Assembly: GCA_020693165.1 (NCBI GenBank)
Contig: JAIMJQ010000014.1
Location: forward strand, 1-42,668
DNA: 42,668 nucleotides
Direction of reading: 5' to 3'
From: Xanthomonas sp.
Lineage (GTDB): Bacteria > Pseudomonadota > Gammaproteobacteria > Xanthomonadales > SZUA-5
The notes beneath the pieces are model-generated. The model did not search any database. It saw only the letters and a program-made list of their open reading frames with translations, and had not been told where the DNA came from. Positions 1-42,668 of the stretch are shown piece after piece. A program made the position numbers and the translations under genes. Every line of letters begins with the position of its first letter. The first letter of the stretch is position 1.

Positions 1-8
1 GAAGCGAA

Positions 9-116
9 GAAGCAATCCAGTGTCTCTGCATTTGCTTTGATCCGAAGGCCCGACAACCAAGAAGTGTCGCTGGATTGCTTCGCTGCGCTCGCAATGACGA
101 GGTGGCTCGCAATGAC
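9..116. repeat. Inverted repeat with GCTCGCAATGACG direct repeats
   Basis: GAAGCAATCCAG (9-20) is matched by its exact reverse complement CTGGATTGCTTC (70-81). The 13-mer GCTCGCAATGACG follows twice, near 86-98 and 104-116. The block lies just beyond the 3' end of lspA. The form (short perfect stem, about 49-nt loop, repeated flank) suits a dispersed intergenic palindrome. Similar CTGGATTGCTTCGC...CGCAATGACG strings are familiar to me from many bacterial intergenic regions, but that is memory and not a search. Confidence 0.5.
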
Positions 117-123
117 GCCAAGG

Positions 124-648
124 TCAAGGTTTGCCTACAGTGCCCGCGTCCCGGCTTTTCCCGAACAACTCGAACGCAATCAGCATCACGATACCGACGG
201 TAATCCCGGAATCGGCGACGTTGAACGCCGGCCAGTGCCAGTTTTCATAGTACACATCGACGAAATCGATCACATAGCCGAGGCGCGCGCGGTCGATCAG
301 GTTACCGATGGCGCCGCCAATCAGCAGGGCCAGCGGCAGGCACAGCACCCACTGACGCCGGGCAGTGCGCCGCAGCCACTCGACCAGCGCGATGGTGACC
401 CCGCTGGCGATGATCAGGAAGAACCAGCGCTGCCAGCCGCCGTGGTTGCTCAGGAAGCTGAATGCGCCGCCCTCATTGTGGACCAGCGTCCAGTTGAGTC
501 CGGGCAGCACCGCAACCGGCGTCAGGTAGTCGAGCGCAGCGACTGCGATCGCCTTGGTCCACTGATCGATGATGATGACCAGTGCCGACAGCAGCAGCCA
601 GATCAGGCCGCCGCGACCGCCACGGTCAGAACCAGAGTCGGCTTTCAC
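124..648 (-). CDS. lspA: Lipoprotein signal peptidase (signal peptidase II)
   Basis: This inner-membrane aspartyl protease cleaves the signal peptide of diacylglyceryl-modified prolipoproteins. The 174-residue product has four hydrophobic segments. The two catalytic-Asp motifs are visible near the C-terminus: GNLIDRARLGYVIDF and FNVADS, with the two aspartates 18 residues apart. The ORF track extends it to 215 residues from 771, but that extension lies wholly inside ileS and looks like out-of-frame IleS sequence. I choose the GTG at 648 because GAGG sits about 6 nt upstream and the length then fits the family. The gene overlaps the 3' end of ileS by 23 nt, so translational coupling is likely. 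It is the last gene of murJ-ribF-ileS-lspA on this strand, and it serves the lipoproteins encoded elsewhere in the window. Confidence 0.95.
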   Translation of the reverse strand: MKADSGSDRGGRGGLIWLLLSALVIIIDQWTKAIAVAALDYLTPVAVLPGLNWTLVHNEGGAFSFLSNHGGWQRWFFLIIASGVTIALVEWLRRTARRQWVLCLPLALLIGGAIGNLIDRARLGYVIDFVDVYYENWHWPAFNVADSGITVGIVMLIAFELFGKSRDAGTVGKP

Positions 649-3445
649 CGGATCCCTCGATATTCTCGACGCACCGGCCGCACAGGCCGGGATGCGGTGC
701 GTGCGCGCCAACGTCGCCGCGATGGTGCCAGCAGCGCGCACACTTCGCAGCATCGCTGACACGCGCAACAAAGCTGATGGCGCCGCCCTCTATCTGCGCG
801 GCGTCGGCTGGGGCGGGCGACAGGTGCACATGCACAGCCGACACCATCAGCAGGAAGCGCAACTCGGGGACGGCCTCGGAGAGTCCGCCCATGGCTGTCG
901 GGCTGACGTAAAGATCGATCTCGGCATCGAGTCCGGAGCCAATGCGTTTGTCCTTGCGCAGGGGCTCCAGCGACTGGTTTATGGCTTCGCGCAAGGCCAG
1001 CAGTCGCTGCCATTGGGCGGCGCCCAGATTGCCATCGTCCGGCAGTGGCGACAGCCCCTGGTACCAGGTCTCGAATAACGGCGACACGGTCCCGCGCGCG
1101 GGCAGGAAGCGCCAGATCTCGTCGGCCGTGAAGCTCAGGATCGGCGCCATCCAGCGCACCATTGCCTCGGCCACGTGGAACATCGCGGTCTGTCCGGAGC
1201 GCCGCGCATGCGCATCTTCGCGCAGCGTGTACATGCGGTCCTTCAGCACATCGAGGTAGAAGGCACCGAGTTGCACACTGCAGAAGGTGTGCAACTCCTG
1301 ATAGATCAGGTGGAACTGGTAATCCTGGTAATTCTGGATCACGCGCTGCTGCAGCTGCCAAGCCTGATCGACGATCCACTGGTCAAACGGCAGCAGCTCT
1401 GCATGGGCGACGAGGTTGCGCGCCGGATCGAAGCCACTGAGATTGGCGAGCAGATAGCGGCAGGTGTTGCGGATGCGCCGATAGGACTCCGACACCCGCT
1501 TCAGGATCTCGTCGGAAACACTCATCTCGGCGCGATAGTCGGTGGCGGCGACCCACAGTCGCAGCACGTCCGCGCCCAGCGTTTTCATGACCTGCTGCGG
1601 CGCCACTACGTTGCCGGCCGACTTGCTCATCTTCTTGCCGTCGGCGTCGACGGTGAAACCATGCGTCAACACCTGACGGTAGGGCGCGGCGCCGCGCATC
1701 GCGGTGCTGGTCAGCAATGCCGACTGGAACCAGCCCCGATGCTGATCGGAACCTTCGAGGTAGAGGTCCGCAGGGACCCCCGCGAGTTCCGGTCGCGCAT
1801 CGACCACGCAGGCATGACTGACGCCGGAGTCGAACCAGACATCAAGAATGTCGGTGACCTTCTCGTAGCGCTCGGCCTCGTCGCCGAGCAGTTCGCGCGG
1901 ATCGAGATCGAACCAGGCGTCGACGCCGTCCTGCTCGATGCGACTGGCCACCTCGCCGAGCAACTCGACCGAGCGCGGATGTGGCGCCTGGTCAACCTTG
2001 TCGACGAACAGGGCGATCGGCACGCCCCAGGTGCGTTGCCGCGAGATGCACCAGTCGGGCCGGCCGGAGATCATGCCCTGAATGCGCTCCTTGCCCCAGT
2101 CCGGGACCCAACGCACCGTGTCGATCGCTGCCATCGCCTGATCGCGCAGACCAGCCACCTGCATGCTGATGAACCACTGCGGGGTCGCGCGAAAGATCGT
2201 GGGTGTCTTGTGCCGCCAGCAATGGGCAACGCTGTGATCGCAATCGACGTTCGCCAGCAGACGACCGAGCGATGCCAGGTGCTCGACGATGCGCGGATTG
2301 GCCTCCGCGATCTTCATGCCACCAAACAGCGGCAGGTCGGCAACGAAACGCCCATCACCCTGTACCGGATTGATGACCTCATCCGAATAGCGCTTCAGCG
2401 CCTGGAAGTCCTCGACGCCGTAGGCCGGTGAGGTGTGGACCAGACCGGTGCCGTCGACATCGCTGACGTGCTCGCCGAGGATCAGCAAAGAAATGCGATC
2501 GTAGAACGGATGGCGCACATTGCAGTGTTCAAGGGCCTTGCCGACACACCGCGCGATCACCTCGCCGGTGAGCTGGTAGCGCTTCAGGCAACGCTCGACC
2601 AGCGCATCGGCGATCACCAGATGCCCGCGCTCGGTGCGCACCAGCGCGTAGTCGAGATCCGCATTGACCGCAACGGCCTGATTCGACGGCAACGTCCACG
2701 GCGTGGTGGTCCAGATCACCGCCATGGCGTCGTCGACTGCCGTGGCCAGCCCGAAAACATGTGCCAGCGCAGCGCCGTCGACAAAGGGGAAACCCACGTC
2801 GATCGCCGGATCGACCTTGTTGGCGTATTCGATCTCGGCCTCGGCCAGCGCACTGCGACAATCGAAGCACCAGTGCACCGGCTTGAAACCGCGCATGACG
2901 TGTCCGCGTTCGACGATCTTCGCCAGCGCGCGCACCATATCGGCTTCGTACTTGAAGTCCATTGTGCGATACGGCTGCTCCCAGGCACCGAGCACACCGA
3001 GACGCTTGAAATCGACGCGCTGGCGTTCTATCTGCTCGGCGGCGTACTTGCGGCACTCGGCGCGGAACTCGCGCGCATCGAGCTTGTAGCCAACCTTGCC
3101 GAACTTCTTCTCGACCGCAACCTCGATCGGCAGGCCATGGCAGTCCCAGCCAGGCACGTAGGGCGCGCGGTAGCCGGACAGCAACCTGGACTTGACCACG
3201 ATGTCCTTGAGGATCTTGTTGACGGCGTGGCCGATATGGATGTCGCCGTTGGCATAGGGCGGGCCATCGTGCAGCACGAAAGCCGGGCGATCGGCAGCTG
3301 CCGCCTGCAGCGCGGCGTAGCGATCCTCGCTCTCCCACGCCGCCAGCATCGCCGGTTCGCGATTGGGGAGATCCGCCTTCATCGCGAAATCCGTGGTCGG
3401 CAGCAAGAGCGTCCGCTTGTAATCAGTCTGCTTGTCATCAGTCAC
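626..3445 (-). CDS. ileS: Isoleucine--tRNA ligase
   Basis: This class I aminoacyl-tRNA synthetase charges tRNA-Ile in the cytosol and edits misactivated valine. At 939 residues it matches the usual proteobacterial length. The HIGH signature is present (PPYANGDIHIGHA, about residues 60-72), the KMSKS loop appears as DGKKMSKSAGN, and the C-terminal zinc-binding Cys pairs appear as CARCW and CGRC. The start is GTG at 3445, which overlaps the ribF stop as GTGA, a 4-nt overlap typical of coupled translation. The 3' end overlaps lspA. Nothing is missing or truncated. Confidence 0.98.
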   Translation of the reverse strand: MTDDKQTDYKRTLLLPTTDFAMKADLPNREPAMLAAWESEDRYAALQAAAADRPAFVLHDGPPYANGDIHIGHAVNKILKDIVVKSRLLSGYRAPYVPGWDCHGLPIEVAVEKKFGKVGYKLDAREFRAECRKYAAEQIERQRVDFKRLGVLGAWEQPYRTMDFKYEADMVRALAKIVERGHVMRGFKPVHWCFDCRSALAEAEIEYANKVDPAIDVGFPFVDGAALAHVFGLATAVDDAMAVIWTTTPWTLPSNQAVAVNADLDYALVRTERGHLVIADALVERCLKRYQLTGEVIARCVGKALEHCNVRHPFYDRISLLILGEHVSDVDGTGLVHTSPAYGVEDFQALKRYSDEVINPVQGDGRFVADLPLFGGMKIAEANPRIVEHLASLGRLLANVDCDHSVAHCWRHKTPTIFRATPQWFISMQVAGLRDQAMAAIDTVRWVPDWGKERIQGMISGRPDWCISRQRTWGVPIALFVDKVDQAPHPRSVELLGEVASRIEQDGVDAWFDLDPRELLGDEAERYEKVTDILDVWFDSGVSHACVVDARPELAGVPADLYLEGSDQHRGWFQSALLTSTAMRGAAPYRQVLTHGFTVDADGKKMSKSAGNVVAPQQVMKTLGADVLRLWVAATDYRAEMSVSDEILKRVSESYRRIRNTCRYLLANLSGFDPARNLVAHAELLPFDQWIVDQAWQLQQRVIQNYQDYQFHLIYQELHTFCSVQLGAFYLDVLKDRMYTLREDAHARRSGQTAMFHVAEAMVRWMAPILSFTADEIWRFLPARGTVSPLFETWYQGLSPLPDDGNLGAAQWQRLLALREAINQSLEPLRKDKRIGSGLDAEIDLYVSPTAMGGLSEAVPELRFLLMVSAVHVHLSPAPADAAQIEGGAISFVARVSDAAKCARCWHHRGDVGAHAPHPGLCGRCVENIEGSGESRLWF

Positions 3446-4374
3446 GCGCGGCTTACTCCGAGCAAACGCAGGGCTTCGTCGGCATCGCGACGAATCTGCT
3501 CAACGAGGGAATCAAGGTCGGGAAAATGCCATTCGTCCCGCTGCTTCGCAATGAAGTCGATAGTGAGGCGTTTTCCGTAGAGGTCGCCATCGAATTCGAA
3601 CAGATGGACTTCCAGCAGCAATTCCTTGCCGCCAACTGCGGGTCGGTAGCCAAGACTGGCCACGCCCGGGTGCTGCGTCAGGCCGGCGCCATCGACGCGC
3701 ACCGCGAAGATGCCACCGAAGCCCAGTGAGTTCTGCGGCCAGCGCAGATTGGCCGTGGGGAAGCCGAGCTGACGGCCGAGTTGCTGGCCGCGTACGACCC
3801 GCCCGGAATAGCTGTAGCGACGTCCGAGCGCATGTCCGGCGGCATCGAAGTCCGATGCCAGCAGCATCTCGCGAATGCGCGAGCTGCTGACGCGCTCGCC
3901 GTCGGCGGTCAGCGCCGCAATCTCGCGCGCCTCAAATCCAAAGCGCGCGCCTGCCGACTGCAGAACTTCGAGGTTGCCGGCGCGGTCGTGTCCGAAGCGG
4001 AACCCGGGCCCGACCCAGACCTCGCGCGCGCACATCCGACGCACCAGCACCTGCTCGATGAAGGAATCAGCGGAGGTCTGCGCCAGCGCGTGATCGAAGC
4101 GCAGGCTCAGCACACGTTCGATGCCGACGTCGCGGATGCGCACGGCGCGTTCGCGAAACGGGGTCAGGCGCAGCAGCGGAGCGCGCGCAAAGTGCTGCCG
4201 TGGCAAAGGTTCGAAGGTAACCACGACTGCCGGCAGACCGAGCGCATGGGCACGCGCGCGCAACTGCGTCAGCAGTGCCCGATGGCCGATATGGACACCA
4301 TCGAAAGCACCGATCGCAACCACGCTGCCGGCTGCGGTCAGCGGCGGTCCGTTACTGTCTCGACTGAGAATCAT
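3442..4374 (-). CDS. ribF: Bifunctional riboflavin kinase / FAD synthetase
   Basis: The enzyme phosphorylates riboflavin to FMN and adenylylates FMN to FAD. Its N-terminal nucleotidyltransferase domain shows GAFDGVHIGHRALL (HxGH-type motif), and the C-terminal riboflavin kinase domain shows GRQLGFPTANL. The ATG at 4374 gives 310 residues, close to the family length. The track start is a TTG at 4389, five codons earlier; neither start has a clear Shine-Dalgarno, and the ATG fits the conserved N-terminus better. The gene lies between murJ and ileS, the usual order in this order of bacteria, and overlaps ileS by 4 nt. About 170 nt separate it from the murJ stop. Confidence 0.96.
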   Translation of the reverse strand: MILSRDSNGPPLTAAGSVVAIGAFDGVHIGHRALLTQLRARAHALGLPAVVVTFEPLPRQHFARAPLLRLTPFRERAVRIRDVGIERVLSLRFDHALAQTSADSFIEQVLVRRMCAREVWVGPGFRFGHDRAGNLEVLQSAGARFGFEAREIAALTADGERVSSSRIREMLLASDFDAAGHALGRRYSYSGRVVRGQQLGRQLGFPTANLRWPQNSLGFGGIFAVRVDGAGLTQHPGVASLGYRPAVGGKELLLEVHLFEFDGDLYGKRLTIDFIAKQRDEWHFPDLDSLVEQIRRDADEALRLLGVSRA

Positions 4375-4545
4375 GGTGCGGCGCGGCAAAAGATCCCGAG
4401 TATAGCGGGCTGGGTCGCCGACTCCTTGGATGATTTGATGCCGATATGCAGCAGCGCATTGCCCGGCTCGAAGCGCGACTGGAGCGGATCGAACGTCGCC
4501 TGGAGCTCGACGTCGCCGGTGTTTCGCAGCCGGTCGAACGCAGAA

Positions 4546-6150
4546 TCAGGCCATCGGACTGCGGTCGCGCAAATGGCGTGGCCGCAGTCCGGCGGCGAAT
4601 GCCGTCGACAGGTATGCCAAACCGGCAGCCGCGCCCACCGCACCCAGCCAGGCCAGGCGCGCGGGCGCTGCCAGCGACTGCAACGGCGGCAACTGGCGTG
4701 GCAGCCACCAGAGCACCAAGGCGGTCGCCAGACTGGCCAGGAAAAGCGACAGCGCGTAGCGCCGCCAGCCACGGGCGGGGCGATAGCAGCCCGACCGCCG
4801 CAGCCACATCAGCAGCAGCCCCATGTTGACGTAACCGGCCAGCGCACTCGACAGCGCCAGTCCGGCGTGCGCACCCGGAAGGTCGAACCACAGCCAGAAG
4901 CCGACGAAGATCGCGTTCATGACCATGCTCGACGCCATGCTGGCGATGCCGGCCTTGACCGGGGTTGCCGTGTCCTGGCGCGCATAGAACGCCGGCGCCA
5001 GCACCTTGACCGCAATGAATGCCGGCAAACCGAGCGCCAGCGCGGCCAGGCTGAGCGCGGACATCTGCGCGTCCAGCGCAGTGAAACGGCCGTAGCCGAA
5101 CAGCGTCCAGAACATCGGCTCGGCCAGCAGGATCAGCAACAGCGCCGCCGGTAGTGCGATGAACAAGCCCAGACGCAAGCCCCAGTCGATCGATGCGGTG
5201 AAGCCGACCGGGTCGTCGGCCGCGTGCTTGCCCGACAGATGCGGCAGGATCACGGTACCAAGCGCAACGCCGAAGATGCCGAGCGGAAATTCGAGCAGGC
5301 GATCGGTGTAGTACAGCCAGGTCACGCTGCCGGTCAACAGGAACGAGGCAATCAACGTGTCGATCAGCAGGTTGAGCTGCGCCACCGACGAGCCGAACAG
5401 CGTCGGGATCATCAGCTTCATGACCTTGCGCACGCCGCTGTCGTGCCAGCCCCAGCGCGGTCGCGGCAACAGGCCGAGGCGCATCAAACCCGGCAATTGC
5501 ATCAGCAATTGCAGCACGCCGCCGATCAGCACGCCCCAGGCCAGCGCCTTGACAGGCTCGGTGAAGTACGGCGCCAGCCAGATTGCCGAGGCAATCAACG
5601 CGATATTGAGCAAGACCGGCGACAGCGCCGGCAACGCGAAGCGGCTGAAGCTGTTGAGGATGCCGCCGGCGAATCCGGCCAGCGATATCAACAGGATGTA
5701 CGGGAAGGTGATGCGCAGCATGTCCGCGGTCAACTTGAATTTCTCGGGATTGGCGAGAAATCCGGGGGCGAACAGGCCCACCAGTGCCGGCGCAGCAAAC
5801 AATCCGATTGCCACCACGATCAACAGGATCGCCGCCAGCGTGCCGCAAACATGGTCGACGAAATCGCGCAGCTCTTGCGGATCGCCGCGCTTCTTGTACT
5901 CCGCCAGCACCGGTACGAAAGCCAGCGAAAACGAGCCCTCGGCGAACAGCCGACGCATGAAGTTGGGAATGCGGAAGGCGACGTAGAAGGCGTCGGTAGC
6001 CAGGCTGGCGCCAAATTTCTGCGCGAACACCAGATCGCGCAGGAAGCCGAGCACGCGCGAGAGCAGCGTCATCGAACTGACGATGGCGGTGGAGCGCAGC
6101 AGTTTCACGATGACCCGAGAATTGACCAGGGGAGGCGCGAGTCTAGACAT
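4546..6150 (-). CDS. murJ: Lipid II flippase MurJ (MviN family)
   Basis: This polytopic inner-membrane protein flips lipid II across the membrane for peptidoglycan synthesis. The N-terminus carries the family hallmark SSMTLLSRVLGFLRD and the block ATDAFYVAFRIPNFMRRLFAEGSFS. Many hydrophobic segments follow, consistent with the 14-helix MOP exporter fold. The ATG at 6150 gives 534 residues. From memory, Escherichia coli MurJ would align from a GTG at 6108 (VKLLRSTAIVSS), which would give 520 residues, so the first 14 residues may not be translated. The gene is first in murJ-ribF-ileS-lspA and diverges from rpsT. Confidence 0.96.
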   Translation of the reverse strand: MSRLAPPLVNSRVIVKLLRSTAIVSSMTLLSRVLGFLRDLVFAQKFGASLATDAFYVAFRIPNFMRRLFAEGSFSLAFVPVLAEYKKRGDPQELRDFVDHVCGTLAAILLIVVAIGLFAAPALVGLFAPGFLANPEKFKLTADMLRITFPYILLISLAGFAGGILNSFSRFALPALSPVLLNIALIASAIWLAPYFTEPVKALAWGVLIGGVLQLLMQLPGLMRLGLLPRPRWGWHDSGVRKVMKLMIPTLFGSSVAQLNLLIDTLIASFLLTGSVTWLYYTDRLLEFPLGIFGVALGTVILPHLSGKHAADDPVGFTASIDWGLRLGLFIALPAALLLILLAEPMFWTLFGYGRFTALDAQMSALSLAALALGLPAFIAVKVLAPAFYARQDTATPVKAGIASMASSMVMNAIFVGFWLWFDLPGAHAGLALSSALAGYVNMGLLLMWLRRSGCYRPARGWRRYALSLFLASLATALVLWWLPRQLPPLQSLAAPARLAWLGAVGAAAGLAYLSTAFAAGLRPRHLRDRSPMA

Positions 6151-6243
6151 GCGGGCAGCGCGATGACCGAGTCTGGCGAAGTTGCCATCAGGCTGCCGCA
6201 GTTTGCTGTCAAACAGCCACAGCTGGCTGGGTCAATGAATGCC

Positions 6244-6327
6244 GGGGCGCGAGGGCTCGAAGACACGCAAGAGCACAAGATCGTTCCGAATCGGCTCTTC
6301 ACGTGCCCTCGTGCCCTCGTGCCCTCT
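6244..6327. repeat. Palindromic repeat, GTGCCCTC family (copy A1)
   Basis: A tandem of GTGCCCTC units at 6303-6326 faces an imperfect inverted arm (GGGCGCGAGGGCTCG) near 6245-6259. The copy lies in the murJ-rpsT divergent gap, and its right arm ends 13 nt before the -35 box of the rpsT promoter. Related copies lie near 15316-15420, 32991-33056 and 42547-42578. Confidence 0.6.
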
Positions 6328-6339
6328 CATTCCGCCTGA

Positions 6340-6369
6340 TTGACGCCCGCGCCCACGACCCGCTATGCT
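6340..6369 (+). promoter_or_regulatory. Sigma-70 type promoter for rpsT
   Basis: TTGACG (6340-6345) and TATGCT (6364-6369) are separated by 18 nt. The -10 box lies 42 nt before the rpsT start codon, and nothing else on this strand competes for it. Confidence 0.6.
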
Positions 6370-6411
6370 TCGCGGTCCATTGCATTCCCTTATCCGTTTC
6401 GGAGTCCGTTC

Positions 6412-6696
6412 GTGGCCAATATCAAGTCCGCCAAGAAGCGTGCGCGTCAGGCCGACAAGCGCAACGCCCACAATTCCAGCGTGCGCTCGATGCTGCGCAC
6501 GGCCATCAAGAAGGTCGTCAAGGCCATCGACGCCGGCGACCAGCCGGGCGCCGAGTCGGCGCTGCAGTCCGCCGTGCCGATCATCGATCGCATTTCAGCG
6601 CACGGCTTCATCCACAAGAACAAGGCAGCTCGCCACAAGAGCCGCCTGACCGCTGCCGTGCGCAAGCTGTCGGCACCGGCCGCTGCTGCAGCCTGA
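6412..6696 (+). CDS. rpsT: 30S ribosomal protein S20
   Basis: This small basic protein binds 16S rRNA during early assembly of the 30S subunit. The start is GTG at 6412 ([17 protein letters not shown]), preceded by GGAG about 8 nt upstream. The track start at 6340 would add 24 residues that overlap the promoter and match nothing in the family. The 94-residue product is slightly longer than the usual 86-90, because of an alanine-rich tail (APAAAAA). The conserved [16 protein letters not shown] block is intact. The gene is monocistronic, with its own promoter and a strong terminator just after the stop, and is convergent with obgE. Confidence 0.97.
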
Positions 6697-6714
6697 ACCG
6701 GCTGCACGGTCAAG

Positions 6715-6743
6715 CAAAAAGCCGGCTAGATGCCGGCGTTTTT
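6715..6743. terminator. Intrinsic terminator shared by rpsT and obgE
   Basis: GCCGGC (6721-6726), loop TAGAT, GCCGGC (6732-6737), flanked by an A run on the left and a T run on the right. It can therefore terminate transcription in both directions. It lies between the convergent 3' ends of rpsT and obgE. Confidence 0.85.
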
Positions 6744-6787
6744 GTTGCCCCGGCGGATGGGGTCTGCCGCCGCAGGGAAGTACTCGA

Positions 6788-7870
<1,083 letters not shown>

Positions 7871-7878
7871 TCAGAAAC

Positions 7879-7902
7879 AAAAAGCCCCGCGCGCAGCGGG
7901 GC
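7879..7902 (-). terminator. Intrinsic terminator after rpmA
   Basis: On the minus strand GCCCCGC-TGCGC-GCGGGGC is followed directly by TTTTT. It lies in the 75-nt gap between rpmA and obgE, so it would attenuate transcription into obgE. Confidence 0.75.
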
Positions 7903-7927
7903 CTTTCGCAGAACAGCGGCGTCGCGC

Positions 7928-8185
7928 TTAAGCCGAAACGACGCTCACGAAGCGACGCATCTGCGGACCACCAACATGGAACTTGATGACGCCGTCGGTC
8001 AACGCGAACAATGTGTGATCGCGACCCAGGCCGACATTGCTGCCGGGATGGAAGCGCGTGCCACGCTGACGCACGATGATGTTGCCGGCCGAAACCGTTT
8101 GACCACCGTAGATTTTGACGCCCAGATACTTCGGGTTGGAGTCGCGACCGTTGCGAGTCGAACCGCCTGCCTTTTTATGTGCCAT
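7928..8185 (-). CDS. rpmA: 50S ribosomal protein L27
   Basis: This 50S protein has an N-terminal tail that reaches towards the peptidyl transferase centre. The product has 85 residues and starts [16 protein letters not shown], the family hallmark. The ATG at 8185 has AAGAGGA about 7 nt upstream, which is a strong Shine-Dalgarno. The longer track ORF from 8329 is an out-of-frame extension into rplU. The gene follows rplU by 28 nt and must be co-transcribed with it. A terminator follows. Confidence 0.97.
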
Positions 8186-8213
8186 CGCTGAATCCTCTTG
8201 ATCTGACCGGAGA

Positions 8214-8525
8214 TCAGGCGTTGATGCCGGTGATCTCGATCTCGGTGTAATGCTGACGGTGACCCATCTGCTTGCGGTGATGCTTGCGACGACGGAAGTG
8301 CACGATGTACACCTTGCCGGCGCGGCCATGGCTCTTTACCGTGGCGGCTACCTTGGCGCCCGCAACCAGCGGAGCTCCGATCGAAATCTGATCGCCATCG
8401 GCGACCAGCATCACCTGATCGAGCTCGATGGTCTCGCCCTCGGCGACGTTCAGCTTCTCAACCTTGAGAATGTCTCCAGGGGCTGCGCGATACTGCTTGC
8501 CACCAGTTGCAAATACGGCGTACAT
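8214..8525 (-). CDS. rplU: 50S ribosomal protein L21
   Basis: This 50S protein binds 23S rRNA. The product has 103 residues and begins [13 protein letters not shown], as the family does. The ATG at 8525 is preferred over the track start at 8540, because the five extra residues are not conserved and GAGG lies about 8 nt upstream of 8525. The basic block [16 protein letters not shown] near the C-terminus is typical. It is the first gene of rplU-rpmA-obgE, with a clear sigma-70 promoter about 57 nt upstream. Confidence 0.97.
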
Positions 8526-8581
8526 GAAAACCTCGTCCAAAGGGACTTGAACAGAAATGGGGCTTGAAGCACAGAAGCGGA

Positions 8582-8610
8582 ACTATAACCAGCCGCGACC
8601 GGCTGGTCAA
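8582..8610 (-). promoter_or_regulatory. Sigma-70 promoter of rplU with a palindromic spacer
   Basis: On the minus strand TTGACC (8610-8605) and TATAGT (8587-8582) are separated by exactly 17 nt. The inverted repeat CCAGCC/GGCTGG (8589-8594 and 8601-8606) fills the spacer and just overlaps the -35 box, so it could be an operator. Confidence 0.75.
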
Positions 8611-8770
8611 TGAACAAGTTCCGCAGATCGCGTCGACGTCTGCTGCCCGACCTCCGGAAACTTCACGGGGGCGACAAGCGCGCGCGCTTTGCACCAGAAT
8701 ACGGTAAGTTGAACCTGCGCACATCCTCCGCGGATGCGTCGGTGCAGAGTACGGAGCGTGAGACTCGCTG

Positions 8771-9145
8771 ATGGAGAAGCCACTGGACATGGGCCACGTG
8801 ATCCTCGACCGCCGCCAGGAACCGCGCTTCGAACTGCCCGGCCGTTTCCGCTGCATTGCGCCTGCCGGCCTCAACGGGCGGGTGGTCGACTTGTCTTTGA
8901 ACGGCGCGCTGCTCGAATCCGATGCCGAGCCGACCTGCCACGGCGGCGAAGTGATCGATCTACTGCTGGAGTTGGACGAGACCCGCCCGTTCGCGGCCAA
9001 GGCCCGCGTGGCGCATGTCCGTGGCCAGCGCATCGGCATCGAGTTCCACGAGATCGAACCGCCCGCGTTCGAGCAGTTGTCGGAACTGGTGCTGTCGCTC
9101 AAGCGGGCACCAACCCTGGCAAAGCTGTCGGTGGACCCGTCCTGA
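8771..9145 (+). CDS. PilZ domain protein
   Basis: This is a single-domain protein of 124 residues with both halves of the cyclic di-GMP binding signature: RRQEPRF (RxxxR type, about residues 15-21) and DLSLNGALLES (DxSxxG type, about residues 40-50). Such stand-alone PilZ proteins act as c-di-GMP receptors, often for motility, type IV pili or exopolysaccharide. No signal peptide or membrane segment is visible. It stands alone between rplU (divergent) and deaD (convergent). A diguanylate cyclase lies 8 kb away, but no direct link can be shown. Confidence 0.85.
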   Translation: MEKPLDMGHVILDRRQEPRFELPGRFRCIAPAGLNGRVVDLSLNGALLESDAEPTCHGGEVIDLLLELDETRPFAAKARVAHVRGQRIGIEFHEIEPPAFEQLSELVLSLKRAPTLAKLSVDPS

Positions 9146-9216
9146 TCCGCGCGCCGCGCGCGGCCAGACTTCGTGGATCGAGACTCGTCTGCACGCCCTT
9201 GCCAAGCTGGATCACC

Positions 9217-9242
9217 AGCGTCCAGACAAGTCTGGACCCACC
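9217..9242. repeat. Single arm of the GTCCAGACTTGTCTGGAC repeat (copy C1)
   Basis: AGCGTCCAGACAAGTCTGGACCCACC is one arm of the double palindrome seen in full at 33078-33149. It lies between the convergent 3' ends of the PilZ gene and deaD. Confidence 0.75.
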
Positions 9243-9278
9243 GACCATCAGGTCAATGGCGGGCGCCAAACCCCCGCC

Positions 9279-11222
9279 CTACGGCTTCTTGCGCCGCGGC
9301 GGGCCGTCGCCGGTCGGGCGCGGCGGCCGCGGGGCACGCCGTGGCACGTCCGCATCGGCGTCATCGGCGAGTCGACTGATCTGTAGCGGCCGGCCCACGA
9401 CCCAGACCTTTTTCAGATGCTGGAACACTTCCTTGGGCATGCCCTCGGGGAGTTCGATGGTGCTGAACTCGTCCTCGATCTCGATACGACCGATGTAGCG
9501 GCTCTCCAGACCCGCCTCATTGGCCACGGCACCGACCAGGTTGCCCGGCTTCATGCCGTGGCGATGGCCAACTTCGACGCGGTACTTTTCGAGCTTCGCC
9601 GGCGGCTCGTCGCTGCGGGGACCGCGTTCGCGCGGCGGCCGCGGCGGGCGCGCTTCTCCAGCGACATCGGCCGACCGCGGGCGGCGCTCAGCTTCGAACG
9701 GCGCGCTCGGGGCACGCTCAGGCCGGTCGGCGGCGGACCCCGGTCGCACGCCACGCTCGGGTCGATCGCCGCTGAACAAGGCGCGCGGCGTGCGCTCCGG
9801 ACGCTCGACAGCATCCCGACGCGGCCGCTCGCCGCGCACACGCTCCGGGCGCTCGGAGCGTGCCGCAACGACCTCGCCCACTGGCGAGGTGTCACCCGAT
9901 GCGGGCAGCAGCAGCGGCGTCTTGCCTTGCAGCATGCGCGCCAGCGCGGCGGCGATGTCGAGCTCCGGGACTTCGTTCTGGCGCGAAAAGTCGGCGATCA
10001 GGCGGCGGAACTGGTCGAGATCGCCAACCTCCAGGCCGTCGCTGATGCGCTTGTAGAAGCGCGCGATCCGACGGTCGTTGACCGCCTGCACCGAGGGCAG
10101 CAGCATCGGCTCGATCGGCTGGCGCGTGGCGCGCTCGATGGCGTGCAGCAGATGGCGCTCGCGCGGGGTCACGAACAGGATGGCATCGCCACTGCGACCG
10201 GCGCGGCCAGTGCGACCAATGCGATGGACATAGGCTTCGCTGTCGTAGGGAATGTCGTAGTTGAGGACGTGGCTGATGCGTTCGACGTCAAGTCCGCGGG
10301 CGGCGACGTCGGTCGCAACCAGGATATCGAGTTGCCCGTCCTTGAGCCGCGCGATGGTTTTCTCGCGCTGCGCCTGGATCAGGTCGCCATTGATCGCCGC
10401 GGCGGCAAAGCCGCGCGCCTGCAGCCGCTCGGCGAGTTCCTCGGTGCCAAGCTTGGTGCGCGCAAACACGATCATCGCCTCGAACGGTTCGGCTTCGAGG
10501 ATGCGCGTCAGCGCGTCGAGCTTGTTGACGCCGCTGACCAGCCAGTAGCGCTGGCGCACGGCGGCGACCGTGGTCGTGCTGGAACGGATGGTGACCTCGG
10601 TCGGATCCTTGAGATGGGTCTGCGCGATGCGCCGGATCGGCGGCGGCATGGTCGCCGAGAACAGCGCCACCTGGCGCGTCGGCGGCGTTTTCTGCAGGAT
10701 TGCATCGACATCGTCGATGAAGCCCATGCGCAGCATTTCGTCGGCCTCGTCGAGCACCACCACCTTCAGCTGCGACAAGTCCAGCGTGCCGCGCGCGAGG
10801 TGATCCTTGATTCGACCCGGTGTGCCAACGACCACATGGGTGCCGCGCTGCAAGCCATGCAATTGCGGCCCGTAGCCCTGGCCGCCGTAGATCGGCAACA
10901 CGTGAAAGTTCGGCAGTTGCTGCGCGTAACGCTGGAACGCCTCGGCGACCTGGATCGCCAGTTCGCGCGTCGGCGCCAGCACCAGCGCCTGCGGCCGCGC
11001 CAGCTTGAGGTCGATGTGCGCGAGGATTGGCAGCGCGAACGCCGCTGTCTTGCCGGTGCCGGTCTGCGCCTGGCCGAGCACATCGCGGCCCGCCAGCAGC
11101 GGCGGAATGGTCGCCGCCTGGATCGGCGACGGCGACTCGTAGCCGACGCTGATCAGCGTCTGCAGCAAGGCATCGGGCAGACCCAGCTCGGCAAAGGTCA
11201 GGGAGGTGGTTTCTTCACTCAT
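9279..11222 (-). CDS. deaD: DEAD-box ATP-dependent RNA helicase, DeaD/CsdA type
   Basis: This ATP-dependent RNA helicase remodels structured RNA, for example in ribosome assembly at low temperature. The 647-residue product starts at the ATG at 11222, which has AAGGA upstream; the track start at 11372 adds a non-conserved 50 residues. Motifs in order: AQTGTGKT (about 52-59), PTRELA, GTPGR, DEAD (about 160), SAT, and HRIGRTGRAGR in the second RecA domain. A low-complexity Arg/Pro/Glu tract then leads to a C-terminal DbpA-type RNA-binding domain (HGMKPGNLVGAVANEAG...YIGRIEI). That domain and the length point to DeaD/CsdA and not RhlE. A TACAAT box lies at 11271-11276, but no good -35 box is visible. 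Confidence 0.93.
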   Translation of the reverse strand: MSEETTSLTFAELGLPDALLQTLISVGYESPSPIQAATIPPLLAGRDVLGQAQTGTGKTAAFALPILAHIDLKLARPQALVLAPTRELAIQVAEAFQRYAQQLPNFHVLPIYGGQGYGPQLHGLQRGTHVVVGTPGRIKDHLARGTLDLSQLKVVVLDEADEMLRMGFIDDVDAILQKTPPTRQVALFSATMPPPIRRIAQTHLKDPTEVTIRSSTTTVAAVRQRYWLVSGVNKLDALTRILEAEPFEAMIVFARTKLGTEELAERLQARGFAAAAINGDLIQAQREKTIARLKDGQLDILVATDVAARGLDVERISHVLNYDIPYDSEAYVHRIGRTGRAGRSGDAILFVTPRERHLLHAIERATRQPIEPMLLPSVQAVNDRRIARFYKRISDGLEVGDLDQFRRLIADFSRQNEVPELDIAAALARMLQGKTPLLLPASGDTSPVGEVVAARSERPERVRGERPRRDAVERPERTPRALFSGDRPERGVRPGSAADRPERAPSAPFEAERRPRSADVAGEARPPRPPRERGPRSDEPPAKLEKYRVEVGHRHGMKPGNLVGAVANEAGLESRYIGRIEIEDEFSTIELPEGMPKEVFQHLKKVWVVGRPLQISRLADDADADVPRRAPRPPRPTGDGPPRRKKP

Positions 11223-11524
11223 GGCGCGTCCTTGCGTGCATACGGCCCGCACAACGCGAACCAGACGTGGATTGTAGCGCGGTGGAGCTGAAGGGGCCGG
11301 GAGCAGAGATATCGTGCATGGTGAGTCGTGAACACGAGCCGTTCCAACCGCAGCTACGGAGTGCAGTCGCAATGATCGTTGGTACCCGCAAGTCCCGTCT
11401 TCACCGGGTTTTGCTCACCACTCACTATTCCTTGCTCACCGATTGACTGGGCAATGACCTCTGGCGCACGCCCGGCTATCAACCCATCACTACACTCAGC
11501 ACCCGCAAACTGCCGGAGACCGCC
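11223..11524. other. 302-nt divergent intergenic region with a GTGAG-type inverted repeat
   Basis: This gap holds the 5' regions of deaD (minus) and the Tat-exported epimerase-like gene (plus). GGTGAGTCGTGAAC near 11320-11333 and GCTCACCACTCACT near 11413-11426 form an imperfect inverted repeat. A further GCTCACC follows about 10 nt later. A TACAAT box at 11271-11276 may be the -10 of deaD. No ORF in it looks real. Confidence 0.5.
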
Positions 11525-12682
11525 ATGTCCGCCACCCGCCGCGATCTGCTCAAGCTTGGCGTGCTCGCCGCTGCTACCGGCGCCAGCGGGGTGCGCAGCG
11601 CCCTGGCGTCGACCTCGGCCGCGGGCAAGGCAGCGAGGTCGCTGAACATCCTGATCCTCGGCGGCACCGGATTCACCGGGCCGCATCAGGTTCGCTATGC
11701 GCTGGCGCGCGGGCACAAGATCACGCTGTTCAACCGCGGCAAGCGCCCGCAGGACTGGCCGGGTGAAGTCGAAGAGCTGACCGGAGATCGCAGCAGCGGC
11801 AATGTCGCCGCGCTCAAGGGCCGCAAATGGGATGTGTGCATCGACAACCCGACCAGCGTGCCGTTCTGGGTGCGCGACGTTGGCGAGGTGCTCGCCGGCA
11901 ATGTCGGCCACTACATCTTCATCTCGACGATCTCGGTATACGCCGACAACAGCCAGCCTGGGATGGATGAGACCGGCAAGCTGGCCGAGTACACCGGCGT
12001 GGACATCCTCAAGGAGACTCGCGATACGCTGATCGCGAACATGGAACTCTACGGCCCGATGAAAGCCGGTTGCGAGGCGCAGGCGACGAAGTACTTCAAG
12101 GACCAGACCACGATCATCCGCCCGGGCCTGATCGTCGGACCGGGCGATGAGACCGACCGCTTCAGCTACTGGCCACTGCGCATCGAGCGCGGCGGCGAGG
12201 TGCTGGCGCCGTCGCAGGACGGTTCCGACCCGGTACAGTTCATCGATGCCCGCGACCTCGCCGAGTGGACCATCCGCATGGCCGAAGCGCGCGCCTTCGG
12301 CACCTTCAATGCCACCGGCCCCGACTACGCGATGTCGGTCGCCGGGATGCTCTACGGTATCCGCGCCGTGACCACGGAGGGCGCGCAGTTCATTTTCGTG
12401 CCCGCCGACTTCCTCGAAGCACAGAAGGTGGCGCCGTGGGGCGACATGCCGGTGTGGGTGCCGGGCCAGGGGGAGTCGGAGGGCTTCGCACGCATCAGCA
12501 TCGCCCGCGCACTGCAGGCGGGACTGAGCTTCCGGCCATTGGCGACCACCGCCGCCGATACGCTGGCGTGGTTTCACGCGCAACCGGCCGAACGTCGGGC
12601 TGTGGTCAAGGCTGGCATCAAGCCCGTGCGCGAAGCGGAAGTACTGGCAGCGTGGAAGGCGCGCAGCAGCGACCGGCACTAG
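11525..12682 (+). CDS. Tat-exported NAD(P)-dependent epimerase/dehydratase-like protein
   Basis: This is an extended short-chain dehydrogenase/reductase-type Rossmann protein of 385 residues. The N-terminus is a twin-arginine signal (TRRDLLKLGVLAAATGA, RR at residues 5-6), which predicts export of the folded protein, probably with its cofactor. The dinucleotide-binding loop is GGTGFTG (46-52), and YGPMK (Y176, K180) fits the YxxxK catalytic pair. Domain likeness is to NAD-dependent epimerase/dehydratase proteins; the substrate cannot be told from sequence. GGAG lies about 8 nt before the ATG. It appears monocistronic, and a MITE-like repeat begins directly after the stop. Confidence 0.85.
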   Translation: MSATRRDLLKLGVLAAATGASGVRSALASTSAAGKAARSLNILILGGTGFTGPHQVRYALARGHKITLFNRGKRPQDWPGEVEELTGDRSSGNVAALKGRKWDVCIDNPTSVPFWVRDVGEVLAGNVGHYIFISTISVYADNSQPGMDETGKLAEYTGVDILKETRDTLIANMELYGPMKAGCEAQATKYFKDQTTIIRPGLIVGPGDETDRFSYWPLRIERGGEVLAPSQDGSDPVQFIDARDLAEWTIRMAEARAFGTFNATGPDYAMSVAGMLYGIRAVTTEGAQFIFVPADFLEAQKVAPWGDMPVWVPGQGESEGFARISIARALQAGLSFRPLATTAADTLAWFHAQPAERRAVVKAGIKPVREAEVLAAWKARSSDRH

Positions 12683-12683
12683 G

Positions 12684-12841
12684 AGCCTGTCGGAGTTGAA
12701 AAATCGAAGCGAAGATTCGGCTGGGCGAAGCCAGATTTTGATGCTTTTGCAGGGCAATAGCGCTTCCATTGCCCAAAAAAGCAGCGAAATATGGACCGTT
12801 CAGGCGGATTTGCAGCCGATTCCTTTCAAGTCCGACGGGCT
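12684..12841. repeat. MITE-like element with 18-bp terminal inverted repeats
   Basis: The left end AGCCTGTCGGAGTTGAAA (12684-12701) and right end TTTCAAGTCCGACGGGCT (12824-12841) are inverted repeats matching at 16 of 18 positions. The 158-bp element abuts the stop codon of the upstream gene. It holds an internal hairpin, GGGCAAT...ATTGCCC, followed by AAAAAA. No intact transposase is encoded, and no target-site duplication is obvious. It may be an insertion-sequence remnant or a mobile miniature element. Confidence 0.6.
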
Positions 12842-12923
12842 GGGCGATTTGCCGATGATCAACCCGGCATGGCTGCGAAGAGCCTAAGATCGAAATTGTC
12901 GCAATGGCGCAAGGAGAACGGCA

Positions 12924-13367
12924 ATGTATCGGCACATCCTGGTGGCAACCGACGGCTCGGAGCTCGCCAAACATGCGATCGACGCTGCTGTCGCCCTGGC
13001 CAAGGCGGTCGGCGCCCGGATCACCGGGCTGTATGCAGTGCCGGAGTACATCCCGCCAGTCGATGCGATGGTTCCGGTTTACCAGTTCCCCAGCAAGGAT
13101 GAGTACCAGCGCCAGGCCGCGATCGAGGCGGATATGGTGCTCAAGGACGTCGTCGATGCCTGCGCGGCCGCCGGCGTAGCGTGCGAGGTGACGCACGGTA
13201 TCGACAGTCACCCCTATCGGCTGATTCTGGCGACCGCGAAGTCGCGCAATTGCGACCTGATCTGCATGTCTTCGCATGGACGCCGCGGCATCACTGCGCT
13301 GATCCTTGGCAGCGAGACGCAGAAGGTGCTGACGCACGGCGACTTGCCGGTGCTGGTGGTGCGCTGA
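12924..13367 (+). CDS. Universal stress protein, UspA family
   Basis: This is a single-domain UspA-fold protein of 147 residues, starting MYRHILVATDGSELAKHA. The C-terminal SSHGRRGITALILGSETQKVL resembles the ATP-binding loop of ATP-type universal stress proteins, although the gap between the glycines is shorter than the classical G-2x-G-9x-G. AGGAG lies 8 nt before the ATG, so the start is well supported. Only 10 nt separate its stop from the STAS-permease gene, so it probably heads that transport operon; a functional link is not established. Confidence 0.93.
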   Translation: MYRHILVATDGSELAKHAIDAAVALAKAVGARITGLYAVPEYIPPVDAMVPVYQFPSKDEYQRQAAIEADMVLKDVVDACAAAGVACEVTHGIDSHPYRLILATAKSRNCDLICMSSHGRRGITALILGSETQKVLTHGDLPVLVVR

Positions 13368-13377
13368 TCCGCGGGCG

Positions 13378-14499
13378 ATGACCAGCGCTGCGTTCGAACT
13401 CGAACCAACGCCCGAGGGCCTGGTGCTGCGTCTGCGCGGTGACTGGACCGTGGCCGGCCTGCCGAATGCGGAGCGCGCCTCGCAATCCATCGTCGCCGGC
13501 AGCGACGTACGCCCGGTGCGCGTGGACGCCGGCGATTTGGCAGCGCTCGACACGGCCGGTGCGCTGCTGCTGATCCAGCGCTGGCTCGGGCGCCGTCCGT
13601 GGCCGGCGATCGATGGCTTGCGGCCAGCCGATCGCGACTTGCTCGCACTGGTTGGCGAACGCATGGCGACGCCGCGTGTGCGCAAGGCCCGGGTCTTCGG
13701 CTTCGGCCCAATGGCCGAGCGCGTCGGCGTCGCCACCGAGTTCGCATGGAAGCAGCTCATGCTGCTGTTGGCATTCGGCGGCCAGACGGTGTTGACCTTG
13801 GCAGCAATCCTGGTCGGACGCCAGAAATTGCGCTGGACCAGCGCGGTTCACCACATGGAGCGCGCCGGCCTGGATGCCGTGCCGATCGTGTGCATGCTGA
13901 GCTTCCTGGTCGGCGCGGTCGTGGCCTTCCTCGGCGCCACCGTGCTCGCCGACTTCGGCGCCCAGGTCTACACGGTCGAACTGGTCAGCTATTCGTTCAT
14001 GCGCGAATTCGGCGTGTTGCTGACTGCGATCATGATCGCCGGGCGCTCCGGCAGCGCCTACACCGCCGAAATCGGCATGATGCGTGCGCGGGAGGAAATC
14101 GACGCCATCCGCGCGCTTGGCCTCGATCCCATCGAACTGCTGGTGATTCCGCGATTGTTGGCGCTGCTGGTGATGCTGCCGGTGCTGAGTTTCCTGGCGG
14201 TGTTGTCCGGCATCGTCGGTGGCGCCCTCGTCGGTGGCACCGCACTCGGCATCTCGCCTGGCCTGTTCCTCGCACGCATGCAGGAAACCGCCGAGATCAG
14301 CTACCTGTTGGTCGGGCTGTCGAAAGCGCCGCTGTTCGCGATCATCATTGCGCTGGTGGGCTGTCTGGAGGGTCTGAAGGTGCAGGGCAGCGCCGAATCG
14401 GTGGGCCGCCACACGACGTCGTCGGTGGTGCAGTCGATCTTCCTGGTGATCCTGATCGATGCCATCGCCGCGATCTTCTTCATGGAGCTCGATATATGA
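13378..14499 (+). CDS. MlaE-family ABC transporter permease with N-terminal STAS domain
   Basis: This is the inner-membrane permease of an MCE-type lipid transporter. Residues about 5-100 look like a STAS domain (LRLRGDWTVAG, VDAGDLAALDTAGALLL), which in the classical Mla system is the separate protein MlaB. Residues about 110-373 are the MlaE permease, with several hydrophobic helices and the conserved stretch IMIAGRSGSAYTAEIGMM. It starts 10 nt after the UspA stop and overlaps the ATPase start as ATGA. Such systems move phospholipids between the inner and outer membranes in Gram-negative bacteria; the substrate and direction here are unknown. Confidence 0.93.
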   Translation: MTSAAFELEPTPEGLVLRLRGDWTVAGLPNAERASQSIVAGSDVRPVRVDAGDLAALDTAGALLLIQRWLGRRPWPAIDGLRPADRDLLALVGERMATPRVRKARVFGFGPMAERVGVATEFAWKQLMLLLAFGGQTVLTLAAILVGRQKLRWTSAVHHMERAGLDAVPIVCMLSFLVGAVVAFLGATVLADFGAQVYTVELVSYSFMREFGVLLTAIMIAGRSGSAYTAEIGMMRAREEIDAIRALGLDPIELLVIPRLLALLVMLPVLSFLAVLSGIVGGALVGGTALGISPGLFLARMQETAEISYLLVGLSKAPLFAIIIALVGCLEGLKVQGSAESVGRHTTSSVVQSIFLVILIDAIAAIFFMELDI

Positions 14500-15284
14500 G
14501 CGACGTGGTGATGAGCGTACGTGGTCTCGGCAACTGGTTTGGCGCTCAAGTGGTGCACGAAAATCTCGATATCGATATCCGCAAGGGTGAGGTGCTCGGG
14601 ATCATCGGTGGCTCTGGCGCCGGCAAGAGCGTGTTGATGCGTTCGATACTCGGCCTGCAGCCCTACCAGACCGGCCGCATCTGGTGGTTCGGGCAGGAGA
14701 TGGCGCTGCTCGACGACAACGCCCGTCGACATTTGGAGCGCCGGGTGGGCGTGATGTTTCAGGACGGCGCGCTGTTTTCTTCCTTGACTGTACTGGAAAA
14801 CGTGATGGTTCCGCTGAAGGAGCACAGCAGACTGGACGAGGACTTCATCGCCGATCTGGCGCGGTTGAAGATCTCCTTGGTCGGACTTCCACCGGATGCC
14901 GCGGACAAATTTCCCGAAACCCTGTCGGGCGGCATGCGCAAACGCGCCGGACTGGCGCGCGCGCTGGCGCTCGACCCCGAAATCCTGTTCTTCGACGAAC
15001 CCACCTCCGGCCTCGATCCAATCGGCGCGGCCGCGTTCGACGAACTGATCGCGACGCTGCACCAGGCACTGCACCTGACCGTGATCCTGATTACCCACGA
15101 CCTCGACAGCGTCTACCGCATCTGCGAGCGCGTTGCCGTGCTCGCCGACCGCCATGTCGTCGCCATCGACACTCCGGCCGCCGTGCAGAACGTCGACCAT
15201 CCGTGGATCCGCGAGTGCTTCCAGGGACCGCGCGGGCGCATGGCTTACACTCAGTCCGAAGCATTGCGCGAGGGGATAGCATGA
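14496..15284 (+). CDS. MlaF-like ABC transporter ATP-binding protein
   Basis: This is the 262-residue ATPase partner of the upstream permease. Walker A is GGSGAGKS (38-45), the signature is LSGGMRKRAGLARALALDP, Walker B is ILFFDEPTSGLDP, and the switch His is in ITHDLDS. LSGGM in place of LSGGQ is usual in MlaF and Mkl-type ATPases. The start overlaps the permease stop by 4 nt (ATGA). The stop at 15284 is followed at once by a palindromic repeat that pushes the MCE gene 149 nt away, unlike the tight spacing elsewhere in the operon. Confidence 0.95.
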   Translation: MSDVVMSVRGLGNWFGAQVVHENLDIDIRKGEVLGIIGGSGAGKSVLMRSILGLQPYQTGRIWWFGQEMALLDDNARRHLERRVGVMFQDGALFSSLTVLENVMVPLKEHSRLDEDFIADLARLKISLVGLPPDAADKFPETLSGGMRKRAGLARALALDPEILFFDEPTSGLDPIGAAAFDELIATLHQALHLTVILITHDLDSVYRICERVAVLADRHVVAIDTPAAVQNVDHPWIRECFQGPRGRMAYTQSEALREGIA

Positions 15285-15315
15285 GCGCTCAAGCGACGTT
15301 TCCGCGGCAAGGATT

Positions 15316-15420
15316 GAGGGCACGAGGGCATGAGGGTACGAGGGCACGCAAAAGCGCGCGCATCCGGATTTCCTGCTTTGGCTCTCCCGTGCCCTCGTGC
15401 CTACATCCCCTCGTGCCCTC
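15316..15420. repeat. Long palindrome of GAGGGCAC units inside the MCE operon (copy A2)
   Basis: The arms 15316-15348 and 15388-15420 are 33 nt each and match at 29 positions when one is reversed and complemented. Both are made of GAGGGCACG-like units. The right arm ends 13 nt before the MCE gene start. The hairpin lies in the operon mRNA, between the ATPase and MCE genes. Confidence 0.8.
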
Positions 15421-15433
15421 CACCCTCTGACCC

Positions 15434-16402
15434 ATGGAAACCAAAGCCCACCACATCCTCATCGGCGCCTTCATGTTGCTGTCGCTGCTTGGCGCTCTGG
15501 TTTTTGCGTTGTGGGTCGCCAAGGTCAGTCTGGACGATGAATTCGACGAGTACGATGTGGTCTTCACCGAGACCGTCACTGGCCTGACCAAGGGCGCCTG
15601 GGTCAACTTCAACGGCATCCAGGTCGGTGAAGTTCGCCGTTTGTCGCTCGATCGCGACGATCCATCCAGGGTGCTGGCGCGGGTGCGCGTGGATGCCGGG
15701 ACACCGGTGCAGACCGACACCACTGCGCGCCTGACCTATACCGGGCTGACCGGCGTGGCGATCATCGAACTGGTGGCTGGCACACCTGGATTTCCGCCGC
15801 TGGAAGCTGCCGAGGGCGCCGAGGTCGGCGTAATCATCGCGGTGCCCAGCGCGATCCAGAAAATCATGACCGACGGCGGCGACGTCCTGATTCGATTCAA
15901 CGAGACGCTGGCGCGCGTCAGCGAGTTGCTGAATGCGGAAAACACGCAGCGCATCGCCGACACGCTGGCCCATATCGAATCGATCGCTAGGCAGGTCGAA
16001 GCCGACAAGACCGCGCTGGGCGACGCCCTGCGCGGAGCTGACCGCGCGTTTGCCGACCTCAGCGCAGCGTCGACCGCCTTTCGGGAACTGGCAGCGCAGG
16101 GCGGCACGACGCTGGGGCGGGCTGACGCGCTGCTGGCGCAGGACTTCGGGCCGGCCACCGAGGACCTCAAGCAAACGCTGGCGTCACTGCGCGAGATCTC
16201 CGCAAGGGTGGACAATCTGCTCAGCAGCAACCAGTCGCAGATCAATCAGTTGGCACAACAGGGGGTGCCCGAACTGACCGCCGCACTCGACGATCTGCGC
16301 CGGCTTGCCGCCAGCCTTAACCGGGTAAGCGCCCAACTGGAATCAACGCCGGCCGACTACCTGCTGCAGCGTGACCGTCCCCGCGAGTACAAACGCCCAT
16401 GA
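15434..16402 (+). CDS. MlaD/MCE family substrate-binding protein
   Basis: This is the periplasmic lipid-binding component of the MCE transporter. Residues about 9-31 form a membrane anchor (ILIGAFMLLSLLGALVFALWV). Residues about 37-115 are the MCE beta-barrel domain, with VTGLTKGAWVNFNGIQVGEV and YTGLTGVAIIELVAG. The rest, to residue 322, is mostly helical and polar, as in longer MCE proteins that form needle or tunnel structures. No Shine-Dalgarno is visible before the ATG: the upstream sequence is the pyrimidine-rich end of the palindromic repeat. It overlaps the lipoprotein gene by 4 nt. Confidence 0.93.
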   Translation: METKAHHILIGAFMLLSLLGALVFALWVAKVSLDDEFDEYDVVFTETVTGLTKGAWVNFNGIQVGEVRRLSLDRDDPSRVLARVRVDAGTPVQTDTTARLTYTGLTGVAIIELVAGTPGFPPLEAAEGAEVGVIIAVPSAIQKIMTDGGDVLIRFNETLARVSELLNAENTQRIADTLAHIESIARQVEADKTALGDALRGADRAFADLSAASTAFRELAAQGGTTLGRADALLAQDFGPATEDLKQTLASLREISARVDNLLSSNQSQINQLAQQGVPELTAALDDLRRLAASLNRVSAQLESTPADYLLQRDRPREYKRP

Positions 16403-17025
16403 AGCATCTTCGCAGCCTGGTTCTGTTGACCGTCGCCTGCGCCCTGGCCGGCTGCCTCGGCAGCATGCTGCCCAAGGCAGCTCAGCGCGCGGCTTACGCG
16501 CTGTCGGACCCGATTCCGCTTGAAGCACGAACGCAGTTGCCCGGCGCCTTGCTGGTCGAGTTGCCGCGCGCCCTGCCCCCGCTGGACGGCAGCGACGTTG
16601 TGGTGCTGCGCAGCAACGGCGAAGTCCAGTTGTTGGCCGAGGTGCGCTGGATCGCGCCGATCCCCGAATTGCTGCAGCAGTCGATGGCGCGCCAGCTTGA
16701 AGCGGCTGGCAGCGCCGCCGTCGTCAGCCAATCGCCGCGGGCGCATGCGCTGCCGCTGCGCCTGAGTAGCGAGCTGCAGGCTTTCCAGCTGCGCGAACGC
16801 GAGAATGGCGCACTGGTGGTGCACGCCGCGCTCAGCGTAAGCCTGGCCTGCGCCGCCGACAGTCGCGTCATCGCCGTTTCGACGACGATCGCCGCCGACG
16901 ACAAAGTAGTCGCCGCCGAGCCGGCAGCAGGCGTCGCTGCCCTGCGCTCCGCAGCCACCGAGTTGGGTCGCAAACTGGTGGTTTGGCTCGACCAGGTCGA
17001 TGCCAGTTCCTGCGTCGATCCCTGA
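16399..17025 (+). CDS. ABC-type transport auxiliary lipoprotein
   Basis: This is the outer-membrane lipoprotein partner of the MCE transporter, in the manner of PqiC/YmbA. The N-terminal signal ends in a lipobox, LAGC, with the lipidated Cys at about residue 19. Following motifs such as YALSDP and VLRSNGEVQLLAEVRWIAPIP fit the ABC-type transport auxiliary lipoprotein family. The 208-residue product is of usual length. It is the last gene of the operon, overlapping the MCE gene as ATGA. The operon has no MlaC-type periplasmic shuttle, which agrees with the PqiC-like pattern. It is convergent with the FHA-GGDEF gene. Confidence 0.85.
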   Translation: MKHLRSLVLLTVACALAGCLGSMLPKAAQRAAYALSDPIPLEARTQLPGALLVELPRALPPLDGSDVVVLRSNGEVQLLAEVRWIAPIPELLQQSMARQLEAAGSAAVVSQSPRAHALPLRLSSELQAFQLRERENGALVVHAALSVSLACAADSRVIAVSTTIAADDKVVAAEPAAGVAALRSAATELGRKLVVWLDQVDASSCVDP

Positions 17026-17100
17026 AGGCTCGCACAAGCCAATAGCAGCTCGATTGCCATCGCTGCTGCCGTAACTGTTTTGCGCCACCGCTGTCGGCAC

Positions 17101-18000
17101 TCAGGCGTCGCTGTCGACAACCCGGTTGCGGCCGCCGAGTTTGGCCTTGTACAGCACGCCATCGGCCTCGCGCAGCAGATCCGCCGCCGTGCGCATATCG
17201 GGCGACTGGTCGGCGATGCCGATGCTCACGGTCACACGCACCGCAACGCCGGCATCGGTCGGGAACGCCGCTCGTTCCAGCGCCTCGCGAATGCGCTCGG
17301 CCAAGGCCCGGAATTCGGCGGCCGACTGCTGCGCGCTGAAAATCACGAATTCCTCGCCGCCGAGCCGTCCGGCGACTGTGTCGGCTCCGATGATCCCCTT
17401 GACCAAGGTGGAGAAGCCGGCGAGGACGCGGTCTCCGGCAAGATGGCCATGGCTGTCGTTGACCGGCTTGAAGTGGTCGAGGTCGAGGATCATCAGGCGC
17501 AAACACCCCGGCTGGCCGCGACCGCGATCGAAGGCATGTTCAAGCATCTCGCGCGACTGGCGGCGGTTGTAGAAACCGGTCAGCGCGTCGAACACGGCGT
17601 TGTTCAGCAATTCGCGATGGTAGTTTGCCTCGGCGCTTCCCTCGCCGAAGAACTTGAGCTCGCACTGACCGATGCGCAGGCGGTCACCATCGCGCAGGCC
17701 GAGGCGCTGCACCGGCTCGCCGTTGACGAAGCAGCCATTGGTGGAGCCCAGGTCCTCGACTGAATAGCCGCTGCCGTCACGAAAGATCCGGCAATGGTGC
17801 CGCGACACGCTGGTGTTGCTGAGCACCAGGCCACAGTCGTCGGCACGACCAACCATCAGCGGATTCTCGTCGATGCGCGCCTCGAGTCCCAGCTGCGCGC
17901 CATTGACCACGACCACGCAAGCCGATTCGCGCCGCTCCTGCGGCCCTGCCGGAACGACAACCCGGGTCGTGGTATGTGGCGCTTTGCGGCGTGCGGCCAT
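17101..18000 (-). CDS. FHA-GGDEF protein, putative diguanylate cyclase
   Basis: The 299-residue soluble protein has an N-terminal FHA domain (about 45-115; VGR, SVSRHH, DLGSTNGCFVNG), which binds phosphothreonine peptides, and a C-terminal GGDEF domain (about 135-295; FDALTGFYNRR, LDLDHFKPVND). The active-site loop is RLGGEEF (213-217), which permits c-di-GMP synthesis. No RxxD inhibitory site is seen before the loop, so product inhibition may be absent. I choose the ATG at 18000; the track start at 18045 lies within the upstream gene. The start is 7 nt after the stop of the 3599-residue secreted protein, so the two are very probably co-transcribed and translationally coupled. Confidence 0.9.
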   Translation of the reverse strand: MAARRKAPHTTTRVVVPAGPQERRESACVVVVNGAQLGLEARIDENPLMVGRADDCGLVLSNTSVSRHHCRIFRDGSGYSVEDLGSTNGCFVNGEPVQRLGLRDGDRLRIGQCELKFFGEGSAEANYHRELLNNAVFDALTGFYNRRQSREMLEHAFDRGRGQPGCLRLMILDLDHFKPVNDSHGHLAGDRVLAGFSTLVKGIIGADTVAGRLGGEEFVIFSAQQSAAEFRALAERIREALERAAFPTDAGVAVRVTVSIGIADQSPDMRTAADLLREADGVLYKAKLGGRNRVVDSDA

Positions 18001-18007
18001 CGCTGGC

Positions 18008-21000
18008 TTACTCGTCCTCGGTCTCGAATCCCTCGCCGAACACACCGATCTCGTCGACGTCGACGCTCTGGTTGTTGCCCGGGACCGGATCCGGCGCGTT
18101 GGCGGGCGGCGTCACCGTCGCGATGTTGGTCACCACCTGCTCCGGCGCGATCTGCGCGGTGGCGGTCAGCGCAAAGGTAACGGAGGAACCCGCTGCAAGG
18201 CGCACCAGAGTGTCAACGGTGCCCGTGCCCGCCGCCGGACAGCTGGCGCCGGAACTGGCGGTGCAGGTCCAGCTGGCGTCGCTGAATTGCGGCGGCAGGA
18301 TGTCGGACACGCGCGCGTTCACCACATCCTGCGGCCCGGCATTGGTCACCAGCAGGATATACGTCGACGCCTGGCCACCCGGCACCAGGCGCAAGCCATT
18401 GCGCTTGACGATCGCGAGGTCGGCGCCGTCGGCGGCGAACAGGTGCTGCTCGGTAGCGATGCTCGCGTCGAAGTTGGCGTCGCCGAGATAACGGGCCTCC
18501 AGCAGCACCTGTCCGACCGCCTTGGCGAGCAACTCGCAACTCAGGTTCGGCAGCGTGATGCCGCAACTGGCGATACCGTCGGTGACCAGGATTTCGCCGC
18601 TCGGAACGCCGGCGCCGGGCGCAATCACGTCGAGCGCGATGGTCACCATGACCGGGGCACCGACGGCGGACGGATCCGGTGTATCGCTGACGATCGCGAT
18701 CGCGGTGGCGGCGCGCTCGACCACGTGCGCAACCGACGCCGACTGGCTCGGCGCGTACGCACCTGCCCCCAGATAAGTGGCGCGCACGGCCGTGGTGAGC
18801 GCGCTGTTCGCGACCAGTTGGCAACTGGATGCGCTGGCGAGATCGATCGCGCAAACGCTGCCGTCGCTCAACTGGCGAACCTCCACGGTACCGGTGGTGA
18901 GCGCGGACACGCCGTCCGACACGCTTACGGAGACCACGTAGGGCTGGCCGACCACGCTGACGGCAGGAACAATGCTGTCGATCGCAGTCGTCGTGGCCAG
19001 TACGCCATTGGTCAGCGCGAACGTCGGTGCTCCGGTCGCACCGGATGCCGCGGCAGTCACGCTGTAACTGCCGACGATGGCGTTGGCGGTCGCCGTCGCA
19101 CTTGCCTGCGACCCGGCGATGATCGCCGGGCCGGAAAGCGTTGCCGAGGCGCCTGCGCCCGGCGCCGAGTACGTCACCCGCCCCCCGTCCACCGGCTCGC
19201 CGGCGAAGTTCGGCGCGACGCCGACGACCAGCGGCGAGGCGAACGGCGCGTTCACCGGCGTCGTCTGCGGCGTCCCGCTGACCAGCGACAACACGAAGCC
19301 CTGCGACTCGAAGGCGCCGACATCCACCGTGCCCTGCTGCGGGCGGGCGACGCCGCGCTGGTCGGCATTGGTCGCCAGGCCATTGCTGCCGGCATCGATC
19401 GCCGGGCTGCCGGGCAGCAGTGCCCGCGTCAGCGTGCCGCCGCCGTAGTCGGATAGCGAAGCCAGCAATGGATCGTTGATGCCGATCTGGTTGCCGTTGA
19501 CGCCATTGGCGAGGCCGCCGCCGACGCCGATCAGGTTGAACGAACTGCCCGCATCGAGCGTGCCTTCGATATCGTTGGCAACGCCGCCGACCAGATTGCC
19601 GGACACGATGGTGTTGCGCAGCACGGTGACATGGGTGCCGCCAAACGGGCGGTGCCAGATCGCGCCGTTGCCGCCGACAGCGGTCGTGGTGTTGCCGCTG
19701 ATGGTCACGTTGGTGAGGGTCGTTGTCAGCGTGGTTCCGGCCTGAGGCTCCACGCGAATGGCTGAATTGGCGCTGCTGGTGCTGTTGCCGCTGATGGTGA
19801 CATTGGTCAGCTGCGCAATGCCGACACCCCGAACTGCAGTCGGCCGCGGCCCGCTGCTCGCGGCCAGCCGCAGCGCCTCGCCTTCGCTGCCGCTGTTGCC
19901 GCTCAGCGAGGAATCGACCATGGTCAGGCTGCCATCCTGCAGGTAGATGCCGCCGACGTTGTTGCAGGTGTTCCCGGTCACGCTGACGCGGGTTGCAGTG
20001 AGCGTGCCGAAGGTCACCGCCAGCGCGCCGCCGGTGCCCGCCGCGGAGCAACTGTTGCTGCCGAGCACGACGTCGGTCAGGGTCAGATTGCCCGCCGTAT
20101 GCAGGATTGCGCCGCCGACCCCCGGGCTCACGGCACCCGTCGAGTTGCCGCCGGTCAGCGCCAGGTTCGCGAGCGTCAGGTCGACTCCGCTGGCGTACAG
20201 GATGCGCGACGCGTTGTTGCCGGAAATGACCAGTAGCGCGGCCGGGCCGTTGATGGTGAGGTTCTGGGTCACCAACAGCTCGCCAGCCGTCAGCGTGATC
20301 GTGCGCGGCACGTTGAACACCGCCGGATCGAAGGTGACGTCGGGCGCCAGCGTCGAATTTGCCAGCGCAATGGCTTCGCGCAGGGTGCATTCGGCGAGAT
20401 CGCAGGTGCCGTTGCCGGGATCGGCCGTCGAGTTCACGATCGGCAGCGCGGCCGCGATGTAGCTGAAGTCGTCGGCCGTGGTGTCGGCGCTGGTGCCCGC
20501 AGCCGTCGTTGCGGACACGCTGATGAGGCCGGTGCCCGCAGGGCTGGTCGCCTCGCACAAAGTGGTGGTGGCGCAGTTGACCGCGGTCGCCGGCGTCGCA
20601 CCGAAACTCACCGAGGTGGCGCCGATCGCGAAATCGGTGCCGTTCAGGGTCACCACGGTGCCGCCGGCTTCCGGGCCCGAGGCCGGACTGATCGACGTGA
20701 TCGCCGGGGCGCAGCCGAGGCTGAGCAGGATCGCGACGTCGGCCGAGAACTCGTTGGCGGTCGCGATGTCGGTTCGCCCATCGCCGTCGAAGTCGGCGAA
20801 GGCGACGCTGCTCGGCCCGTTGCCGACGTTGAAATTGCTCGGCACGCCGAATGCGCCGGCACCGCTGCCGAGCAGCAGCGAGACATTGTTGCTGCCGGCG
20901 TTCGCGACCACCAGGTCGATGTCGCCGTCGCCGTCGAAGTCGCCCGCATCGATGCCCCCGGGCTGCGTACCTGCCGGATAGCTGGTCGCCATCGCAAACG

Positions 21001-24000
21001 TGCCGTCGCCCGCACCCAGCAGCACCGAGAGGTTGTCGGAACCCCGATTGGCTACCACCAGATCGCTGATGCCGTCGTTGTTGAAGTCGGCAATGGCGAG
21101 GTCGCGCGGGTTGCTGCCGACGGCGTACTGGCTCGCGGAACCGAAACTGCCGTCGCCGGCGCCGAGCAGCACCGACGCCGAGTTCAATGTCACATTGCCG
21201 ATGGCGAAGTCGCTGCGACCGTCGCGATCGAAATCGCCGACGCCGACCGAAACCGAGCGCAGACCAGCGGTGACGCTGGGTGAGCCGAAAGTGCCGTCGC
21301 CATTGCCGAGCAGGATGGCGACGCTGTCGGCATCCAGCAGCACCACCGCGAGATCGGCGCGGCCATCGGCGTTGAAGTCGCCAACCGCGACGCCGTGCGG
21401 GCCGAGGCCCGCGCTCACCGACGTCGCGGCGCCAAAGGTGCCGCTGCCGGTCCCGAGCAGGATCGACACGTCGGTCGCCCCGTAGTTGGCGGCGACCAGG
21501 TCCTGGTTGCCATCGCCGTTGAAGTCGCCGACCGCCAGCGCGCGCGGGAATGCGCCGACCGGGTAGTCGACCGCCGCGGCGAACGACCCGGTGCCGTCGC
21601 CCAGCAGCACCGATATGCTGCCGATCGACACTGAATTGACCACCGCGAGATCGCGATAGCCGTCGCCGTTGAAATCGCCGAGTGCGAGGTCGCGCGGCTG
21701 GGAGCCGGTGGCGAACAGTGCCGGCGCGGCGAAATTGGTACACGCGGTGGTGGCGACATAGGCGAAGTCGTCCGCCAGCGTGTCGACGCTGGTGCCATCG
21801 ACGGTGGTCACGCGCACGTTGACCGTTCCGCTGCCGGCGGGGACGGTTGCGGTGCATTCGGTCGTCGAGGTGCAATTGACGACCGGTGCCTGGATCGCGC
21901 CGAACGCCACCGCGGTCGAACCGATGACGAAGTTGGAGCCGGTCAGCGTGACCACGGTGCCGCCGACCATCGGTCCGCTGGACGGGCTGATCTGGGTCAG
22001 CACCGGCGGCATGGGCGCGGCGCTGATCAGCACCAAGTCGTTGCCGCTGCTGTTGCTGAACGGCCGCGCCGGCGGCGTTTCCGGCGTGTAGCTGGCGGTC
22101 AGCGAGCGCGCGCCGGCCGGCGCCAGTGCATTCAGTTGACAGCTGCCGCCGGAGAGTCCGGGGCTGATCTCGCTCAGGGTCGCGACGCAGGATTCGCCGG
22201 CGCCGTCATCGATGTCGACCGATCCGAGTGCACTGAACGGCTCGGCGACGGCAACCTGCACCGTCGCCGTGTACGGCGTGCCGATGGTGGCGTCGGGGGC
22301 GCTGACGGTGGTCGTCGTCGCATAGAAGCTGGCCTCGGAACTCTTGCCGAAGCTGTCGGTGACGATGCCGAGCACGATGTCGTCGGGTGCGACGGTGACG
22401 CCACCCGGGAAGGCGAAACTGGCCGGGCAGTTGATGCCCGGCGCGGTACAGGTGGTCGTGCCCAGCCACACTCCGGGTTCGTCCTCGACCGACTTGTAGA
22501 AGTCGACGCGTGCCGGATAGTTGCCGCCGATGTCGGGGGTGTCGAGGACGACGTCGATGATTGCGGAGTTGCCGCCGGGCGCGGAATAGCTGGTGAAGGT
22601 CGGGAAGTTCAGGCGACCATTGGGGCCTGCATCGGCGTCGCCGACGTCGTTCGCAGTGCGTCCGTCGCCACCCAGATCGATGCCCAACTGGCCATTGAGA
22701 TAGATGTCGTTGCGCACGAACGACGCCCGACCGATGCCGCCGAAACTGGCGAGGATGCCATTGCCCCCGTTGAAGGCAATGCGATTGCCCTCACCGGGAT
22801 TGCCCCCGCCGACCCGGACCAGACCGCTATCCATCGCCGACAGGTTGACGCCGTTGCCAAGGTTGCCGAGAGCACTGCCGTCGGCCGCGGGCCCGATGAA
22901 ATTGCCGAGAATGCGGGTCCCGTCAAAGCAATTTCCGGCAATCGCGGCGCAATCGAAGCGGATGCCATCCTGGCCATTGCCGCTGATCACGTTGCGATGG
23001 TCCGGCTGATCGCCGCCGATGATGACGTTGGTGATTTCCGACGAGGTGGTCAGCAGGATGCCTTGCTGGCCATTCGGACGCGCCGACAGCCCATCGGCGC
23101 TGGTGCCGATCAGGTTGCCGCGCACCGCCAACCCGGCCAGCAGCGGAATCGACTGGATCGAAATGCCCTGATTGAGGTTGCCGCTGATGACGTTGGTCGC
23201 CTCCGGAAACGCCGGATCGCCGACAAGGACGCTGCCGCCCTGGATGGAAATGCCGACGGTATTGCCTTGCGGCGCGACGCTGCCATCGGCGCGCAGCCCG
23301 ATGAAGTTGCCGGAAATCCGGTAGCTGGCGTCGCCCGGGCCGAAGGTGACGATGCCACCGCAGAAGTGATGGATGGAAAGCCCGGCAATCTCCACGATCT
23401 GTCCCGGCGCATTGATCACCAGGCCGTCGCCACAGAACTCCGGCACCAGACTGCCGTCGAGCTCGATCTTGAGCGTGGCATTGCTGCCGAGACCGAGCGA
23501 GGGTGCCTGCGAGTTCGGCACGGCGCCGCTCTGGCTGTAACCGTCGATCAGGATCGGCGTCGTGATCTGCGGCAGCAAGGCCAGCGGAGCGATCACACAG
23601 GCACCCCCGGGGCCGGTGCATTGCGGCGCCGGAATATCGAAGGCGATGACGTCCGGGTCCGGCAACGCGTTGGCAGCGATCAGCGCATCGCGCAGCGTGC
23701 ATTCGCCGACGTCGCAGATGCCGTCGCCGGCGTCGCCGACGCTGTTGACGACCAGCGGGCCGCCACCCGGAACCAGCGCCGCAGTATTGGCATCGTAGGT
23801 CACTGCGTAGCCTGGATAGGCAATGTTGGTGACCGCGAAAGTCCCGCTCAGGCCGGTGTCGCTGTTGAGAAAATTGAGCGTGTCGGGCGCCGTCATCGGA
23901 TAGCCGGCATTGAGGACGTTCAATATGCCATCGATGTTGGCGGCACCGCTGACAAACAGGAAATCGGAATTGATGCCCGGCGACAAGCCGCCGACTTCGA

Positions 24001-27000
24001 TGTCGAGGATGCCGGCAGCGCCCTGGGTGTAGGTCCCGAAGATGTCGATCTGTCCCGGCGAGGCGCCCGGCTGTACACGGCCGGCGACATTGTCGACGTT
24101 GCCGTTGATCTGGCCGTCGGCGCGCAGAATGCCGCCGTTGAGCAGCACCGGGTCCGCATTCAGCGTTGAGTTGTTGCGGATCTGGATCAAGCCACTGGCG
24201 AGTGTGATCGCAGGCGTGGTCAGGTTGAAATTGTCGACCAGCACGGTCCCGCCGTTGATTGCCAGCGGCGCCGACAGCTCGAAAATGGCGCCATCCCCGA
24301 GTAACCGCAAGCTGCCCTCGATCTCCATTTCCGCCGTACAGGCGGGTGCGGAACAGCGATAGCGCACCGCCGACTTGATATTCGTGGTCTGCAGATCGGC
24401 GCCGGCTGCGACGACGATCCGTGCCGAATCGCCGGTCGGAACTTCGACGAAACCGCCACTCCAATCGGCCGTGCCTTCGATGCGCAGTACACGATTGGAC
24501 AGGGTGCAGAGGCCAAAGCACATCTGCACCAGCGCGCCGGGTTGGATCACCACCGGTCCGGGAGACACGCCAACCGACGCCAGCACGCCGCCACTGCGCC
24601 AGTCGAAATAGGTGCCGATGCGAACCTCGGCATTGCCGGTCAGCGTGCCGTTCTGCAAGAACAGCGTCTGGATGGTCTGCGGCGATGCCGAGTCGATGCG
24701 CACCACGCCGCCGGATTCGATGCGCAGGTCGTGCGGCGCGAATCCGCCATTGGTAGTCACCGCGGCGCTGTTGATCACCCGCACGCCGCCGGCCCCGGAA
24801 ACGTCGGAACCCGGACCCATCGTGCGCGCGGCGGCGTCGAAATACAGCAGGCTGCCGGCTTCGACGCCGTAGGTGCCGACGTCGTTGCCGTCGCCGCGCA
24901 CGCGCAGCTCGCCGTCGATCAGCTGTACGCTGCCGAAGTTGTCGAACGCCACATCAACATCGGCGAGGGCACCGCCCTGCACGCTCAAGCTGCCGTTGTT
25001 GACCAGTCGCGACGTCACCGGCGTGTTGGAGGTTACGCTGCGGGGACCGCTGCCGCCGAGGATCAGCTGGCCGCCAAGTTCGTTGTCGAACTGGCCACCG
25101 TCGTTGATCTCGGTGGCGTTCGGCGCGATCCAGTCGATCGTGCCGTCATTGCGCAAACGGCGGTTGCTCAAGATGCGCGGCACCGACGGTCCCAGCGGCG
25201 CATCGAATTGCGCGACCGCGGCGGGCGCGATCTCGAAGGTCTGGCCGAGGCCGGTGCCACGGATGGTCCCGTGGCCCCATCCGAAGTTCCCGGTGACGCG
25301 AATCGCGCTGCTGCCTTCGAGCACGGCGAGCGGTTCGGTCATCAGCAGGCCGTCCAGATCAGACGGGCTGGCGCAGTTCAGCACCAGCTCGGCATTGCGA
25401 ACGATGACCGTCGATGCGCTGCCGATGCAGGCATCGACGGTGTTGATGCCGACCGGACCACTGTCGCCGAACACCAGGTTGCCGCCGGCGAGCGTGGCAG
25501 ACAGTCCGAAGCTGCGGTCGCCCCCGACAAAGTGCAATGTGGCGCCAGCGGCGGCGGTGTAGCTGCCATCCAGAGGCATCGCGGCAGTCGCGGCGAAAAT
25601 GAATTCGCCCGCATTCACATCGATGGCGCCGACGCCGCTGTATTCGACGCTGTCGCCGATTCCAGCCGAGTTGACACCGATCTTGACGATCATGCCGTCA
25701 TTGCGAACCTCGGCGGTCCCGGTTCCGCTGCCGAAAATGCTCTCGAATGCGAGGCTGGGGTTGCTGTTGAGTACCCCGATGGACGAGATCTGGAGTACGC
25801 CAGCATTCGCCAGCTCGATCAGGCCGGTGCTCCAGTTCGCCGTCGCATCCAGTACAAAGGTGCGGCCATCGATGGTGTGTTGACCGCCCGACAAGTTGCC
25901 CAGCGCGCCCGAGGACAGCGTGACCTGAGTGCCGCTCGGACCCTGGAAGCTGCCGCCGGTCCAGATCAGTTGGTTGCTGATGGTGAGGTCGTTGGCGCCG
26001 CCGATGAGGCCGCCGGTGAACTGCAGTTCCCCGACCGTTACCGGCGTATCCAGATTGACGCTGCCGCTGCTGACGATCGCCGTATCGCTGGGACCCGGCA
26101 CACTGCCGCCGCAGGTGTCCCACTTGCTGGCATTGCTCCAGTCGTCCAGTCCAACGCCGCCGGGGTTCCAGATGCAACCGCCACCGGCCAGCGCTGCCAA
26201 CCGGACCCGGGTGGCCTCGATCTGCAGGTTGAGACCGGCGCCGTTAAAGGCATTCAGCCCGACGCTGACGCTGCCGCTGCGCGCGGCGTACAACATCAGA
26301 TCGAAGACCTCGCTGCCGTCCGCGATGTAGCCGAGGTCGGACACATTCACCGTTCCGTCGAGCGATGCACCGCCGGAAATGGTCAGTCGATCATAAGAGG
26401 GCACGCCTTCGGGCTGGGACGCGCGGTCGCCGAGCTTCGGCGCGGCTGGCGGTGTAGTGCCGGCGATACCGAACTCGTAGACCGTGCTCGGGGTTGCCGT
26501 GAAGTTGCCGAGAACGCCGAGATTTCCCGCCGACACGCCTGCTGGCTCGATGGACACCGCATCGACATCGAGATTGGCTTCGATGACACCGGCGCCGCGA
26601 AGGCTGCCAGCCTGCAGCACCAGATTACTGGACGAACGCCGCACGCCGGCTCCGGCAAACACCTCCAGGACCGAACCCGGCTGCGCCGTATAGGCGCTCT
26701 CCAACCGCAGCAAGCCATTGTCGACGCGCAACGCGCCCTGGTTGACGACGGCAATGGTGGGGCCCAGCTGGGTGGGCGGGCCCGCGAGCATGCTCACCGA
26801 CTGGATGGCGCCAATGCTGCTGTTGGTGAGCGTGCCACAAGGCGGCAGCGCATCGCAGCCGATGGCGCCGGCGACCACTGGCGAGCCCAGCAGGTTCAAC
26901 AGGCTGTTGTTCTGAATCTGGGCGTCGCCGGCGAACTCCAGCGGCACGCTGAGGTTGAGATCGCCGTCATTGATCAGGCTGCGCGCGAACAAGGACGGCC

Positions 27001-28807
27001 CATCAGTCGGGTCGTCGCTGGTCTGCAAGGTCGCGCCGGAGGCGACCGAGACCGTTTCCGAAGGACCGCTGCCTTCGATCAGTCCACGCCAGGTAGCGAT
27101 GCCGGTGAATGTGATCGCGGCCGGCCCGAACAATGTGGCGGTTTTATCGATGATCAGGTTCTGGAAACTGCGCGACGCACCGTCGATGCGCACCGATCCG
27201 CCCAGTTGCAACGCGGTGCCGCCAATCGGGTCGAGCACTGCGCTGGCCTCCAGCGCCCGCGTGGTACCGATTCGCGGGTTGAACCAAAGGGTGCAGCTGC
27301 CGGCATAGCGCCAAGTCCCGGCATCGGTTCCGGGCGCCCCGATCGCGCCGCACCCGGCGGTGAGTTCCACCAGCCCGGCATTGTCGAAGGCGGCGAGGTC
27401 GCTGCCGATGGCGACGATGCCTTGCTGGTCGATCAGGGTCAGCGAGGCACCCGAGCGGTTGAAGAAACTGCCGCAATCGGTCGACTGACAATCCAGCCGC
27501 AGGTTCTGATCGGTGGTGCTGTTGTTGTCGATCGTGAAACTGCCCTGATTGTCGATGCTGGCGGCATCCAGCCACAAATGCGTGATTACGCCGGCGCTGG
27601 CAGCGAGCGTGACGCTGCCCTGGTTGATCAGGTCGCGCGATCGCAGGTAGGCAGCCGGGCGGACGTCGTCGAGGGAAATCGTGGTGATCGCGCTCACCGG
27701 CAGCGTCAGCGTCACTCCAGGGCTGGTGCCGTTGATCTCGCCACCGGCCCAATTCAGCGTGCCGGTCACAATCAGGTTATCGGGGCTGCTCAAGGTTCCG
27801 GGCGCCTGCACGCGCACGCTCGGCAGGCTCAGCGGATCTGCCGGCGTATCCAGAAACAGCACGCCATCGACCACTTCAGTGGAACCGGTCAGCAGATAAC
27901 CGCCGGTGATGCTGAGGGTGCCCTCGTCGAACTTGTGCAGGGTGCCGCTGCCGGAAATTGCGCTGCCGCCGGTGAGGGTACGGGTGATGCCGAACTCGGG
28001 TGCGAATTCCAGCCGCGCGATCGGCGCGACCTGATAGGCGCCGAAATCGCCGCCGGGTCCGTTGATCTGCAGCGTGCCGTCGTTGACCAGCACATCGTTG
28101 CCGTTGTCGAAGGTCACGTTGCTGGCAAATATCACGCGCTGGTCGCCGAGCTTCTCGATACGCGCACCCGGCGTTGATGAATTGTGGATGCGTGCGAGCG
28201 GACTGAAATCGCCGCGCAGTTCCAGCGGGAAGCTGCCACCGGAATAGTTGATGGTGATTTGGCCCTGGTTGTCGATCTCGGCATCCGTGCGCAGCTCGAT
28301 GTCGCCGTCGACCCAGGTGAGCGCGCCCAGGATGCGCAGATCGCGGCCGGACAGCACGTGCACACTGGTTCCGGAAATGTCGGAAATCGAGGCACTGTCG
28401 AGCAGCAGTTGCGTCGCCACTCCCCCACCGTCGATGGTGCCGCCGGTCCAGCTCAGGGCCGAAGTCACGGCGATGTCGGCGTCGCCCAAGATGCGCCCGG
28501 CGCTGAGTGTCAGCCGATCGATGGTGTGCGCACTGGCACCCACGTCGACCTCGGCGAGCGGCGTGATATTGCCGATCACCGCATGGTCGGCCGGCCCGGG
28601 CGTGCCGGTCGGAGTGCCATTGCCGGAGGCACAACTGTTCCAGTTCGCCGGGTCGTCCCATTGCCCGGGACCGTCCTGGTTCCAGAAACACGTCTCCTGC
28701 GACCACGCCGGCGCGCCGCTCAAGAGCATGAGCACTGCCAGGGCTGCGATCCATCCCCTGTGACGCGTGGCGGCGCCAATGACCGTGCGATCCCGGTGTT
28801 CGAGCAT
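18008..28807 (-). CDS. Giant secreted mosaic protein (beta-helix, IPT, FG-GAP, DUF11)
   Basis: This predicted secreted protein has 3599 residues; its function is not known, and surface adhesion or polysaccharide binding are guesses. Signal peptide about 1-36 (IAALAVLMLLSGAPAWS). Two large beta-strand-rich units follow, each opening with a C-x-W-N...W motif (about 40 and 878) and closing with a PATR-like tail (about 743-870 and 1565-1640). Next come a CSLREA segment (about 1685) with parallel beta-helix repeats (to about 2060), an IPT domain (about 2267-2355), seven FG-GAP repeats (about 2358-2703), a second IPT domain, a second CSLREA segment (about 2786) with a choice-of-anchor-Q-like region ending VDVGAFES, Ig-like repeats, DUF11 (about 3460-3573) and the tail VFGEGFETEDE. 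No beta-barrel or LPXTG anchor is seen. AGGGGA precedes the ATG. Confidence 0.93.
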   Translation of the reverse strand: MLEHRDRTVIGAATRHRGWIAALAVLMLLSGAPAWSQETCFWNQDGPGQWDDPANWNSCASGNGTPTGTPGPADHAVIGNITPLAEVDVGASAHTIDRLTLSAGRILGDADIAVTSALSWTGGTIDGGGVATQLLLDSASISDISGTSVHVLSGRDLRILGALTWVDGDIELRTDAEIDNQGQITINYSGGSFPLELRGDFSPLARIHNSSTPGARIEKLGDQRVIFASNVTFDNGNDVLVNDGTLQINGPGGDFGAYQVAPIARLEFAPEFGITRTLTGGSAISGSGTLHKFDEGTLSITGGYLLTGSTEVVDGVLFLDTPADPLSLPSVRVQAPGTLSSPDNLIVTGTLNWAGGEINGTSPGVTLTLPVSAITTISLDDVRPAAYLRSRDLINQGSVTLAASAGVITHLWLDAASIDNQGSFTIDNNSTTDQNLRLDCQSTDCGSFFNRSGASLTLIDQQGIVAIGSDLAAFDNAGLVELTAGCGAIGAPGTDAGTWRYAGSCTLWFNPRIGTTRALEASAVLDPIGGTALQLGGSVRIDGASRSFQNLIIDKTATLFGPAAITFTGIATWRGLIEGSGPSETVSVASGATLQTSDDPTDGPSLFARSLINDGDLNLSVPLEFAGDAQIQNNSLLNLLGSPVVAGAIGCDALPPCGTLTNSSIGAIQSVSMLAGPPTQLGPTIAVVNQGALRVDNGLLRLESAYTAQPGSVLEVFAGAGVRRSSSNLVLQAGSLRGAGVIEANLDVDAVSIEPAGVSAGNLGVLGNFTATPSTVYEFGIAGTTPPAAPKLGDRASQPEGVPSYDRLTISGGASLDGTVNVSDLGYIADGSEVFDLMLYAARSGSVSVGLNAFNGAGLNLQIEATRVRLAALAGGGCIWNPGGVGLDDWSNASKWDTCGGSVPGPSDTAIVSSGSVNLDTPVTVGELQFTGGLIGGANDLTISNQLIWTGGSFQGPSGTQVTLSSGALGNLSGGQHTIDGRTFVLDATANWSTGLIELANAGVLQISSIGVLNSNPSLAFESIFGSGTGTAEVRNDGMIVKIGVNSAGIGDSVEYSGVGAIDVNAGEFIFAATAAMPLDGSYTAAAGATLHFVGGDRSFGLSATLAGGNLVFGDSGPVGINTVDACIGSASTVIVRNAELVLNCASPSDLDGLLMTEPLAVLEGSSAIRVTGNFGWGHGTIRGTGLGQTFEIAPAAVAQFDAPLGPSVPRILSNRRLRNDGTIDWIAPNATEINDGGQFDNELGGQLILGGSGPRSVTSNTPVTSRLVNNGSLSVQGGALADVDVAFDNFGSVQLIDGELRVRGDGNDVGTYGVEAGSLLYFDAAARTMGPGSDVSGAGGVRVINSAAVTTNGGFAPHDLRIESGGVVRIDSASPQTIQTLFLQNGTLTGNAEVRIGTYFDWRSGGVLASVGVSPGPVVIQPGALVQMCFGLCTLSNRVLRIEGTADWSGGFVEVPTGDSARIVVAAGADLQTTNIKSAVRYRCSAPACTAEMEIEGSLRLLGDGAIFELSAPLAINGGTVLVDNFNLTTPAITLASGLIQIRNNSTLNADPVLLNGGILRADGQINGNVDNVAGRVQPGASPGQIDIFGTYTQGAAGILDIEVGGLSPGINSDFLFVSGAANIDGILNVLNAGYPMTAPDTLNFLNSDTGLSGTFAVTNIAYPGYAVTYDANTAALVPGGGPLVVNSVGDAGDGICDVGECTLRDALIAANALPDPDVIAFDIPAPQCTGPGGACVIAPLALLPQITTPILIDGYSQSGAVPNSQAPSLGLGSNATLKIELDGSLVPEFCGDGLVINAPGQIVEIAGLSIHHFCGGIVTFGPGDASYRISGNFIGLRADGSVAPQGNTVGISIQGGSVLVGDPAFPEATNVISGNLNQGISIQSIPLLAGLAVRGNLIGTSADGLSARPNGQQGILLTTSSEITNVIIGGDQPDHRNVISGNGQDGIRFDCAAIAGNCFDGTRILGNFIGPAADGSALGNLGNGVNLSAMDSGLVRVGGGNPGEGNRIAFNGGNGILASFGGIGRASFVRNDIYLNGQLGIDLGGDGRTANDVGDADAGPNGRLNFPTFTSYSAPGGNSAIIDVVLDTPDIGGNYPARVDFYKSVEDEPGVWLGTTTCTAPGINCPASFAFPGGVTVAPDDIVLGIVTDSFGKSSEASFYATTTTVSAPDATIGTPYTATVQVAVAEPFSALGSVDIDDGAGESCVATLSEISPGLSGGSCQLNALAPAGARSLTASYTPETPPARPFSNSSGNDLVLISAAPMPPVLTQISPSSGPMVGGTVVTLTGSNFVIGSTAVAFGAIQAPVVNCTSTTECTATVPAGSGTVNVRVTTVDGTSVDTLADDFAYVATTACTNFAAPALFATGSQPRDLALGDFNGDGYRDLAVVNSVSIGSISVLLGDGTGSFAAAVDYPVGAFPRALAVGDFNGDGNQDLVAANYGATDVSILLGTGSGTFGAATSVSAGLGPHGVAVGDFNADGRADLAVVLLDADSVAILLGNGDGTFGSPSVTAGLRSVSVGVGDFDRDGRSDFAIGNVTLNSASVLLGAGDGSFGSASQYAVGSNPRDLAIADFNNDGISDLVVANRGSDNLSVLLGAGDGTFAMATSYPAGTQPGGIDAGDFDGDGDIDLVVANAGSNNVSLLLGSGAGAFGVPSNFNVGNGPSSVAFADFDGDGRTDIATANEFSADVAILLSLGCAPAITSISPASGPEAGGTVVTLNGTDFAIGATSVSFGATPATAVNCATTTLCEATSPAGTGLISVSATTAAGTSADTTADDFSYIAAALPIVNSTADPGNGTCDLAECTLREAIALANSTLAPDVTFDPAVFNVPRTITLTAGELLVTQNLTINGPAALLVISGNNASRILYASGVDLTLANLALTGGNSTGAVSPGVGGAILHTAGNLTLTDVVLGSNSCSAAGTGGALAVTFGTLTATRVSVTGNTCNNVGGIYLQDGSLTMVDSSLSGNSGSEGEALRLAASSGPRPTAVRGVGIAQLTNVTISGNSTSSANSAIRVEPQAGTTLTTTLTNVTISGNTTTAVGGNGAIWHRPFGGTHVTVLRNTIVSGNLVGGVANDIEGTLDAGSSFNLIGVGGGLANGVNGNQIGINDPLLASLSDYGGGTLTRALLPGSPAIDAGSNGLATNADQRGVARPQQGTVDVGAFESQGFVLSLVSGTPQTTPVNAPFASPLVVGVAPNFAGEPVDGGRVTYSAPGAGASATLSGPAIIAGSQASATATANAIVGSYSVTAAASGATGAPTFALTNGVLATTTAIDSIVPAVSVVGQPYVVSVSVSDGVSALTTGTVEVRQLSDGSVCAIDLASASSCQLVANSALTTAVRATYLGAGAYAPSQSASVAHVVERAATAIAIVSDTPDPSAVGAPVMVTIALDVIAPGAGVPSGEILVTDGIASCGITLPNLSCELLAKAVGQVLLEARYLGDANFDASIATEQHLFAADGADLAIVKRNGLRLVPGGQASTYILLVTNAGPQDVVNARVSDILPPQFSDASWTCTASSGASCPAAGTGTVDTLVRLAAGSSVTFALTATAQIAPEQVVTNIATVTPPANAPDPVPGNNQSVDVDEIGVFGEGFETEDE

Positions 28808-28856
28808 GCGTTATCCCCTGTGCGCGACGGCCAGCAGCGGCATTCTTACGCCCCCG

Positions 28857-28871
28857 GCACTACTTTTGCCA
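28857..28871 (-). promoter_or_regulatory. Candidate sigma-54 promoter of the giant protein gene
   Basis: On the minus strand TGGCAAAAGTAGTGC has the GG and GC doublets at the spacing of a -24/-12 promoter. The -24 half matches the consensus well; the -12 half is GTGC where TTGC is usual. It lies about 50 nt before the start codon. I see no good sigma-70 alternative. This is a weak call. Confidence 0.3.
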
Positions 28872-28922
28872 GTGGTGCGCGCGCCGAGTTCGCCGACTGC
28901 GATCGATTCAGGTCTTTGAACG

Positions 28923-28954
28923 CACGAAGGCCGGCGCAAGGGCCGGCCTTCGTG
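28923..28954 (-). terminator. Strong hairpin after the prc gene
   Basis: CACGAAGGCCGGC and GCCGGCCTTCGTG form a perfect 13-bp stem with a 6-nt loop. It lies 40 nt past the protease stop. Neither side has a real T run, so termination may be weak. It lies between the protease gene and the giant protein gene, both on the minus strand. Confidence 0.55.
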
Positions 28955-28994
28955 TGAAGCTCTGAGACGTTTGCCCGCTCGGGCGCCGCGCCAG

Positions 28995-31157
28995 TCAGGA
29001 ACCGGGCGGCGGCGGCAGTGCGCTGCCCGACTGTTTCGGGGCAATTTCGGCAATGCGCGGATTGTCCTGCATCAAGTCGATCGCATCGGCGAGCACGCGC
29101 GCACCCTCGGTCAGCAGCACGTCCGGCTTGTCCTTGGCCTTGTCCTCGTCCGCCGCAGCCGCGATGGCGCCGCGCTCGCCCGGGTTGAGTCCGTCGTCGA
29201 GCACATCCGCCAACTCCGGCTCCACCTCGCCGCGCGCCTTCGCCCGCGCCGCGATGCGCGCTTCGTCGGCCTTGCGCTCGGCCTCGCGCTTGGCGTAGCT
29301 GAGCGAAATCGACTTGCGATCACGCGACTCGCGGTACTGCGCGATGTCCTCCTTGATGAAGGCGAACTCCCGGTCTGCCGCCACGCGCGACTCGTGGCGA
29401 CTCGTCAGCAACGGCACCAGACGGTCGAAACTGCCGACCGGCGCGTAGCTGGCTGCCGCGATCTTGGTCCACGGCAGCGCATTGTCATAGGTCGATTCGC
29501 CATAGTCGGTCGAGTCCAGCGTCGCCGGGAACGGCAAGTCCGGCACCACGCCCTTGTGTTGGGTGGAACCACCGTCGACGCGGAAGAATTGCGCCATGGT
29601 CAGCTTCAACTGTCCGAGCTGCGCCGAATCCTTGTTGGCAATGTAGTCGAGATCGACCAGTTGCTGCACCGTGCCCTTGCCGAAGGTCGGCTCGCCGATG
29701 ACGATGCCGCGCCCATAGTCCTGGATCGCCGCCGCGAAAATCTCCGATGCCGACGCCGAAGCGCGATTGACCATGACGGCCAGCGGGCCGTCGTACTCGA
29801 CCCCGCGCGCGGTGTCGGCCTCGACCTGGACCCGGCCGCGACCGTCGCGCACCTGGACCACCGGTCCCTGGTCGATGAACAAACCGGTGAGTTCGGTGGC
29901 TTCAGTCAACGAGCCGCCACCGTTGTTGCGCAAATCGATCAAGATGCCGTCGACGCCCTCCTCGGCAAGTTCGTCGAGCAGCTTGCGTACGTCGCGCGTC
30001 GAGCTGCGGTAATCCAGGTCGCCGCGCGCGCGCCCGGCAAAATCGAGGTAGAACGCCGGCAGCTCGATCACGCCGATCTTGCGCGGGTTGGCGCCGTCAC
30101 TCTCGATCACCCGCTTTTTCGCCGCCTGCTCCTCGAGCTTGACTTTGTCGCGGACAATCTCGACCAGCGCGGTGTTGCCACCGATGCTTGATTCGGCAGC
30201 AAGGACTTCGAGTTTGACCACCGTGTCCTTGGGGCCGCGAATCAGATCGACCACGTCCTCCAGCCGCCAGCCGACGACATCGGTCAGCTGCTTGTCCTTG
30301 GCCTGCCCAACGGCGACGATGCGGTCGCCCACCTTGACCTTGCCGCCCATCGCCGCCGGACCGCCCTCGACTACCGAACGGATGACGACGAACTCGCCCT
30401 CGCGCTGCAGCACCGCGCCGATGCCTTCCAGCGACAGCCGCATCGAAATCTGGAAATTCTCGCTGGCGCGCGGACCGAGGTAATTGGTGTGCGGCTCGAT
30501 TGCCATCGCGTAGGCATTCAGGAAGGTCTGGAACACATCCTGACGGTCGAGCTGCTCGACGCGCGTCAGATAGTCGGCGTAGCGCTTGTCCAGCGTTTCG
30601 GCGATCTTGGCGTCGTCGCGATTGGCCAACTTCAGGCGCAGCCAGTCGTTCTTGACGCGCTGGCGCCAGTGTTCGTCGAGCGCGGCCTTGTCGGTCGCCC
30701 ACGGCACGTCCTTGCGGTCGTAGACGTAATCCTCGTCGACGCTGAAGTCGAAGCCCGCCGGCAGCAGCTCGCGTGCATGGTCGGTGCGCTCGCGCAGGCG
30801 CTTCAGGTACACCTTGTAGATCGCAAATGCCGGATCCAGCTCGCGGCGCTCGATGGCCTCGTCGAGGGTGGTCGCGTAACGCTGCTCGAAGCGGTCGATG
30901 TCTGACTTGAGAAAGAACACCTTCTCGCTGTCGAGCGCGTCGACGTAGCGCTTGAGAATCTCCCGCGACATGGCGTCATCGAGCGGCTTGCTCGCATAGT
31001 GCAGGCGCGTCAGGTACTTGGACACCCAGTCGGCGGCCTCACCCTGCTCCGGCGTCGGCGTCAGGTCGGCAAGGCTGACCGTCTTCGGCTTTGCCAACAG
31101 CGGCGAGGCCACCGCCAGGGTCAACGCGATCAACAGCGCCCGATTCAACAATTTCAT
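28995..31157 (-). CDS. prc: Tail-specific protease, S41 family (Prc/CtpA)
   Basis: This periplasmic carboxy-terminal processing protease acts on proteins with non-polar C-termini and affects cell-wall hydrolase turnover. The 720-residue product starts at the ATG at 31157 (MKLLNRALLIALTLAVASPLLA, a signal peptide) with GGAG upstream; the track start at 31286 is not supported. A PDZ domain lies at about 235-320 (GIGAVLQREGEFVVIRSVVEGGPA). The S41 core carries the Ser-Lys dyad, S469 in NRASASASE and K494 in GEPTFGKGTVQ, at the same 25-residue spacing as in Escherichia coli Prc. DUF3340-like N- and C-terminal regions are consistent with Prc. It lies between lipA and the giant gene on the same strand. 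Confidence 0.94.
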   Translation of the reverse strand: MKLLNRALLIALTLAVASPLLAKPKTVSLADLTPTPEQGEAADWVSKYLTRLHYASKPLDDAMSREILKRYVDALDSEKVFFLKSDIDRFEQRYATTLDEAIERRELDPAFAIYKVYLKRLRERTDHARELLPAGFDFSVDEDYVYDRKDVPWATDKAALDEHWRQRVKNDWLRLKLANRDDAKIAETLDKRYADYLTRVEQLDRQDVFQTFLNAYAMAIEPHTNYLGPRASENFQISMRLSLEGIGAVLQREGEFVVIRSVVEGGPAAMGGKVKVGDRIVAVGQAKDKQLTDVVGWRLEDVVDLIRGPKDTVVKLEVLAAESSIGGNTALVEIVRDKVKLEEQAAKKRVIESDGANPRKIGVIELPAFYLDFAGRARGDLDYRSSTRDVRKLLDELAEEGVDGILIDLRNNGGGSLTEATELTGLFIDQGPVVQVRDGRGRVQVEADTARGVEYDGPLAVMVNRASASASEIFAAAIQDYGRGIVIGEPTFGKGTVQQLVDLDYIANKDSAQLGQLKLTMAQFFRVDGGSTQHKGVVPDLPFPATLDSTDYGESTYDNALPWTKIAAASYAPVGSFDRLVPLLTSRHESRVAADREFAFIKEDIAQYRESRDRKSISLSYAKREAERKADEARIAARAKARGEVEPELADVLDDGLNPGERGAIAAAADEDKAKDKPDVLLTEGARVLADAIDLMQDNPRIAEIAPKQSGSALPPPPGS

Positions 31158-31263
31158 CGCAGATCTCCAATCGATGACGCCAAGAGTGCGCCCGGCGACG
31201 GCATGGAACAAGTGACGGAAGTCGCCCTTTCGGCGGGGAAAACGCTGCCGCAATGCCCTGTGT

Positions 31264-32247
31264 TCATGCGCCCACGCCGGCGGCATGCGCCTGGCGGTCG
31301 GCGTGATAGGAGGACCGCACCAGCGGCCCGCTGGCGACGTGACTGAAGCCGAGGCCGTTGCCGTAAACGCGCAACTGGTCGAATTCCTCAGGGGTCCAGT
31401 AGCGGATCACCGGATGATGGTGGGCGCTGGGCTGCAGATACTGACCGATGGTCACCATATCGACATCGTGGGCACGCAGGTCGCGCAGCGCCTGCTGCAC
31501 CTGGTCCTGCGTCTCGCCGAGTCCGAGCATGATCCCGGACTTGGTCGGCACGCTCGGGTGCTGCGCCTTGAAGCGCTTCAGCAACGACAGCGACCAGTCA
31601 TAATCGGCGCCCGGACGCACCTCGCGGTAAAGCTCGCGCACGGTTTCGAGGTTGTGGTTGAACACATCCGGCGGTCCCTCGGCGAAGGCTGCCAATGCAC
31701 GCTCCATCCGACCCTTGCCCCGAAAATCGGGCGTCAGTACCTCGACCACGATTTGCGGGCTGAGTTCCCGCGTCAGGCGAATGCAGTCGACGAAATGCTG
31801 GGCACCGCCATCGCGAAGGTCGTCGCGATCGACCGAGGTGATCACCACGTAGCGCAGACCCATGTCGCGGATGGTGCGCGCCATGTTCAGCGGCTCATTG
31901 ACGTCCGGCGGCTTCGGCCGGCCGTGCGCCACGTCGCAGAACGCGCAGCGACGCGTACACACCTCGCCAAGGATCATGAAGGTGGCGGTGCCCTTGCTGA
32001 AGCACTCGTGGATGTTCGGACAGGAGGCTTCCTCGCACACGGTCACCAGCTGGTTGGCGCGCAGCGTCGCTTTCAGTCGCTCGACCGAATTGCCGCCCGG
32101 CAGCCGGACGCGGATCCAGCTCGGCTTGCGCAGCACCGGCCGGTCGGCGTCGAAGGTGACGGGATTTCGGGCGATCTTGCTCTCGCCAACCTGCTTTTCG
32201 CCGACGACCAGCGCCGGAATGATCTTGTCGCCTTGCAACTGGGGCAT
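31264..32247 (-). CDS. lipA: Lipoyl synthase
   Basis: This radical SAM enzyme inserts two sulfurs into protein-bound octanoyl groups to form lipoyl cofactors. The 327-residue product starts at the ATG at 32247. Both iron-sulfur clusters are visible: the auxiliary cluster CX4CX5C (C71, C76, C82) and the radical SAM CX3CX2C (C97, C101, C104). The C-terminal serine ligand region RSSYHAD is present. The track extends the ORF to 32508, but that part overlaps lipB out of frame. It follows lipB by 22 nt, so the pair forms an operon, as is usual. Confidence 0.97.
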
Positions 32248-32269
32248 TCGGGTCTCGACTGACTGGAAA

Positions 32270-32971
32270 TCAAACGGGCTGAGATCGTACACCGCCGTCC
32301 TGTGGCGGACATGTCGAAAACTGCGGCACTTCGCTGGCAAATGGGGTGCAATCGGCGAATCCAAAGGTCGCGGCAAAGCAGCGCAGGTAGCGCCCGGCGA
32401 GTTCCACCAGCGCTGGAGAGGGCCCGAAATCCGCAATCCGGGTAACCTCGAGGCCGCGATAGCCACACGGATTGATGCGCAGAAAAGGCTCCAGGTCCAT
32501 GTCGGCATTCAACGCGATGCCGTGGAAAGTGCAGCCGCGGCGAACGCGGATGCCGATCGCCATGATTTTGCGCCCGTCCACGTACAGTCCGGGCGCTCCG
32601 GCGCGCCGTTCGGCCGCGATATCGAACTCGGCCAGCAGGTCGATCCCGACCTGCTCCAACCGTGTCACCAGTTCGCGCACGCCGATGCCGAGCCGGCGCA
32701 GGTCGAGCATCGGATAGGCAATCAGCTGCCCCGGACCGTGATAGGTCACCTGCCCGCCGCGATCGACCTTGAGCACCGGAATATCGCCCGGCGCCAGCAC
32801 GTGCTCGGGCTTGCCGGCCTGTCCCAGCGTGAATACCGGGTCGTGGTCGAGCAGCCAGATCTGGTCCGGCGTGGCGGCGTCGCGAGCGTCGGTAAACGCG
32901 CGCATCGCCGCCCAGACCGGCTCGTAGGGTTGCCGGCCGAGCCAGCGGGCGGTGAGCGGGTGAAGGATCAT
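32270..32971 (-). CDS. lipB: Octanoyl-[acyl-carrier-protein]:protein octanoyltransferase
   Basis: The enzyme transfers octanoyl groups from acyl carrier protein to lipoyl domains, supplying the substrate of LipA. The 233-residue product has [13 protein letters not shown] (about 71-83) and the catalytic pair K135 (DGRKIMAIG) and C169 ([10 protein letters not shown]), at the family's standard numbers. The ATG at 32971 is chosen because the track ORF upstream of it is only translated repeat (VGPDL x5 and GTGCCC units). No clear Shine-Dalgarno precedes the ATG. The promoter must lie within or beyond the repeat block at 32991-33250. Confidence 0.96.
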
Positions 32972-32990
32972 CGGCGGAGCATAGAGCAAC

Positions 32991-33056
32991 GGGGCACGGG
33001 GCACGGGACACGGGACACGGGGCACGAGGGCACAAGGGCACGAGGGCACGAGGGCA
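32991..33056. repeat. Tandem GGGGCACG/GAGGGCAC block (copy A3)
   Basis: About eight loosely conserved units of the form GGGGCACG, GGGACACG and GAGGGCACG run in one direction. A short partner in the opposite direction (GCGTGCCTCGTGCCCCG) lies at 33234-33250, beyond the double palindrome at 33078-33209. The block ends about 20 nt before the lipB start. Confidence 0.75.
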
Positions 33057-33077
33057 GGTTCGCATTCGTAAGCTCCT

Positions 33078-33149
33078 GGTGGGTCCAGACTTGTCTGGAC
33101 GCTTTTGGGTTCGAAGCAGGAAAAGCGTCCGGACAAGTCCGGACCCACC
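33078..33149. repeat. Double palindrome with 29-nt arms (copy C2)
   Basis: The arms 33078-33106 and 33121-33149 pair at all 29 positions if two G-T wobbles are allowed, around the 14-nt loop GGGTTCGAAGCAGG. Each arm is itself a palindrome (GTCCAGACTTGTCTGGAC and GTCCGGACAAGTCCGGAC), so the element can fold either as one long hairpin or as two separate ones. Confidence 0.85.
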
Positions 33150-33209
33150 AAGTCCGGACCCACCAAGTCCGGACCCACCAAGTCCGGACCCACCAAGTCC
33201 GGACCCACC
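33135..33209. repeat. Five perfect tandem copies of AAGTCCGGACCCACC
   Basis: The last 15 nt of the right arm of the double palindrome is repeated exactly five times (33135-33149, 33150-33164, 33165-33179, 33180-33194, 33195-33209). The lack of any sequence change suggests recent expansion by slippage. There are no spacers, so it is not a CRISPR array. Confidence 0.95.
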
Positions 33210-33264
33210 AAAGCACGGGCGGACGAGCGCTTCGCGTGCCTCGTGCCCCGCCTTTGCTGCCCCC

Positions 33265-33630
33265 CTACAACGGCCCGGGCCTGGCGTACTTCTCGATCCA
33301 GTCGTTGACCTGCTGGTACCAGAAGATCGAGTAGAGCAACTCATCCTGCTTCGGATTGATCGAGTCGGCGAAAGCCTGGCCGAAACCAGACGAGCCATGG
33401 AAATTGTGCCAGGCGACGACATAACCGAGCGCGGCGAACAATTGTGCGTTCCTGCGCCAGGCGAACGCATTGGTGACGCCATTGTGCGGCCCGCCGTGCA
33501 GCAGCAGGACGGGACAGCGTTTGCCGGCGCCGAAGTCGGGCGGATAGTTGACCCACATCTACATTTCCCGGACAGTCGGCGCGAGCGCCTTGCCGACGCG
33601 CGTCAATGACAGCTGAACGTGAACCCACGC
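33265..33630 (-). pseudogene. Remnant of an S9 (prolyl oligopeptidase family) peptidase gene
   Basis: The 97-residue ORF (33265-33558) begins MWVNYPPDFGAGKRCPVLLLHGGPHNG and continues to WHNFHGSSGFGQAFADSIN, which is the start of the alpha/beta-hydrolase domain of S9 peptidases. It then passes directly into [18 protein letters not shown], which looks like the extreme C-terminus of such enzymes. The part between, which would carry the catalytic Ser, Asp and His, is missing. Upstream, the same frame reads VHVQLSLTRVGKALAPTVREM followed by a TAG just before the ATG, so the propeller domain is also lost. This is a deleted and stopped remnant. It lies just past the lipB-side repeat block. Confidence 0.8.
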
Positions 33631-33690
33631 GGGTCAACCCCGCGCGCACCTCGACGTTGATTGGCACTGCGACCCCATCGGAGCCCTGCC

Positions 33691-33999
33691 ATGAAGATCC
33701 TGCCGTCGATCCTGCTCGCCCTGGCGCTTGCCGCCACTGCTGCCGCCGAGGCCCATTCCAGCATCAATGCCCGTCAGGGCCATCAATCTGCACGCATCGA
33801 CGCCGGCGTCGCCCGCGGCGCGCTGACGCCACGCGAAGCCGCGCGCCTCGATACCCGCCAGGCCCACGTCGCGCGCGTCGAGCAGCACTACCGCGCCGAC
33901 GGCCGCCTCGGCCCCTACGAACGCGCCGACCTGCAGCGCCGCCTGAACCGCAACAGCGCCGCGATCTGGCGCCAGGCGCACGATCGCCAGCGCTGGTGA
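33691..33999 (+). CDS. Small secreted basic protein of unknown function
   Basis: The product has 102 residues with a signal peptide (MKILPSILLALALAATAAAEA). The mature part is rich in Arg, Gln and Ala and mostly helical: ARQGHQSARIDAGVARGAL, then TPREAARLDTRQAHVARVEQ, then YRADGRLGPYERADLQRRLN. The segment DGRLGPYE slightly resembles an EF-hand loop, but a full motif is lacking. I recall similar small exported proteins in Proteobacteria annotated as hypothetical; no function can be given. The ATG at 33691 is preferred over the TTG at 33661 because GGAG lies about 8 nt upstream and the signal peptide starts there. A GTTGGT repeat begins right after the stop. Confidence 0.75.
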   Translation: MKILPSILLALALAATAAAEAHSSINARQGHQSARIDAGVARGALTPREAARLDTRQAHVARVEQHYRADGRLGPYERADLQRRLNRNSAAIWRQAHDRQRW

Positions 34000-34001
34000 A
34001 A

Positions 34002-34150
34002 AGGCGGTTGTTGGTGATGGCTGTTGGTGTTGGCAACCGCGGTCCGGCGCGGCCCGAGAGGTTGTTGGTTTTTGGTTGCTGGTTGCTGGTTGCTGGCAGC
34101 AAGGCGAGAAGCCGCTCTCCCAACACCAACAACCAACACCAACGCCGCTT
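34002..34150. repeat. Palindromic repeat of GTTGGT units (copy B1)
   Basis: Left arm about 34002-34033 (AGGCGGTTGTTGGTGATGGC...) and right arm about 34119-34150 (CCAACACCAACAACCAACACC...) are imperfect inverted repeats. Between them lie three exact copies of GGTTGCT at 34074-34094. The left arm begins 2 nt after the stop of the small secreted gene, and the right arm abuts the stop codon of the convergent DUF885 gene. Confidence 0.75.
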
Positions 34151-35912
34151 CATTCAACGCGAGCCTTCTGCAGCTCGATCCACCCACGCACGTGCTCGGC
34201 GAGGATCGGCAGCGGCACCGAGCCGATTTCGAGGACCGTATCGTGGAAGCCGCGCAGGTCGAAGTCGGCGCCGAGCGCGGCTTCGGCTTCGCGGCGCAGT
34301 TCGACGATGCGCATCTTGCCGATCATGTAGCTGAGTGCCTGGCCCGGCCAGGAGATGTAGCGGTCGACTTCGGTCATGACTTCATGCCGACTGAGGGCGG
34401 TATTTGCCAGCAGGTAGTCCACGGCTTGCTGCCGCGTCCAGTCGTCGGCGTGGATGCCGGTGTCGACCACCAGCCGGCAGGCGCGCCACATGGCATAGCT
34501 GAGTTGCCCGAAGCGCTCGTACGGCGTGCGGTAGATGCCCATTTCGACGCCGAGTTCTTCGGCATACAGCGCCCAGCCCTCCCATACGCCGAAATGTAGC
34601 TGTAGCGCCGGAAAGCCGGCTGCGCGCCCTGTTCGAGCGCCAGCGCGTGTTGCAGATGATGTCCCGGCACGGCCTCGTGCAGAGTCAGCGCGGGCAGCGC
34701 GTAAAGTGGCCGACTCGGTAGATCGTGGGTATTGACCCAGTACCAGCCGGGCTCGGTATTGGCGTCGGCCGGCGGCAGGTAGCGCCCGGTCGTATAGTGC
34801 GGCGCGATCTCGGACGGCACCGCGGCCACGCCGTAGGGCAGCCGCGGCAGTTTCCCGAAAAAGGCGGGCAGCGCGCCGTCTGCGCGCTTGGCGACCCAGG
34901 CCGCGTGCGCCAGCAATTCGTCGGGCGAGCGCGCATAGAACTGCGGGTCCTTCCTCAGGAAATCGAGAAAAGCGGCGAAGTCGCCATCGAACCCGATCTG
35001 GTCGATGATCTTTTGCTTCGCGACCCGGATGCGCGCTACCTCAGCGAGGCCGATCCGATGGATCTGCTGCGGCGTCAGGTCCTCGGTGACGTAATCGATG
35101 ATCTGGCGCCGGTACCAGGCCGCGCCCTGCGGCAAGCGGGTCGCGGCGAGTTCGCTGCGCGCTCCGGGAATGTAGCGCTCGCGCATGAAGCGCAGCAGGC
35201 GCCGATGCGCAGGAATCACCGCCTCGGAAATCGCGGCGCGCGCCTGCTGCTGCAACTCGGCGCGCAACTTCGGTGCGATCGTCAGCGGAAGCTGTCGCAG
35301 CGGCGCGTAGTAAGCGCTCTGCTCGGGGTCGCTGAGCGCGGCGACCCTGGCGATCGGCGCGTCGCGGCCGCTCAGAGCCACGCGCGGCGGAGTGCGGCCA
35401 CTGTTCAGGCCCGCCTTCATCAGTTCGACGTGCTGGTCGAAGTAATCCGGGATTGCACGCAACCGGGCAATGTAGCTGCGCACGTCGTGGGCATTGCGGA
35501 ACGGATGCCACTGCGGCAACAGCGCCAGATCGGAGTAGAAGCTGGAGTCCGAATTCAGCGGCATCTCGTGGCTGCCGAGCTCGATGTTGGCGATCAGGCT
35601 CTCGATCTGCGCGCGATAGATCAGATAGTCGATGCGCGCGCTGGCATCGAGCTTGCGCGGATCGATGCGCTGCAGCCGGTCGAACACCCGACGCCAGTAC
35701 TGCAGACGCTCGGCCTGCGCTTGCGGCCTGACGTCGCCAAGGCGATGGTCGTAGAGATGGACGCCGACCCGGGTCGCCAATTGCGGGAACTGCGCCAGCC
35801 GCCAGGCCCATTCGCCTTGCCAGATGTCACGGAAGCGCGAACGCTCGCTGCTGGCGTCGGCCAGCGGCGGCAGCGACAAGGCCAACGCGATGACGATGAG
35901 GAATCGAAACAT
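34150..35912 (-). pseudogene. DUF885 peptidase-like protein, interrupted by one frameshift
   Basis: DUF885 proteins are zinc-metallopeptidase-like and often secreted. The start is taken at the ATG at 35912, with AGAGGA upstream and a signal peptide (MFRFLIVIALALSLPPLADA). The putative metal motif HEAVPGHHLQ is intact. Near YSYISAYG the frame changes: the normal continuation EGWALYAEELGVEMG is encoded in another frame and carries on as the separate 130-residue ORF at 34150-34542. The break is a G run at 34581-34583, which has three G where four would restore the frame. Repaired, the protein would have about 587 residues, normal for the family. This may be a true mutation or a homopolymer sequencing error. 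Confidence 0.85.
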
Positions 35913-36050
35913 GCCGTTGTCCTCTGCCGCGCCCGGTCCGCCGATGCCGGGCTGTGCTGCGAATGGTCCCATACGCTTGACGCCGCTGGGGAGGCTCGCG
36001 CAGGCTGGCCGCCGTGGCGCGTGGCGATCCGGCCTTGAGCGAGTACCTTC

Positions 36051-37025
36051 ATGATCGAAAGCGGCGATGGCTGGTTTGTATCGGATCAGCACGGCACGGC
36101 ACAGGGACCGCTTACGCGTGACGAACTGCAGTCGTTGCGCGATAGCGGTCGCATCGGCGACGAACACCTGGTGTGGACGCTGCGCGAATCCGAATGGGTG
36201 CCGCTCAAGCGCGCGCTCGGGCTGCGGTCGATGGCCCCGAGTGCGCAGCCGTCGCCGAAGCCGCCGCCGCAGGAGACGTCACGCGGCGCCAGCGAGCGTC
36301 AGGCAGCGGCCAAGGCGAAGGCGAATTCGCGACCACCGCTGCCCGGCACGGCACCGCTGCGACCCGCCGATGACTGGCGCAAGTCTGCCGGCCGGCAAGC
36401 GCCGGCGACGGTCGCGCAAGCACTGCAGAGTGCGGCCAGCAGCGGCGATCTCGCCGAAAAGCGCCAGCGCGCCGGCAACGCACTGCGGCGCTTCCTGGCG
36501 CGCGGCATCGACCTCATGCTGCTCGGCGGCCTCGGTTGGGCAGCGCTCGCCGCCATCGGACTGCGCAGCGGCCTGTGGGAACTGAATGGCGCACAGGCGG
36601 AGCTGGAGCGCTTCGCGCTGTTCGTGCCAACCTTGCTCGCGTTGGCGACGGTGCCGCTGGAAGCGGTGCTGGTCGGCGTCAGCGGCTACACCCCGGGGCG
36701 CCTGCTGCTCGGCCTGCGCGTGGTCGACCGCAACGGCTCGGCACCGGGCCTGAATGTCGGATTCCAGCGCGCCGGACGCGTTGCGCTGATCGGCCAGGCG
36801 CTGCAGATAGCGCCGTTCAACCTGTTCGCCTACGGCATCGCCTTCGCCGCCCTGGTCAAGAACGGCCGCACGCACTGGGACCAGGCGCTCGACCTGCAGG
36901 TGCAGGCCAATCCGATTTCGACCAACCAGTGGTGGGTCGCATTGGCCGTGCTCGGCGTGGCCTGGGCGCTGTGGTTCGACGGGTTCTGGATGCGCCTGGC
37001 GCAGGAGTTGCTGCTGCGGTTGTAG
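36051..37025 (+). CDS. GYF_2 (DUF4339) and RDD domain membrane protein
   Basis: The product has 324 residues. The N-terminal GYF_2/DUF4339 domain (about 7-55) shows WFVSDQHGTAQGPLTRDEL and DEHLVWTLRESEWVPL. A Pro/Ala-rich linker (about 60-130) leads to an RDD domain (about 140-305) with an Arg-rich entry (RRFLARGIDLMLLGGLGW), GYTPGRLLLGLRVVDRNG, and about four membrane helices. Such proteins sit in the inner membrane with the GYF-like domain in the cytosol; their function is mostly unknown. The gene is divergent from the DUF885 gene and convergent with the 3HB-oligomer hydrolase gene. Confidence 0.88.
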   Translation: MIESGDGWFVSDQHGTAQGPLTRDELQSLRDSGRIGDEHLVWTLRESEWVPLKRALGLRSMAPSAQPSPKPPPQETSRGASERQAAAKAKANSRPPLPGTAPLRPADDWRKSAGRQAPATVAQALQSAASSGDLAEKRQRAGNALRRFLARGIDLMLLGGLGWAALAAIGLRSGLWELNGAQAELERFALFVPTLLALATVPLEAVLVGVSGYTPGRLLLGLRVVDRNGSAPGLNVGFQRAGRVALIGQALQIAPFNLFAYGIAFAALVKNGRTHWDQALDLQVQANPISTNQWWVALAVLGVAWALWFDGFWMRLAQELLLRL

Positions 37026-37048
37026 GCTGACGGTGCGTAGGTCATGTT

Positions 37049-37094
37049 GCTCGCAGAGCGAGCTACGTGACGAACGGGCGGCGCAGTCACGTAG
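37049..37094. terminator. Paired hairpins between convergent genes
   Basis: GCTCGC-AGA-GCGAGC (37049-37063) is followed by CTACGTGAC...GTCACGTAG (37063-37071 and 37086-37094). They fill the gap between the convergent 3' ends of the RDD and hydrolase genes. No T run follows, so a role as a terminator or REP-like element is only suggested. Confidence 0.4.
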
Positions 37095-37113
37095 ACCGCT
37101 GCGCGGCCAACGT

Positions 37114-39015
37114 CTACTCCGGAACCAGCAGCCGCTCACCTTCGAGCTTGATCGCGTCGCTTCCCGGATCGCCACGCAGCGTGCCGAGGTGCTCACGGGT
37201 CAGCGCCGGCACGCTGCCGTCGGCGGCCATGCCGCGGCGCTGGCTGCGCACGACCTGGCTGGGCGCCGGCGCCGGCCCACCGTCGAGGTGCGCAAAGACC
37301 TGATCGAGCGCCTGATAGAAGTACGGCAGCAGCGGCACATGTCGCGCGGCGTAGACCGGTTGCATCAGGAAGGCATCGAAGTGCTGCGCGTGCTCGACTT
37401 CCCAGTACGACAGCCGGCTGGCGCCGTGGCGCAGTGCCGCTTCGACATACGGCCTCGCCGTCGCGCCGACCGGCACCAGCCCATCTTCACGACCGTGGAT
37501 GATCACGACGGGACGCGCCGGCACGCGCCCGGAGGCGCGCAGTTCGCGCTCGCCGTGGCGCAGGCGATCGCCGAGCGGCGTCGATCCCTCGAAAGCGTCG
37601 CGCAGACACCAAAGGCCGGCCAGCGCCGGATCGGCTGCGCCCCCGGCCGGTCCGACTATCTGCACGCCGGCGCTCGGCGCCACCCCGGATGACGTCGCGA
37701 ACCACAACGCGCGGTCGTCCGCGGTTGCCCGGCGCACCTGACCATCGGCGCCCAGCAGCGCGAAGCGGTAGCCGCACAGCGCTTCGTCGGCGCCGGCACG
37801 GGCGTAGGATTGCGCATAGGTCACCGCCACTGCGCGCCACAGGTCGGCGACGATATTGGTGGCGTTGTTGGCCAGCGCCGGCTCCGAAAAGCCGAGCGCG
37901 CGCAGGCGCTCATGCGCCGAGCGCGCCTGCGCCGGGATGTCGTCGCCGGCAATCCAGCCGCGCTCGACCAGGGCCGCGCAACGGGCCTGGAACTCAGCCG
38001 TGCGCAGCGCCAGGAATGGCGCCAGCGGATCGCCCGCGTGCTGCGGCAGCAGTTGCGCGCAGGGCGCCAGCAGCGCGGCCTGGGTGGCATAGTCGAGCAG
38101 GCTGGGAACGCCATCGACGCTGATCTGCGGCGCGGCGGCGACCACCGCATCGATCAATCCATCCTGATCCTGTTCCAGCGCGTGCAACACGGCACCGCCA
38201 CCATTGGAGATGCTGGCGGCGATCACCCGGGTGTTGTCGGCGCGAAAGCGCTTGCCGGGGTAGCGCTGTTCCAGCACCAGCAGCGCGAAGCGCGCTGCCG
38301 ACAGCGTCATCCGCCCCCAGTGCGCTTCCGGATGATCCTTGGAGTGCGCATGCTTGATCGCGATGCCGCGCACCGACTCGTCGGCAACGGGAGGTGCCGC
38401 CTCGGCGTTGAACCCTGACTCGGGTCCGGCGGGCACCGGCTCACCATCGATGGCAACGCCGATGGCTGCGTCGAGGTCGTAAAACCCGGTCCCGGCGCCC
38501 TTGTCGGTGTAGACCACGGCACATCCATGGGCCAGTCCCCAGGCACCCGCAGTCGCCAGCGCGCCATAGATGCCGCGCGAACCGGAAACCGGCGCCAGCA
38601 GCAGGCATGGGCGGTCGGGGTCGAAGCTGTCGGGAATCTGCACCATGACACCATGCGGCTGCCACAGCCCGACCTCGCCGATCCAGGCCTTGGTTTCAGT
38701 GCCGGGCACCGCGGCGAACTTGCCGTACAGACTGCCATAGCCGCCAGCCGCCGAAAGATCGGCAATGCCGCGCCAGTTGCTGTGGTACGCGTGTCGCCGG
38801 CGTCCCGCGGCGTCGGCCGCAGTCATCGGCGCCTTGGCGTCGGCCAGACCGGCGAGGCCGAGGCCGGCGCTGAGCAGGTCATCGCTGCGCATCGATTCGG
38901 CCGGCACTGCGGGTTTGGGCAGTTTCGACGCATCAGGCTTTTCCGTCATGGTCGCGCAGGCTCCGAGCAACATCGGCAACAGCAGCAGTGGCGTTCGCAT
39001 CGTCAGTTTCTGCAT
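37114..39015 (-). CDS. D-(-)-3-hydroxybutyrate oligomer hydrolase, lipoprotein
   Basis: The family cleaves 3-hydroxybutyrate dimers and oligomers released from polyhydroxybutyrate. The 633-residue product resembles the 3HB-oligomer hydrolase family throughout, with HSNWRGIADLSAAGGYG near the N-terminus, the nucleophile in SISNGGG (about S270), and IHGREDGLVPV with VEHAQHFDAF towards the C-terminus as likely Asp and His regions. The N-terminus ends in a lipobox, LLGAC, with Cys at residue 20. This makes it a lipoprotein, probably envelope-bound. The start may be the second Met at 39000. It stands alone on the minus strand, downstream of the sensor kinase gene across a palindromic repeat. Confidence 0.85.
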   Translation of the reverse strand: MQKLTMRTPLLLLPMLLGACATMTEKPDASKLPKPAVPAESMRSDDLLSAGLGLAGLADAKAPMTAADAAGRRRHAYHSNWRGIADLSAAGGYGSLYGKFAAVPGTETKAWIGEVGLWQPHGVMVQIPDSFDPDRPCLLLAPVSGSRGIYGALATAGAWGLAHGCAVVYTDKGAGTGFYDLDAAIGVAIDGEPVPAGPESGFNAEAAPPVADESVRGIAIKHAHSKDHPEAHWGRMTLSAARFALLVLEQRYPGKRFRADNTRVIAASISNGGGAVLHALEQDQDGLIDAVVAAAPQISVDGVPSLLDYATQAALLAPCAQLLPQHAGDPLAPFLALRTAEFQARCAALVERGWIAGDDIPAQARSAHERLRALGFSEPALANNATNIVADLWRAVAVTYAQSYARAGADEALCGYRFALLGADGQVRRATADDRALWFATSSGVAPSAGVQIVGPAGGAADPALAGLWCLRDAFEGSTPLGDRLRHGERELRASGRVPARPVVIIHGREDGLVPVGATARPYVEAALRHGASRLSYWEVEHAQHFDAFLMQPVYAARHVPLLPYFYQALDQVFAHLDGGPAPAPSQVVRSQRRGMAADGSVPALTREHLGTLRGDPGSDAIKLEGERLLVPE

Positions 39016-39073
39016 CAGGGACCGGGCGATGTTACGCCGACGCCACCACGGCGGCCCATTGGTCGATGGGGAA

Positions 39074-39188
39074 GAGCGGTGTTGGTTGTTGGTGTTGGTG
39101 TTGGTAAAGGCATCGCGCTCCGGCTGTTTCGGACGAGCGTCACGCCCAATGCTCTAACCGACACCAACACCAACAACCAACACCGCTC
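39074..39188. repeat. Long palindrome of GTTGGT units (copy B2)
   Basis: Arms 39074-39105 and 39157-39188 are 32 nt each and pair with a single mismatch. They are made of GTTGGT-type units. The right arm ends 2 nt from the stop codon of the hybrid kinase gene. The 51-nt loop has no obvious content. Confidence 0.85.
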
Positions 39189-39190
39189 CC

Positions 39191-42100
39191 CTACCCCCAA
39201 ATTCGCGCCAGCAGCGACCTCAGCGCCAGCGGTTTGATCGGCTTGTGCAGCAACTGGATCTCGTGTTCGCTGGCCAGCGCGCGCAATTGCGGGCCGTGGT
39301 CGGCGCTGACCAGGATTGCCGGATGGTCGCCGAAGCGCGCGCGCAGTCGCTCGCGCAACTCGATGCCGGTGTCGCCGCCGTCGAGGTGATTGTCGAGAAT
39401 CCAGGCGTCGACCCGGCGAGTCGACAACAGGACCTCTGCCAAGGCGCCGTCGCCGGCGGTCAGCACTTCGATGCCCCAGCCGGCCAGCAGCGTAGCCAGC
39501 GCATTCAGTCCGGCCGATTCGTTGTCGACCACCAGCACGCAGTGGCCGGTCGCGAACGGTTGCGGTGCCGGAGTCGCCGCCGCGATTGGCAGAGGCAGCG
39601 GGGCGACAATCGACACGCGCACGCCGATCAGCGTGCCGCGACCGGGCATGGACCGCAGCGAGATCGGATGCCCGAGCAGGCGGGCGATGCGCGCAGCGAT
39701 CGCGAGGCCGAGGCCGAGTCCCTCGGGCGCGGCCTCGCGCGCCGATTGCAGCCGCTGGAATTCCTCGAAGATGCGCTCGCGATCGTTCTCGGCGATCCCC
39801 GGGCCGCTGTCTCCGACCAGGAAATCGACGCTGCCCAAGCGCCGGCGCAGGCCGATCAGCACGTGGCCGCTTGCGGTATAGCGCAGCGCATTGGCGACGA
39901 AATTCTGCAGGATCCGGCGCAGCAGTTGCGGATCGCTGAGCAGCCACAGTCGCGACGGCACCGCCGACAGGATCAGGCCCTTCTCCCTCGCCATCACACC
40001 GAACTCGGTCGTCAGCGTGTCCAGCAGTTCGCTCGCCGGGAACGCACGCACGCGCGGCGTCAGGCCACCGGCATCCAGTCGCGACAGGTCCAGCAGACCC
40101 GACAGCAGCGATTCCGTGCTGCCGAGCGCGCTCGCGATGTTCTGCACCGCCGGCCGGTATTCGGGGTGCTTCAGCTGCTGCGCCAGCGCGTGGGTGAACA
40201 GGTTGGCGGCATTCAGCGGCTGCAGCAGGTCGTGGCTGATTGCGGCGAGGAAGCGCGTCTTCGCCTGGTTGGCGCGCTCGGCCTCGTCGGTGGCCAGCAG
40301 CAGCTCATGGGTGCGCGACTCGACGCGCGCCTCCAGCGTCTCGTTGGCCGTTTTCAGGTCCTCCTCGGCGCGACGGAAGGCACTGATGTCGGTGTAGGTG
40401 GTCACGAAGCCGCCGCTGGCGATCGGATTGCCGCGAATTTCGATCACTGTTCCGTCCGGCCAGTTGCGCTCGAACACATAGGCAGAGCGCTGGCGCAGGT
40501 AATCGAGCCGGCGCTGGACCAGTTCGTCGACCCCACCGGGGCCGAGCAGCCCGCGCTCGGCATTGAAGCGGAACAGATCGGCGACCGGACGTCCGACGCG
40601 CAGGAAGCCGGCGGGATAGCCGAGCAGCCCCTGGTAGCGCTGATTCCATGCCACCAGACGCAAGGATCCGTCGATGACGGCGATACCCTGACTGAGGTTG
40701 GCCAGCGCGGTATCGAGGATGGCGTGACTGAACGAGACCGCTTCGCGCGCTTCGCCGACAACCTGGGTCATCGCCTGCAATTCACCGCGTGCGCCGCGCC
40801 GGGCAGCGTCCAGCAACAGGCGCGCAGAGGCGGCGCCGACCAGCGCCGACAGTTCATGCTCAACCGCCGTCAATCCGCTGTCCTCGGCGCTGCGCTGGTC
40901 GTCGTCGGCTGCCGCGGCGCCGATCAACGCGACCACCCGGTCGTTGTCGAGCAAGCTCGCCGCCACCTCGCGCAGCTCGGCGCGGGTCAACGCGCGGGCG
41001 ACGGCTTCGGGCATGGCACTGTCGTCATTGCGCGACACCCACAGCAGCGCCGCCACGTTGGCGGCCAGGCTCCAGACCACGCCGTGCGTCAACGCATCGA
41101 GGCCGCCGGTCCCGAACAGTGCATGCGGCGCGAGAAAACCGAACTCCAGCGGACCGGCGGCCAGCCAGTCCGACTGACCCACGCCATGCGCCAGCGCCGG
41201 CACCAGCAGCGTATAGGCCCAGAGCGATGAACCTGCCGCCATCCCGGCGAGCACTCCACGGCGGCTCGCGCCCGGCCAGTAAAGGGCTGCCAGCACCGCC
41301 GGCGCCAGTTGCGCGAGCGCCGCGAAGGCGATGGCGCCGACGTCCGCCAAGGCGTCGCTGGCGCCGATCAGGCGCGAATACAGGTAAGCGACTGCCAGCA
41401 CCGCCACGATCACCGCGCGTCGCTGCCACAGCACGCGGCTGCGCAGATCGCCGCCGACACGCGGCAGCAGCAGCGGCGTCAGCCAGTGGTTGCCCACCAT
41501 GATGCCGAGGGTCAACGTGGCCATCACCACCATGCCGGTGGCAGCGCTGATGCCGCCGAGGAAGGCGAGGATCGCCAGCGGCTCGGCGCCCGAACGCAGC
41601 GGCAGGCCGAGCACGTACAGATCGCTCGGAATCGAGGTCGCTGCCAGTAAAAGTTGTCCCGACCAGGCCAGCGGCAGCAGGAACACGCTGATCAGCAGCA
41701 GGTACAGCGGAAACAGCCAGCGCGCGCGGCGGACGTCGCGCGGATCGCGGCATTCGACCACCGCCAGGTGGAACTGGTGCGGCAGCGAGAACATCGCCAG
41801 CGCGCCGAGCAGCACCAGCGTCAGGAAGTTGCTGCCTGGCGGCGTCGGCGGCGGAAGATCGCTGGCGGCCCGCAGCAGGTTGCCGAAGTCGCCGTGCAAT
41901 GCGAACACGGCATATCCGCCGACCGCCAGCAATGCGATCAGCTTGATCAGAGATTCGAAGGCCATCGCCAGCACGATCCCGTGCGCGCTGGCGCCGGTGC
42001 GGCGGGTACCGAACAGCATCGCGAACAGCGCCATCATCACCGCAGCCAACGCCGCCGTATCGCGCCAGCCGCCCGGCGCACCGCCGAACAGTTCGCCGGC

Positions 42101-42532
42101 AAGCAGGTCGAAGCTCTGCGCCACCGCCTTCAGCTGCAATGCGATGTAGGGCACCAGCCCGATCAGCGCGATGCCGGTGGCCAGTGCGGCGATGCCGGCG
42201 CTCTTGTCGAAGCGCGAGGCCAGAAGATCGGCGATCGAGGTGCTATTGCGCGCCCGCGCCTCCTCGACCAGGCGCACCAGCAGTGGCCAGCCGAACAGAT
42301 ACAGCAGGATGGTGCCAACGAAAGTCGGCGGCACCCACCAACCGTGGCGCATCGCCTGCGTCACCGTGCCATAGAAGGTCCACGAGGTGCAGTAGACCGC
42401 CAGCGACAGCGCATAGACCGTCGACCAGCGCCGCGCGAATGCCTGCGGGCGGCGCTCGCCGTAAATGGCCGCGGCGAACAGCAAGCCGACCCACAGCAGC
42501 GCACCGGCGGTCAGGAGGGTGGCGGGGGTCAT
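39191..42532 (-). CDS. SSF-PAS hybrid sensor histidine kinase/response regulator
   Basis: This 1113-residue inner-membrane protein joins transport-like and signalling domains. Residues 1 to about 505 are a sodium:solute symporter-like region with many helices. A linker leads to a PAS domain (about 600-740; AILDTALANLSQGIAVIDGSL). HisKA carries the phospho-acceptor His (about 765) in SHDLLQPLNAANLF; HATPase has QNFVANALRYT, DSGPGI and GLGLGLAIA; the C-terminal receiver (about 995-1113) has the acceptor Asp (about 1046) in WILDNHLDGGDTG. The order matches CrbS/CbrA-type kinases that sense or take up small organic solutes; the ligand is unknown. No partner regulator lies in the window. I choose the ATG at 42532, because the track extension to 42568 is repeat. 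No clear Shine-Dalgarno precedes it. Confidence 0.92.
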   Translation of the reverse strand: MTPATLLTAGALLWVGLLFAAAIYGERRPQAFARRWSTVYALSLAVYCTSWTFYGTVTQAMRHGWWVPPTFVGTILLYLFGWPLLVRLVEEARARNSTSIADLLASRFDKSAGIAALATGIALIGLVPYIALQLKAVAQSFDLLAGELFGGAPGGWRDTAALAAVMMALFAMLFGTRRTGASAHGIVLAMAFESLIKLIALLAVGGYAVFALHGDFGNLLRAASDLPPPTPPGSNFLTLVLLGALAMFSLPHQFHLAVVECRDPRDVRRARWLFPLYLLLISVFLLPLAWSGQLLLAATSIPSDLYVLGLPLRSGAEPLAILAFLGGISAATGMVVMATLTLGIMVGNHWLTPLLLPRVGGDLRSRVLWQRRAVIVAVLAVAYLYSRLIGASDALADVGAIAFAALAQLAPAVLAALYWPGASRRGVLAGMAAGSSLWAYTLLVPALAHGVGQSDWLAAGPLEFGFLAPHALFGTGGLDALTHGVVWSLAANVAALLWVSRNDDSAMPEAVARALTRAELREVAASLLDNDRVVALIGAAAADDDQRSAEDSGLTAVEHELSALVGAASARLLLDAARRGARGELQAMTQVVGEAREAVSFSHAILDTALANLSQGIAVIDGSLRLVAWNQRYQGLLGYPAGFLRVGRPVADLFRFNAERGLLGPGGVDELVQRRLDYLRQRSAYVFERNWPDGTVIEIRGNPIASGGFVTTYTDISAFRRAEEDLKTANETLEARVESRTHELLLATDEAERANQAKTRFLAAISHDLLQPLNAANLFTHALAQQLKHPEYRPAVQNIASALGSTESLLSGLLDLSRLDAGGLTPRVRAFPASELLDTLTTEFGVMAREKGLILSAVPSRLWLLSDPQLLRRILQNFVANALRYTASGHVLIGLRRRLGSVDFLVGDSGPGIAENDRERIFEEFQRLQSAREAAPEGLGLGLAIAARIARLLGHPISLRSMPGRGTLIGVRVSIVAPLPLPIAAATPAPQPFATGHCVLVVDNESAGLNALATLLAGWGIEVLTAGDGALAEVLLSTRRVDAWILDNHLDGGDTGIELRERLRARFGDHPAILVSADHGPQLRALASEHEIQLLHKPIKPLALRSLLARIWG

Positions 42533-42546
42533 GGGATCGCCAACAG

Positions 42547-42578
42547 CGGGGCACGGGGCACGGGGCACGGGACGCGGG
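42547..42578. repeat. Tandem GGGGCACG block (copy A4)
   Basis: About four GGGGCACG-type units run just upstream of the kinase start (15 nt away). A GGGTGGGTCCAGACTGGTCTGGACGC arm follows at 42618-42643, repeating the A-then-C order seen near lipB. Confidence 0.75.
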
Positions 42579-42617
42579 AAATGCGGCAGGGCGAGTGCCG
42601 GAGCCGGATCGCACTGG

Positions 42618-42668
42618 GTGGGTCCAGACTGGTCTGGACGCTTGTTACCCGGATGCGGGAAGAGCGTC
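42618..42668. repeat. Partial double palindrome cut by the window end (copy C3)
   Basis: GTGGGTCCAGACTGGTCTGGACGCTT is the left arm; a loop and the first bases of the right arm (AGAGCGTC) follow before the window ends. It differs from copy C2 by one base in the core of the left arm. Confidence 0.75.

Follow-up and report, generated by a model that had tools for sequence, protein, structure and literature searches.

Where c-di-GMP controls a surface adhesin, the adhesin is usually linked to a gene for a receptor (LapD) or an exporter (CdrB). In Pseudomonas aeruginosa, the c-di-GMP-regulated β-helix adhesin CdrA is encoded in a two-gene operon, where its partner CdrB is the outer-membrane exporter (PMC2847200). 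The LapA/LapD/LapG retention systems (e.g., Bpf of Shewanella, PMC11395469) also connect a giant surface protein with c-di-GMP genes. Among the c-di-GMP-producing enzymes, DgcB of Bdellovibrio bacteriovorus carries an FHA domain that binds the protein's own N-terminal tail at T14, and the phosphorylated tail activates the cyclase (PMC6733907; PDB 6HBZ).

The locus described here pairs a giant exported protein with a DgcB-like diguanylate cyclase and is a variant on the known c-di-GMP/adhesin modules. It shares with CdrA a very large secreted β-helix protein (predicted, for the giant), a c-di-GMP connection and a two-gene arrangement, but the partner of the giant is a cyclase, where that of CdrA is an exporter, and no such exporter was seen adjoining the giant. 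Unlike in the Lap systems, the giant has an N-terminal Sec-type signal, and its linked gene codes for the synthesis of c-di-GMP, not for a sensor. A Lap-type adhesin system was rejected, as LapG (PF06035) was found in none of the six genomes bearing the pair, while the Caulobacter control was positive. No description of the giant–cyclase pair was found in the open-licence literature.

Layout of the locus and anatomy of the giant protein

The window, that is, the whole stretch of 42,668 nucleotides that was analyzed, is one contig (contig 31) of an uncultured gammaproteobacterium of the order Lysobacterales, whose assembly amounts to 3.0 Mb and is 77% complete. The minus-strand gene order is lipA, prc, the giant and the FHA-GGDEF cyclase, with a convergent MlaD-type/auxiliary lipoprotein operon downstream of the cyclase. 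As the original prediction had it, the giant (18008..28807) and the cyclase (17101..18000) lie on the same strand, together span 17101-28807 and are separated by 7 nt (GCCAGCG, 18001..18007), the junction reading GAG TAA GCCAGCG ATG, with the cyclase ATG at 18000. A GTG at 18045 offers an alternative cyclase start that would overlap the giant; the ATG was retained because the N-terminus is conserved in homologues.

Upstream, after lipA, prc encodes a tail-specific protease (Tsp, S41 family by domain matches; 28995..31286, minus strand) and is probably not a member of the giant–cyclase unit. Between prc and the giant, a G+C-rich hairpin of 13 bp (28900..28965, minus strand, z = −5.85) that lacks a U-tract is a possible transcription terminator; no canonical terminator came out of the consensus scan, and the promoter and terminator consensus scans were uninformative. 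The same window also holds a PilZ-domain protein (c-di-GMP receptor family) at 8771-9145, ~8 kb from the cyclase.

The giant open reading frame is considered a real gene because of its codon-position G+C (0.63/0.54/0.84) and its conservation in relatives. It encodes 3599 residues and, as claimed beforehand, has the makeup of an exported mosaic protein: FG-GAP repeats, two TIG domains, Big_3_5 Ig-like repeats, DUF11, two CSLREA-type starts and a choice-of-anchor Q domain. All of its parts given below are on the minus strand. The translation begins with a putative Sec-type signal peptide region (residues 1-36, 28700..28807) with the hydrophobic core IAALAVLMLLSGAPAWS. The first module (residues 38-876, 26180..28696) was modeled by AlphaFold2 from five homologous rows as a continuous all-β solenoid with a mean pLDDT of 90.9, and the top Foldseek matches in the PDB were the autotransporter passengers SepA, Hbp, Ag43 and Hap, with low TM-scores and borderline E-values, so that they indicate a fold class and no specific family. 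The N-terminal module is confidently predicted to be a β-helix of the autotransporter-passenger type. The second module (residues 876-1683, 23759..26182) is a divergent repeat of the first, identified by self-match and 26% identical to it in alignment, and both start with a C-x-W-N...W...P/A-x-N/K-W motif.

Beyond the two modules, a CSLREA-type start (TIGR04214 matches) is followed in the translation by a repetitive NxISGN-rich region (residues ~1685-2250, 22058..23755). Domain matches further delimit FG-GAP repeats with a TIG domain on either side (residues ~2356-2695, 20723..21742), a second CSLREA with choice-of-anchor Q (residues 2791-3169, 19301..20437) and a conserved C-terminal block of Big_3_5 Ig-like repeats and DUF11 (residues ~3270-3581, 18065..19000), which is common to every scanned cyclase-linked giant. 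Judging from its predicted β-helix and Ig-like domains, the giant is probably an adhesive surface protein.

The likeness to the autotransporter passengers lies in the predicted fold of the N-terminal module. A type Va autotransporter was ruled out, as no β-barrel translocator was matched in the giant by Pfam, the C-terminus consisting of Big_3_5, DUF11 and a short acidic tail. Two-partner secretion of the CdrA/FhaB kind was set aside, no TpsB/FhaC exporter gene adjoining the pair here (where the neighbors are prc/lipA on one side and cyclase/auxLP on the other) or in the relatives scanned. Neither an exporter, nor an anchor, nor a c-di-GMP receptor is encoded within the two-gene pair itself.

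The cyclase and its N-terminal tail

The cyclase (299 aa, DgcB-like by sequence and fold matches) has the predicted architecture, i.e., an FHA domain (17668..17853, minus strand, E = 4e-21) followed by a GGDEF domain (17122..17598, minus strand, E = 3e-38) with a GGEEF loop and GADT in place of RxxD at the I-site position. Its nearest relative in the PDB is DgcB (6hbz), at 4e-38 by sequence and 2e-23 by fold. Both proteins have the FHA-GGDEF order, a GGEEF loop, an intact phosphothreonine site in the FHA domain and a threonine in a short disordered N-terminal tail, the tail of the present cyclase being disordered in the AlphaFold model. However, DgcB is a regulator of predation with an RxxD I-site, whereas the cyclase here is genetically tied to the giant and RxxD occurs in none of the six orthologues, itself included (GADT, DKET, PPDC, TSEM, STEM and PPEA at this position). 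As RxxD is missing, we regard the cyclase as sharing the architecture of DgcB and working like it, but do not call it DgcB; the presence of RxxD is a regulatory difference and not a defining feature of the DgcB-type architecture.

The six orthologues share the N-terminal tail (T/E)TTR(V/L)(V/I)xP, which here includes TTTR (residues 10-13, 17962..17973, minus strand). In an alignment of 11 homologues, T11 is invariant, as are the residues of the FHA phosphothreonine site (G51 R52, S66 R67 H69 and T87 N88), and most relatives of the cyclase in the order have threonine-containing tails, mostly of the TT type. This conservation makes the TTTR tail a candidate phosphothreonine ligand for the FHA domain of the same protein.

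The host genome encodes at least 15 Ser/Thr kinases, as well as PilZ receptors. On contig 135, ~34 nt separate the end of a gene for a Ser/Thr kinase with TPRs (L044 5124-7787) from the start of a paralogous FHA-GGDEF gene (L044 7821-8726), and the two are likely a kinase–cyclase pair. This paralogue has RDAD at the I-site, whereas the giant-linked cyclase has no RxxD. The Ser/Thr phosphorylation input that had been proposed for the cyclase thereby gains indirect backing from the DgcB homology, the invariant tail threonine, the many kinases and the kinase/FHA-GGDEF tandem. With the DgcB analogy and the conserved residues taken together, activation through a phosphorylated tail appears somewhat favored. 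The tandem on contig 135 (L044 5124-8726) would itself be a good test bed.

Conserved adjacency and its possible explanations

To compare the pair among genomes, the cyclase was searched for in 61 genomes and the C-terminal ~370 aa of the giant in 399 genomes of the order. Five genomes contain cyclase relatives with 68-75% identity, namely G001 and G002 (same genus, g1), G004 and G007 (g3) and G005 (g4), the next-best matches among the 61 genomes being at most 50% identical. Including the present one, all six genomes, from three genera, have the orthologous cyclase directly downstream of a giant on the same strand, and the last ~370 aa of the giants upstream of the five orthologues are 54-69% identical to the reference giant. 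The intervening gap is +7 nt here, +3 in G001, +1 in G005, −4 in both G004 and G007 (ATGA overlap) and ~+204 nt in G002, so tight coupling is not universal. The homologous giants keep the β-helix modules and the Ig-DUF11 end, while the middle is exchanged by domain shuffling: the FG-GAP/TIG part is present in the reference giant and in G001 but absent from G002 and G007, the latter giant having 2322 aa and additional N-terminal Ig domains. In G001, a PilZ-domain gene is also found on the contig that bears the pair.

In the phylogenetic tree, the six giant-linked cyclases form one clade (SH-aLRT 100, stem 0.95). The cyclases of G003 and G006 group with the host's own paralogue adjoining mutS, and that of G008 stands alone on a long branch; the cyclases of a fourth genus, g2 (46-50% identity), as giant-less orthologues are unsupported by this tree. 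An FHA-GGDEF gene was seen beside mutS twice, once as the own-genome paralogue (L044 11270-15911) and once in the giant–cyclase pair of G004 (L039 8548-12008).

The surroundings of the pair differ among genera. In g1, prc lies upstream and auxLP/MCE downstream. The pair of g4 is followed by FtsJ and acyl-CoA dehydrogenase genes, and a separate contig of this genus carries prc and then the start of a giant. In g3, ankyrin-repeat genes precede the pair, mutS (G004) or superoxide dismutase (G007) follows it, and the prc and mlaD orthologues are on other contigs. As the pair is kept while its surroundings change, it moved or was retained as a unit. Adjacency in relatives had been set beforehand as the test of the proposed two-gene unit, and both adjacency and order held in 6/6 genomes with an orthologous cyclase while the flanks varied. 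Chance adjacency and the insertion of a giant into a conserved prc–cyclase pair were both rejected, the conserved neighbors being the giant and the cyclase. All six genomes are metagenome-assembled and belong to a single family, with several from the same genus, which keeps the number of independent events small.

The giant can exist without the cyclase, since g2 has a related giant (C-terminus 47% identical) after prc and before mraZ with no cyclase. This giant lies between prc and the mraZ of the cell-division cluster (L076 1-12466, L077), and its tail reads ...YCDGLEDPFSD. The search of the 399 order genomes gave 25 C-terminal matches that pass 1e-40; the six best of them are accompanied by the orthologous cyclase and the others are not, which makes the link specific to one giant subfamily. 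A GGDEF-only match in G162 (L055) is on the opposite strand, ~0.7 kb from a giant-type C-terminal match.

Because the adjacency is conserved through changed surroundings, the giant and the cyclase probably work together as a functional unit. It is rather unlikely that the cyclase is simply carried behind the giant for its expression and serves the global c-di-GMP pool with no functional tie. That reading would fit the lone g2 giant, the fact that most FHA-GGDEF relatives in the order lie apart from any giant, and the nature of the cyclase, which is soluble and has nothing to localize it to the giant; however, this clade of cyclases was never found without a giant and adjoins one in the new surroundings of g3.

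Two further explanations concern the junction and the upstream flank. The giant could be the main product, c-di-GMP being made only after the ribosome completes it and phosphorylation being secondary, as the ATGA overlap or gaps of at most 7 nt in 5/6 genomes and the Shine-Dalgarno-like GAGG inside the last codons of the giant might suggest; with such close spacing ordinary in bacterial operons and the ~204-nt gap in G002, we consider this quite improbable. Tsp proteases recognize C-terminal tails, and prc adjoins a giant in g1, g2 and g4, so prc could be the real partner, processing the C-terminal tail of the giant, with the cyclase as a later addition. Against this, the prc of g3 stands apart from any giant, the g3 pair lying elsewhere, there is a strong hairpin between prc and the giant here, and lipA-prc is a conserved pair itself that may be a mere insertion site, which leaves prc as partner a highly improbable reading.

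Returning to the giant and the cyclase as the functional unit, we infer co-transcription, phosphorylation, activation, adhesion and a c-di-GMP link to the giant, which would combine as follows. The giant, an exported β-helix/Ig surface protein, and its own cyclase would probably be translated from one message. A Ser/Thr kinase would phosphorylate the N-terminal TTTR tail of the cyclase, most likely at T11, and the FHA domain would bind this phosphothreonine, either in cis or across protomers, in the manner of Bdellovibrio DgcB; the GGEEF domains would thereby be rearranged to form an active dimer. Having no RxxD, the cyclase would not be switched off by its product at that site, and we propose that c-di-GMP would for this reason rise steeply when the giant is made, leading to surface deployment and a sessile program. 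The input side (kinase, tail and FHA) draws on a well-studied homologue and conserved residues, and surface attachment as the output is derived from the fold and the domains of the giant. As for the whole scheme, a dedicated two-gene module running from a kinase signal through c-di-GMP to the surface protein, we see the chances as evenly balanced. If true, it would wire a eukaryote-like kinase signal directly to a single surface structure in a setting other than the predation of Bdellovibrio, and a cyclase inherited with one giant would offer a clean case for the origin of signaling specificity in genomes with many cyclases.

The C-terminal F-x-D-G-F-E tail

The giant ends in the tail GVFGEGFETEDE (18011..18046, minus strand), a variant of a tag F-x-D-G-F-E recognized from homologue ends and motif scans, and the cyclase-linked giant homologues end in close variants of it. 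In four genomes of the family, F-x-(D/E)-G-(F/L)-E gave 16, 23, 27 and 21 matches vs 2, 3, 0 and 5 when the pattern was reversed, and the motif is at most 5 residues from the stop codon in 21 of the 30 loci read. Tag loci are numbered L080-L109 and L118-L146. Across 121 Lysobacterales genomes, the exact FxDGFE-stop was found in 60, with up to 36 copies per genome and, summing the table, ~460 matches in total vs 5 for the control; in the rest of the class it occurs at control level only.

The tagged proteins are unrelated to each other and include subtilase, M28 peptidase, reprolysin-like, CotH/lamin-tail, FG-GAP and choice-of-anchor D proteins. Neither Pfam nor NCBIfam has a model that extends over the extreme tail, be it that of the giant or those of ten further tagged proteins. 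PEP-CTERM, GlyGly-CTERM and T9SS sorting signals were discarded, as no curated C-terminal model matches the tail; PEP-CTERM and GlyGly-CTERM also have a transmembrane segment, whereas the F-x-D-G-F-E tag has none. FADGFE, FRDGFE, FSDGFE and FGDGFE appear in no open-licence paper, where an FxDGFE tail is likewise undescribed.

The F-x-D-G-F-E tail behaves like a sorting tag and is a candidate for an undescribed one, a lead that may open the way to an unknown protein-sorting route. One further reading, which we think unlikely, makes the locus a self-contained kinase-to-surface module: a dedicated DgcB-type cyclase, lacking the usual site of product inhibition, would gate a single giant adhesin, and a delivery system of the Lysobacterales, as yet undescribed, would recognize this adhesin by the C-terminal tag that it has in common with many unrelated secreted proteins.

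In some proteins, F-x-D-G-F-E was also found just after the N-terminal signal peptide (L086, L093; e.g., AQSQFVDGFEELND), so the tag may be borne at the N- or the C-terminus of a mature protein.
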